From Gordius sp. MW1 (lineage: Eukaryota > Nematomorpha > Gordioida > Gordea > Gordiidae), in NCBI GenBank assembly GCA_964036665.1, contig OZ038530.1:15943001-16007000 (forward strand): DNA of 64,000 nt, written 5' to 3'. This document shows positions 1 through 64,000 of the stretch, in pieces; the stretch's first letter is position 1; each line of letters opens with the position of its first letter. The notes under the pieces were generated by a model. It did not search any database. It was given only the letters and a program-made list of their open reading frames with translations, and was not told the origin of the DNA. The position numbers were made by a program, and so were the translations under genes.

Positions 1-585
1 GGGCTGACAGGATTTAAAAGGCCTCTCTCCAAGATTTAAAAAAAGCGCCAAGAGGAGCTTGGCAAGCACTTCGAGAAAAATATTCTAAAATTCAATTGTA
101 CAAATGGAACGACAATAGCCAGGTGACGCTGGCAACAAATCGAACAGATGTCCTTGCAAGTACACGAAGTGCACTAGGTATAACAGGTCGGCTAAGAGTC
201 GGATTACGGTTCCGCAACCCACCCTTATTAGCGAATACAATAAGGGAATGGGGGTGTCGACCTTTTTGACCAATTTCGGGGCTATTATCGAGTGGGCATA
301 CGTTCTAAAAAATGGTATTGGCCCATAGTACGATTTTGTCTCAATGCTGCCGTTGTTAATTCATGGCTATTGTATCGAAAAGTTCATAACGGGATTCCCC
401 TATTTATTTTTTGGGGGGAAGATAACAGTCCCATATATTTCGCGGTTGAGGACGGTATATTAAAGGCGTACCTGCAATGTTTATACTGAGGTGCGGTTCG
501 ATAAGCAAGAACATTGGCCTGCAAAGAACCCGAGGTGTGGTCTTTGTCACAAGTCTGTGAATGCACAAAATTCAACATAGGTCTT
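1..585 (+). pseudogene. piggyBac transposase C-terminal relic, copy 1
   Basis: Degenerate 3' part of a piggyBac transposase gene, entering from outside the window. Reading + with frame changes shows LYKWNDNSQVTLATNR (about 91-140), then RITVPQPTLISEYNKGMG (about 200-252), RSKKWYWPIVRFCLNAAVVN (about 298-360) and the start of the Cys-rich tail (HWPAKNPRCGLC, about 510-545). The same blocks occur on the minus strand at 1071-1906. Frameshifts near 170-200 and 255-290 and a stop in the Cys-rich tail show that it is dead. The family carries out cut-and-paste transposition at TTAA; no terminal repeats were identified here. Confidence 0.8.
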
Positions 586-1070
586 CTTATAAATTGTTTT
601 ATTCAATATCATACTCCTTAACTTGTTACACACTATTATTTCATATTTTTTATATGAATGTTTTAATAAATTATTAATATCTGACAATATTAGACGCCTA
701 AAACCAGGATTGAAATACACATTTTTAAATTAATTTTTTACATTATAATCATAGTTATGATTAATTTTTGCTTGAGGACATAAGCCCCTGCCAGTCTCCT
801 TTAAGCTACGCCTATGATTTTACAGAAAATAGGGTGGCTATGGTATAAAAATTGCTTTTATTATATAGCGATATTAACAGCAGTCTCCTATCGTATGAAA
901 TAAACGACACTTCATAAATGGCGGTAATAATATTTTTTTTCAATTAGTTCTTTTGGTGCAAAATCATATGGGAATTCCAAATTTTACTAAAATCCGTGTA
1001 AGATTAAGCAATTATAAATATTGAAGAAGCATATTTTATTTGATATATAATTATTAAATCAATATGATAA
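586..1070. other. AT-rich spacer between two piggyBac relics
   Basis: About 485 bp between the 3' ends of two convergent piggyBac relics. No coding block, tRNA or clear terminal repeat was seen. Confidence 0.5.
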
Positions 1071-2860
1071 TTATCGCGTATGATACAAAGTAAAACATTC
1101 AAAGTGCAATCCGATGTTACATTTACTCCAAATATATTTAGCACACTTAGTACAAGCTGCGCATCTTCTCTGCGTGGGGTTTTTGGCAGGCCAATGCACC
1201 TTATTATCGTATCTAACTTCGTCGTATACGTTGAGTGAATTGGCAGGATTTATAGCCCTTACTCGCGTTAACTTGAGGCCGCGAGTAAGGGGATTGTTAT
1301 TCTTCGGGTAAAGTCCAACAAGGGAATCTCTTTCTCTGATTCTCGATAAAGTAGCCATGCATTGACTACAGATGCGTTCAAACAAAAACGGATTATAAGC
1401 CAGTACCATTTTTTTGAACGAATTTTTACTCGATAGGCTGCACGAAGATCAACTCCACCCATTCCTTTATTATACTCAGCTACAAGACTGGGTTGCGGAA
1501 CCATAATGCGCTTCTTGGCAATAGAATTATAACGAAGACAATGAGTGAACGTGTTGGCTAAGGCATCATTGCGATTTGAAGCCAATGTAAACTGATTGCT
1601 ATCCTTCCACCGATAAAGAGTGATTTTCCCCTCTTCATTGCGAAGTACGTCAAAAGCTCCTTTTTCTGCCTTTTTCAAATCTTTTAAGGAAGCTATTTCG
1701 ATTCTATCCTTTCTAATTGTTCTAATTATAAAAATACCCTGATGCCCCATATCTCGCATTAATTCTAAGGAATTAAAATAATTGTCTATAAATATGTGAC
1801 TTTTAAAGGGGACGAATCCAGACACCATTTTTTTACCACAAAACTCCCAAGGGGAACTCCAGGAGAACCATCCTCTCGACCTTCGTATAATTTTAATCTG
1901 CAACAATAACCATTACGTTTGTTGAGGCACCAAAACTTGAACCCAAATCTGATAGGTTTTCCACAAATAAACTGTTTGATATGATATTTGTCAAAATATG
2001 GCTCCATTCCCTCGTCCAAAGAATAATAAGTGGTGTGAGGCAGGCTCAATTTTTCAAACTTATTATTCATATGGGTTATTAGTGAAGAAACTTTTTTGCC
2101 ACCTCCTATTTTGTTGGAAAAATGCAAATATTTGAAAATAGTCAATTTATCTCTTGACATACTGTTTGAAATTGAGATGTTCTTGACATCAGCTTGTGTT
2201 TCCCACTAAAGTCTTCTATTTGGGAGTAGGTTATAACCAGATACCAATAATATTCCCAAAAACTTGTACAGTTCCTCCACATTGGTGGAAAATATATTAT
2301 CTGAATATTTCTATTTAGCATAGTTTTCACTTTTCTTGCATACATATTCCAAGAAAGGTTGGTCCCAAAATAATTGGAACACTTCTAAGGGTGTTATATT
2401 TGAATCTATTATACTGTTTACTAAGGTAAAATGTTCATCTTTTCTGTTTTGAATTCTATACTGGCTACCATTTATTTATATATTTTTACGCGAAATTCTC
2501 TTCCATTCTGCCAATTTTTGTTTTTTGTTATTCGTTAATGAATTTTGATCTAAAGATAATTTGTCTTTATGAGGTTCTAAATCAATAACTTCATTTTCAT
2601 TAGTTAGAACATGTACATTTGATTTTTTTGCCAAAATACCTTTTCCCAAAACTCTAGGATCATTCACATATATTTCATTTTCATCTTCTGCCTTATCATT
2701 ACAGTCAGTATCATAGAAGTCATTCAGGGGGAATGATTTCTAGACATACACTTTGTATATTATTTAAAATTTCTTCATCTGTTTCCAACAACTGAATGAA
2801 AACTTCTGTATTCAAAATTCTCACTTGCCCACTGTATGATATATCACACGTTCAAATATG
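1071..2860 (-). pseudogene. piggyBac transposase, near full-length relic, copy 2
   Basis: Minus-strand piggyBac transposase in several frames. In coding order: N-terminal acidic piece (about 2850-2476, DPRVLGKGILAKKS), a middle piece 2345-2142 (WRNCTSFWEYYWYLVITYSQ), the start of the DDE domain at 2160-1786 (YYSLDEGMEPYFDKYHIKQF), the core at 1906-1268 with IFIDNYFNSLELMRDMG and EYNKGMGGVDL, and the C-terminal cysteine-rich domain at about 1230-1071 (RRCAACTKCAKYIWSKC). The aspartates of D..D..D fall in DEGMEPYFD, FIDNY and GGVDL. Frames change at about 2150, 1880 and 1300, so no intact product exists. Its 3' end faces copy 1, about 500 bp away. Confidence 0.88.
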
Positions 2861-3249
2861 TTAACATATATTTTTTAAAATAATAATAAAAAGGATTAAT
2901 ATATATATATTTATGAAAGATACAAGCCTTGTTTTATATAAATATCTATAATATATTATATTATAATGAATTTTTTATTAGCATTTAATGATTTGAATTT
3001 TTTTGATTTAGGTTTTTTGAAGCTGTTTTTGAAGGCATTATATTAACGCGCAAAATAAAAATAACCCACAGGGAATGTAAAGTAAATTTTTAGCTTTCAA
3101 ATAAGATATATTTTGTTAAAAATAGAAAAGGTTAAGTGTGCGAATTTATTAATTGAAAAGGTACAGTTTGCGTATGATATATACGACGTTAGGCTTTAAT
3201 GGGATTGTTGACCGTTTGCAGCATTATTTTGAACTATTTCTGTTGCTCC
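2861..3249. other. AT-rich spacer, no gene seen
   Basis: Low-complexity AT-rich DNA with a short TA run near 2900-2912. No ORF or terminal repeat could be supported. Confidence 0.4.
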
Positions 3250-3657
3250 TCACGATGTTTGGAAGCATAAATTGAATGTCAGAATTGACTTCAGGAACAG
3301 GCTAGAATCAAGATCCGTACCGATAAGTAAACCGTGCAATGGTTCAGGTGATGTTTTAATCTCCGTTAATCGTACTTTTCCTGATGCGCAACACATACCG
3401 GCTGACTCATTTTTATATTTAAGTGCAAGACAATGAGGACATACCTTGTCCATAGTACCAATCACTTTGGAATGGGCGTAATATTCAACATCAGGCTCAT
3501 ACTGGAATGCTAATCGAAGGAATGAAGCCGATTTAAATGCTAGATGTACTTGTTGGCGTTGTTGGTCATTTTCTCTACGTGTGTTAATTACAAATCGGCG
3601 GGCTTTTAATCGTCTGTTGATTTCGTTCATCTCGTGCCTCTTGCGATTGTAATTCAC
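3250..3657 (-). pseudogene. Helitron Rep/helicase protein, N-terminal fragment
   Basis: The 135-residue reading resembles the N-terminal region of Helitron-encoded proteins of arthropods. An Arg/Lys-rich leader is followed by MDKVCPHCLALKYKNESAGM, then CCASGKVRL, and a Leu-rich segment ending KSILTFNLCFQ. The Cys pairs and the CCASGKV block are characteristic of the zinc-binding region before the Helitron_like_N domain. The Rep HUH motif and the Pif1-type helicase are absent, so it is a fragment. Family role: rolling-circle transposition. Confidence 0.75.
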
Positions 3658-3929
3658 GTATTTGGGCCATCCTCACGCATATCTGCATTGTTTTGTAGGA
3701 TTTGTTCGTCTGTTCTATGTGCTCTAATATTTATCATGACTGCATTTGTTTCGTTTGACGACCCAAATTGTTCCTTTTGCGTTTTTACCTATAAATATAA
3801 CATATTTAATATATCAAATTGAATTACTTAAAGGTGAAAACATTAAACTATCGAATATTCATGCAGGCTACGCGAATTTAACAACAAACACCGTGACACG
3901 AGAATTTTATATATTAAATAATTGACTTT

Positions 3930-4135
3930 TAAGGACCTTTGCGATTCCATGACCGTTTATATAATCTCTGGCTCGTTTATAAATCGTCAGGCCCTTTAAA
4001 AAATTCTCAGGCCCGCGCGAGCCCGTTCCATTAATTGTTGTGCCTGTCCGGGCCCGGCCCTTTTAAATTTTTATGATACAAAGCCCCCGTACCCGCCCGC
4101 GGGCCGGGCTTGCCAGTGCAGATCTCTAGGCACGA
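3930..4135. repeat. Degenerate G+C-rich repeat, hAT-MITE end-like
   Basis: A G+C-rich island in AT-rich DNA made of GGCCCGG/CCGGGCC-type words (4000-4115), ending GCAGATCTCTAGG. It resembles the ends of the element at 43899-44576, which has GGGCTCGGGCC words and ends GCAGGGCTCTA. No target duplication was found, so this is probably an old, broken relative. Confidence 0.4.
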
Positions 4136-4500
4136 TTAAGTGGCCATTGGTCTAAACCGCTTATCTGCTAAAACAGATGTTTTATAAATAATTTAAATAA
4201 GCATCCTCGGAGTCGTTAGTCGGTGGTAAGTGTATCTTAATTTTGCCGGCAACTTTAGTGTTTTTCAAAGCTGATTTATTGATTAAAACATTTGTATTAT
4301 CGCCCGAAGAGTAAAGAATATAAAATCATTTAAGTGGAACACCACGATGCCTTAGGATAAAATGATATGGCATCAAATCTAAACTTTAGTTTAACTTTCA
4401 TAAACCTACCATCCCTTGTCTGCATTTATATATTTACGAATCGCACTAAATCCTCTCTGAATTTATATAAATAAATTAAATCCTAGAGATCTCGATATAG

Positions 4501-4850
4501 AAGCCATGGAGGTGATCGATGACAAGCAATTACCTAGGTGCCGGGTCAACGGTTGTGGGGGTCTTTTACGGCCACACATTGTATGGTTCGGGGAAAATTT
4601 GGAGGATCAAGTTTTGCAGCGGGCCTACGAAGCTATTGATTCTTGCGATTTTTGTATCGTGGTAGGTACCTCTTCACAAGTGTACCCGGCCGCATCTTTT
4701 TCTCAACTCGTTTCAGCCAGAGATGTACCCGTAGCCGAATTTAATTTGGAATCAACTTTAAAACTGACACCTTCTAGTCCTTATTATTTCTTCCCTGGGC
4801 CTGTAGGAGAAACACTACCCCCATTGATAAATGGCCTTATCAACGAATAA
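4501..4850 (+). CDS. SIRT5: Sirtuin-5 (NAD-dependent protein deacylase), terminal exon
   Basis: C-terminal part of a class III sirtuin of the SIRT5 group, a mitochondrial NAD-dependent lysine desuccinylase/demalonylase. Visible are LPRCRVNGCGGLLRPHIVWF (second Cys pair of the structural zinc site, then the conserved RPHIVWFGE), IVVGTSSQVYPAA (NAD-pocket GTSS), and VAEFNLE, all in family order. The frame runs to TAA at 4848-4850. An AG acceptor at 4499-4500 suggests the exon starts at 4501 rather than at the in-frame ATG 4506. The Rossmann core with the catalytic HG motif is not in the upstream 4.5 kb, which is full of transposons, so the earlier exons lie outside the window or were not recognised. 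A truncated copy is the alternative, but there are no breaks in this exon. Confidence 0.88.
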
Positions 4851-4871
4851 TTTTTATTAACCTAATATACA

Positions 4872-4877
4872 AATAAA
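4872..4877 (+). terminator. Poly(A) signal of the SIRT5 gene
   Basis: AATAAA lies 22 bp after the SIRT5 stop codon on the same strand. Confidence 0.6.
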
Positions 4878-5165
4878 CAATACAACTAAAATCTTTCCAT
4901 TTTTTATGAAAGATGGTTAATATGTTTCTTTTTAATTATGAAATATTTAAGCATATATTGAAAGTCAAATGCTTCGCAATTTCTGGTGGATATTTTTTTA
5001 TCAACATTCATAATTTAACTAATTAGTTGTACACTTGTAAAAACAACATGCAATGTGCATCATTATTGGTAATAAGAGTTTTGAGGTTTTCAATAAATTG
5101 CACATATATAGTTTTATAGCAAATACTTTTACATTAAAAAATTAAACAATTCTATTTTATTAATA
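4878..5165. other. AT-rich 3' flank of SIRT5, nothing seen
   Basis: No coding block or repeat end was recognised. Confidence 0.4.
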
Positions 5166-5169
5166 AAAT

Positions 5170-5460
5170 TTTTCATTTTACCCCTATCGTTGCCTCGTGC
5201 TCTGGGACATTTGGTCCGGCAGCCATTAAGCTTTTCAAAGAAATCAGCCGTCGCTGCCCGCCCTCTAAATATTCCGCAAATTTTTTACTTAAACAAAAAA
5301 TTGGTATTATAGCAAAGTACAATTTTAAATCCCTGGCCGACAGCTGGTCACTTTTAATAGATGACACATGCGACGCTTTTGAATTATAATTTTTATTTTG
5401 TTTTATACCCACTCTTATATTTTTCCAATTTTAACACTTCGTTTTTATAATGTTTTTAAG
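5170..5460 (-). pseudogene. Dispersed exon-like fragment, copy 1 (unknown gene)
   Basis: Minus-strand reading gives FCLSKKFAEYLEGGQRRLIS followed by LKSLMAAGPNVPEHEATIGVK. The same block recurs at 46355-46640 (same orientation, with matching noncoding flank, ACAGCTGG..CACTTTTAATAGATG) and more divergently at 31627-31860. The parent gene is not recognised. Three decayed copies suggest a duplicated or retroposed exon carried by a repeat. No function is proposed. Confidence 0.5.
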
Positions 5461-5807
5461 TTCAAATAAACACTAAGTTTAAATAATAGAATACCTGTCG
5501 TCACACCTCCAGAGTTCTTCTGTCGTTTGTGAAATAATACTTCATGAGCTGAATTTTTTGAGGTAGGCTCTTTGTTTCTTATCAAATGCCCCAGGCGTCA
5601 CACCTTCCCCTATGTATTTAATAATTACATCAAAATCATATTTTGCTCTCTAAAAATTAATTGAGCATGCATGTCAGAGACGTATGGCTAGAATACACCT
5701 GTTCTCCATAATGTGGCCATGATTTCAGTTTTTTGGAAACCAGTTGGAATAGATCTCTGCACGTTGCCTAAAACAGAACAAGGCAACATATGTTGATGGT
5801 TATTGAT
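5461..5807. other. Spacer, no gene seen
   Basis: AT-rich sequence without a supported feature. Confidence 0.4.
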
Positions 5808-6285
5808 TGAGATGCACCGATACCAAGTATCGGCATGGTATCGGCGCCGATACCTTGCCAAAAGTATCGGCTGATACTTTGCTAGTATCGGCAATTACCA
5901 AGCCGATACCTTTTTCAATATGAAACTCAAAAAATTATATTTATAGTATCTCCTACCATTAAAAAATAGAGGACTTTTTAAATTTTTTGAAATTGTTTCA
6001 TTTGATTGGCTATAAATATTTCTATGCGGAGTATAATAAACTCATTGACCATCTGTCCCGAATAACTGCGCTTTTAAGTATATATTGTTTTATTTTAAAA
6101 ATTATTATATATTAAGCCTTAGATGGATTCTTTAGATACACTATGGAGTTATTAATTTGCATATATTTTTTAGTATAAAAATTTTTTTTATTATAAGTAT
6201 CGGCATGGTATCGGTATCGGCAAAAAAATCTTAGGTATCGGCTGGTATCGGTATCGGCACAAAATGGTGGTATCGTGCATCTCTA
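5808..6285. mobile_element. hAT-like MITE with TATCGG subterminal repeats, copy 1
   Basis: The ends are GAGATGCACCGATACC and, inverted, TATCGTGCATCTCTA. Each flank is filled with repeats of TATCGG/CCGATA. It aligns nearly end to end with 58113-58697. The shared middle contains ATGGATTCTTTAGATACACT, after which this copy lacks the rest of the BED-finger reading frame present in the other copy, so it is an internal deletion derivative. No clear target duplication remains. Confidence 0.8.
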
Positions 6286-6414
6286 ATTTCTTTTCCAAGT
6301 TGGTTGAGGCCAGGCCTATGAAGTCTTATTCGGCCAAGGAGACTTCTTAAAATTTATGACAAATCTTTTGTCGGTGTGACTGCCCCAAAGTAAATAAGTT
6401 AATTCATCCTTTAT

Positions 6415-7030
6415 ATCGTTTCATATTGTAATAAGTGACCAAGGTCGTGCGTTTGTCAACTCACTGACAGAGGACTTGTATGCCATCTTAAGGAGTCAAC
6501 TCTGGGATTATCTCCGCCTACCATTCACGGCTAATGGTCTGGTTGGAAGGGCCAACCGGACCATTGTTAACTCCTTGGTGAAAGTATTGAAGAACGAGAC
6601 CAACAAATGGGACATTGTTTTACCTGGACATGCTTTACTTACCATGAAACAACGGTAATATATATAGGTTTTCTATTTTGAATGATTTTTGTCGGTCCAC
6701 AAAGTTCAGACCTTTGGGGCTACAGCCCAATTCGTTTTTTCGGATGATGAGGAACAAGAGGAGTTTTTTCAGACAAAGGATCTTGATTATGAATCCTTTG
6801 ATGGGAAAAAGCTCATGAAGAAGTCCAAAATAATATATGACTTGACACTTGTTAATATACTGGGAGCGCAGTCTAGGAAAAAGGCTGATTACGAGAAGCG
6901 ACATCAACAGTGGATGATATCGTTCTCGTCTTCAACTCTAGCAGGGCGGAGAGAAAATACGACTATATGGCAGCAGTATGGCTCGAGCCATACAAGATTG
7001 CCTCTGGTCCCCGTGGTATGTTATATTAAT
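6415..7030 (+). pseudogene. Integrase relic (Gypsy/Ginger type), core and C-terminus
   Basis: Reads ISDQGRAFVNSLTEDLYAIL (second catalytic Asp region, about 6431-6490), then FTANGLVGRANRTIVNSLVK with the position of the catalytic Glu degenerate, and NKWDIVLP. After a frame break, an acidic DDEEQEEFF linker and KKADYEKRH (about 6880-6905) follow. The next frame resembles the DIVLVFN segment seen at the C-termini of such integrases. A relic, not a gene. An N-terminal H2C2-type piece of a similar protein lies at 19434-19800, too far away to be the same copy. Confidence 0.65.
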
Positions 7031-7133
7031 TTTTATCTAATATCTTTATAAGAACATACAGAATAAAAACGGTGGAAGGAATCATTTTGACAATACCTCT
7101 GTTGAGGATTTAGAATAGAAAAAAGAATATTCA

Positions 7134-8676
7134 TAGTGATGCTGAAAAACCTGGAAAAATCTAGGTCTCGCCTCACGAGAATTTGAAAAATGGAGTCGAG
7201 ATCGAGACGACAATTTTGATGTAGACGAGACTATACGAGATTTTTTCGGCGAGATCTCGACTTTTTATGGATCGTTAGATTTTAGTAAATTATTGTGTAT
7301 TTTATTTTCATGATTTACATTAAGGTATTAAGTATAAATCAATATGTATGGAATAGATTTGATATTAAAAAAATCCCTAAGTGTAGTAAATATTATAAAT
7401 TTTTGCACAATATTTAAAATTTGGCAATCATTTACCTAAGTGTGGTTGACCCTTAAGGTATGTGAATAATTTTATAATATATTTATCACATATTTGTATC
7501 CATAGCATTATTATAATAAATATCACAAAATTTTAGGCTTAGAATAAGTTTTGATGGAATAATAAGTATTACTAAAGAATATTTGAATTTCGCAGTTACT
7601 CATCCTACATGATGCGGTAATTATAAATTGGTGATTAATTAGTTTAAATAATTATACATTAGGCTAAGGTGGCTCGAGATTTTTGAGCACCCGCCTAACG
7701 ATTACAAAAATACAATAGAGTATTTAATGACACCATAATAGATTAAATCTTAAATAATGAGTTTTCTAGAAGTTTTTATGCTTTAACTAATAGTACACCT
7801 CCCAATTTTGAACCTTAATAAGAAGTTATGTGAGTACATAGGTATGTCATATGCATTACTTTTCACATTATAAGCTAGGATGGCAAGTGCATTCAATTTT
7901 ACTTTAATTTCTATAATTGTGCAATATAAAATAAATACACGAACCTATAGTATTCGATAAATAACTATTTAATGGCAAAGTTAATTAGAATCGGAAAGCA
8001 ATTATTTGTAATATTAATTTGTTAAAACACTATGTTCTTAATCCTAAATAATGCTGCTTTTATTGTTGTTTTTACAACCTTTTAATATGTGCAACTAGTT
8101 ATCAATTCTGTAAATAACTCGCACTTTGGGGTTTATAATGCTATTGTAAACATGCATTAAACACTATGGAGTATGATTGATGATGGTAATCTCAATGGAC
8201 TTAAACATTTGCCTTAAATGTTAAGGTCTACTTTGAAGCCTTAGCCATGGTTAATAAAGGGTCTCAATTTGCTCAATTATGCAAGCGTATAATTTTCTAA
8301 CTCTATTTAGGGATGACAAACACAGTGAATTTTATACAAATGTTATGATTTGCTTTCAAATTTATTTATAGTTTTTTTAGTCTGCATTTCCCATAGAAAA
8401 TGTTATCTTTGTGAATTAGTTCATATCTTTATATTGTCAATGAGATGTCGTGTCCCGCTAAATCTTTAAAAAGTTTGTGTATTAAAGTTTTTCAAAAAAA
8501 TGTTTGCCATTTGGATTTTAACGCTTATTTGATATTTTTAATAAAACAGGAGAAAATTATATTCAGTATATATTTTTTTTAAAAAAAGTCGAGACGAGAC
8601 GAGACCGAGATTTTTCTAGACCGAGACGAGATCGAGATTTTCAGAATAGCTTCCGAGACGAGATTTTCTTTTTCAG
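7134..8676 (+). mobile_element. hAT-like MITE with TCTCG/GAGAC arrays, copy K1
   Basis: The left end is TAGTGATGC followed by about 130 bp of GAGAC/TCTCG words (7163-7262). The interior is AT-rich noncoding DNA. The right end is another GAGACGAG array (8586-8670). The interior aligns with the reverse complement of 11724-12859, for example around 7270-7330 and 8440-8520. The outermost right terminus is missing. No transposase was seen: a non-autonomous element whose subterminal arrays are presumably transposase-binding sites. Confidence 0.8.
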
Positions 8677-9594
8677 GTAAAAACTATATTTGGTATAAAT
8701 TATCGTTTAGATGAAGAATCAGTTGTTTCGCGGAAATTAAAATTCTGTTCTTTAAGTACAGTTTGGTCAAAAGAACAAATAGAAAGTTATTAAATATATA
8801 TTTATAAATTAACATTTGATCAATTTCAGGTTAGTAGTTTCTTTCCATTTGAAGCCAGTAGATCCACGAGATGTTGGAAATCTCAATTGCTTTATATCCG
8901 CAAATATATGTATTCGGAATTTTTTAGGGACGATGTAAGTCGTGTTATGCAACCTTACATTGCCCCTCTATCTAATTCGACATATATGCGTGATAATAAA
9001 ATGGCGGATGTTTGTACGTGGGCCATATAAATGGAGATATTTTTGGCCGCAACTATTTTTGATAAATATATAAACAAATGAAGTTTTATCCCTTGTGAAA
9101 GACAAAATATGTAATAATTTCTTGTAGCGATAATTCTAATTATATATACAATTGTAATTGATAAATATTTTACTCAAATTGATCAGTTTATCAATATTTA
9201 AAAAAAAATAATATTAAACAACTTACTTTCAATAAATTTTTTAATTTTTTAAATCTTAAACTCATTTGATATAGAAGAACTTATATAATACATGATTAAA
9301 TGAAATATTTCAGAAATTGAGTATCTTACCATTAAGATCCATAAAATCAGAAATTTTAGTCAGATGAAAAATAAGGAAAACGTCAGGATTATATAAGACA
9401 CTTGTCACCTATCAATTTTGAGATCAATGAACATGTAAGCCATGTAAATTTTAACAAATTTTAATTTGCATTTTGTATCGCGGGCAATTTCAAATTCATC
9501 TACTTAATTTAATATCATTTACCCGAATCAAATTTGCAGTAAAATCATCGTTTTGTGGCTATCAAATCTGAAATTAATATATCATTGCGGATAA
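8677..9594. other. AT-rich intergenic DNA, no gene seen
   Basis: No reading frame or element end could be supported. Confidence 0.4.
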
Positions 9595-9765
9595 ATTGTA
9601 TATTATAAAATGCTGTTGTTAATGTTTAACTAGTTAAATATTTTAAATTGTATATCTTAAAGTTGTTCTTTCCTTATGTGTGTCCATTTAGAATGGCGGA
9701 AAAGGGGGTATATTTTTTTAATGCTGAGTCTATTTAGTCTATAGAAACCGATAAAAACGTCGAAC
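9595..9765 (+). repeat. Diverged direct repeat, copy 1
   Basis: Shares with 10728-10925 the ordered words AAAATGCTG..GTTAATG or TTTAATG, TTTAACTAGTT, TCCTTATGTGTG or CCCTTATCTGTG, AATGGCGG and TATTTAGTCTAT or TATCTAGTCTAT. The separation is about 1.13 kb. Probably part of an unclassified interspersed repeat. Confidence 0.55.
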
Positions 9766-10727
9766 GAATATTTTTAGCTCAAATTTTTATAACTTAATAT
9801 AATTTAGGGGTTTGCGAAATGCGGTGCTAGCAAGCGCAATATAGATTTGATGGTTCGTGTAAAACTCTATAGATTATTATTTTTATGTTTTACTTGATTT
9901 TAACGGTAAAAATTTATTTAAGCTCTTTTCAAATAAATAAAAGTATGTATATTTTTAGTTTGGATAAATTTTCAAGATTCATAAAATTTTAGAATATTAC
10001 CAAAACATTGAACCTCAAAAGAGTTTTAGCGTAATCTATATTAAACTACAGTTTAATGCTAATAATATTGTACAATATATAAAGTTTTTCAAATCGATGA
10101 TAATTGAAATATAATGCCCGTATTAAACAAGTTTACTAATCCTAATTTTAAAATTATATTTGAAATATTATATGACAAAAGGTCTAACCCTATGATTAAC
10201 AATGTTTATCATCTAATCGGGATTATCTGTCATCGAGGGTGTATATGGTTAAAATTTAACTGTTAAATCAAATTATAATAATAGAAATTTCATAAGGCAC
10301 ATTCTTTTAAATAACAAAAATGGAGAATATAATAACCTAACAAAAAACTTATAACTGGTTACATTCAGTCTCTATAGAAAGCCGCAACTATAAATATTTA
10401 TTAAATTTATTTTTTATAAATTGTCAATGTTATCAGAATTGTAGATTCGCACTATAAAACAAATATGACACCCAAACATATTGACAATTATAGGACTAAG
10501 CCTGGCAGATTTATAAGGTCATGCGCACTTTAGAAATAAGCTATCTATTAAATTTAAAGGACTAACAAAGTGAATAAAGTATATAGATTCTTATTTAAAT
10601 TTACCCTTTATTAAAACAGGAAAAGTGAATTAATCTTCCCTAATAAACAAAAAAGAATGTTCATAAATGATTATTTTATAAAATGCATATGGCATTAAAT
10701 TGCCATTATCACAATGTTTTTATGAAT

Positions 10728-10925
10728 TTTGTAAGTGATACATTATTTTAAAATGCTGCTTTTAATGTTTAACTAGTTCAATATTCTTTATTACGTTTTA
10801 AAACCAAAATTACTATAATCTATATGTCCTTCCCTTATCTGTGCACATTTCAAAATGGCGGGAAAATGTTACACTTATTTAAAGTTGATGAGCGGTCTAT
10901 CTAGTCTATGTCTACATGCGCTTAA
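10728..10925 (+). repeat. Diverged direct repeat, copy 2
   Basis: Second copy of the 9595-9765 repeat, same orientation, immediately before the decayed K2 element. The DNA between the two copies (about 9766-10727) is AT-rich and holds no supported feature. Confidence 0.55.
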
Positions 10926-10949
10926 AATTTGAATTTAAGCTCTGGCCTT

Positions 10950-11723
10950 TAGCGTTTTTAGATAATTATTTAATATATTTATTACATATTTGTATCCTGA
11001 GCATTATTATAATAATAGGAACATGCAAAATGATTTCTGATAAAGTAGTAATATTACTAAAACATCCTCACATTTCGCAACAGTTCCATCATTCTGTTTT
11101 ATGTGATGATATTTTTAATTGTTAATTAAACATAATTATATAGATTTGGCTAAAGATTTTTTGAGGCCACTGCGGATTCTGTGCCTTCCGAACGATTGAT
11201 TTCGAGTTCAACCATTTACCAAGATTAATGATTGAACTCATCATGGCACGCCTCTAAAATTCTCAAGCTACTAAATTATGCATTTGTTATTGTTTGCCAT
11301 TTACATTTCCTTTCACATTATAATGGTAGGGTTGGCAGGTGCATTCTAATCTATTAAATTTTCTCTAAGCGTAATTTTGCAAAACAATAAAATATAAGCC
11401 TAAGCTTTATTAGTAAATGTATATTTTGTGGCGATTTATAATGGTAAAAGTATATATTTTGAACATAATATGATATGGTTTAACAATATAAAAAAATGAG
11501 TTCGTTTTTAATGTAAAAGGATTAGTTATGAAATTATATAGGTGCAATTTATTGAAACCTTAAAATTTTTATGTTATTAATTTAGCAACAACGCTACTTT
11601 TTTAATTTTATTACAACTTTGTGATGTGTGCGACTAATTGCTTATGTTATATAATTTATGGTTTCTATGACAATCTAATAATAATGTAAATGCATATGTT
11701 CTTTAGAAACAAATCGATAAGTG
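10950..11723 (+). mobile_element. hAT-like MITE of the TCTCG family, old partial copy K2
   Basis: The interior resembles K1 (7460-8160), e.g. ATTACATATTTGTATCC and the following CATTATTATAATAATA. It also resembles 62440-63290. No TCTCG end is kept on the left. Copy K3 is inserted into it at 11723/12860, with flanking target copies GATAAGTG. The host sequence resumes at 12868. Confidence 0.6.
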
Positions 11724-12859
11724 TAATGTTTCGATCTCGTCTCGGTCTCGAAAACAAAATCTCGTCTCGTCTCGGGAGCGATTATAAAAATCTCGATCTC
11801 GTCTTGTCTCGGTCTAAAAAAATCTCGGTCTCGTCTCGACGAGAATTCTCGTCTCGTTTCGACTTTTAAAAAATATATATACGGAATAAAAAATACTCCT
11901 GTTTTATTAAAAATATTAAATCAGTGTTTAAAAATCCAAATGGCAAACTTTTTTTATTTTTTGAAAAACTTTAACACACAAACTTTTAAAAGATTTAGCG
12001 GGACACTACTCTCATTGTCAATATAAAGATAAGAATTAATTCATAAAGAAAACATTTTCTATGGAAAGTACAGGTTCGTGTATTATTTTATATTGCACAA
12101 TCATAGAAATTATAGTAAATTCTAAATTTGAATACACCTGCCAACTGTTTATAATATGAACAGTAATGCATAAGACAAAACTATTAATTCACATAATGTC
12201 TTATGGTTCAAAAATTTGTGAGGTATACTAGTAGTTGAAGCATAAAAACCTTTAAAAACTTAAATGATTTAATCAATTACGGTGTCATTTAATACTCTAT
12301 TGTACTTTTGAAATAGTTAGGCGGGTGCTCGAAAACCTGAAGCCACCTTAGTTCAACTTGTATAATTGTTCAAACTGATTGAATACCAATTTATAATTAA
12401 CGCATCATGCAGGATGAGTAACTGCGAAATTTAAATATGCTTTAGTAATATTTACTATTCCACCAGAACTCATTCTAAGCCTAAAATTTTGATTTTAAAA
12501 TTATTCACATACCCTAAAGATCAACCATACTTAGGTAAATGATTGCCAAATTTTAATTTTTGCAAAGATACATAATATTTCCTACACTTAGAAATTTTTT
12601 GAATATCAAATATAATCCATACATATTGATTTACACTTATTACCATAAATGTAAATCATGAAATTAAAATAAACAATAATTTACTAAAATCTAACGATCA
12701 ATAAAAAGTCGAGATCTCGCCGAAAAAATCTCGTATCGTCTCGTCTCGACATAAAAATTCTCGTCTCGATCTCGACTTCATTTTTTGAATTCTCGTCTCG
12801 TCTCGGTTTTTCAAGACGAGACGAGACCGAGATTTTTCTCGGTTTTTTTCGCATCACTA
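11724..12859 (-). mobile_element. hAT-like MITE of the TCTCG family, copy K3, with 8-bp TSD
   Basis: Runs from TAATGTTTCGATCTCG to TTTCGCATCACTA. The flanks are an exact 8-bp duplication, GATAAGTG, at 11716-11723 and 12860-12867, which is the hAT signature. Both ends carry dense TCTCG/GAGAC arrays (11728-11865 and 12709-12840). The interior is AT-rich and noncoding. It is in reverse orientation to K1 and sits inside the older copy K2. Confidence 0.88.
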
Positions 12860-12867
12860 GATAAGTG

Positions 12868-13855
12868 TAGGGCCTACTTATTTTTGTCGATGCTATCTAA
12901 GGGTCCCAGCCAGTTCAAATAAGCATTTAAGGTAAATATAAATAACCTCTTAATTTAGTGTGTCTAAAATATTGAAATCCTTTTATTAATAAACTATTTT
13001 TGCATGTCGTGGCAAACAGGATAACTTCACAAATTTAATGATTTTTTTAAATCTGCCCATACTACAGAAACTGTTGTTTATATTAATTGGTAAGTAACTG
13101 TATGCAATTTAGTAATGTAGTGTAAAAGCGTAATTATAACATGTTTTATATTATTAAATTTATTTGAAGTAATAAACATTCTAAAAACAGATATAAAATA
13201 TTAAAACGGATAATATATAGTAAATTAGTACAAGATATATTAAAAATGTTCATAAGATTCTAAACAAATTGTCGCACCCTAACGAGACGAGATTTTAAAA
13301 ATAATTCCCATGGTAGGCTAAAAGAATATTGCGGACCTTATAAATTGTCATGTGCGAACCGAATCGCGCGGAGAATAGAATTTAAGACTTTGACTAGAAT
13401 TTATCAAAATGGCAACCAGCCAGAATCTCGGGTCAAATTGTACGCACTCTTCGGTTTGCCCTGTTAACAGAACACTCTCTATACTCTCAAACAAATTACC
13501 GAAAAAGCTTTAATGATCAATGTCTTAGATTTCTGAATTGTAAAATTTTCAATTCAACAATATATTATTTAAGAATTTTTTTTATTATATTGGGCGACAA
13601 GTATGTGATAAAAATTTTGTATTTTTATGTTTATTAATTTTTCGATGGAAGAAAATCTTGTTTTTTGTATGTATTTTATTTTTGGAAAAGGGGAAAGTTA
13701 AAGGAGTATATAAAAAATTGTGTGTCTTTGTGTGCGCAGAAGGCACATGCGTTATATTTTTACGAGCCTAGCAAGAGTACGCGAGATGGTGCACCTCTTG
13801 GCCCATGACATCTATTAAAGACTTTGAACTTTATAACATCTGCTTTAAAATGTCG
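12868..13855. other. Intergenic, no gene seen
   Basis: AT-rich. A short GAGACGAGATTTT word at 13281-13294 is a stray fragment of the TCTCG family. Around 13325-13440 a weak reading (GPYKLSCANRIARRIEF) could be a retroelement pol tail but is not supported further. Confidence 0.35.
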
Positions 13856-13859
13856 TAAC

Positions 13860-13955
13860 TGTAATATATAGCGTAATTTGTAATCAGTTTTGTATATACC
13901 AGATGAAAATATAAAATTTTGTTTTCCGATTTAAGATATATGTAAATTAGTATAT
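13860..13955 (+). repeat. 5' LTR of the Gypsy-type element
   Basis: TGTAATATATAGCG to TTAGTATAT. It matches 18122-18223 apart from a few substitutions and small indels, and is preceded by TAAC. Confidence 0.88.
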
Positions 13956-13973
13956 TGGCGCGGTCGATAGGAT
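13956..13973 (+). promoter_or_regulatory. tRNA primer-binding site of the Gypsy-type element
   Basis: TGGCGCGGTCGATAGG follows the LTR directly. TGG at the start is expected for pairing with a tRNA 3' CCA. The priming tRNA was not determined. Confidence 0.7.
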
Positions 13974-14022
13974 AAACCTATTCTGAAAATAAAGTCTGTG
14001 GGAATACCTAATTTTAAACAAA

Positions 14023-14790
14023 GTGATAATATTTCAATATATGTACATAATAACTATCACTAATATTTTTGAGGCTAAAAATGTGCCTAAAGCTACTCGA
14101 TGCAAAATCATATTAGGATACATGGGTCAGAAAAACATTGAAACTCTAATAAACTTTCTATACCCTGAAGATATATCCTTGCTTAAATATGAGGACTTAA
14201 TAAAATTAATGAAAAAGGTATTTTCACAAAAAATTACAATTTTCCACTCAAGATTACAATTCATGAGATGTCTTAAAAGAAATGATGAAACTCTGATTGA
14301 GTATGAAACAAGATTAAAATCATCTGCAGAAAATTGTGACTTCAAATCTAATTTAGATGAACGGCTCCGTGCCCAACTCTTAAATGGGTATCAAAACCTA
14401 TCATTGGAAATTGAAGTCAGGACAAGATGGCCTGAAGCTTTAAAGAAGAGGGTGATGTGGTAACATTTAATGATATATTCAATCTAGCTGAATCAATGGA
14501 GACAGCTAATAAAGAAGTTAACACATCACAAGATGCAAACAAAATTCAAAATTATTAAAAACCAAATCCAATGTAATCAAAAGAATAGGCAATCAATAAA
14601 ACAATTTGCTACAAAAAAGGATGAACATCAACAATCATTCATAAGGAATTGCTATAGATGTGGTAAGTCACATGCAATAAAGCAATGTCCAGCATTTTTA
14701 AAAGAATGTTCCATATGTCATCATAGAGGACACTTTGCAAAAATGTGCAAAACCTCAAACAAAGTAAACCAGATTATTAATACAATTTGA
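14023..14790 (+). pseudogene. gag: gag of the Gypsy-type element
   Basis: The first reading (14023-14460) is a capsid-like helical region (LRAQLLNGYQNLSLEIEV near its end). After a frame break and stops, the second (14533-14790) holds two CCHC zinc knuckles: CYRCGKSHAIKQC (CX2CX4HX4C) and CSICHHRGHFAKMC. The role in the family is particle assembly and RNA binding. No initiation site could be fixed because the 5' frame is broken. Confidence 0.85.
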
Positions 14791-14865
14791 AAAATTTATG
14801 ACTTAAATAATGTAACTCACCTTAAACCATACATCCATGTTAGGATAAATCAGAAAATTTTCAAA

Positions 14866-15171
14866 ATGTTATATGATACTGGCTCATCAGTATCTGTAAT
14901 CAACAAGAACATCTACAACATTTTAAATACACCTCAATTAACACCATGCCACAAGATAAAAGCTTTTGAAAATAATCCAGTTCTTATATGTGGAGAAACA
15001 CAAGTCTATGTAAATTTAAACAATAAAACTTTAAAATTAACAGCTATTGTAACAACTGTGGAAGATGACCCCATCTTTGGGTTAAATTGGTTGCAAGCTT
15101 TTAACCTAAAACTTCCTCATCTAGTTAAGATTAATGCTATAGAAGAAAAACCTCAAAACATAGAAGAGTAA
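14866..15171 (+). pseudogene. Retropepsin-like protease of the Gypsy-type element
   Basis: LYDTGSSVSVINKNIYNIL has the aspartic protease D-T-G triad with hydrophobic flanks. The domain ends with PIFGLNWLQAFNLKLPHLVK, typical of the C-terminal part of Gypsy proteases. Stop TAA at 15169-15171. The following 15175-15380 holds the linker to RT (FPARRVPFPLRNK, about 15244-15282) with stops. Confidence 0.85.
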
Positions 15172-15380
15172 ATTGTTGAAAAGTATACCAATGTGTTCAG
15201 TGATGGCACTGGCTGTATTAAAGATTAAGCCAAAGCCATAGCATTTCCTGCACGAAGAGTTCCTTTTCCTTTAAGGAATAAAGTTGAAGAGGAAATTAAA
15301 AGATTATTGGACGAAGATATAATTGAACATGTTGATCCTGCAGCAACACCATAACATGGGCAACTCCAATAGTAAATGTA

Positions 15381-16084
15381 TTGAAATCAAATAATTCCAT
15401 TAGAATCTGCGGCGATTTTCGAGTTACTATCAATCCCTTCCTAACTTTAAACAACCATCTACTTCCGACATTTGACGATTTAATTCTGAAGATCGCAGGA
15501 GGGCAGAAATATACAGTAATTGACTTAAGTGATGCCTATCTTCAGATGAAGGTCGAAGAAAAGTCGCAACAGTATCTCACTATTGCAACACATTTAGGTT
15601 ATTATCGATATAAACGTCTTCCATTTGGACTTTCGATAGCACCAAATTTATTCCAACGTTATATGGAGGAATTATTAGATGGGATTTTCCATACCGGCAT
15701 ACTTCTAGACGATATCATAGTTACAGGGGTAAGTGAAAATAACCACATGCAAAATCTGAACGAAGTACTAAAGAGGGTACAAGACGCTGGTCTAAAAGCA
15801 AAGAAGGAAAAGGTTTAAGTTTTCCAAAATTCAGTTAAATACTTGGGACATGTGATCGATGCAACAGGGATCCACCCAACTGAAAAGCGAGTGGAAGCCA
15901 TTGTTAATTACAAAGAACCACAAAACAAAAAAGAACTACGTTCCTTTTTAGGACTAGTTAATTATCAGGAAAGGTTCATCCCAATGTTACACGAAAAATG
16001 CGCACCCTTGCATGCATTGACGGGCTCATCAATAGGTTGGAAATGGACGACTAAAGAGCAGAAGATTTTATACGATGTTAAACT
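15381..16084 (+). pseudogene. pol: Reverse transcriptase of the Gypsy-type element
   Basis: IRICGDFRVTINPFL, TVIDLSDAYLQM (first catalytic Asp), YKRLPFGLSIAPNLFQRYME, and LLDDIIVTG, the variant of the YxDD box that carries the two further Asp. A TAA at 15816-15818 breaks the frame; the connection continues at 15843 with GHVIDATGIHPTEKRVEAI and LRSFLGLVNY. The last codons before 16085 are cut by the hAT insertion. Confidence 0.9.
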
Positions 16085-16348
16085 CAGGGTTTCTTTCAGA
16101 AAAAATGCTCCGGGGGGGGGGGTATTTTTAACTTCCGGGGGGGGGGGGGGTAAATATTTTAATTGCTAAACCATTTTGTATAATATTTACTCATTTTTTT
16201 GGCGATATAAGTGATATATAAATAGATAATACGTACACGCATAATCATTAAATAATTTATGACTTCATGATGGAACTTGAGTTCATGCTTCCTTCAATCA
16301 AAACTCTCCGGGGGGGGGGGGGTATTTGAACCCCTGAAAGAAACCCTG
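16085..16348 (-). mobile_element. Small hAT-like element inserted in the Gypsy RT/RNase H region
   Basis: Terminal inverted repeats CAGGGTTTCTTTCAG and CTGAAAGAAACCCTG (15 of 15 bases). Just inside the left end and near the right end are long G runs. The flanking duplicate AAACT (16080-16084 and 16349-16353) is shorter than the usual 8 bp. Its right part (ATGACTTCATGATGG.. and on) is the reverse complement of the left part of the 57447-59339 element, so this is a deletion derivative of the same family in opposite orientation. Confidence 0.85.
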
Positions 16349-17168
16349 AAACTGATGCTTTCAACTTCCAATACATTGGTACCGTATTCAACCCCATTGC
16401 CGTTATACCTAGCGGTAGATGCTTCTGAAACTGGTGTAGGTGCTGTACTATCACACTTATATGCAGACGGGTCCAAAAGAGCTATTGCGTACGCATTCAG
16501 GACGTTAAGCGAGTCCGAAAAACGATACTCTACAATTGATCGGGAAGCGCGCGCCGTTCGGTGTTCAAAAATTTGATCAATACGTACGTGGTCGAAAATT
16601 TGTATTGATGACGGACCACAAACCGCTAGAAAGATTATTCGAAAATTATCGGAATTTACCGAAAGTGATCAATAATAGATTAATTCGGTGGGCTTTATTT
16701 TTAAATGGATATCAATACGACATAAAATACCGATCAGGAAAGAACAATCAATGCGCTGATGCATTGTCGAGACTGCCAGATCCAAAATACCTTGAGACGG
16801 ATCAGATCAATCACGTAGGACTACTCATGTTAGATGAATTAAAGTTAGATTATGAAATGCTAAAAACATCAATTAAACAAGATCCTTTGTGTCGTGAATT
16901 AATTTTAGCGATCAACCGAGAATGGCGGTTGGATTTAAAAAAATGCCGTTTTGACATGAAAACGTACTACAATCGAAGGGAGGAACTGTCATTTGAAGAA
17001 GGAATATTATTGCGTGGCAATCGGTTAATAATACCGAGGAACTTACAAAAGTTGGTTTTAAAAATATTACACCAAGGACACCCCGGGATTACAAGAATGC
17101 TTAATTTAGCCCGATATTATGTTTGGTGGCCGGAAATAGACATGAGTATTGATTTGTATGTAAAGTAA
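16349..17168 (+). pseudogene. pol: RNase H and zinc-binding region of the Gypsy-type element
   Basis: The RNase H starts LYLAVDASETGVGAVLSH (first Asp), continues RTLSESEKRYSTIDREA, changes frame near 16555, then VLMTDHKPLERLF and SGKNNQCADALSRLP. Downstream is the integrase H2C2 finger: HQGHPG, then RYYVWWPEID. TAA at 17166-17168 falls just before its Cys pair CDGCQE. Confidence 0.88.
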
Positions 17169-17925
17169 TGTGACGGTTGTCAAGAAGGTCGACAAGCCGA
17201 ACAAGAAGTTCCCTTATATTCTTGGTCCGTACCTGACCGTCCTTGGGATCGAGTCCACATAGATATTTCCGGACCTGTCGAAGGAAATTATTGGTTGGTT
17301 TTAATTGATGCATTATCGAAATGGGTGGAGGTAGCCACACTATCGTCGATTAAAGGACCACAAATTGTGAGGCAGTTACGAAATTGGTTTTGCAGGTTCG
17401 GTATTCCCTTGCAGATAGTATCAGATAATGGACCACAATTTGTCGGTGAAGAATTCACAAAATTTTGTGACAACAACAACATTAACCTCGTAACATCAAC
17501 TCCATACCACCCCAAAACAAATGGATTAGCTGAGAGAATGATTCGAACGCTAAAATCATTGGGCAGCAAGAAAATCAGGGGGAGAGAAAGAACTATGCCT
17601 TCAACAAATAATTATGACATACAGGAATACACCTCAGGCAACCACGGGTAAAGCTCCGGCAAAATTTGTTGGGAAGAAGAGTAAGGACAGCGTTGGACCT
17701 TATTCGACCAGATAAGAAAAGTGGAAGGAGAGATTAGCTAATCAAAAGAGCTACCATGACTGAAAAGCGTGTTATAGGGAATTTAATGTTGGAGATCCAG
17801 TATGGATTCGGAATGAAATTAAAGCAGGCTGGTACAAAGGATTTATCATACAACGTAAAGGCCCATATTCATATAATGTTCGCACTGATAAAGGAATTAA
17901 AAGGAAACAGCGGATCAGTTAAAAT
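17169..17925 (+). pseudogene. pol: Integrase core and pol tail of the Gypsy-type element
   Basis: DDE core: LVLIDALSKWVEVATL (Asp 1), IVSDNGPQFVGEEF (Asp 2), NGLAERMIRTLKS (Glu). A frame break near 17565-17650 follows. The tail then shows a PVW-like segment (EIQYGFGMKLKAGWYKGF) and an end comparable to the pol terminus of the 54413-57183 element. 17926-18121 is a degenerate 3' internal region ending in the purine tract AGGGAGAAA. Confidence 0.85.
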
Positions 17926-18121
17926 TTAGGATGCGATCCCACTTCATCGAAACTAACGATCCTAGTCTGGAACCGAATGTTAAAAAGTTGCAAGTCCAAA
18001 TACTAGTCTGGAAACGAATGTTGAAAAAGTTGCGAGTCCGATTACGTTAAGACGATTGACTAGAACGTCAAAACCACCTGTACGGTTCTACGAGGAATTT
18101 CACATTTAAAATAGGGAGAAA

Positions 18122-18223
18122 TGTAATATATAGCCTAATTTCTAATATCAGTTTTGTATATACCATGTGGATGAAAATATATAAATTTGTTTTCCGATTT
18201 AAGATATATGTAAATTAGTATAA
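18122..18223 (+). repeat. 3' LTR of the Gypsy-type element
   Basis: TGTAATATATAGCC to TTAGTATAA. Preceded by the purine tract and followed by TAAC. Confidence 0.88.
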
Positions 18224-18227
18224 TAAC

Positions 18228-19433
18228 CATATCAAAAAAGTAATTAATGCGAGCGTAAGGAAAAGGGAATGGCTATAGAGATAATATATTAACGGGCACG
18301 TATATGAAAACCACCTCGTTAAGATATGTGAGGTAGTTAGGGTAATTATAGTAATCACACGTGTAAGAGAAAAAGATGCGTTGCGGTAAATAACGCAGGC
18401 AAGGGGGCCAAAATGGAGAATTATTAAGTTGGAAATGGGTTTATAAAGAGGGATGATTTAATAAGTAAATTTGCATTAGCGTTATTTATGGCATTGCTGC
18501 TATATTGCACATCAAGTTAATGTAATAAGTAAAACTACCCTAAACTTTATTTATAAAAGACACTTATGGTGTTTAACTAATTTTTATATGTTAAAAAAAT
18601 GGGAGACAGCCGCTGGTGAATATTTTAATTCTAAAGTTATTTAATGTAAGCCTCTAAAGTTATAAGATTATTAAATAAAGAAGGCGGTAAAAATACCGCA
18701 CATGTTAAAATACTTTACTATTCTATTTTTTTTTAATAATTGTCCCATAGTCATAATTCTAGACCCTTTATTCTATTTATAATCAATCCAACGAGACCAC
18801 AAATTTAGCATACAAAGAATTGACTATTATTCATTAAAAATACTTGTTGTAGATGTTGGTAAAATTTCAAAAGAGTGAGAATTGGTTTTAAATATCAAAT
18901 GGTTCGTCCCAATGTTAAAAAATGTCCCCCAATTTGTATGTCCCTCAAAAGCCTATCAATCATTCAATTTTGGATTAAAGTTCAAATTTAGGTATTTTAT
19001 AAAATATACTTAATGGTTTTTATAAAAGGTATTCAATTTAGGACTTTCTTTATGATTGGGGAGATGTCGTTAATGTCCCAGGGTGAATTCGGCGAGTTGA
19101 TAGGGCACCTTCGACATTGGGTATCAAGTCAACGAACCAAGGGTCATATAACAAAATATCAGGATAACATCAGGATCCTGATATTTTTTTCTCAACCAAT
19201 CAGGACGCGCTGTGCTTTACCGTTTATTTTAAATTTATGAAGTGAGAATTGTCACACATCTCCAAGTAAGTCTTATTATATGATCTTTAAAGGTTTAATT
19301 ATTTTATTTAGATATTCAAAACATATCAAAATTAATTAGTTATTTAGTCATTCATTTTTAAAAGTAAGTTACACTTATCATGTTTATATGATCTTTAAAT
19401 ATATAGTTAATATGTTTTTTTGATTTTATAGAA
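18228..19433. other. Intergenic, no gene seen
   Basis: AT-rich; the few short readings (for example 19013-19240) show no family motif. Confidence 0.4.
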
Positions 19434-19800
19434 TGGCAGAATATTGTTGTAGTGACATTAAAGAGTACCTGGTAAATGGAACTATACCTGAAATCTTTAC
19501 ACGCAAACAGAGAACTTATTTTGTTAGGAAATCTAATGGTTACTATGTTAAGGGAAATTTTCTGTTTGTAAAAAGAACAGCAAAATTTTGCAACCAGAAA
19601 ACAGGTACTTAAAGTGAAACTTTTTTATTTTGTTAGAGAATGATTTAAGGGTAGTTATGGATTCTGAGGAAAAGAAACAGATCCTTACTTTGTATCACAA
19701 TGGTATGGAAGGAACTAATGTAGGCCAAAGCTTTGGGGCACATCTTGGTATAAACCGTACATGGGCCAAAATGAAAAGTACTGGTTATAATTTTATTTAA
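19434..19800 (+). pseudogene. Integrase N-terminal fragment (Ginger/GIN1-like)
   Basis: Two consecutive readings. 19434-19612 is MAEYCCSDIKEYLVNG.. ..FVRKSNGYYVKGNFLFVKRT. After an interruption, 19657-19790 is MDSEEKKQILTLYHNGME.. ..GAHLGINRTWAKMKS. The second matches the H2C2-type His region of Ginger and GIN1/KRBA2-like integrases (EEKK..L...H....GAHLGI.RT). A short intron-like gap and a stop at 19610-19612 separate the two. An AG acceptor-like tract precedes the ATG (ATTTTATAG). This could be a domesticated exon pair or a relic; without the core domain a relic is more likely. Confidence 0.55.
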
Positions 19801-20221
19801 ACTAAATAATATATTAAAAATAGGTATTGGTGACCTCATTTGAGTGGGGATTTTACTTTACATTTGCTTCAAATAAAATTCATTATTCTTGTTTCAATGT
19901 CTAATAATATTTGACAAACATGGTTTTAATATCTTTTTCCAATAAAGATATTATTTAATGGCTAAAAATATATATTTATTAAAAGAATAACAATATCATT
20001 ATTTATATTATAACAGCTTTATCAGTTGCAAAACAAAATTTAATAAGCTAAATTTATATAGATTTGGATCACTTATAAAAGATTAAAACCAAAAACATGA
20101 CTCCTAAGATCATCAGGGATTATAAGATCCTTTATATATAATAATTATAGTTCCCCACTGTTTTTATAATAGTTTAGAAAACTTAATACATATAAATTAA
20201 TTGAATTTGTTCATTATAATT
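19801..20221. other. AT-rich spacer, no gene seen
   Basis: No supported feature. Confidence 0.4.
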
Positions 20222-21110
20222 TAGAGGTGAGGATGGTAGAGGGCAACGTACAAGTTTGCAGTACTGAGGAGCAGTAGTTGAGGCAGAGGCACTATCTATA
20301 AATATTAATATATAAAGATAAGAATGTTACTTTTTATAAATGTTCAAATACAAACTTACAAATTCTAGAGGTGAGGATGTTAGATGGTAAAATAGAAATT
20401 TGGAGTGACTGAGGAGCAGTAGTTGAGGCAGAGGCACCACTTACAAATATAATATAAAATGTAAATATAAAAGATAAAAATGTTACTTTTTAAAAATGTT
20501 CAAATACAAACTTACAAATTCTAGAGGTGAGGATGTTAGAGAAATTTGGAGTGACTGAGGAGCAGTAGTTGAGGCAGAGGCACCATCTACACATACTATA
20601 AAAAATGTTCAAATATAAAATTACCAATTCTAGAGGTGAGGATGTTAGAGAAATTTGGAGTGACTGAGGAGCAGTAGTTGAGGCAGAGGCACCACTTACA
20701 TATATAATATAAAATGTAAATATATAAAGATAAAAATGTTACTTTTTGAAAATGTTCAAATACAAACTTACAAATTCTAGAGGTGAGGATGTTAGAGGGT
20801 AAAATAGAAATTTGGAGTGACTGAGGAGCAGTAGTTGAGGCAGAGGCACCATCTACACATAATATAAAAAACGTTCAAATATAAAATTACCAATACTAGA
20901 GGTGAGGATGGTAGAGGGCAACTTACAAGTTTCAGTGACTGAGGAGCTATAGTTGAGGCAGAGGCACCATCTATAAATATTATATAAATATTAATATGTA
21001 AAGATAAAAATGTTACTTCTATAAAAAATGGTAGAATATAAACTTACAGATTCTAGAGGTGAGATTTCTGAGGATAAAGTACAAGTTTGGAGCGACTGAG
21101 GAATTAACAA
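20222..21110. repeat. Mosaic tandem array, seven units of about 110-157 bp
   Basis: Units begin TAGAGGTGAGGATG at about 20222, 20365, 20522, 20631, 20778, 20896 and 21054. A second block, GAGGAGCAGTAGTTGAGGCA, follows in the first six, with AT-rich spacers of variable length. Unit lengths of 143, 157, 109, 147, 118 and 158 reflect presence or absence of subblocks. On the minus strand each block edge reads like a splice donor (TTTGTAAGTTTG). The array ends about 550 bp before the first MAP3K4 exon. Confidence 0.9.
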
Positions 21111-21662
21111 ATGGTTCTAATTTAAGTTAAAAAGAGATTTTGCGAACACAAGATGTATCAATATTAATTAAGTCGTGCAAGATTTGCCATTACAATCTAC
21201 TTAATCTTAAAACTCCTCTTTTGAGAATCTAGTACGTAGGCGATTATATAATAATATAATTCTATATAATACCATAAATATAATATAATTTAAATTTCTA
21301 TTATATTATATCTATTATATTGTATTATAGAATCGTACATAAATCTGTAACTTAATTGGTTAACATACTTCATCTATATCATTAAAGATCTGCCATTATA
21401 ATCTACTTTATTAATTATATTATTACATCAAAGTTATAAAATGTGCATAAATTATACCATAACTTGAAATTATATAGTTTAGTTTTAAAATACATACTTA
21501 TTTATTATTGATTTTAATATGTATCTTCATGCATTTCATGATCATATTTGTTATTTGACTATTGTTCGTTGACACCAATTCTCGACATTGACCTAATCAG
21601 CTGTTATCACCTTTTGCTTTATTTTGAAATTTTATAATAGTGTAAATATAAATTCTTACAGT
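21111..21662. other. 5' flank of the MAP3K4 gene
   Basis: AT-rich; contains the presumed promoter and 5' UTR. No convincing TATA box, initiator or upstream exon was identified. Confidence 0.35.
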
Positions 21663-21695
21663 ATGAAAGAATCTTCTGATGATGATGATCCTTGG
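21663..21695 (+). CDS. MAP3K4: MAP3K4 exon 1 (tentative)
   Basis: MKESSDDDDPW followed by GTAGAT would join in phase 0 to 21941. The frame also stays open to 21846, and exon 2 has its own in-frame ATG at 21983, so the true start is uncertain. Confidence 0.4.
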
Positions 21696-24600
21696 GTAGA
21701 TTTTTTTGGAAATTTTTCATTATGGAATAAAAAGCCCATCAAAAAGCATTCAACTTTGCTTAAAAAGGCAATATATTTTATCACTTATCTGTTATTTTTT
21801 CAACATTTTAATACCTTTACTTTTATTTGCCTTCTCTTTAAAAAATGAAATATTCACAAAAATTATATATCTCTTGCATTAAATTAATAAAATTTAGTTT
21901 CAGAATCTATTAAACTAGAATTTAATATATTTATATTTAGGACAACAGTTCTAGTCATTCATCTAAAGAAATTGATCCCTGGATGAATTATGAGATTAAT
22001 GGTGTTGGAGATTTATCTAATGCTATTTTTGATAATTTTTTTAAGGATTCTACTTCATTTTTCAAAAAACCAATTAGTCCATTAATAAATCATAGAAATA
22101 CACCTTTAAATGGCACAGCTGCTGATCTTACACCAAACTTAAAGGTAAGATATCTTAAAATTGACACCAATCAATTACCGAGGACCAGACAAAATAATGT
22201 TAACCCTGAGAAAACTTCTCCTAAATTGCGAAACAATTCGTTCAAAAGAAGGAAAGGCTCTACAGCTCGCAAATGGATAGATGATATAAAAGAGCGTTGG
22301 AATGAAAGAAGGAGACAGAGAAGTTTAAATCCTCATAGTATCAATAGAAAGACATCTTTTAGATGGAGACAAGATTCTTTGTCTTCAGAATCAGATTGGG
22401 ATGATGGGTGGGATAATTGGTGCAAAAGGCATATGGATTTAGATCGTAATTGGTTGTCAGGTCCACTTTCAACTCATTTAGATTTTGCAAAGCCTTTTCG
22501 TTGCTTAGAAAGTCGACCCGTCTCTATCATTGTAGCTACCACAGATGATAGTGATCAAGAGGCATATTCTAAAGCACGTTTAAAGCCCAAAACCTTTGTC
22601 ATGGAAGATAGGATATGTAAGGAAAATTTGATACCTATAGCAATATTAAGTAGTAGTGAGGAGGAAACAATATCATCAGTCCTTGTAAGTGGAAGCTGCA
22701 GTATGGATTCAAAGGACAAAGAAATTGCGATCAAAAGACAAGAATTTAAAGCATCCCTCAATTCTGATCTCACACAATTGGATTATTCCGTCACTTCTTT
22801 AAAACGAAGACCTCCAGTTGACAAAAAATCCACTTGCGGGAAGTACAAATCTTTTACTATCAAAAATGCGAAGTCTTTAACTGCAACAGCTAGCGATTTT
22901 GAAGGTACAAAACTTATCCCTATAGCTATCGAACGCGATAATGACCATAACCACATACCCGATGCTGAGACGGATAGACGCAAATTTTTCGAAAATTTAA
23001 CTGGCATGCTAGATAAAGGAGATGCATGCAATAATAGATCTTTTGAAGAAGAAGAATGTGTGGAAAATGAGACACCTTGTGGAAACAAAAATGTGACGCG
23101 GCGAAACAATAACATTTTATGGCGCAGTAAATTGTCCGAATTAATTTGGCTAGAGCTGAGAGCTTGGCTCCACGGCACTACCCTAAGACAAGAAGACGAA
23201 GCCCTTAGCACGGCACGAGATAGGATGTCAATCGTACTGGAAAAGATTGTAAACTTTGAAATACCTAAAAAAGAGCTTGGTTATATGGGACTCAAACTTG
23301 GCTTACCGACCAATTTAGGCTTGCCCGATATACTCACTGCCGTTCAAAAGGAAAACGACCTAGTGATAAAGCAAGATTTCTCTCAGGTCGAATCCCTCCT
23401 ACAGGCATTAGATGAGTTTGAATCCTTATTTCCCAACACCGCGTCCATCGCCAAACATTACCCCCTTTACGCCGATCGTGCATTCGGTGTCAGGGTGAAA
23501 ACGCTGTGCCTGTGGTACAACGTTATCAACGTTTTAAAGTACAAAATTCGAGCCTTGGGCGATATACTTTACCTCAACCTATTTCCTTCCTTAAAATGGC
23601 CTTTTTCGCCCGAACCTCAGCCATTTAATTTGAACGGCCCGTCTCCCAATTACGACAGGTTCGATTCGTATTCATCCTTCAATATTTGGGACAGTTTGAG
23701 CAACTCTCCCAATTCCGAACGATTCTTCACGCCACCCGAGCTAGGTTCTCCCGTGGTAGGTACATCCATATACCGTTTGTTCATAGAAAAGAGCGTGCGT
23801 CAAGGTCCGCTGTCTAAAGTCATTTTCAGGCTCACAAAATTGCTGCACGCCACGTTGCAAAAAACTCGGGCCGCTTTAAACGGCAATTTCCCACAATTCG
23901 AAGACGGGAATAAGGACAGGGCAGGCAAGCATGGGAACACCAACAGCGGCAAAACTGATATCGCGGATGCCGATTTGGAAAGTCACGACGACCCTAGTTT
24001 ATCAGTTGCGAATTTGATGAGTTTGCTAGACGCCAAGTATGGTTGTAACGGCTTGGAGTGCGATTACTACAAGCACATACAACAATACGGCGTGCATAGT
24101 CCCGAATTTAGGGCTATGCAATTACCTACCTTTAGGACCACTTTTTTGTTCGTGGCACGCATCCCACTCGATATCGTGCACGAATGGTTGAGACTGAGGA
24201 TTCAACAGAAACCTCCAAACTTATCCTTCCTCAGCGCCAATCAACTCATGCGAGAGTGCAAAGAAGTGCTAAAAGCTGCCGTTCTCATCCGCTATTACTA
24301 CTGCACACTCGTCAAGGTATGAATTTGTATGCGACTTCTATATGCTTAAAAATATATATATTTTTTGAAATGAATCAATAATTATTGTGAGTGTCACACT
24401 TTAAGTTAATTTACTCTAATTAATGCCATCTATAGGTAATTTTACAAAATAGTTTTCATATACCACAATTACGGAAGTTAATCCCTAGCCATGCTAAAAG
24501 TGGGTTGGATCTAATTTGGCCTTTATTACCTATTTGCGTAGTATGTGACTTGAAAATTAACTATGGCATACTGATGAATTCTAATAAGAGCGAAAATGTT

Positions 24601-27600
24601 ATATGTCTGTTATCATTTTCGAGTTACATGCTAAAAAAGCTAGGTATAGATTTAGCCAAATTTGTCTCTGATTAAAATTGTCTAAAGATGGCAGTAATTA
24701 GAGTAAACTTAGTTAAATTGCGGTGGTTGCTATCTCGTTGAATTCTATATGTACGTGTTTTTAGGCTATCTTTATGGAGGGCGAAGATATTCCTGAACCG
24801 TGTCTCAAAAACTTTGACGATGACTTAAAATGCATGCTTTCCCTATATTTGCAATACCTGGATAAATTGGTCGTTTTGACTCCTGAAAATACCGATCATA
24901 CGCAAGTGACACTTTTGGAACAAGAGTGGAAATTTATAAAAATGATATGCCCCTATATTTTAGACAAAGAAGTATGTGTCATACGAAACGGTGTAATCAT
25001 TTATTTCTTTATTTTAAATTGGCTAATAGTTCTCATTAAATTTTATCCAACTAGTGTTCGTGGTGTTCTAGGTTTAAATTTAATTAGAGTTTTTGTCGGT
25101 AGGCACTAAGTTTAGCATACTTCATTTTATGTTTAGGTAGAAGCAGGGAAAAAGATTTGCGCGTTGATTAGCAAGCTGCTTGAAACAATCATTGTTGCTC
25201 TAAAGGACGGTGTCGAAGAGTGTTTGGAACATTTTCAATACTGGTGGCAGGTATAGCAAATATATTTTTCATCAAAACCTTCATATTAAATAGACACATT
25301 CCTTAGAGTAGCACAAGGTATTTTATAATTGCCACTTTGTTAATTTTAGGTTTTAAAATTGACTTTGAGTAATGAACTAAGGAAATATAAGGAAAAAATA
25401 TCTAATTTAGCTATCATCCGAATCGAATGGGATCCATAATTACCGGCATTATAACAGCCTCAACTCGGCCAACACTACCATATGTAGTAGCTGTAATAGC
25501 AACGTCGGTAGCAATAGCAATTATTCTTCTTTAGTACCCGACAGCATTACTCTGAACGATAAGGGCGATTTCAGTAGCGAAAGAAACGATTTTTTGAAAG
25601 TTTCCCCCTCTTCAGAAGAATCATCGCTTCCCAGTAACCAACTTGCCACTACTACTGTCGATGTTACGCACCGAGACTTTAGGGCTATGTTTACTGACGC
25701 TAAGGAACGCTCGTGTAAAATCTTAGGCCTAACTCGAGTCGTTAGACAAGATCTCGAATTTGCTTCGACTTACACCATGGTGCCCGGCAAAGAATTTGCT
25801 GCACTTCAACATTTGTTCGTTCATAATTTTGTGTCATTAGCCTTCACTTGCCACCCAGCACCGGTTAAATCCTCGAATATATCCGAGGACTTAATATCTG
25901 ATTCCTCGGTACATATTATAAGATGTTCTTCCCCAGCTCCTTTAGTGAGAGTGACTTCCAAAAAAAGGCCTCTTACCTCTAAACACGAATTAGCCGGTGG
26001 TCAAAGATCCACTTCGTTTAGGAAAGTCAAAGGAACTAATAACAAATCTGTCGCACCTAAAGATTATGAGACCATCATGGAAGGTTGCTCATATATTCCT
26101 ACGAATTCCAGTTACAAGTGATTAATTTGAAATCGTTCGCAAGTTTTTTGATGTATTGTGTTATGATAATAATATAATTTGCGTTTGAGTTGTTAGCAAA
26201 GCAGACGATAATTTATGCGATAAAAAACTCGGCTCGTCTATTTAAATACATTTATTTTATCAACTAGGAAAAAATAGTTTTAAAACTCATTCATTTCCTC
26301 TTAATTTATCTTGCATATTTTTAATTCAATATTTAAAAGAATTATTTGATAATTTTTTAAAATAACCCCAATAATTACTATAGTGAAGTATGCGGTGACA
26401 CAATCAACAAAGCCAAATCCCGTTTAATCCCTCTGCAAAAATACGATAGCGTACCTACAGACGTGCTTAACGAGAGCGATGAAGTAGCAACTTTTAAAGA
26501 AACTAATTTTTGGGTTTTTATCCCATGTGCTATCGCGAAAGATACTCAAATCATATCCAAATTACTCAACATGGACTGCCATCGAGAAACTGCATCTCAC
26601 TTATCCAACCCCGAGTATATCATAATAAAGCTTTTGCAAAATATGGCTAGGACTTAATATAGCTAATATCAATATGATTGTCATTCCTTTGTAAGTAATT
26701 TGGATTGATACGATGAGTAGAAGCCAAAGAAATTTGCAGATTCTACTGTTCTGTCTTCTAACGTGTTTGTTATCTTACCTATTCGCTTATTTTAATTCAT
26801 TTTTGTGTGTAATTTCAATTCCTCTTTTTACTTTGATGCCTGAAGATGGGCCCCTGTGCCCCCGAAATATTGAATTTTTTTTCTTCCTACTCATTTCACC
26901 AATCCAACCATGGGCGTAGCCAGCATTGGAATTAGAGTGGGGCTATAATGAAGGGAGGGGCAAAATGATCATTCTTTGACATTTTAGCCATAATTTTAAT
27001 CAATTCTAACAAATTTTTGGATTTAGAGGGAAGCAGCCGCCTCTCCCTGCCCCCCCCCTGGCTACGCCCACGAATCCAACCCTTCAAATTTAAAATAATA
27101 TATACATAGCTAATATCTTTAATAAAATAGATTAGTTCAAATAATGACTTTCTTCAATTGATATTACGTTTTTAATCATTATTTAAACTGAAAAATAATG
27201 GAACTACTTTAATAAGTAAGCATGAGACCTACAAATTGTCGATAATGTGATGACTCCATTATTTAGGTCGGAACTTAATGAATACCTGGTAATAATGCCT
27301 AAATCTCGAGATTCTAAGTCTAACGTATGGCCCGGCAAAACGTTTTACGTTGACATTTGTTCGGAGATTTGGAAATCGTTTAGTGCCTACGATTGGTCCT
27401 GCCTAGTTTTACTGGGAAAAACCGCATCTGCCTTAGGCAAGCAAAGGACCGCTCTAGAGGTATAAATCCCTGATTTTCATAACTCATTTACTGGTTTTAT
27501 TTGGAGTGGGCCTCGAAATTTTTGGAGAAAGCAACTTAAAAAAATATGTTTTAATAGAACTATTTTGGAACTTATTCAATTCCAGCGTCCTAACAGCATT

Positions 27601-30600
27601 ATTAAGTTGGCAAATAGATGCATGTTTTAATACCTCTTATAATTAATTTTTGAATAAGCCTTAAAAATTTGTCAATAATGTTAATATAGATTAGCCAATT
27701 TTAGGTTGGCATTAGATTGTGGATGTTTATGTTCAATATATCTAATATTAAATCAAGGCTTTTCAAGTTTTTATGGTTGAAAATTTCTAGCTTTTTAAAG
27801 TTGACAAAGCTCTACAAATAGAACGCAGTTTAAAAAGAACAGATTTAATAACGATCTTAAGACAGTGCAAAACAACGTTATTTTATATGATGATTTTGGC
27901 AAGCGAATAAGAATTTTATCCTATGCGACCTTTAGAAAGTGATGGGAGACGCGATTCAATTGGAAACGCCTCAAACTTCTTTTCACATCGATATAAACGA
28001 TGCTCTGCTACAGCTAAAGACAACTATAACGAAATTTGAAGATGGGATCATAAATGGAACGCGCAATTTGTTAGCCGTTTTAGATGAGATGAACGAAGAA
28101 CTTGAGCAATTGCGTACAAATTCCGCCCCTTCCATTCAACACAAATTGGCATTTAGAAATAATTTCGCCTCTCTCACTCTAGCCTACGAGCAAAAGCTCA
28201 GGGTTAAGGAGAGTTTTAGAGACATTCTCGCTTACTCCTTCGATCTAGGTTATAAATTAATGCCCTGTTAGCTATGCATATAAGCTTTGCCTATTCTCTT
28301 TTAAAAAGTGTACATTGTGAGACGCTGAAAATTGACTATGAAATTTCTTTCTTAAGTGAAAACATAAATATTACAAGTTTTTATAAATTAGATTAAAAAT
28401 TTTTATTCACTTTCAATGTTTTTAAATGTAAAATTATAAATGAAGTTCAAATGGCCTGCTTAAAGTCATGCTTAAGTTTGTTATCGCGTTAATTGAGATT
28501 TGTGGTGGTTATAATATTCTTATCGGGAATACAACAAAAATAATGTGCTTTTGAAATTAATTTTTCCGTGTTCTTTTTTATAAAAATATAAATAATTTTA
28601 CTTTAACAACTAAATATTAAATCTTCATTCGATTTTACTGTTAGGTTTCGATTATTTTCGCGATTCTACTAAAACCATTTCACCATGTTGCCCTCTTTGT
28701 CCCTTCTCCCTTCCATGCTCCGCCGTCCCTTCAAGCTCTTTAACTGGACTTTCTACGGGCTTGTATTTGCCTGAAGTTGCCGAGGGCATAATTGAATTCG
28801 CTAGGATGTGGTGCCTGTTTGCCATCGTATATATTATTGATAAATTAATATATTGTACTATTTACTTTTTCTCCTAAACACCGATTTCTTTGCTTAATTT
28901 AAAGAGCTATTCCATTTCGAATCGTCCAAAAAGATTTGGATAAATTGTAATGAGGGATTAGATTTCATATATTAGTGTAATATTTTAAAATTTTAGCCAT
29001 TTTGAGCCAAAACTTTTTAAGATATGAACGTTCAAAGGGTCAAAATTGCGTTGGGGTGTGTTTGACCAGTACTACTATTTCGCCATATTTTTGAAAGTAA
29101 TAGCGCTCCTCTTTTTTGGTGTAATTTGTTCCTAACAAATTCTCGATCGTAATAATTTACCAAAAAGAGATTGTCAGTCGAAAGCGTTTCCATTTGTCAT
29201 GGAATGGCCTTAATTAATCTTCGCGATAGATAATTTCAGTTTTTTGTAAGACAGAAAATCGGCAGGACTATAATAACTTGCAATATCAGAATGTTTTCCA
29301 AATTAACTTTTTATTATTTATTTCTTTTATCTTCATAAAACATGTATTTTTAATAATAAAAAAATTCAATTGTAAGTTTAGCATTGATATTTTTTTAATC
29401 GTTCGTTTTTTGGTGCAGAAAAATTACGAAATTGGGCACGGGCGCAAACCGCGTTGGGCTTTGCAAGGCTTGAATTTTTTAAAGATGGCCGCCGAGCCTT
29501 GTATAAGCTGCTACATTTCCACTTCGCATTCGGGTAGCACTAGTTTTAGACAATGGGCTAATGTTGTAAAGCGATGCGTGCAACATGTTATAGGGCAAAA
29601 ATTGGAGGAGTCGCCTGGCCAAAGCGCTAAACAAACAAATAACCCGGGTGGACCTTTTAATTTTGCAAAATTTCAACCGACCCTAAATCGTTTTTTATCT
29701 GACAACACCAAACTCGAGAATAAGGAGCCCGGTGAAATAAAGGAAATTGGGGATTATTATTATGGTGGTGAAAGTGTTGTTAGAGGTGAGAGTGAAGATA
29801 TAGGGCTTAGGAAGGGTTTGCCTCCTCGCCGCAACATGACCAATCGCGACTACCATAGAAATCTCTCTTGGCCTCCTACCGTAAATTGATGATTTTTTAG
29901 TTGTGAACATAATTTTTTTCTATACCTATAGCAGTGTTTTTTACACTTAGAATGTTAAGCATGACAAAAATGTATTTAGTTGACAAATTTTGCCTGTTTA
30001 TTTACGCTCGATAGCTGATAATTTTTAAAATTTGCTTTTGCCTTATAAAAACTTATAATCTAAATTCTCCAGTGGTTGTTGAATTTTGGCTGATAAAGTA
30101 ACTAATGTAGTATAACTGATTCCATCAGATTTTTCGAAAATTAAGGTAAATAGCAAGTAGTCAATATAAGCGCCTCGATCTATGATTTTTGGTCAATTTG
30201 CGTTGGGTTAATTTGATTTTTGTTTTGGAAAAATTCTGACCCATTTCAAGTTTTTTTAGCACGTACAGCATCTTTAAAAGTCTAATACTGATCTATATCT
30301 TGTTTGTGACGGCACGGGCGTAGAACCCCTTTACCTTTCGCACATAGTTTTTTGTTTTGCTACTAGTCTTAGGAATAACGGATCTTAAAGATGTTTATAG
30401 TAAATTTAAAAAAAACATGATTGTAATTTTGGAGCTAGAACAAAAAGTATTGCGATCTATATAACTGTATTTGCTAAGGAATCGCCGAATAAAAGGAAAA
30501 ATAGGAGTAACCCCAAAACAGTCTTGCTAACTACTAGCGAAAAGGATGTCAATGCTTTGGCTTTGCTACAGCAACAAAGTGACGCCGATGCTTTGGCTGA

Positions 30601-33600
30601 TAAATTTGAGAATATGTCCAAAATCCAAAAGGTTAGTCATTTTATGGATATATTTTGTTTCGATCTAATGCGCTTTAGCTTTTGAAAAAAATATTTTAAA
30701 AAATTACAAATATTTGTAATAATAGTAGTGATTTTTGTTATAGCCCTAGTAAAAAAAATTTGGGCTTAGCTATTTTGAAAATAAATTTATACACGCTTAA
30801 ATTTTGAACAGAATCTTTTAGGCATATCAAACTCGATCCCTTTTTTAAACCCTGAAATATAAGTAAGCATTTATTAAAATATTAATTCAAAAAGGGATTT
30901 TCTTGTATTCCGTTCACCATTATTTTTAAATACATGTAAACAATATTGCGTAAACAATATTGCGGTTTTTTTGTTAATGTGCCCTACCTTGTTACAAAAC
31001 AATCATTATCCTATGAATTTAAGGATATAACTATTGCCTTGTGAATCAATATTCAATAGGGTTAAAAATAATCATTTTTGCGTATAAAAAGATAAAAATG
31101 CCATATAAAAAGTTTATTTACTTAATTTAACCAAGCAAACTCTACTCCCCACTAAGTTCTGAAGACACTTTTAATTTTCATAAAGTTATTTATTTTCTTC
31201 TACCTGTGGAGCAATCATATTTTGTGTCCTTCTATAAAAGGCTTCATAAGAGACTAACTAACGATCACTAAACACCAACCAAGTGTCTTAAATATCAATC
31301 TTTTCACAATGTCCCTAACAACTTTTTGCACTCGGCCCATTAATGTACTGTCAATTAAAGCTTAAATAGTGTAATACATTGTTGTAAAACGGATGGGTTT
31401 TGTTTGGTCGACCTTTGGTTTTAGTCGACTAAACATAAGCAAACCAAAAGTTTTTTGGTCTCGTTATCTTACGTCGGCGTCTACTAAGAAAAACATACCA
31501 TAAAACCGCAGGTCTGTTTATGTTTAGTAAGGTTGACCAGCTACACCTGTATTGACCTGTTTGCCCCCTCCAACGATACTCACGACCCCCTAGGATCGGC
31601 AGAGCATCGTAAATCCTTAAAATACTCACCTTTATCGGAAACCTCCATTTTTATTCCTATCGTCTCGTCGTGCTCAGGGACGTTTGGGAAGAGCGCATTA
31701 AATTTTTTTAAAGAACTCAATAAACGCTCGCCCCCTTCTAAAATATCGAATAGTTTTTAACTAAGACAATCAATTGCGATTGCTAAATCCAATTTTTATT
31801 CTTTGATGGATTCAATGCCCATTCTTAAAGAAGATGAAGAAACGGATAATGTGTTTTAATCATTTTTTATAAATGTTTTCGTTCTTGTATCTTTTTATTA
31901 ATTCCACTCTATATTTAACACTTCTTTTTTAATAAAGCACGTCGAAAAAAAATATATATATATAGCCTGCTGCCCATACATAATACTTTGGCCATCTCTT
32001 TGCTTTACACCCCTTCCCCTACAAAGTCCTGGCTAAGCCCATAATGGTATTTAAATCATACCAATGCATCTAATATTTAGGTACGATATCGGGTTTTGGC
32101 TTTAGATGAAGCTAGGGAGCATCATCTTAAGGAGAGGGGAGTGATTGGAAAGATTAGCGATAGAACGGTAGAAGACACCTTCCTTCACATATCCTCCCGT
32201 AGGGTACATTTCCGTTGGCAGAGGGGCATCAAAATTGGCCAAGGCCAATCGGGTAAAGTTTACACGGCCGTTAATATGGAGAGTGGAGAGCTGATGGCCA
32301 TGAAAGAAATTCGGTTGCACCCCAACAACGATCATCAAGTTTGCTACAGGAATATTGTACTTTTGTGTTGTTTAATGGACGTATAAAATTGCTTATTCTC
32401 TGCCTAAATATAATTTAAATCTACGTGGTACCAAAGGCTAAGAATTTTTGGCATCTAGCGATATCTAAAATGCCTTTTCTACAGTTAAATATTGTCGTTT
32501 TGTGTTGTCTAAAAGTTAAAATTGCTTATCTGCTGCTAAATATAATTAAAACATACATAATGTTAAAGGTTTGGAACTTTTGGCATCTAGCGATATTTAA
32601 AACGTCTTTTCTACAGGAATTTACACCTTTTTTATATCTATTTCGCGTGGCAGTGATTTAGTGTGATCAACATTATTGATGCATCGCTTTGTGGGGAAAT
32701 CAGATTAGCAGTCCCTATAAAAATATATAGGGAATTAATAATTACCGACTACTTTAATTAACATCAATTGTCTCTGTATCTTGCAAAATTAAACGAAATT
32801 TGAAATGAAATATTGAGCTTACTGATACCAAACGACTTTTATACCACTGACACGTGATCTGGTAATTACGAGCTTATTAGCATTAATATTCAGGGTAAAT
32901 TTTATAATTAACTCAAAAACTAAACCACTAAATTTTTAAAAGACATAATTTTATATTCCACTATGAGCATCAGTCAAATTATTAGTTCTAATTTGAACTT
33001 AAATTTTATACTAAAATTCGTGATATTTTTACAATTTAAAGGCTCGATACTCATTCTACTTATAAAACGCCTTAGTATAATTATTTTTGAACACAATCAT
33101 TTTAATATTGCAATTTTAATTAAATAAAATCATTTTTAATGATTAAATGAAGTAAAATTTTATTATTTTATAAAACACTGAGAGCCACCAGTCAAAGAAA
33201 ACTTGGTCAGGAGTAAAAATTTTTTGTTCCTAATAATAATTTGTACCCCCTTTTTGTAAAAAAGGACATCCCTAGCAAACTATCTAGCTGGGTTATCACT
33301 TTTTGTAACTTAACTTAAACTTCTATATAACTATCAATTTTTCTATCAGTATCTTATATTTTACTTCTATATAACTATCAATTTTTTCTATCAGTATCTT
33401 ATATTTTAATGACTTATTCGATTACTTCGAAATTATTACCAAAATGTTAGATCTCTCTGACTTCAAATTACGACTCCTAAGTTCTTTTTGATAATCAATT
33501 TTTTAATCGAGTGAGTGCGTTAATTTTTTAATTAAACCAGCTGAAATATTTTCCTCCTCAGGTGATAAAAGAAGTGGCAGACGAAATAAAGTTATTCGAA

Positions 33601-36055
33601 AACGTGCGTCACCCCAACCTAGTGCGGTATTACGGGATAGAAGTGCACCGTGAAGAAATGCTCATCTTCATGGAATACTGTGGTGGAGGGACACTTCAGG
33701 ATGCTGCCCGTACTGGGCAGCTACCAGATTTCATGGTGCGAAAGTATACGCGAGAATTGTTGCTGGCCGTGAACAAACTTCACGATTGCGGTATAGTGCA
33801 CCGAGATATCAAGGGGGCCAATATATATCTATGCTCTAGCACCAGCCCCGAACCCTTTAAATGCAACAGAGCCTCCTCACCTAAGAATGTCGATCCTACT
33901 ATCAATGGTACAATTGATTTGATCGTCGTAATGTATATACTCGTTTCACTTTTTAATTTGTATTAGCATGGGCGTAATGGTTGGAACTAGAGCAGCTTTA
34001 GGGGGGGGGGCAAGTTAATTTTTTTAATTTCTAGATTAAGAGATGGACAGTTGCCTCTTCCTGCCACCCCCTGGCTACGCCCATGTTTATTAGTATAAAT
34101 AGGATGTACTTAAAAAAATTTTAATGTTTGCTAAAATTTTATTTGGGAAAATTCAGGAGTTTTTAAAAACGCACCTGAGTGGTTATATTTACTAGAATGG
34201 ATATGATGGTTGTTTTTATTATTTATACCCCTACTTTTATTCCTTTTTCTGTAAATAATGTGCTTTTAAAGAATATCTGATATTTGCAAAAATTATATTC
34301 AGGAAAAATTTAGGGGCACATGGAATTCTTTAATCTAAAAAGATTAAAGCAATTTATAAAATTTTAAGTGCCGATATTATTTTGAAATGCTTTTAATTTT
34401 TTGTATAGAAATTTATAATGTTGACATTTGTTGTTCATAGTATCTAAGGACGTAACCGAAGTTTTGAGAACCGATCTGAACAACGGGTTTGGGGCTGGAG
34501 AAAGAGACAATCAAGAACGAGAAGAGGCATCTCTGAAATTGGGCGATTTTGGGTCTGCCGCCAAGCTTAAAAATTTTTTCACGGTTCCCGGTGAAGTTAA
34601 AGGCTTAGTGGGTACTCCTCCTTTCATGGCCCCCGAAGTTATTAATAGGTGCGAGGGTAATGGACGTGCGGCTGATGTATGGAGTTTGGGATGCGTCGTC
34701 ATCCAAATGCTCATAGGTAAAGTTATAAATTTTGGGTAAGACCTTGGATATTATTTTTAATGTTAGTGGGACAAGCGAATTTATTACTGGTTAGAAGCCG
34801 GTCGAGTTTTGCAAATTTTAAAATGCTTTCGGGTCGGATTTGGGTTAAGTTTTGAAATGCATTTGGGTCGGGTCGGGTTCAGGTTGAAAAAAGTGCCTTT
34901 TTCAGGCATTTACTAGTGGTTGACAAATACACTTATTTTTTCAACAAAAATTGTATAAAAGGCTTGCTCATTTTATTAAAAGAAAGAAAGCGACGCTTTG
35001 TAATAATGCAGAAACGAGTTTTAATGGAGAAAAGAGCAACTTGTATAAAATTTAACGCAAAAATGTAGAAGATTTAAATTTGTGAAAGAGCTACTGACTT
35101 AATTTTTTGCGGGAGCGTTCTTTATATGGGACACGGTGAAAGTTTTTTATTGGAAGTAAATTTTTCCATAATTTTATTATAGATATATTTTAGCAATAAG
35201 GGATGCACTAATAGTAAGGTTGTTGGATCTTTGTCCAGGTGGTAGTATGCATCCTTATGAATATGAGGGCATTTGTGGGTAGTCATCTGTAAAGCATTTA
35301 GACTTTTTTAAATACTGCTTGCTATAAGATAAGTGATATTTTGAAAATGTTGATGCTATTGATAATGTATATCAAATGAATTATTTGAAAAGCATCTAAT
35401 ATACCACAAAGTTTGTAAGGAGCTATAATGTAGACACAAATGGCAGATTTTATCGTCGCTTAAATGCGCCTGTAATTTAAGGAAACACTCATTTTACATA
35501 AAGATCGGTTAGATTTGTGGCAAACAAATCTTTGTTTTTTAGTTTTGACAAAGATCAAAATATAGTCACTTTCTTAAGCACATAAAATAAATTGTTTTTG
35601 TTCAGCGCTGCATAGTTTAATTATGGCAATCGGATATGGGATTGTTTTTGCAGCCTTATGACATTTTTGACAACTATTAATTTTTAGCTATTTATTTTTC
35701 CTTAAGTTCATCTATATTATGGGTTAAATATAAAAATAACAATTATGAATTCCAAATCTCCGTTCGACTAATGCTACAATTTTATTAATTTTAAGTTAAG
35801 CACTCTTAAAGTTCTTAAAGTCATTTACATTGACAATAATGTTTAATTCATGCAGGTCGACCACCGTGGAGCGAGCTAGAAAATATGTTTCAAATCATGT
35901 ACAAAGTTGGTTCTGGTCAGAGTCCACCCATACCCGAAAATGCTAGCGAAGAGGTCGTTGATTTCTTACACCATTGTTTCGAGGTGGACACTCGTCTGAG
36001 ATGGTCTGCGGCTAAGCTCCTAGAACACCCCTTCCCTAAAGGAGGAAAAATTTAG
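21663..36055 (+). CDS. MAP3K4: MAP3K4/Mekk1 mitogen-activated kinase kinase kinase, 15 exons
   Basis: Orthologue of human MAP3K4 and Drosophila Mekk1, a Ser/Thr kinase that phosphorylates MKKs upstream of p38 and JNK in stress signalling. Exons joined by GT-AG sites with consistent phase: 21663-21695 (tentative), 21941-24316, 24765-24971, 25137-25250, 25411-26117, 26384-26614, 27267-27459, 27936-28266, 28777-28826, 29419-29880, 30479-30631, 32081-32338, 33562-33907, 34441-34716, 35856-36055; about 1978 codons before TAG. The N-terminal two thirds holds the conserved MAP3K4 helical region (ELIWLELRAWLHGT; ANQLMRECKEVLKAAVLIRY). The C-terminal kinase has GQGQSG, AMK, HRDIKGAN, DFG and APE. Unlike the human protein it has about 55 residues between the catalytic loop and DFG. 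Human MAP3K4 is about 1600 aa; the excess is mostly in low-complexity N-terminal sequence. Confidence 0.93.
21941..24316 (+). CDS. MAP3K4: MAP3K4 exon 2, large N-terminal exon
   Basis: 792 codons between TATTTAG and GTATGAATT. A Ser/Arg/Asp-rich variable part (to about 23100) precedes the conserved part with NELIW-type KLSELIWLELRAW, SIYRLFIEKSVRQGPLSKVI and FLSANQLMRECKEVLK. Base composition shifts from AT-rich to about neutral near 22900, in step with conservation. Confidence 0.93.
24765..24971 (+). CDS. MAP3K4: MAP3K4 exon 3
   Basis: Phase 0 to phase 0. FDDDLKCMLSLYLQYLDKLV and LLEQEWKFIKMICPYI match the region after the ECKEVLK block in the human protein. Acceptor TTTTTAG, donor GTATGTGTC. 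Confidence 0.9.
25137..25250 (+). CDS. MAP3K4: MAP3K4 exon 4
   Basis: 38 codons, VEAGKKICALISKLLETI.. ..EECLEHFQYWWQ, phase 0 at both ends. Corresponds to the human GEAQAGKLFCDIA region. Confidence 0.9.
25411..26117 (+). CDS. MAP3K4: MAP3K4 exon 5
   Basis: Acceptor TCTAATTTAG at 25401-25410 gives the open frame. An upstream AG at 25348 would run into a stop after 29 codons. Asn/Ser-rich start, then DFRAMFTDAKERSCKILGLT and RVVRQDLEFAS, conserved in the family. Ends phase 2 at GTGATT. Confidence 0.88.
26384..26614 (+). CDS. MAP3K4: MAP3K4 exon 6
   Basis: Starts after ACTATAG, reads EVCGDTINKAKSRLIPLQKY, and ends within LSNPE at GTATAT (phase 2). The frame continues to a stop at 26655, but only the 26614 donor keeps phase with exon 7. 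Confidence 0.8.
26909..27072. mobile_element. hAT MITE of the GGGCGTAGCC family, copy 1
   Basis: CATGGGCGTAGCCAGCATTG to CCCTGGCTACGCCCACG, flanked by the exact 8-bp duplication AATCCAAC (26901-26908, 27073-27080). C runs near the right end. In MAP3K4 intron 6. Confidence 0.92.
27267..27459 (+). CDS. MAP3K4: MAP3K4 exon 7
   Basis: One base completing a codon, then SELNEYLVIMPKSRDSKSNV and FYVDICSEIWKSFSAYDWSC; ends at GAG before GTATAA, phase 0. Confidence 0.88.
27936..28266 (+). CDS. MAP3K4: MAP3K4 exon 8
   Basis: After CCTTTAG; KVMGDAIQLETPQTSFHI, then a helical segment LLAVLDEMNEELEQL, and FRDILAYSFDLGYKLMP. Ends at GTTAGC with one base left over, matching exon 9. Confidence 0.85.
28777..28826 (+). 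CDS. MAP3K4: MAP3K4 exon 9, 50-bp micro-exon
   Basis: Found by homology and phase. AEGIIEFARMWCLFAI matches the conserved FARKW segment of MAP3K4. Acceptor GCCTGAAG, donor GTATAT. With its 50 bp, the phase 1 of exon 8 becomes the phase 0 of exon 10. Confidence 0.78.
29419..29880 (+). CDS. MAP3K4: MAP3K4 exon 10
   Basis: After TTTGGTGCAG. KNYEIGHGRKPRWALQGLNF matches the G.G..PRWA.QG.(D/N)FL motif. The C-terminal half is variable and basic. Ends ACC before GTAAAT, phase 0. Confidence 0.92.
30479..30631 (+). CDS. MAP3K4: MAP3K4 exon 11
   Basis: ESPNKRKNRSNPKTVLL.. ..LADKFENMSKIQK, 51 codons, phase 0, donor GTTAGT. Variable linker before the kinase; supported by splice sites and frame more than by identity. 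Confidence 0.72.
31627..31860 (-). pseudogene. Dispersed exon-like fragment, copy 3, in a MAP3K4 intron
   Basis: Antisense to MAP3K4 intron 11. Reads FDILEGGERLLSSLKKFNAL then FPNVPEHDETIGIKMEVSDK, with two in-frame stops upstream. It ends at a donor-like AAAG/GTGAGT (minus strand). Related to 5170-5460 and 46355-46640 and the least degraded in the core, so it is closest to the unidentified parent gene. Confidence 0.5.
32081..32338 (+). CDS. MAP3K4: MAP3K4 exon 12, kinase N-lobe
   Basis: EAREHHLKERGVIGKISD leads to FRWQRGIKIGQGQSGKVYTA (glycine loop GxGxxG) and GELMAMKEIRLHP (ATP-binding Lys). Acceptor AATATTTAG, donor GTTTGC, phase 0. Confidence 0.95.
33562..33907 (+). CDS. MAP3K4: MAP3K4 exon 13, kinase central part
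   Basis: VIKEVADEIKLFENVRHPNL (alpha-C Glu), LIFMEYCGGGTLQDAA (hinge), and LHDCGIVHRDIKGANIYL (catalytic loop). Ends with one base at ATCAATG/GTACAA. Confidence 0.94.
33967..34085. mobile_element. hAT MITE of the GGGCGTAGCC family, copy 2
   Basis: CATGGGCGTAATGG to CTGGCTACGCCCATG. Duplication TGTATTAG/TTTATTAG (one mismatch). In MAP3K4 intron 13, 59 bp after the exon. Confidence 0.88.
34441..34716 (+). CDS. MAP3K4: MAP3K4 exon 14, kinase activation segment
   Basis: An acidic stretch (GERDNQEREEASLK) precedes LGDFGSAAKLKNFFTVPGEV (DFG) and GTPPFMAPEVINRCEGNG (APE), then AADVWSLGCVVIQMLIG. Incoming phase 1, outgoing phase 1. Confidence 0.95.
34790..34905. repeat. Short GGGTCGGGTC repeat fragment in MAP3K4 intron 14
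   Basis: TTTCGGGTCGGATTTGGGTT and GGGTCGGGTCGGGTTCAGGT resemble the ends of the element at 43899-44576. A fragment only. Confidence 0.4.
35856..36055 (+). CDS. MAP3K4: MAP3K4 exon 15, kinase C-lobe and stop
   Basis: RPPWSELENMFQIMYKVGSG, then the CFEVDTRLRWSAAKLLEHPF terminal block; TAG at 36053-36055. Confidence 0.94.
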
Positions 36056-36248
36056 TCATTTCGTATTATATGCAACCTCTTAGAAAATTTTATATGCTCA
36101 CAACAAGATCTTCGTTAAACCTCCCAAAATCATGCATGTTATCAGCGCCCGTCCCTTTTTCCCCGTTGTTATTTCATTTTTTATAGATTAGTTCATATTT
36201 ATACCGAGTGAATTTTACAATTGTAATTTATATTATTTCAAATATATG

Positions 36249-36254
36249 AATAAA
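36249..36254 (+). terminator. Poly(A) signal of MAP3K4
   Basis: AATAAA about 195 bp after the stop codon. Confidence 0.6.
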
Positions 36255-36890
36255 AGTCAATTTTTTTATGAAAATATGCTTGAGTATATTTTGTTGATGC
36301 TTCTTAGCTTAAGTTTACTTTTGCATTATTAGTAGTTATTATTTGATCTAATTAGTTTTTAAATGGTCAAGCTTGATAGAAACAGGCTATAGCTACACTA
36401 CTTTATCTCACATTATTTTATGATCATTGTAGAAAAGGATGACAATGAGGTTTATTTATATCTGCAGAGTTTGAAGTCCATAATTATATAAGGTTAAATT
36501 TTAAACGACAAAATAAACTTCAAATAGTAGATTATAATTGAGAACAATTTTAGTTATGCGAAGTAGCAATCAATATTAGGTAAAGACGCTTTTCACTGAT
36601 AGATAGTGTTCTTTTATAGAATCAGTGTTTATCAATTATCCTTCCAAACAAAATTTGTCAAACACGGTAATTATATGAAAACAATTTCAAATAAGTGTGG
36701 TTTTAGTTAAAAAACGCTATCTAATTTAAAAACGTCTCAATTTATTTTGGCCTTAATGCTTCCCCTCCACCTTTCTTAGTTCTTTTATGCTAACCCAGGG
36801 TCATGCGCAGCGGGGGTGGGTTTTTTAACTTTTGTCCAATACATTGTCAAAAACTTACATTACATATGTTTTTTAAAACACGTGTGTACC

Positions 36891-37058
36891 ATGCTAAATT
36901 TTAAAAATTTAATTTTAATCTCCTTTTTGATTTATTTTGTTTATTCTTTATACACATTTTATGAGATGTTTAAAATACAAGTTTGTAATACTCCTTCTTC
37001 AAATGGTGAATCTTGGAAATGTTTAAAATCTTTATCTCACCATATTGATAAATTTCAG
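36891..37058 (+). CDS. CLPTM1L: CLPTM1L exon 1
   Basis: ATG at 36891 opens [20 protein letters not shown], a membrane anchor. The frame stays open upstream but has no earlier ATG before the poly-G stretch. Ends CAG/GTATAA, phase 0. Confidence 0.85.
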
Positions 37059-40000
37059 GTATAAAACTTGTCATTTTTATAATTATTTTCAATTAAGGTT
37101 CTTATATATATGACACAAAATAAGAAATTTAAAAGAAGCTTATCAACCCCTCTTTATCAAAATGTTCAATATATTAATGAAACAATTACAAAGTAAGATT
37201 ATAGTCTATGAAATAACAAATTGCTAGAGAACTTCCTTTTTTTAATACAACATTTATCAAAGATTCAAAGGGGGACATTTACACACACACTTTTATACTG
37301 CCCTTTGGGGAAGATATTGATAGATCTCAAAATGTTTATAACTTTCAATCAAAAATTAATAAATACATGGATCCACAATCTTTAGCATTTAATCTCGTTA
37401 AGAATGTAAGTAATTTTGTGTAATAAAAGCCACAATCATTAATATAAACAAGCTATTATAATATCTATAATATATTTTACAACCAAGAAAACTTCTCTAG
37501 CTTCAGAAAACAAACATATGGTTAACCATATTTTGACTGACATTGTGGTTCATGTTGTTGACGAAAGCAGACCTATAAAGATTAACCAATTCCCAAAGGA
37601 GTTGGGAAACTTATTAAAGTAGAGACTGGTAGTATAATTAGCAATATGATAATTTTAGTATTATATTTAACAATTGTTTCCATTTAAATTTTTTCAAACA
37701 ATCATCATGTTTTGACATCAGAATTTAAGTTTTGTTTTATGTCTTAGAATCAACTCTAATCGTGAATACTTGCCAATTTTATATATGAGCAAGGTTGATT
37801 GCCTCCAGAAAAGATACAAAGTAGTACTTTGATAACTACATATATTCTTTGTTGATTTATAAAAAAATTAAATAAGTTACATTGGTTTGCCCAATTTCTA
37901 ACTAATTTTCTAGTGTAAACTTCTTTTTAAAAATTGGAAACAGTTAAAATTTAATTGTAATTTTGCTCATAATCTCAAATATAAAATTATGAATTATTCC
38001 ATCAACTAAAAGCAAGGATTGAATCCCTAAATCTTATTTTTAATGGCCTCTTAAAGATTTTCACTAAGTAATAGGTCTTAAAATGAGCATGACAAATGAT
38101 TAAGCTTTAACCGTTGGTCCAGTGTTCTTATGAAATATAATATGTATATGTCTGTACTTTGAACTTTCTTCTAGTTTATATAATCTGATTTTTGTTGTAC
38201 TTTAGCCAGTGACAGATGTACTCGATAATCGAACCGCGATGCCTAGTATAACTGTGCAACCTATAAGTTTGGGAAAGCTTCGGCTCTTCTTAACCTTGGA
38301 ACAATCTATTAAATCGATGAAAAAATTGGGTTTTTATCATACCTCTTTCTTCATATTATATAATTTTGTGCTTCAGTAATTTTTTTGTTTTCTCAAAATT
38401 TCATCGATATTAAATTAAAAAATTTGTTAAATTGAGTTGAAAAGTTATTAATTAGTATTATTAAAGTTAAATATATTTTTCGTATATTTTGAAACTCATT
38501 CGATTCGCATTTGTTTGCAGGTTTTACGGATAAGGATACGGATGAAATCAAGAGTTTGTTTGTCGATACGAATCTTTACCTACTGTTACTAACCTTCGTC
38601 ATTTCCTTTTTCCACGTAACTCTTTAACGCCATCTATCATTGATTTTAATTTGGAAACATTTCAATTTTTTTGTTATTTTTCCCTTTAAATTAAAATTTG
38701 ACATCGATGAATTCGTGATTTGACAATAATATTTTGAATGGCTTAAATTTTTTTTTTTTATTAATGCTTTGACAAATTATTAAACTTTGACTTCCTAATT
38801 GATTTTTATGCAGCCTCTTTGATTTCTTATTCTCTACTCTATAACCCCCGAGGCGGTGTTTTATATGGTGTCGGTTTTGCGTTTTGCTCTTTAGATTTCA
38901 TGTTTAGTTTGTGATATTGATTGAGAATTAATACTAGTCAGGACTTAAAGTGTTTTGTTTCCAATATTAGTTCCAAATTTAACAACTTTTATACAAGAAG
39001 TCCCTCGCGTTAATTTTAAAAATTCTCATATTTTAAAAACAATTTTAGAAACCATTTTGCCTCTCCATCAATCTATGACAATCACTGTTCGTTGTTAATT
39101 AACGAAATTAAATTTTTTTACCGACAGATGATGTTCGACGTGTTGGCTTTCAAAAATGATATTTCTTTTTGGAAAAACCGAGATTCAATGGCTGGTATTT
39201 CCAGTAAAACTGGTAAGTTCTAATTCGAACCTATATACCTTTTTATGGGGGTTTAGATAGCTTAGGTTACTGCCCTTTAAAAGTTAGTTTTTTGCGCTCA
39301 AAATTATTAAAAAATTTCAACTTTGGTTTAGAATAGGTTTTATGATTACGAATTAAATAATTAGTTAATACTAATGAAAAAAGCGATATGATTATCAAAT
39401 AAGTTACAGTTAGGTTACCGAAATTTTTGTTAGTTCTGAAAGGCAAAGCGTTTCATTTAACCTTTTTATGTGTACTAAATTAGATTCAACGTTGAAAACT
39501 ATTATTTATTACCTTTAAAATTTATAAATGATTAATATAAACTTTTCTATTTTAAATGAGATGTTTATACAAAAGTTTACAGGCCCAGCTTTAACTTTTA
39601 TTGATATTGAGTGTGTTTATATTTAATTTTTAATTTTCAACGTGGCAGATGGAAACACAGACTCGTCACCTATTTGTGGACGAATTTATCAGTCTAGATC
39701 TACATAACTATTTTTATTAGGGTATTTAGCTTAAAATTCTATTGCTATGTTTTTCTTATGAACTCTGTCGCTAGTTCTAGTTTAGTTATTTATAAAAAAT
39801 AACTAGCTACTCTGTAATGTAGTGCACGTCTATATTTTATTTCTATCTATAGCTATAATATATATGTATATCAATTTATTGATCTTTTAAAAAAGAAATC
39901 AATATTGTTTCAAATCTCTTCTTCTTTATCAGTTATTTGGTCCCACAGCCTTGGGGTTTGTTTTGATAAGTTTGTTCCATCTTGACCGGGTGAATGCCAT

Positions 40001-42040
40001 GTCTTAACTTATCTTTTTGTTTTCATAACTTTATCGACTTGCTTTTTCCACGTGACACCAGGTCGTCCTCTTCCTCTTTTCCCCGCTACCTCAATGTCCA
40101 GTACTTTTCGATTTACGTCATTCGTGTCCCTTCTTAGTATATGCCCATACCACCTTAGCCGACGATTTTCGTTAATCATGTCCGCCCATAGACTAATCCG
40201 CCATACAATCATCAATAATAATAATTACATAATCTTTCAATTTCACAGTGATGTGGCGTTGTTTTAGCCAAGCCATAGTGTTTCTCTACCTGTGCGACGA
40301 GAAGACTAGTCTGCTCGTTCTAATACCCACGGGCATCGGAGTCTTGATAGAGGCGTGGAAAGTGACGAAAGCCCTGAAATACCAGATCATTTTGGGTGGA
40401 CCTAGTTAGTTTATTTGCGTTTAATTACCCAAAATTCGTATTTAACTAATTTTGATCTGGTTTTGACGCTGTATTTTTGCTTTAAAAACTTAGTCTTAAG
40501 CGCTGACCTCCATATTCTCAAATTTTTCCTTTGTGTGGGCCATTTGTCCGGTGTAAAAATAGCCAATTTAGCCATTTTTATTTAACATTTGGCCGTACTT
40601 TTTGCTGTCCGTGGAGATCTTTAAATACGTATCAAATGTCGGGAAGATATTCATAATATTTATCAGCAATATAATAACATAATCAAATTGGGGCTTAATA
40701 ACTAATAAGATTGATTTACAAATGATTAGACATATGATTTTTTAGGGTTATGTGGGGGAAAAAATTTTATGGGTTGTTTTGTTTTTTTCGTATTTTTCCT
40801 TTAATCGCTTGTACGTGACTTTCGTAATACCTTTGATTTTGGATTGACAATTCTTGATCATATAGATTTATTTTTTTATTTTGATGCCCACTTTTTATTA
40901 ACAATATTTAATCAATTTAAATCTATGCTATTTACCTATTTTAAACGGAGCATATTTTCATGTTTTCCCAAAATACTTCTTATTTTTATTCATATATTTA
41001 TGAATTAATTAATTGTTATTTATAAGGACTAATCCAATTTCGAAAGTTGGATTTGGGCAAAGACGAGATAGCGACACAGGCTTACGACGATCAGGCTGTT
41101 AAGTATTTGTCCTACTACTTGATATACCCCCTGTGCTTTGCCGGTGCCATTTATTCCCTCATTTATCTTCCTCACAAAAGGTTCCAAAAATTTGTATTAA
41201 AAATCCATAAAATTTTGATAATATTTTCTTATGATTTTTTTCGAACTCTTTTGTGTCAGGGGCCAAGGCAGACGTCAATTTAATTGATAGTTACTTTAGA
41301 ATCTTAATCACAAATACACCTTGTATGTCATGTGCATAGCCAGTTTTCATTAAATCAGGCACAAAATTATATTTTTGATTTTTTAGGGGGTGGGGCTGTA
41401 TGCTATGGAAAATAAGGTTATGTAATCGATTAAGTTTCTCACGTTATAATGGTAGTAAAGATTTTATTAACAAAAAAGCATTACCCTGTCAGGTTGGCTA
41501 AAACATATATCCGAGTTTGTGTTGTGTTATAATCCACAATTTTGATGATTGCGCTTGCTATATTTTGTTTTACGTTTACTCACACAGTTGGTATTCGTGG
41601 ATTATCAATTCGCTGGTTAATGGTGTTTACGCCTTCGGATTCATATTTATGCTACCGCAACTCATTATAAATTATAAGGTAAGTGCTGTGCTAATATGTA
41701 TATTGCAAAGATTATCTTCTCAAGTATGAAGTCAGTTTTATTAAAATACTAGATGAACCCGGCAAACGTTGTTTTGCCATTTACCCGGGTGTATTAAATT
41801 ATGTTGGAATTTTAGGGCATATATGATGATAAAGCGGTTATTGAAGTAAAAATAAAGTTTGATGTCTTTATGTTCTACTTCTATTGTTCTATTTCAGTAT
41901 ACAGTGCAACGCGTACGAATACTCGAAAACTACTGGACCGATTTGGCTCGAACAAATTTTAAAACATGCTCCGGAGTGTCAGGAATAAACTGTGAAATTT
42001 TGAGCCAAATCGGTCTGGTAGTTTTCCAAAATTGGTGGCG

Positions 42041-42092
<52 letters not shown>

Positions 42093-42872
42093 TTTCATAT
42101 TTAAATATAAGATTATAACATCGCTCTGACATATGCATCGAACTTAACAAAAATGCTATGTATTGTGATAATTGCTACTGCAAAAGCTTCACTTTAATTT
42201 AATTATAGTTGTCAAACAGTTTATTTGAGACTCTCTCAAATTGCTTTTCTGCCGTTAAGATCTTGACAAATTGTGAAATCTCTCATGATAGGATTTCGAA
42301 ATTGTTAGAGATTTTATTTTTTGTTAATTACTAGTAACTTCTATTGTGCAAAATGTCAATAATCTGCAATTTCTAATTTAAGGCGTGCACATGGGCGTAG
42401 CCAGCATTGAAATTAGATGGGGGCAAAAATGATTTAGGGAGGGGCTAAATGAACTTTTTTTAAATTTGTAATAAATTTTGGATTTAGGGGGGGGCAGCCG
42501 CTCCTCCCTGCCCCCCCCCCTTGGCTACGCCCATGGGCGTGTACATATGTGAGAGTTATTTAAATTATGTTATTTACTGATATTATCTCCATATTTTAGT
42601 TAAAGTCAGTGGCCCATCTGCCGTGGAGAGCCTTTATGTACAAAGCGTTCAATACCTTCATAGACGACGTATTTGCCTTCATCATAACTATGCCTACCAC
42701 TCATAGGTTAGCTTGTTTCAGAGACGATTTGATATTCCTTTGTTACTTGTACCAACGTTGGTTGTACCCAGTTGACAAACGCAGGGTTAACGAATTTGGA
42801 CAAACTTTTGACGACTCCAAACCAATATCTAAGCAAAGTTTAAAAGCTGGTGATCATATGAAAGCAGAATAA
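36891..42872 (+). CDS. CLPTM1L: CLPTM1L (cleft lip/palate transmembrane 1-like), 12 exons
   Basis: Orthologue of CLPTM1L/CRR9, a multi-pass ER membrane protein of the CLPTM1 family, members of which are reported to act as lipid scramblases. Exons: 36891-37058, 37098-37192, 37228-37405, 37488-37618, 37748-37820, 38206-38329, 38521-38615, 39128-39212, 40249-40395 (or 40404), 41027-41180, 41588-41678, 42600-42872; phases agree throughout and total 537 aa (human 538). An N-terminal membrane segment ([17 protein letters not shown]) is followed by a divergent lumenal domain, then the conserved block [55 protein letters not shown], and [20 protein letters not shown]. The first introns are only 39 and 35 bp. 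Confidence 0.95.
37098..37192 (+). CDS. CLPTM1L: CLPTM1L exon 2
   Basis: [20 protein letters not shown], bounded by 39-bp and 35-bp introns; phase 0 to 2. Corresponds to the LQLSVYTTT region of the human protein. Confidence 0.75.
37228..37405 (+). CDS. CLPTM1L: CLPTM1L exon 3
   Basis: [20 protein letters not shown] then [13 protein letters not shown] (cf. YAYIFLHHAG). Donor AAT/GTAAGT. Confidence 0.83.
37488..37618 (+). CDS. CLPTM1L: CLPTM1L exon 4
   Basis: [20 protein letters not shown] and [10 protein letters not shown], equivalent to the human ALNVMADNFVFDG region; phase 0 to 2. Confidence 0.85.
37748..37820 (+). CDS. CLPTM1L: CLPTM1L exon 5
   Basis: [20 protein letters not shown] matches YLPILFIDQL. 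Acceptor GTCTTAG, donor GTAGTA. Confidence 0.85.
38206..38329 (+). CDS. CLPTM1L: CLPTM1L exon 6
   Basis: [20 protein letters not shown] then [20 protein letters not shown]. Ends with one base before GTTTTT. Confidence 0.9.
38521..38615 (+). CDS. CLPTM1L: CLPTM1L exon 7
   Basis: [20 protein letters not shown] and the membrane segment [11 protein letters not shown]; donor GTAACT, phase 0. Confidence 0.93.
39128..39212 (+). CDS. CLPTM1L: CLPTM1L exon 8
   Basis: [20 protein letters not shown], a hallmark block of the family. Donor GTAAGT, phase 1. Confidence 0.95.
40009..40215 (-). pseudogene. LINE (RTE-like) reverse transcriptase C-terminal fragment
   Basis: [20 protein letters not shown], then [20 protein letters not shown]. 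This WYGH..R..........GRGRP...W motif ends many insect non-LTR retrotransposon polymerases. Antisense within CLPTM1L intron 8, ending 33 bp before exon 9. Confidence 0.75.
40249..40395 (+). CDS. CLPTM1L: CLPTM1L exon 9
   Basis: [20 protein letters not shown] then [20 protein letters not shown]. The donor is either GTGGAC after 40395 (537 aa, closest to human) or GTTAGT after 40404 (three more residues); both keep phase 1. Confidence 0.9.
41027..41180 (+). CDS. CLPTM1L: CLPTM1L exon 10
   Basis: [20 protein letters not shown] then [19 protein letters not shown]. Donor AAAG/GTTCCA, phase 2. Confidence 0.93.
41588..41678 (+). CDS. CLPTM1L: CLPTM1L exon 11
   Basis: [20 protein letters not shown] then [11 protein letters not shown]; donor GTAAGT, phase 0. 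Confidence 0.95.
41745..42046 (+). repeat. RTE-like LINE 3' tail or derived SINE
   Basis: Contains GAACCCGGCAAACGTTGTTT near its start and CTACTGGACCGATTTGGCTC further in, words known from RTE-type 3' tails in insects. It ends in a long (AC)n run as these tails do. In CLPTM1L intron 11. Confidence 0.6.
42047..42089. repeat. (AC)n microsatellite, about 21 units
   Basis: Uninterrupted AC dinucleotides directly after the LINE-tail sequence. Confidence 0.97.
42390..42535. mobile_element. hAT MITE of the GGGCGTAGCC family, copy 3
   Basis: CATGGGCGTAGCC to GGCTACGCCCATG; duplication GGCGTGCA/GGCGTGTA. In CLPTM1L intron 11, 64 bp before the last exon. Confidence 0.92.
42600..42872 (+). CDS. CLPTM1L: CLPTM1L exon 12 and stop
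   Basis: [40 protein letters not shown] and [23 protein letters not shown] at 42870-42872. Confidence 0.96.
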   Translation, partial: LKSVAHLPWRAFMYKAFNTFIDDVFAFIITMPTTHRLACFRDDLIFLCYLYQRWLYPVDKRRVNEFGQTFDDSKPISKQSLKAGDHMKAE

Positions 42873-42983
42873 GAAATTGATGAAACAACTTACCAATTTT
42901 ATAAATATATTCATTCCACCTTTTGTTTGCGCCAAATTTTGATGAAATGTAATGCAAAATGATGAAAATTATGACAATACACC

Positions 42984-42989
42984 AATAAA
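42984..42989 (+). terminator. Poly(A) signal of CLPTM1L
   Basis: AATAAA 112 bp after the stop codon. Confidence 0.55.
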
Positions 42990-43089
42990 TATGTGTTAGC
43001 GTTATGAGTGTGTATGTGTAAAAGAAAGCTAGATTAAAAATGAGCATACAAGGACTAGTTAGAGATAAGTAAACGTACAAGATACAAAT

Positions 43090-43670
43090 TTTTGTAGTAA
43101 TGTAATTAATACGTCTATTATATGGAAATTTTTTTAATTAATGGATTTGTACTATTTTAACTTGTCGGATATGTGATAACTACATAATCCTTGATGCCCT
43201 TAAAATTTTGATTTTGCAACTGTTAAAGTTTTAGATAACATCATTTTTAAAATTGGATGACTAACAGACAAAAACTCGTCTAATTTTACAACAAACATGA
43301 TTTTATAACGGTTTATATTTTAGTATAACTAAGCTCAAAAGCTAAATGCATATTAATAAAGGCATGTATTTTATAGTCTCAATGACTTATCTGCATTACA
43401 TATTTCACTTCCATTTAAATTATCATGTTTTTAAGATAAGATATTAAACTGCAAATTATAAACACATTCTTCATATGCATTTTAACGATTAATCTAAATT
43501 AGTTTTAAAAAAATTCTATGACTATATTTTTTAATATCTTAATGTATTTTTTATATAACACGTTTTGATCAAATAAATGGGCGTCAATACAGAATTGGAT
43601 TATAGCCTGTAAGTCTAAAAGCTAGTTAAACTTAATTAATTTGTTAGCTATTAAATAAAATATAAGATAG
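43090..43670. other. AT-rich spacer, no gene seen
   Basis: No supported feature. Confidence 0.4.
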
Positions 43671-43678
43671 GTAATCTG

Positions 43679-43773
43679 CTTGGGCGTAGCCAGGGGGGGC
43701 GGTTGTCCCCCTCTAAGTTCAAAAATTTGTTCTTTATTGCCCCCCTCTAATTCTAATGCTGGCTACGCCCATG
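43679..43773. mobile_element. hAT MITE of the GGGCGTAGCC family, copy 4 (short)
   Basis: TGGGCGTAGCCAGG to CTGGCTACGCCCATG, 95 bp. Duplication GTAATCTG/GTAATCGG. Orientation is opposite to copies 1-3 as judged by the side with CAATGCTGGC or AATGCTGGC. Confidence 0.87.
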
Positions 43774-43898
43774 GTAATCGGCTCTTTAATATAGCCATTT
43801 TCAGTATAGTAAAAACCGCATTAGTTTATAACATTATACAAATAAAATATATTAATTGTCATAATTGAATTTCCAATTTAACATTTAGCAGTCCTATG

Positions 43899-44576
43899 TA
43901 GAGCCCTGCTCGGCCGCCCAACCCGGCCCGATCTTGGGCCGCGCTCGGGCAGAATTTTATAAGATAATCGGACCTCGGGTCGGGTCTGATGCGGCGGCCC
44001 GACCCGAGGCCCGAGCCTGGCCCGAATTGAACTAAAGCAAATTAATCTTTTATAAAATAGGATTTAAATATACTGAACTAGATATTAAATTAATTATTTT
44101 CGCACAGCCTACATTATATAGCTTCTACTTCAGCTTTTCCCCATGTCTATTATAATTTAACTGACCTGAATTGCAAATCTTATTTGAGTATTTAAATAGA
44201 ATCATAGTAGCTGTTACAACTTTAGAAATAAGAAAAGCAAATATTTCAAAAAGTTTTTTTTATTTGGAACTATTGAAAATATATATTATAAAGTTAAATT
44301 TTTAGCTTTAAATGACTAGCTGAATAAATTGTAACGAGTGAAAACGGATTTTTTATTTCAAACTTATACTAGTTGTAAATTACGAGTGATAACAATTGCA
44401 TTTTATATCTAGACGGTAAATTTTTTAATGATATAATTTTTCAAAAATTTTATTTAGAAAATCGGGTCGGGCCAAAAAAAGTCTTTTGAGCTCGGGCCGG
44501 GCTCAGGCAAAATAAATTTGAGAATTCGGGCTCGGGTCTGGTTCGGACAGAAGAAATTTTATTTTGCAGGGCTCTA
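43899..44576. mobile_element. hAT MITE with G+C-rich ends, exact 8-bp TSD
   Basis: TAGAGCCCTGC to GCAGGGCTCTA (11-bp perfect inverted repeats), duplication GTCCTATG on both sides (43891-43898, 44577-44584). Subterminal regions are repeats of CGGGC/GCCCG words; the centre is AT-rich and noncoding. 678 bp. Confidence 0.95.
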
Positions 44577-44584
44577 GTCCTATG

Positions 44585-45235
44585 GAACTTCTCGCCTCCG
44601 TCTCGAAGTAAAATCTAGTTTCTGGTGCCGTCATGAGTATTTCGTCTCGGTCTACAAAAATTTCGGTGTCGGCGATTCGCGGCATATCTCTATTTATAAA
44701 AATAATTTTTACTATCTAAAGTTTTCCCCTTATTTAATTTAAATATCATATAAATAAGAAAAATTAAATTGTCGAACAATATTTTTATTCAAAAACTTTT
44801 ATAAACATGTTATCTACTTATTTGAACTAAGGGGGAACCTTTGTGTAAAATTCGTTTACTATAGAATGGAATTCGTAACTAGTGTTTAGAGAACTCGGGC
44901 GGAGGACTTAAAACGAGCTTTCAAAGTATAAATTAGTATTAGTAATATTATTATACCGAATGAGTAATCAATACATGCATACAATCATATCGAATATAAT
45001 TCAATGCATGTCATTCTAACTGGCTGGCTGGTTCCACATTACCACACTTAGTTAGAATTGGCAAAAATAATGTAATCCCTTTGGATGAATAATTTAAAAC
45101 AAGAGTTTTAGCCCTCTGATATAACTGTCTTATTTAGCTTCCAATATCGCATGATTAATATATTGTTACAGACACATGAAAGAGACGAGTGAATACTTTT
45201 GAGAACAAATTATATTGCATAGTTTTTTATTCAAA
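44585..45235. other. Spacer with a stray TCTCG fragment
   Basis: 44590-44695 has TCTCGCCTCCGTCTCG and TTTCGTCTCGGTCTAC words, probably a terminal scrap of the TCTCG hAT family. The rest is AT-rich with no gene seen. Confidence 0.4.
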
Positions 45236-45395
45236 GTGCAAAGTTTTTATTGCCATTTTCCAAGTTTTTTATTCAATTTGCCAAGTTTTGAATTAAATGT
45301 TAAGTTTTTTATTAAATGTTCAGATTTTTATTTATTTGCTCAGAGATTAATTATACTTGCCAAGTTTTTTTATGCAAAGTGGTTTTAATTTTGAA
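45236..45395. repeat. Minisatellite arm 1 (CCAAGTTTTTTATT units)
   Basis: Five to six units of about 22-27 bp, e.g. CCAAGTTTTTTATTCAATTT, GTTAAGTTTTTTATTAAATG, and TTCAGATTTTTATTTATTTG. They are the reverse complement in kind of the 45863-46115 array. Confidence 0.7.
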
Positions 45396-45407
45396 TTAAA
45401 ACCAGAT

Positions 45408-45486
45408 AGGTGCGGGTATCGAACCTGCGAGGTACGAGCTATTGAAGCTGCTAGTCAGACGTTCAATCCACTGAGCTATTACACCT
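45408..45486 (-). repeat. tRNA-like sequence (tRNA pseudogene or SINE head)
   Basis: The minus strand begins AGGTGTAATAGCTCAGTGGA (A box) and contains GTCTGACTAG in the anticodon-arm position and GGTTCGATACC (B box), ending GCACCT. The acceptor pairs well for only four to six bases and the anticodon arm does not close cleanly, so a functional tRNA is unlikely. Confidence 0.6.
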
Positions 45487-45654
45487 CAAAATATTTTTGG
45501 TTATATCACATATATATAGCAGCTATAACATTTTATTAGGTTTTTATATATATTATTTTAATAAATGATTATTAAAGGCATCATTTTGTTTGTTTTTAAT
45601 ATACTTTGATTTATGTACTTAATATAGACAATTTTTATTATACAAATAGAGTAA

Positions 45655-45785
45655 TAACTTACAACGATTATAAAAGCTCTCTAAGGTTTCCACAGATAAA
45701 ATTAATTTTTATAAATACGCGATTTAAATGAATAATTTATAACTATATTAAAGCTCTCTAGCGTTTCCACAGCTCAATAACACTT
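45655..45785 (+). repeat. Direct repeat, AAAGCTCTCTA..TTTCCACAG
   Basis: AAAGCTCTCTAAGGTTTCCA (about 45672) and AAAGCTCTCTAGCGTTTCCA (about 45750), 78 bp apart. Confidence 0.7.
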
Positions 45786-45862
45786 CTGTGCAAAATGTAA
45801 TATAGGCAAAATGTAATATAGGCAAGGGTTAGGGTTAGATTTAGTGATTTTAATAACAACTG

Positions 45863-46115
45863 AGCATATTTTGAAAAAAAAACGAAATATTTTTTTGAAA
45901 AAAAACTGAACATTTTTTTGAAAAAAACTGAATATTTTTTTAAAAAAAAACTTAACTTTTTTTGAAAAAAAACTGAATATTTTTTGAAAAATTACTAAAC
46001 ATTTGTTTACAAAAAAACTGAGCACTTTTTAATTAAAATCTGAGCATAAAAAAAACTGAACATTTTTAATTAAAAATCTGAGCAAGTTGAAGTAAAAACT
46101 GAGCACAAACAACTG
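45863..46115. repeat. Minisatellite arm 2 (TTTTTTGAAAAAAACTGA units)
   Basis: About ten units of 20-30 bp built on CTGAACATTTTTTTGAAAAA, later drifting to CTGAGCACTTTTTAATTAAA. Preceded by GGGTTAGGGTTAG at 45827. Inverted relative to arm 1. Confidence 0.85.
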
Positions 46116-46354
46116 AGCATTATGGAATTTTTCACTATGCATTTAAATAACACCCAATACTTTTTATCGTTGTTTTATAATATAAGTAATTAGTTGCAGA
46201 CATTACAATACAGTGCTGTATCAAACACCAATAAAGTATCATTGTTACTGGAACGAATATAAGAGTTTTGATGGATTTTATATAAAATACTTTCAACGCT
46301 CTGACCCTCGCTGAAGGCCGCAAAACGGTAAAATACCAGGCCCTCCTACCCTGT

Positions 46355-46640
46355 AATATCTTTATCCCTATCGTGCCTCGTGCTCTGGGACTTTTGGTCT
46401 GGCCGCCATTAAGCTTTTCAGTTAAATCAGCCGTCGGCCCGCTCTCTAAATATTCTATAAATTTTTTACTTAAACAAAGAATTGATATTTGCAAAGTACA
46501 ATTTTAAATCCCTGGCCGACAGCTGGCCACTTTTAATAGATGGATACATGCGACGCTTTTGAATTATAATTTTTTATTTTGTTTTATATCCGCTCTTATA
46601 ATTTTCCAATATTAACACTTCGTTCATATAATGTTCTTAC
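46355..46640 (-). pseudogene. Dispersed exon-like fragment, copy 2
   Basis: LCLSKKFIEYLESG and ARGTIGIK, with the flank ACAGCTGGCCACTTTTAATA shared with 5170-5460. The core is shortened compared with copies 1 and 3. Parent gene unknown. Confidence 0.5.
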
Positions 46641-47049
46641 GTCAAGTAAACAAAACATAAAAGGAAATCATTCTATAATAGTGCAACACCCCATATAATG
46701 TCTTAAATACTTACTTGATGTTTTTTTTGATAAAAATAAATGCTTAAATATTTTATTTAAGTGTAATAAAAATTAGGCAGAAATTCCGAGAATTTAAGTT
46801 CAGCTGCCAATCCTACCTTTATACGGTAATGTAAATGACAAAACAAATGCATAATGTGATACAACCTGAGATTTTCAGAGATGTACTATGAGTTCAAGCA
46901 TAAGAAACTCTGGGACATATGATTTAATCTAAAACTCTTTAGGGCAATCCTTCGGCAGGCACAGAAGTCGCTGGGGTGCTCTAAAAAGCTTTAGCCATTG
47001 TAACAATTTTATATAATTATTTTCATTAATTGATCACCGATTCAAAATC
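46641..47049. other. Spacer, no gene seen
   Basis: No supported feature. Confidence 0.35.
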
Positions 47050-48130
47050 ATTCCATCAGACAGGTTGATGTACTTGTTGCGAAATTTGATCATGCTTTAT
47101 GATATTTACTACTTCATCAGAACTCATTTCAAGTCTTTATGTTTATGATATTGTCGTGGTTGCGCAGGCGCGCGCAACCGCAGTTTGATCTCATGCGCAG
47201 GCGACGAAATCGCCGGATAATATGTGCTGAAATACCTGATCTTAAACTAGATAAGGATTTTTACAAAATTTTTACTAAAAATATGAAACACGGCCTTTGT
47301 GGAACACTCAATTCAAAATCTCTATGCGTGGTTCAAAGCGATATCCTCGAGGCTTGGTATGTAACACAATTACGGGAAGTAATGAATATCATTTGTACAA
47401 AAGAGGATCAACAAAAAATTGTGGTGGTACCCATTCAACTTCGCGTCGAGGAGGTAACCGCTGGGCTGTTCCATATTGTCCTCTGCTATCAAAATTTTGT
47501 ATAGCACACATCAATGTTGAATGTTGTAAGACAGTTTTTATCGTTTAATCAGATATCACTGCGTATATAGCAAGTCTTCACATCGATGAAATCGCTTAGT
47601 ATCAGACTGGAAGATATATACGCAGCAATGAAGCTATATGGCGTATTCTATCCTCTCCTATACATGTACGCAGTCCTGTTATGGTTCCCTTAGCTGTACA
47701 TCTAGAAAATGGGCAACGCCTTTATTTTACAAATGTAACTGTCAGCATAATAGCCTTAAATTCCCCAGATACAATGATAACAGCGTTCTTCAAGCTAGTT
47801 CAACACGATGATTTTGGGCAAAAGCTGCAATATTGCAAAGTGCCTATGTCTTGCACGTAGAATTCGCGCAGCATGCGATAGGCCAACTATACACTATTCA
47901 TCCCAAATTGCAAAGTGAAGAAATTTGTTCATTAACTATATTTCATCCTAATCATAGGCCTACAGCGATACGGATATCGTTGTTGGATAAGAGTAGACCG
48001 AAGTTACGACTTGGGAAAGCTTCGTGTTATTTGTGACTTGAGCGTGGAGCTAAGCTCCTAAGCGCTGGAAGTTCCTCTACCGAACGGCCATTAATAAGAG
48101 AAGAGGCACTCGGACAAGGGGCCATTCCAA
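47050..48130 (+). pseudogene. Helitron Rep/helicase relic, central part
   Basis: Two overlapping frames of one protein. 47190-47320 is CAEIPDLKLDKDFYKIFTKN and HGLCGT; then SKRYPRGLVCNTITGSNEYH (about 47332) and NRWAVPYCPLLSKFCIAHIN (about 47456). About 47600-47720 reads GRYIRSNEAIWRILSFPIHV and LAVHLENGQRLYF. These are standard blocks between the Helitron_like_N and helicase domains. Many stops and frame changes. The strand is opposite to the 3250-3657 fragment. Confidence 0.82.
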
Positions 48131-49193
48131 CACTTTTGTGTGTTTACAGGGGTTTGAATGTAAAAGACTTCATTAAACAAATTTGAAGCTGCTTTTCTAC
48201 TAGCTCTTCATTTTATTACTGTAGATTTTAGGCTACGACAATACACTACTATACACGCTGTACTAAAATTTTTCTCTGCATTGTCAAACATTATCATTGA
48301 CTTTTGTATACTAGCTGTTTATAAACTCTTTTGTCACCCAATTATGCATATTATCGCCAAACATCGCTACCTAATAAGTATTTAAAACTGTTATAAATCT
48401 ATTTAATTAATCATTAATATACCTTTTCCTATAAATTAATATTAATTTGCATAATATAAAAATATATTTTTTCACATCATAAACTCTCTTTCAGCTGACC
48501 CAAATTCTTTCATATATTTCCTATTAATAGGTACCAATTATTGGCCGAATAAGAACTAAGCCAAAGCAACGCTTAGCTGGGCACAGCTAGTGCTTTATAA
48601 AAACAGCATAACCATTAATCAAGACGTTTGACGTATGATGGTTTAAAACGAAGTAAAAGATATTTCCTAACAAACTCAGCACTGTAAAAATGGTTGTGAG
48701 GTAGTTGATCAATATAAGTTCTACTTGCACTAATTTATTACACCGGTGAGCTTCGAATGCAAATCAACAATCAATTCCTGCACCTTGTACGCCTTGATAA
48801 TATTCAATTAAAAATGTATTAATAATGCTTAAATAAATGTGTTTGTATATTTAAGCCTGATTTAATTTGGATCTTTTTTATTCAATTAATCGTTAACGCT
48901 CGATAAATATGGCCATAGTTGTATAAATGGGGAAGTGTGTGCATAGTCACTCAATTAATTTGTATACTTATAATTTCATATTGTTTAGATGTCAGTGGAA
49001 GAAAATTAAATGCTACATAGGAACAGCATGACTTGACCATTAAGGCGTTTTACCCCTGATGCTTTATTAATAGCTATATGCTTCTAAAAAGCCATAAGTA
49101 AATATAATCTTTCTATTTAATTTAAGGGAAAGCGAATATGAAGGATTAATTTCCATAAATTAAAATTCCATTCGCATTTAAATTTCTACAGTG
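48131..49193. other. Intergenic, no gene seen
   Basis: AT-rich; 48580-48760 may be further Helitron 3' debris but has no diagnostic end. Confidence 0.35.
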
Positions 49194-49197
49194 AGTA

Positions 49198-49398
49198 TGT
49201 AGTGAAACAAATTCATTTACCTTGAAAGAGATTTGGTTGTGATACGCACAAGGTGCAAAGAGAAAGAATACACGAATAGAATTAACTTTCATCTGAATGT
49301 TTATCGTTATCTATTGCTATATAAACTCGCGATTTATAGATTCGTAACCATTGTTATAATTTCCCTTAATAACATATATGCCAACCCCTTTCACTAAA
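49198..49398 (+). repeat. 5' LTR of the TRIM-like element
   Basis: 201 bp. Its first 75 bp repeats at 49773-49847 almost exactly, and its last 20 bp repeats at 50641-50660. Confidence 0.9.
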
Positions 49399-49400
49399 AC

Positions 49401-49412
49401 TGGTGACCCCGA
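49401..49412 (+). promoter_or_regulatory. Primer-binding site of the TRIM-like element
   Basis: TGGTGACCCCGA, a primer-site form common in insect LTR elements. Confidence 0.75.
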
Positions 49413-49772
49413 ATTTCGGGGTTTCGAGGGAGCCAAATTTTTTATTCCTCCCTCAGGACACTTTAACCCCGCATTTGGGGGGAGCCCTCCTTTTTTATTC
49501 CTCCCCTCCCCCGAACACTACTGGCCATGTAATGATCGAGACACAACAATCAACCCCTTCAACCTCTCAACAATCTCGATCTACACATTTACCAATGCTG
49601 CGGAAGAAGAAAGTCGCCTACATTTTGTTAAAAGGATGAAAACCTAGACGGCTTACTACACTGACAATTTAGGTAGACAATGCATCTCTACACCATCACT
49701 TACAAAACCATCACTAAACAAAATTTTCATCCTACAAATTATTCTCTTTTTCTTTTTTAGAAGGGGACTATC

Positions 49773-50660
49773 TGTAGTGAAACAAATTCATTTACCTTGA
49801 AAGAGATTTGGTTGTGATACGCACAAGGTGAAAAGAGAAAGAATAGAGTTATCATTGTTATATTTTCCCTTTAATAAGAAATATTCCGTGGCGTAAATGA
49901 GGGGGGGGGAATTCTCCCCCGGCAAAAATTTGAAAAGATTTTTGATTAATAACTAAATTAAATGGGTTAAAACATTATAGTTTAGTTAAATTAAAGACTT
50001 TAAGACACTTATAAAAACCGAAACATAACATATACATTTATTTTTTTTGATTTAATTTTTTAACAAAATGCATTGTAAAATTCCGAATATGATTGTGAAA
50101 ATTGCTATGCAAACATTTATTTCCCGTGAAAACACCAGACAGCCCCAGGAAGATCTAAGCGATTATTATAATGTTCCTCATTCTATATATTATTAATTAA
50201 TACTTTTATCATCTATCATATTTGTCTTAAATTCTCTGCTAGAACCCATCACGGTTTGATTACTAAATTTCCTGCCAAGGCCGTTAAAACCCTTTAATTG
50301 CCCAATTCACTAGTGCTGCCCGAACAGCCGGGCTCAAAACACGATTTTAAATCTCAAGAATTAATTTTGTCTCATTTTCAAATAATTCTAGAATTGTTAT
50401 AAATAGAAAGTGACAAAAATAGTAAACTATATAAAAAATCTCATTATAGTGCCCGCCCAGGCCTACTTAAAAATCTCAATTTAGAATATTAGCCTGCCCG
50501 ACCCCTTAGCCGAGTGGGCCCAGCAGCGAGCCCGACTTTTAGGTTGTTTAATTTTTACTTTTAATTACGAATAAAATGTAAAAAAAAATTTGCCAGCTTC
50601 CCCCCCCCTCGAAAAAATCCTGGCTACTCGCCTGAATATATTCCAACCCCTTTCACTAAA
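49773..50660 (+). repeat. 3' LTR of the TRIM-like element, interrupted
   Basis: 49773-49885 and 50635-50660 together equal one LTR; the intervening part is the hAT element. Confidence 0.85.
49886..50634. mobile_element. hAT MITE of the GTGGCGTAAATGAG family, copy 1
   Basis: Starts CCGTGGCGTAAATGAGG, ends CTGGCTACTCGCCTG, 749 bp, noncoding with a G run at the left and a C run at the right. Its flanks GAAATATT and AATATATT are imperfect 8-bp duplicates. The left half matches 53761-54241 and the right half matches 59794-60083. Confidence 0.82.
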
Positions 50661-50664
50661 AGTA

Positions 50665-51372
50665 TAAAAAGACTGACGAAATATAAGATTTTAGTGATGG
50701 CCCGACATAATTGAACAGCAAGTCGTCTTTATTTCTTTTGGAAACAAACAATATATCATATTATAAAAATCTGAAAATAAAAGTAATAATTATGTTGAAC
50801 ACACAATATTTTCGCGCTATTTAACATCTACCACCAATTTTGTGTTATATGGATCAAAAAAGAAACCTACATCTTATAAAAGGATCAAAAGGAAATATAC
50901 GATTAGGTTGATAAAATTATGCCAGTCTATTCATTAGTGTTTTGAACCAAGATGGAGTAGCAGCCGTCTTATAATGCTTGAAACATTCATAAATGTTATT
51001 AGTGAAATATAAAGTTTGTACTTGAAGGCTCGACACTTAATTTAAAAGACAATAATAGTAATCACCTATTTATAGGTTTCTAACCAGTGATTAGTAGGAG
51101 CAGTTTTAAACTCGATTGTGCATTGGTGGTTATATATTATTATAAATTCGAACAATTAATGATTTATATCACAAAAAAAGGGATTACTAAAGCCTTGCAT
51201 CTAGATTTTTAAATTTTCATGGTCTTACTTTATTTTGAACATTTCTTATATAGTATCAAAATTCTTATGCCCCCAATTTAAGAGCATTGAAATTTAAACA
51301 GCGATTGAATAGCAAAAATTGCCAAAAGTTATATTTTAGTTTCTGAATATGAAGGTTATAAATCACAAGTGA
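50665..51372. other. AT-rich spacer, no gene seen
   Basis: No supported feature. Confidence 0.4.
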
Positions 51373-51380
51373 TTGGTGAT

Positions 51381-51536
51381 CATGGGCGTAGCCAGGGGGG
51401 GGGCAGGGAGGGGCGGTTGCCCCCCTCTGAATCTAAAAATTTGCTGGAATTTATTGAAATTATGGCTAAAATTATCTAAAAATATAATTTTGCCCCCATC
51501 TAATTTCAATGCTGGCTACGCCTATGTTTGTGATAA
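51381..51536. mobile_element. hAT MITE of the GGGCGTAGCC family, copy 5
   Basis: CATGGGCGTAGCC to GGCTACGCCTATG; duplication TTGGTGAT/TTTGTGAT. Confidence 0.9.
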
Positions 51537-51990
51537 TGCCAACTCTTGTTCAGTAAAAAATAAATATGTAATATTTTAATAGTTCATTGAAAATTTAATT
51601 TTTTTATTTTATGCGTTAAAATTATTCATTAACAAACTTCAATGTTTTGTTAAGATCATTTTTAGATTTCTATGGCCTTATATTTTATTATGTAAAAATT
51701 GGCCAGGCTTCTAATTTTTTATCTAAAATTTAAGGCCCGATTAAAATTTTAAAAATGAAAATTAAAGTGTATTATCATAAAGCTTTCTAAGTAGGCGAAA
51801 GACTTTTTATAATCTATTTTTTCCTTTTCCAACTTTCTGTGAAATTAAACACAGCCATTTACATCATCATTCTACTCATAAAATTTAACTGTTAAATTTA
51901 ACAATATTTGTCTTAGAACAATCTTACATGATTTGCAAAAAGTCTAATGTCCAAATAAATTCAAATTTGATGAAGTGAAATGAATTGGTG

Positions 51991-52146
51991 CATGGGCGTA
52001 GGCAGGGCCCCCCTCCTTAAATGACAAAAAAAAATCATTATAAAAACCCTTAAAAATTGAAAAAAATTATGTTTTGCCCCCGCCCCCCAAATTGTACTTA
52101 AACAACTTTCGCCCCGCCCCTAATTTAGAACCTGGCTACGCCCATG
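51991..52146. mobile_element. hAT MITE of the GGGCGTAGCC family, copy 6
   Basis: CATGGGCGTAGGCAGG to CCTGGCTACGCCCATG; duplication AATTGGTG/AATGGGTG. Confidence 0.88.
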
Positions 52147-52259
52147 AATGGGTGATTATACAAACGCAATTTTTAATCTCATATTAATATTCAAAAAATT
52201 CAATATACCGGGTAAATTTGTGAATGAGTTTCTATTTATATTAAATTTATCTAGAATTT

Positions 52260-52455
52260 ATTTAAGGGGGGGGGGGGGGGTAAAAACAAAAATTTTTCAA
52301 TTTTAAAGTTATTGGTATTAAAAATAATTTCTTACCTTTCGGGGGTAAATTTAAAAACCTTTGAAAGTCAATATAATTATGGCTAAATTCAAAAATTATC
52401 ATTTTGCTCTTCCCTAAATCATTTCTGCCACCTCCTCTAAATCTAATGCTGGCTA
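52260..52455. repeat. Eroded GGGCGTAGCC-family remnant
   Basis: A G run at 52266-52280 and the family word AATCTAATGCTGGCTA at 52438-52453, with the middle also like other copies (ATTATGGCTAAATT). No duplication readable. Confidence 0.45.
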
Positions 52456-52720
52456 ATTACAGCGCATACATAACTATTTTAAAAGACATGTTTATAGAGT
52501 TCATGATATAAATTTAAATAAAGTGAACGAAAAAATAAGACTAATCTATAAAATCTTTAATACACTGTGTCCGATATATTGATTAACGTAAAAAATAGTA
52601 TCTTTAGGTGGCAAAGATCTTGGCTAATATGAGACTGGGTAACCATGGAAACCTAAGAGAGCATTCCGATTGGTAGTGTAGTCTAACTTTTCCATGTCTG
52701 AATAAAACTTTAATTTAACA

Positions 52721-53742
52721 AGTGGTGGGAAAACCCGGAGTTTTCCAAAACCATGCCCCGGTTTCGAGTTAAAGCATTTATTAAACCTCGGGTTTTAAAA
52801 AATATACCTGAACCTAACCTATTTAGGTTAGGCTTAGGTTTTTCATCCCCTAAGGTTTTTCAAAATCTCAACCTAAAATTTTGGGCTATATTTTAACTCT
52901 AGCCCCAAACCTTATGTTGGAAGGAATCCCAGGGTCAGGTCACCTTGGGGTTTTCATACATACGGTATAGTATTTTATATCGCAATATTGTAAAAGAAAT
53001 ACAATCGCTAAGCATAGAATTTGTATTAAATAATGGTAATATTTAAAAGATTGGTATTGGTATTACCGAATTATGTTAAATTTGCTTTTGGTAGAAGTAA
53101 AAAACTATATCATGATTTTATATTAAATTATTATTACTAGTCTTTTTATCAATCCATCATTAACATTATTTAACACAAATTCTATATTATTCAAAGGATT
53201 GGTATTACATAATTATATTAGTGGCTAAGCAATTTTTTATTAGGTTATTAATTATCAATTATAAAAATTTAAGGAGTATGATATTTTAAAATGAATATAT
53301 GAAATTTTTAAATTTAAATCAAAAATTTCTATTACCACTACTATGAATGCAAATGTTATATTAGATTAGCGCCATCTGTAACAGATTTTAATTTATATAA
53401 ATATATTATATCCCTGAAATTTGGCACTACCCTTTATTTGCTAGTTTTGCTCCAAAATCACACCCAAATAGTAAAACTGAACATTTGGTCGCCTTGCTCC
53501 ACTCCCGTTCCACCCTGGAGCCATGCCTGTTCCATTCGACGCAATCCCGTTCCAACCTCACCTCCTAAATACATAGGTTTTATTAGTATATGCCTAAATA
53601 TTATTTTGTAAAGGGAAGCGCTTCTATGCTATGCTTAAGATTATGCAGTAGTTACGAGAGGGATGGGTAGGGATGATAATTTTTAATATATATGGTGCAC
53701 ACGCACACTAAGGTCAGCCCAACCTAAGGTTTTTCCACCACT
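52721..53742. repeat. Possible MITE with AGTGGTGG ends
   Basis: AGTGGTGGGAAAACC at the left and GGTTTTTCCACCACT at the right are inverted with one difference. Subterminal repeats such as AACCTAACCT and ACCTAAGGTT occur on both sides. No target duplication was found. The interior is AT-rich with no gene. Confidence 0.6.
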
Positions 53743-54412
53743 ACTTACATGACAAAATTTCAGTGGCTTAAATGAGGGGAGTTTGCCTTAGTTACAATTT
53801 ATTTACTAGCGTCCCGGGCAAAAATTTGAAAAGTTTTTTGATTAATTACTAAATTAAATGGGTTAAAATATCATAGTTTAGTTACATCAAAGACTTTAAG
53901 ACACTTATAAAAACCTAGAAACATAATGTATACATCCAATTTTTTTGATTTAATTTTTGACAAAATGCGTTGTAAACTTTCTGAATATGATTGTGAAAAG
54001 TGATATGAAAAAAAAAATTTGTTTGAACATTTATTTCCCGTGAAAACACCAGACCCCAGGAATTAGATAACTAAGCGATTATTATAATGTTACTCATTCT
54101 ACATAATATTAATACTTTTATCATTTATCATATTTGTCTAAAATTCTGCTAGAACCCATCACGGTTTGATAACAAAATTGCCTGCCATGGCCAGCTAAAA
54201 CCCTTTAATTGCCAATTCACTAATGCTGTCCGAACAGCCGGTGTAATATCCATTTCCACGACGCTCAAAAAAATCGACATGCCAATCAAAAAATTTTCTT
54301 AAAATTTAAAATTAAATATCTATAGGCTAACACAAACGTCATCAACAGATGTTTTCAGTTAATAACCCATAATATTCACAAAAAATATTGATTATAATTC
54401 AACCATGGTTTA

Positions 54413-54538
54413 TGAAACGACCGTAATTCCAGAATGTGTTTTAGAACTAAGTTTTTAATATTCAAATTATGTCACATGTGGTTGTTGATAAAAAACAAAA
54501 TATATTTTTCAATTCGATGTTATAGTACAATCATAACA
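54413..54538 (-). repeat. 3' LTR of the hnRNP-carrying element
   Basis: TGAAACGACCGTAATTCCAG to ATCATAACA on +; three indels and a few substitutions against 57053-57183. Confidence 0.92.
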
Positions 54539-54677
54539 TCTCTTCCCGCTTAATTATTTACATCCTCACATCTCTTCAATCAATCTACTTGGCGGTTTCT
54601 TGATTCTTCTTAGGAAAACATTTTCATTTTCCGGTGTATCCATTTCAGCTGGCATTAATTCCTCTTGTACTGACTGT

Positions 54678-55035
54678 TCAAATACCAGTGAGGCTGATTT
54701 CGACATTTGTTGATCGCGTTTCCTCCACCTCTTCATGAAATTCCTCTACTGATATCGATGCCGCTGAACTTAGTGCCTGTTGATCTTTGACTTCTTCTTC
54801 CCTCCTCCTTAATTGGTCCGCGTGCTTCCTTATTTTCCTTGGCTTTCCACTGTATATGACCATATTCCATTTCGTTGTAATACCGTGCCCTCCCTCCAAC
54901 AAGGTCTAAATCGTTTTTTACCCACACTGGCTGGTTATTTAAAATTCTCGTGAACTTAAACCCTTATCGTGATAACAACCTTGCTTTTCTCTATTGTGTT
55001 CTAGATTAGTTCTAGGGTTAGGTCTAGTCCAATCC
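54678..55035 (-). pseudogene. pol: pol C-terminal tail of the hnRNP-carrying element
   Basis: Across frames: LDWTRPNPRTNLEHNREKQG, YHDKGLSSREF, PVWVKNDLDLVG, then a chromo-like end with RKIRKHADQLRRREEEVKDQ. This matches the extreme C-terminus of Gypsy integrases, including the corresponding part of the 13860-18223 element (about 17690-17925). Confidence 0.78.
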
Positions 55036-55039
55036 AACA

Positions 55040-55760
55040 GGGACCGCCGTTTGGCTTTACCCCCATTTCCTTGATTCATGGCCGGGGCAACTTGTGGTTG
55101 GCCTTGACAATAATATCCAGAATAGTAATCGGTACCCAAATTTCTAGCATAAAAGCCAGAATAATCATAGTTGACGTAATTGTTGCCACCTAAGCCTTGA
55201 TAGTAGGGAGAGTTTTGATTCCAACCAGCATTGGCTTGGTTGTAATTCATGTGACTGGCTTGCTGAGGTGATTTGCTGGATGGTGTAGCCTTTTTTACAT
55301 CACACTCTTTACCTTTGATGACAATTTTAGAGTTCTTATAGTTTTCCTGCACAATTTCAGGATTATCAAATGCAAGAAAGCAACCTTTTCTTTTTCGATT
55401 CTTTACTTTATCAAAAGGCTGCCCAATTTTTTCAATGTTGCCATATTTATCCAAAATAGCTTTTATCTCATTTCTGTGGTGGTGCGTAACAGCTCCCGAC
55501 CAGGTCTACTTTTAGCTCTTTTAGGATCAATTTGTTTACCATTAATAACATGAGGCCCAGATGCAATTAAATTTTCAACAGCTTGAACGGTTTCAAATAA
55601 AACAAAGCCAAATCCTCGTGAATTCCCTGTGTGAAGATCCGTCTTAATATTAGCATCAATTAGGTTATCAAATTTGGTGAGGTATGTTTTAAGATCATTT
55701 TCTGTAGTTTTCCAGCTAATCCCGCCAATGAACAATTTTCGTTCATCATCATCTTTTTTG
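55040..55760 (-). pseudogene. Captured hnRNP (squid/hnRNP A/B-type) retrocopy
   Basis: Derived from a nuclear pre-mRNA-binding hnRNP with two RRMs. RRM1 (55757-55500) reads DDDERKLFIGGISWKTTEND (RNP2 is LFIGGI), then SRGFGFVLFE (RNP1) and INGKQIDPKRAK. RRM2 is damaged at its start (RNP2 lost with a frameshift near 55465) and resumes with NEIKAILDKYGNIEKIGQPF, RKGCFLAFDNPEIVQE (RNP1-like) and KGKECDVKKATP. The tail is the Gly/Tyr/Asn-rich low-complexity region (NYDYSGFYARNLGTDYYSGY). No introns are present although such genes normally have them, so it came through RNA. The ends lie within pol, not at poly(A). Confidence 0.85.
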
Positions 55761-55840
55761 TTGTATTTATGGTTTCCCTTTTAGAGAACCTCGGTTTTCT
55801 TACGGGAAAGGGAACACGATGGGCAGGAATTATTAATCTG

Positions 55841-56260
55841 CTACGAATTGACCTCCTTGTAGACTTTGTTAATCCTTACACATTTCGGAATCTCCAAACC
55901 GAATTCTATAATCCAAGGTAACCCAAACAACGGTACATCCATGCTTTTAGTGACAATTGCAGGTAAATTCTTAACCTTTTCTCCAACTTCCACTTTAATA
56001 ATCACTTCCCCCATAACATCTAGCGTCTTTTGACCAAACGCGGCTAGGTTATTAGTTTGTCTTAACTTGGGACTGCCCACTTGGTTCCATATCTTCTTGT
56101 TAATAACTGATACCTGTGCTCCAGTATCATATTCAAGACAATATGGAATATCATTCAAACATGCCATTATAATAGCTCTATACTCTTCTAACTTGATTAA
56201 TTGAATTGTCATCTGAACTTCCATATCCATCTCCACCCTAAATTTTGCAAGCCCTTGCAA
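55841..56260 (-). pseudogene. Protease of the hnRNP-carrying element
   Basis: EYDTGAQVSVINKKIWNQVG holds the D-T-G triad; PLFGLPWIIEFGLEIPKCVR is the family C-terminal block, as in the 14866-15171 protease. Stop at 55841-55843. Confidence 0.85.
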
Positions 56261-57023
56261 AATGTCCTATTTTCTTGAATTTATTACATGTGGCATTGAT
56301 TGCTGGACAATTTGCATATAAGTGGGACCTCCCGCAGCGGTAGCATCTTGAAGAACGATTCGCCTCCTGGTGCTCTCTATTGACACTTGTCACATTACGA
56401 CTATCTTTGATTTTATTAATATTCGCGGTGTTAACTTTGTTTTCCGCTCTTTCCCATGCCAACGCCATATTTAAAATTTAATTAAACGTTAGGCATTTAC
56501 TATCATGATCCATCATAATTGGATATTTACTTCGAATTTCCACTTCCAATCTTGGGTAACGAATTCCAGCTAAAAACTTGTCACGCAGCCGTTCTTCGAC
56601 ATCCTTTTCAAATTTTGCAAGCTGAGCCGTTTCGTTTAAACGTTTTGTGAATTAAAACAGTCTCTCTTTCAGCTCTTATAATTCGAATGAATTCAAGTCT
56701 TGACGCCATGATGCTAGATTTGGGCTTAAAAATACTTTGACAAGTCTCCAAAATTTCATCAAAACTGGCCTCTAAGATAGTTTTTGGAAATAGAAAATTT
56801 TTAACCTGAATAACGTTGGCGATTCCAAAGTACGCTAACAATAATTTTTTAAAATACGCTTTAGTTCTTCCCCCTGGGCATGAATTCCTTTAGCCAACAT
56901 TGTATACTTTACATTGTCGAAATGTTCTTCCATTGGAATCTCCGGGGAGAATTGTTGTAGAACGATTTTTGATATATCGACTTCCTTGTCAGTATCCGAT
57001 TCATTTTTAATAGCATCATTCAT
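56238..57023 (-). pseudogene. gag: gag of the hnRNP-carrying element
   Basis: ATG at 57021-57023, 30 bp after the LTR/primer region. Pieces: 57023-56835 (ISKIVLQQFSPEIPMEEHFD), 56841-56608 (capsid-like), and 56468-56238 with CYRCGRSHLYANC (CX2CX4HX4C) and a second, damaged knuckle (CNKFKKIGHFARAC, first CX2C altered). Frame breaks at about 56838 and 56470-56610. Confidence 0.82.
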
Positions 57024-57029
57024 CCTTGA

Positions 57030-57052
57030 ATAATAATTTCCTCGTCGCCAAA
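57030..57052 (-). promoter_or_regulatory. Primer-binding site of the hnRNP-carrying element
   Basis: The minus strand reads TTTGGCGACGAGG directly after the 5' LTR. Confidence 0.65.
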
Positions 57053-57183
57053 TGAAACGACCGTAATTCCAGAATGTTTTAGAACTAAGTTTTTATTATT
57101 CTATGTCAGATGTGGTTGTTGATAAAAAACGAAATATATTTTTCATTTCGATGTTACAAACATAAAATAATACAATCATAACA
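57053..57183 (-). repeat. 5' LTR of the hnRNP-carrying element
   Basis: 131 bp, the upstream LTR in minus orientation, next to GTTTA at 57184. Confidence 0.92.
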
Positions 57184-57251
57184 GTTTACAAGCTTAATTA
57201 AAATTTATCATATTTAGAACACTGCATTTACTTATCTTTTGATATGTGTTT

Positions 57252-57446
57252 TAAGCTTGAGCTAATAATCATTATATCTATGTTTATAAGCCTATCCTTT
57301 TAAATGTAATTTTGGTAAAGCTTATAACCTGAGGATATAATTTATAAACTCAATATTGTATTTGGTATATTTATAATAACCTAAGGGATATTTGCGTGAG
57401 TATTTAAATACATTGAGCTTGAGTTAATGATCATTATATCTATGTT
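57252..57446 (+). repeat. About 165-bp tandem repeat, split by a hAT element
   Basis: The unit starting AGCTTGAG.TAAT.ATCATT and containing ATAAGCCTATCCTTTTAAAT occurs from 57252, restarts at 57415, is interrupted at 57446, and resumes at 59340-59500. It is the internal sequence of the 54242-59793 element. Confidence 0.8.
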
Positions 57447-57884
57447 CAGGGTTTCTTTCAGGGGGGAGCCCGGCGGGCAATTTCAAATACCCCCCCCCCC
57501 CCCGTAGAGTTTTGATTGAAGGAAGCATGAACTCAAGTTCCATCATGAAGTCATAAATTATTTTAATAGGCTAAAATTGAAATTCAATAAATTATTTTAA
57601 TTTGTCATTAAAAAAAATATAAAATTGGCGAAATTTAATTTTTTTTCAAATCGGGTGGAAATCATTCATAGATATCATTTTTTAACATCTGTGAACCCTA
57701 ATTTACAATCTTGAAAGTTACAAATAATCTTTAATTAAAAAATATCAATAGGTAAATAAACATAAATAAATGCTTTTAGAATTATTAAATCACTATCTTA
57801 CTTATAAACTTAAAAAGAATTATTATTATTCATAAATTCTTTTGTTTGTTTTTTATTAATATAATATGCTTTTTTAAATTGCAG

Positions 57885-57944
57885 ATGTCTGGTAAATATA
57901 AAAGTACTCTTTTACACTACTTTAGTAAAAAAGAAAAAGCCTAA
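57885..57944 (+). pseudogene. hAT transposase N-terminal exon relic
   Basis: MSGKYKSTLLHYFSKKEKA and then a stop. It follows an acceptor-like AAATTGCAG. The basic LHYFSKK start is typical of TTF/ZMYM-type hAT transposases. A second piece is at 58968-59135. Confidence 0.5.
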
Positions 57945-58112
57945 TAAAAAAGATGGTAAATATGATTTAATTTGGAATAATTTTAATTATGTATGGGAAT
58001 TTGTGTTTATATAAAGACATTGAAATGTTTGTTTGTAATAGGTAAAGATAGGACTGTATTAAAAAAAACTCTTGTTTTATCCCTTACTATGGGAAATTAT
58101 GGTAATTATTTT

Positions 58113-58697
58113 TAGAGATGCACCGATACCAAGTATCGGCATGGTATCGGCGCCGATACCTTGCCAAAAGTATCGGCCGATACTTTGCTAGTATCGGCAA
58201 TTACCAAGCCGATACCTTTTTTAATATGAAACTCAAAAAATAATACTTATAGTATCTCCTACGATTAAAAAATAGAGGACGTTTCAAATTTTTTGAAAAT
58301 TGTTTCATTTGATTGGCTATAAATATTTCTATGTGGAGTATAATAAACTCATTGACCATCTGTTCCGACTGCGCTTTTAAGTAATTATTATTTTATTTTA
58401 AAAATTATTATATATTAAGCCTTAGATGGATTCTTTAGATACACTATGGAGTTATTTTGTTGTGTCAGCAGATGAAAAAATTGTAATCTGTGAATTATGC
58501 AAAGCTAAAATAAGTCGTGGGGGCAAAGACAAACATTCCTTTAACACTTCAAATTTAAGGAAACATTTAAAAACTAGACATTTAGTATAAATTTTTTTTT
58601 ATTATAAGTATCGGCATGGTATCGGTATCGGCAAAAAAATCTTAAGTATCGGCTGGTATCGGTATCGGCACAAAATAGTGGTATCGGTGCATCTCTA
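58113..58697 (+). mobile_element. hAT MITE with TATCGG subterminal repeats, copy 2, exact TSD
   Basis: TAGAGATGCACCGATACC to ATCGGTGCATCTCTA, duplication ATTATTTT (58105-58112, 58698-58705). Both flanks are arrays of TATCGG in inverted sense. Retains a BED-finger ORF. Confidence 0.93.
58426..58590 (+). CDS. BED-type zinc finger ORF, 54 aa, in the hAT MITE
   Basis: MDSLDTLWSYFVVSADEKIV, ICELCKAKIS, then NLRKHLKTRH. Cys22 and Cys25 with His47 and His52 form the BED finger, the DNA-binding N-terminus of hAT transposases. The frame stops 7 codons after the finger starts its last His pair, so the catalytic domain is missing. It is intact as a reading frame; expression is unknown. The copy at 5808-6285 has lost most of it. 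Confidence 0.7.
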   Translation: MDSLDTLWSYFVVSADEKIVICELCKAKISRGGKDKHSFNTSNLRKHLKTRHLV

Positions 58698-58967
58698 ATT
58701 ATTTTTAAGCATTAGATATTTTAAATATATATAAGTTAAGGGCAGATATTATTCTGCTTCCAGCAGTGAAATTCACATGAACTCTGAAAGAGGCAAGAAA
58801 GATTTTGGTTTTAATATAGAAGTATTATATATATTTTCATGTTTTAGGTCAAGATGAAAATTGTAATTTTGCTGGAGTGGGGAAAACTCTCTCTTCTTTT
58901 TCTTATAAAAAAAATGCTGGTAATTAAAATTATGCAAGTTGTTTTTATTTTATTAATATATATTGAT

Positions 58968-59135
58968 AAAGATGAGTGTATTGGCAGCTCTACTAATTGC
59001 TCAGTCTCTGAAAGTGAAAAACATGGGCAAAATTTAAAACTTAAACCATCATATAAATTTATGATTTCATGGCTAATTTTTGATGAAGCCTTAGGTGGGG
59101 CTTTATGCTCTGTCTATTCTCTTTACAACATACTT
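58968..59135 (+). pseudogene. hAT transposase TTF-finger-like relic
   Basis: SESEKHGQNLKLKPSYKFMI then SWLIFDEALGGALCSVY. The WL.(F/Y)DE....LC pattern is the TTF-type zinc finger region of ZMYM-like hAT transposases, with the second Cys replaced by Tyr. Confidence 0.5.
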
Positions 59136-59339
59136 TCTTAAAAGAACACTTGCCCGTTAAAATATTACATGTATTTATTTAATGATTATGCGTGTATGTA
59201 TCTATTTATATATCACCAATAAAAATCAGTAAATATGATACAAAATGATTTAGCAATTAAAAATTTTTTTACCCCCCCCCCCGGAAGTTGAAAATAACCC
59301 CCCCCCCCCCCCGGAGCATTTTTTCTGAAAGAAACCCTG

Positions 59340-59500
59340 TCTATGTTTATAAGCCTATCCTTTTAAATGTAATTTTTGTAAAGCTTATAACCTGAGCTGA
59401 TATAATTTATAAACTCAATATGTATTGTATTTGGTACATTTATAATAACCTAAGGGATATTTGAGTGAGTATTTAAATATACATTGAGCTTGAGTATTAA
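59340..59500 (+). repeat. Second half of the tandem repeat in the TIR element
   Basis: Resumes CTATGTTTATAAGCCTATCC after the hAT insertion; see 57252. Confidence 0.8.
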
Positions 59501-60091
59501 TACAATTTTGGTAGATTTTTTAGAATGCATATGGCATGAAATTAGTCATTTTCTAAATCTAAATTATAACTAAGGTAAGAATGCTTAGTAATTACTTGTA
59601 TTATTTTGAAAGTCTTGTGTCGTCATTTTGGTATCTTCAAAAAAATACATGTTTTTGTGCCATTACTAACCTATTGTGCTTTTAGGAAGATCACGTGATA
59701 TGTCATATGACTCGTTATTATGCCATATTAACCAATAGGAATGTTCAATTGAGCGTCGTCGTTTTTTAAATGTCGACGTTTCAGATTATTACACCGGTCA
59801 AGAATTTTGTCTTATTTTCAACATTTTTAATCAAATTCTAGAATTTTTATAAATAGAAAATGACAAAAAATAGTAAACTATATAAAATATTTCATTATGG
59901 TCCCCGCCCAGGCCTACTTGAATATCTCAATTTAGAACGATAGCCTGCCCGACCCCTTAGCCGAGTGGGCCCAGCAGCAAGCCCGAATTTTTGGTTGTTT
60001 AATTTTCGTTATTTATCACAAATAAAATGTAAAAAAAATTTACCAGCTTAGCCCCCCTCGAGAAAGTCCTGTCTACGCGCCTGCAAAATTT

Positions 60092-62320
60092 AAGCTAAAT
60101 GTCCTTTCTATAAGTGTCTTGCCCACATTTATAGGAATTATGATATATACGAATACTTTATAGTATTTTTGTAAAGCTTTACCAGTGTTTCCTAGTATTT
60201 GGGCAAAGGTTATTCAACAGTAATATTGTTAAATTATGAGTAATCTAAAAATTTAATTTGATAAATTGTTTAATATAAATAAAATATTAATAATGTTTCA
60301 TAGAATTATAAATATTTTTTTATTAATTTGTTGTTCATTATATAATCCGTTTCATTTATAATTAATTAAGCTGCAATTATATTTAAAATTTAAGTATTAA
60401 TTTGATTGGCGTTGGGGGGGGGGTTAAATGACGCTAGGCGTATTCGTAGAAATGCAAATCATTATAAATTTTAATGAAGTGGCTGTACTTCGATTTGTAT
60501 TATATTTATACAGTGTACCATTCATAATATAAATATGGATGTTACTAAGAGGGGTCAGACTAAGGGTAAGACTTAATACGCGATTTTGAATCTAGACTAA
60601 AAAAGCGAATGCATGTTAAAACCTAGCCGCGTCTTAATACGAGCATCACGTCATTTTATTTCTGTTATGTGTTTTAGCCTTTTAGCTCATAAAACAAATA
60701 TTTATCCTTTAATTATGCTTACTAATGCATACTCACATGGTAACTAAACTAAAATTGTTGATTCCACGACATGCATATCGCATATTTGGGCAAACAAAAA
60801 TATGGCGTTTGAAGTTGAATCGTATATTCAGACGGGGGCTAAGATATGTTAATAAATTGAATAGAAATATAAAAAAGCATTTTTATCTTTTTCTAATAAA
60901 ATTCTGTCTGCCTACACAAGTATTGAATCACTTCACTTTTAAGTCACCTTTCTTTAAATTTATCTTTAATGACCCCTGAAACTCGTCTTTTTCGCTCGAC
61001 TTGACATGACACCCATAACGATTCGAGCACCTCAAGGAATTCTTCTAGACTATAATAAGCTGATGTGATTATGCAAAAGTGCTAGATAATCTATTTTTTA
61101 ATTTCATAACATTCATCAGAGTTAAATATCTTTGGTTTCCATATTTTGATAAAAAAATTTTAACCAGGGTAAATTTTATGTAGCAGGTTTATGATTCAAA
61201 ATATTTGAAACATTTAGAATAAACATTGAGATTTATTTTTAAAGCATTGCAATTAAAAACTTAACACCTGTTTAGGTGAGGCATTTTTAAAGGAGAAATC
61301 TTGAAGGAAAAGCGTTAAATAGTTTTATTCAATTATAAATTTGATTATGAAAATGTGAAAGTTATTCAAATTTGAATTCAATAAGATTATTGATATAATA
61401 GATATAATCATATGTTTTAGGTAGGGTTGTTTCTACTCTAGCGCTTCTTATTAAACCAGCGCTGTTGAGGGGATTGAACAGACCATTAGTATTAAAAGAG
61501 TCTATTGTGAGAAGCGCTTCCCTAGAGTCAAGTCCCCTTTTCAATGTTCTCCTCCCCTATGATCCCAACCCCAAATCTTAGATAAAATTACTATGGGATG
61601 AGCGCTGTTATTTTTAAAGCCCCGCCACATGTGCTCTATTTTTAGTTGTTTTGAACCACCACGTTGTTAGGCAAGGGGGGTAGCGAGTACTTCATAATAT
61701 TATTTGATTTACTCTAATTTTACCTAAACTAGCAACATTATGTAGATTCATAAATGTATTTTTTGTTTTATATTTATATTACCTTTGCATACCCCCTATG
61801 AGTCTTAACCAAACCACTCTCATCATTATAATTATTAGCAGACTGTTCGGTTGCTAATTTTACAATGAGAGTCTAATGTACTTAACCTAGGAAGACTGAG
61901 GCCCGTGGGATTATTTGTTTTTTTAGTTCTTTAAATAATCATAATAAAAATAAATTAAAATTTGAACTGTATCATGAAATATAAGTTTAAAAATATTAGA
62001 CAACAAAATTCTATAAAAAAAACACTGGCGGGCGGAGAAGGAATTCGAAAAATTAAAAAATTAAAGCTTGATGATTATTTTGAATTTATTTTTTTTTGTG
62101 TAATAACATTCTACGTAAATGTTTAGTAACCCATCACTCTCTTCTCTCCCTTAACCTAATCTCTCTCCAAAGGGAGAGATTGATGTGCTTGTAAACATCG
62201 CGTATGTTTTATGTTTTTCCAGACATAGTGGGAGGAATTTTAATGCGGGAGGAGGTTCAAATAAACGTGGATAAAACCAATAGTAATAGTGAAACAAAAA
62301 AATAAAATTATGATAAGTGA
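60092..62320. other. Intergenic, no gene seen
   Basis: AT-rich; a G run at 60415-60423. The reading 60725-60979 has no family motif. No element ends with duplications were recognised. Confidence 0.4.
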
Positions 62321-62324
62321 CGCG

Positions 62325-63300
62325 GAAACTTCGAGAAAAATCTCGATCTCGTCTCGAAAAACCGAGACGTGATGAGTTGAAAATATGTGTCAAAATCGAG
62401 ACGATACGAGATTTTATCGGCAGATCTCGGCTTTGAAATTTCTTAATTGATCCTCTTTATCATAATATAGTAAATTTATTTGTGCATTTTTTATTTTGTA
62501 ACTCACATTTAGGATGTTAATTGTAAATTAAAATATTTAGAATACTTTCAAAATCGGGTAATTTCCACACCCAACTGGCCGCGTATGACTCATTTTAATA
62601 ATTATTGCTCCTTGAATAAAAATGATTGCCCTTTAAGACCTGTAAATAATTCAAAATATTTATTGCATATTAATATTCTTAGGATTAAAATATAATATAA
62701 GCACATTGATTTAAAATACGTTTTTATGAGGTAGCAAATATTCCTAAAATCATCCTCTCCTATGATAATATTTTAAATCGATGATTAATTTATCAAAATA
62801 ATTATATAAATTTGGCTACAACGGCTAAAGGTTTTTAGAGGACCCCAGCAACTTCTCTGCCTGCCTAACCATTGCTTTCAAATGCATTAGATTAAATCAT
62901 AAGACTACCAGGAGTTTGTTAAGCCTGAACTCATGATACACTTCTAAAAATTCTCAAGTCATAAACCACATTATGCATTTGTTTTGCCATTTGCGTGTAC
63001 TCTAAGCTACTGAGTTTTCTGTGCGATTTTGCAGTACACATGAGCATGCGCCTTATTAATAAAATAAGGTGTGGCGGAATTATTTAAAAATAAATCAGTA
63101 AGTAAATATTTTGGGACATAATATGGGTCTTACATTATAATAGAATTGTTTGATCTTTTAATGTAAAAGCATTTGCTATAAAATTATATATGTGTAATTT
63201 ATTGCAAACCTCAAAACTCTTATTCCTACCAGCGATGCAGATTTCATGTTGTTTTTACAAGTGTGCGGCTAATTGCTTATGTTATGAATATTAATAAAAA
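62325..63300 (+). mobile_element. hAT-like MITE of the TCTCG family, copy K4 (partial)
   Basis: CGAGAAAAATCTCGATCTCG and GAGACGATACGAGATTTTAT at 62331-62418, then an interior resembling 7270-8150 and 10960-11700 (e.g. AGATCTCGGCTTTG; TATGCATTTGTTTTGCCATT). The right TCTCG array is missing. Confidence 0.65.
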
Positions 63301-63329
63301 GTATCCACTCGTAGTCGTACCTTTTGGGT

Positions 63330-63955
63330 TTTCAGTAGCGTAGGGAAGGGGGGGGGGGGGGTTTAGGGTTAGGATCTCCCACATTGACAAAAAAAACAAA
63401 TTCTTTTTCAAATTATACTGAAAAAAATTAATAGAAGTCGTTGCGCTTATAGAAATAATATATTATCTTAATTAATTTGATATTTCATTTTAGATAAAAT
63501 CTAATAATTATAACATTATTTATACAAAAAATTTCTGTCCCGAGTGCGTGTTTTCTATTAAGAAGAAATTTAATTCTTAATTATTTCCCTAAAAAATTAT
63601 CTCAACCTCTAAATTAAACGAGGAAGATGCTGATACAAGCCAAATTTTAGCAGCTGGGCGAGCTTGGGCTTATAATTTCATTAAAACGGTCCTAAGCGGG
63701 ACAATTTCTGTTGGAAAATTTAAGCCTAAAAAGCCAAAAGTGTTTAGTTTAAACAATTGCTCATTTAGCGCAAACATAAATTGGAAAGAGCTCTTTACAA
63801 TTTGTGTCTCTGAAGAAATTATTAATGCATTTTTGACCAAAAACCCATCATAGATATTGAATTTATATAATTTTAATAAGTTTATGTTTAATCAAAATTC
63901 TTTTACACAAAATTTACCCCCCCCCCCTCCTTAATTAGATAGTGTAACCTCCGTC
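63330..63955. repeat. Possible MITE with G-run and C-run ends and a small ORF
   Basis: CAGTAGCGTAGGGAAGGGGG at the left; at the right a C run, then CCGTCACTACTCTG. The ends are roughly inverted. 63593-63853 is open (86 codons, SQILAAGRAWAYNFIKTVLS.. ..INWKELFTICVSEEIINAFL, stop TAG). The ORF is not recognised; it may be a transposase scrap or an exon of a neighbouring gene. Confidence 0.35.
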
Positions 63956-64000
63956 ACTACTCTGTATAAGCTTAATAAATTTTTGTTAAATAGGATCATT

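Follow-up and report, generated by a model that had tools for sequence, protein, structure and literature searches.

The window, a 64,000-nt stretch of the Gordius sp. MW1 genome, contains a decayed, non-autonomous Ty3/gypsy-type element on its minus strand (54413–57183), with part of a host hnRNP gene in place of pol sequence. We consider it very probable that this copy belongs to a non-autonomous Ty3/gypsy-type lineage that transduced the host gene within one element family (F2), multiplied, and passed its cargo to a second family (F1). The mechanism is already known from LTR-mediated retroposition, Bs1 and v-onc transduction; the multiplying, family-hopping cargo lineage is the new part. 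Transduction of a host gene into an animal Gypsy-type element had been proposed in an earlier note on this DNA, and it is upheld by recurring junctions, the lack of poly(A) and a donor gene with introns in the same genome.

All internal features of the window element lie on the minus strand. Target-site duplications of GTTTA, read from the sequence, flank it at 54408–54412 and 57184–57188. LTR comparison assigns both LTRs to the F1 type; the 5′ LTR (57053–57183) is 131 bp long and the 3′ LTR (54413–54538) 126 bp, and they have TG...CA ends with 5 mismatches over 120 aligned positions (K2P 0.043). The primer binding site TGGCGACGAGG (57040–57050) was identified by complementarity to tRNA-Ser(GCT): it pairs with the 3′ terminus of such a tRNA gene found in this genome, extended by the CCA that is added later. 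Gag (56240–57023) is mostly of the F1 type; frameshifts interrupt it, and remnants of zinc knuckles lie towards its end. The sequence switches from F1 to F2 near 56339, and the protease and pol start (55828–56339) are of the F2 type. Only 44 bp of the F2 RT leader are left (55791–55834), between deletions characteristic of the type A copies described below: near 55828–55834, 102 nt upstream of the RT leader are deleted, plus 5 nt more in the window copy, and at 55790/55791 the remaining RT leader and the hnRNP start are gone. The captured segment of spliced, squid-like hnRNP A/B-type sequence (55048–55790) corresponds to host CDS nt 161–935 and includes an open frame with RRM1 (55463–55780; ORF list and Pfam). 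By family comparison, the C-terminal end of integrase (54832–55047) is of the F2 type; near 54832 the sequence switches to an F1-type 3′ internal tail (54550–54832), which ends at the polypurine tract GCGGGAAGAGA (54539–54549). Similar tracts precede the 3′ LTR in other F1-backed copies. The LTRs, GTTTA duplications, primer site, gag, protease, polypurine tract and pol tail named in the earlier note are all present at the coordinates read.

The window copy is non-autonomous: it lacks the integrase core, RNase H and the greater part of RT. Among the window ORFs searched against Pfam, the hnRNP ORF matched RRM_1 (5.1e-12), the protease ORF matched gag-asp_proteas below the cut-off (1.3e-5; 26.1 bits against 28.2), and the zinc knuckle gave a weak match (0.0099), also below the cut-off; no family was matched by one gag ORF or by two ORFs covering the end of the hnRNP segment and the tail. 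The nearest PDB sequences to the hnRNP segment are hnRNP D-like, A2/B1 and A1. An Rfam search of the window returned no matches. With an RT leader and integrase end from F2 and LTRs and gag from F1, the window copy is an F1/F2/host mosaic, a secondary recombinant with later deletions.

A single intron-bearing gene in the genome (211.8 Mb, 12 contigs) matches the cargo. This donor gene has nine exons, whose limits come from alignment with the cargo and from GT-AG splice sites, and encodes a 326-aa protein; its 981-nt CDS spans C8:7710225–7711984 (locus L027). Among the matches listed, the closest protein is an hnRNP of the hairworm Gordionus, with 70% full-length identity in the database search and 236 identical residues among the 319 of our own alignment, and the 119 other listed relatives are at 60% or less wherever an identity is given. 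All donor introns are absent from the cargo and host exons abut directly. The earlier note had described an intronless two-RRM hnRNP: alignment to the species' own nine-exon gene confirms an hnRNP segment without introns, and the segment is incomplete, covering CDS nt 161–935 of 981 in the window and missing 27 nt with the RNP2 motif of RRM2. A repeat beside one F2 copy (L030:3256–3826) recurs near the donor gene (L027:834–2195).

Apart from the donor gene, two genome searches found at least 19 loci with the cargo. They are spread over contigs C1, C2, C3, C4, C5, C7 and C8, and their cargo is 77–96% identical to the two query copies. We read all 19, the window included; cargo at this many loci excludes chance. 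Six copies are of type A: five with F1 LTRs (the window and L009–L012), and L013, which has the type A deletions and F2-like LTRs. Type B comprises four copies (L014, L015, L020, L024) and type C seven (L016–L019, L021, L022, L026); L023 and L025 fall outside these types. The earlier view that the chimera moved as a unit holds: an LTR pair was detected in 15 of the 19 copies, and in the 13 LTR-paired copies other than L013 and L024, nine have exact 5-bp target duplications (window, L009, L010, L011, L014, L015, L016, L017, L020). Two more (L012, L022) have a 5-bp duplication with one mismatch, and L018 and L023 make up the remainder. LTR pairs of the same 13 copies differ by K2P distances of 0.011–0.085, which give only rough ages because the LTRs are short.

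Four cargo-free relatives were read, two from F1 (L028, L029) and two from F2 (L030, L031). F2-type copies are 64–65% alike to F1 over the protease and RT leader. At least 10 places in the genome match the F2 RT leader without adjoining cargo, L030 and L031 among them. In L028, the RT, RNase H and integrase regions occupy the place of the cargo, in the order protease, RT, RNase H, integrase; L030 also has integrase. Pfam families matched in the cargo-free relatives are RVT_1, RT_RNaseH, rve and H2C2, and some integrase relatives are named gypsy or K02A2.6-like. Reading frames are broken in all four, and none of them is an intact full-length helper.

The capture junctions are the same from copy to copy. 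In each of the 13 copies where the 5′ junction survives, F2 RT runs from KNTL directly into the host CDS at nt 46, without a change of frame. The host match ends at nt 934/935 in the six copies that reach the 3′ junction (window, L009–L012, L023). F2 integrase sequence then picks up immediately ahead of LLDW, and this join is in frame wherever we read it (window, L011, L012, L023); in L025 the host match ends at nt 901. The captured piece is CDS nt 46–935 of the spliced mRNA. Since its borders fall at nt 46 and 934/935, it has no start codon, neither UTR and no poly(A). No poly(A), UTR or target duplications of its own were found at the cargo edges, and the cargo stands in place of pol sequence and is not inserted into an intact pol. 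Measured on L028, the replaced stretch is ~1.98 kb and takes in the YLDD motif of RT, RNase H and the core of integrase. At the switch points the parents share AA (5′) and AAAC together with one G from neither parent (3′), too short to distinguish from chance, so template switching is inferred but not proven.

The capture probably proceeded by two template switches. F2 element RNA and spliced hnRNP A/B mRNA would have been copied within one particle. During minus-strand synthesis, reverse transcriptase would have switched within the integrase region from F2 to the hnRNP mRNA, copied it from CDS nt 935 back to nt 46, and rejoined the F2 template in the RT region. The product is an in-frame RT–hnRNP–integrase chimera on an F2 backbone that has lost ~2 kb of pol, namely RNase H and the greater part of both RT and integrase. 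It afterwards spread as LTR-bounded insertions, for which full elements presumably supplied the enzymes in trans.

Other routes to the same arrangement fit the junctions poorly. A processed hnRNP retrocopy made by LINE-type machinery could have landed in an element, the pair moving jointly from then on, and the intronless cargo is what such a retrocopy would leave; but there is no poly(A), UTR or local duplication, both ends lie inside the CDS, ~2 kb of pol is gone at the exact cargo site, and both joins are in frame. We regard this origin as highly improbable. Slightly less remote, and still very unlikely, is read-through transduction, in which transcription of an element beside the hnRNP gene yielded one long RNA that underwent splicing and packaging. 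The absence of every intron is what splicing of such an RNA would produce. However, the cargo lies inside pol and does not adjoin an LTR, and in the 10 kb around the donor gene the four F1/F2 loci match only through the repeat from the L030 flank. An artefact of assembly or segmental duplication has no observation in its favour and deserves practically no credence: there are 19 copies on seven contigs at 77–96% identity to the two queries, and their separate target duplications refute it. The LINE retrocopy, read-through transduction and an artefact were therefore rejected on junction, poly(A)/UTR, copy-number and duplication evidence, and transduction by template switching is the reading we carry forward.

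The later history of the chimera can be followed through the cargo. Only L023 retains the 27 nt holding RNP2 of RRM2; exactly these 27 nt are missing in 17 copies, and in L014 they are missing with 7 extra nt, which we read as a later duplication. In a cargo tree with the host gene as outgroup, L023 is basal and all other copies group together (support 96). The tree agrees with the structural types: type A with L013 has support 100, B 88 and C 96, and L025 is sister to A (79).

Element sequence around the cargo was assigned in 120-bp windows in 10 of the 19 copies (window, L009, L010, L014, L015, L018, L021, L023, L024, L025), all windows going to F1, F2 or host except for unmatched stretches in L018, L021, L024 and L025. 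The cargo is surrounded by F2 in two type C copies and in L023, and L025 is F2 with an F1 tail. Type B copies run from F1 (LTR to protease) into ~300 bp of F2 RT leader and host nt 46–872, then join F1 integrase at TPYHPKTNG; this 3′ join is in frame in L014, L015 and L020. In L024 the join is out of frame, a private 2-nt gap lying immediately ahead of it, and the F1 part has an unmatched insert. Type A copies have an F1 LTR and gag, F2 protease, host nt 161–935, the F2 integrase end, and an F1 tail and LTR. Types A and B are different mosaic arrangements, so at least two recombination routes brought the cargo into F1 backbones. Capture in F2 and the recombinant nature of the window copy are points beyond the earlier note.

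Some copies have additional structure. The unmatched inserts of L021 (~968 nt) and L024 (roughly 0.8 kb) lie in the protease/RT-leader region and are perhaps nested elements or further captures. L023 carries a 397-bp direct repeat, 92% alike, at both element ends (1703–2099 and 5645–6037 in reverse-complement coordinates), far longer than a target duplication.

To assess a function for the cargo, we compared changes private to one copy with those shared. Private substitutions (171 nonsynonymous, 22 stop, 52 silent) are as expected without constraint, and changes found in two copies up to 80% of copies (47 nonsynonymous, 7 stop, 11 silent) do not differ from them (Fisher p 0.49). Differences present in 80% or more of copies have a silent excess (20 of 40, p 0.0003) that includes changes in the host gene's own lineage. 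By comparison with Gordionus, 12 of the 19 amino-acid differences in this class fall on the element side and 1 on the host side, with 6 unplaced; silent differences could not be placed on either side. Several of the 12 element-side changes are in RRM2.

Structural changes give a different picture. Nine changes shared between copies were tallied in pol and cargo: both capture junctions, the 3′ joins of types B and C, the join of type A at nt 161, and four deletions (27, 42, 9 and 102 nt). Every one of them keeps the frame, with a chance of 5e-5 at one third each for a list drawn up after seeing the data, compared with 12 of 51 private cargo deletions. The type C join is in frame in L016, L017, L018 and L021, and at the join itself in L026; it is one base short in L019 and L022. 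The 102-nt deletion is common to the six type A copies and is in frame in L009, L010, L012 and L013; in the window the 5 nt more lost put the join out of frame. L017, L025 and the cargo-free L030 have this stretch undeleted and out of frame; one further column of the alignment gap is an L017 insertion and does not belong to the 102 nt. In gag, a 48-nt difference is in frame. Length differences of 1 nt in gag are common to L009/L012/L014/L015, to L010/L012 and to window/L029; they may be recurrent, or the gag frame may not be kept.

These observations bear on whether the cargo is a working module, either as an RRM1 fusion that binds or packages RNA or as an open frame needed for the element RNA to spread. 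The nine in-frame shared changes favour it, and RRM1 is without stops or frameshifts in 7 of the 19 copies. Against it, shared substitutions resemble private ones, seven stops are common to two or more copies (contrary to a needed product), gag has shared 1-nt length differences, 18 of 19 copies have lost RNP2 of RRM2, and several fixed changes fall in RRM2. We judge a working module unlikely. Apparently unconstrained amino-acid changes during amplification together with the loss of RNP2 in 18 of 19 copies leave a working RNA-binding product without support, and this also applies to the earlier suggestion of a product affecting packaging or splicing, as RRM2 was damaged early. The kept reading frame is the one observation that favours a product. 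A protein function would account for the kept frames, and so, equally, would selection to keep the message uninterrupted, as in escape from nonsense-mediated decay. We hold that since its capture the cargo has been mainly a passenger.

A role for the cargo could also lie in regulation. The longest exact stretch shared with the hnRNP CDS is 36–88 nt per copy, and 658 of the 981 host CDS positions are within a 25-nt exact match to at least one copy. It is conceivable, and in our judgement doubtful, that RNAs or small RNAs from the 19 copies silence or tune the hnRNP gene, or that the in-frame RRM1 fusion served the element as an RNA-binding aid during its spread. If true, this would be an animal element whose captured gene has a job. 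With self-sequence repeated in a transposon, the system also allows one to ask whether small RNAs against the donor gene result.

Several known systems resemble the Gordius lineage in part. In acute transforming retroviruses, viral genes have given way to host coding sequence, frequently fused in frame, which travels with the aid of a helper. Host coding sequence is likewise fused in frame to an element protein here, whereas no constraint on the cargo was seen. For both animals and plants, template switching into LTR elements is an established process, according to the extracts consulted (PMC13317346, PMC8232201, PMC5408686, PMC6431247). Extracts on LTR-mediated retroposition describe template switching at short shared sequence in flies, mosquito, zebrafish and chicken (Tan et al. 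2016, via PMC8232201 and PMC5408686). The process likewise places spliced host mRNA in an LTR element, and the Gordius cargo is intronless, between LTRs and without poly(A); in contrast to the retrocopies of which the extracts speak, it is present in 19 copies and two families and was captured in frame on both sides. Maize Bs1 is an LTR element with pieces of three host genes, none a full-length ORF, as extracted from PMC13317346. Bs1 too has host-gene pieces in the coding region of an LTR element, but it is a plant element with three genes, and the present one took nearly the whole CDS of one animal gene.

The Plutella element Pxyfem, as presented in extracts of PMC9674220, combines a partial host cDNA with LTR-element pieces at its edges in 11 copies, and a second family is proposed to have joined later. 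It shares with the Gordius lineage a partial host-gene cDNA, LTR-element pieces and the involvement of a second family. Unlike the dispersed LTR-bounded insertions with target duplications seen here, Pxyfem forms W-linked tandem arrays in which its authors did not identify LTRs (PMC9674220, extracts). The same extracts indicate that such a partial cDNA can silence its donor gene, Masc in Plutella (PMC9674220). Large retrotransposon derivatives hold foreign DNA between two LTRs and are moved in trans (PMC6431247, in extract); here, the cargo is an identified host mRNA, and gag and protease persist in decayed form. In the open-licence literature seen, partly as extracts, host-gene capture by animal LTR elements is described mostly as retrocopies. 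An animal family of dispersed, LTR-bounded copies that had multiplied while carrying a captured host gene, and had transferred it between element families, did not turn up there. A single capture can be traced stepwise in Gordius, from donor gene and donor family through an early RNP2-intact chimera and its deletions to a second family. How a retrotransposon turns into a gene-carrying element, the way in which retroviruses acquired oncogenes, is therefore open to study within one genome.

The window has other features beside this element. ORFs of another Ty3/gypsy-like element lie at 13993–17651 (plus strand), with gag, RT, RNase H and integrase motifs recognized by eye, and ORFs at 1268–2205 (minus strand) resemble what we take to be a piggyBac-type transposase. 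Pieces of a large gene occupy 21941–33966 (plus strand); a 793-aa ORF at 21941 had no match in a protein database search, and 33532–33966 reads like a protein kinase (HRDIKGAN), possibly of the MAP3K4 kind. A tandem array with a 266-bp unit spans 20394–21102.
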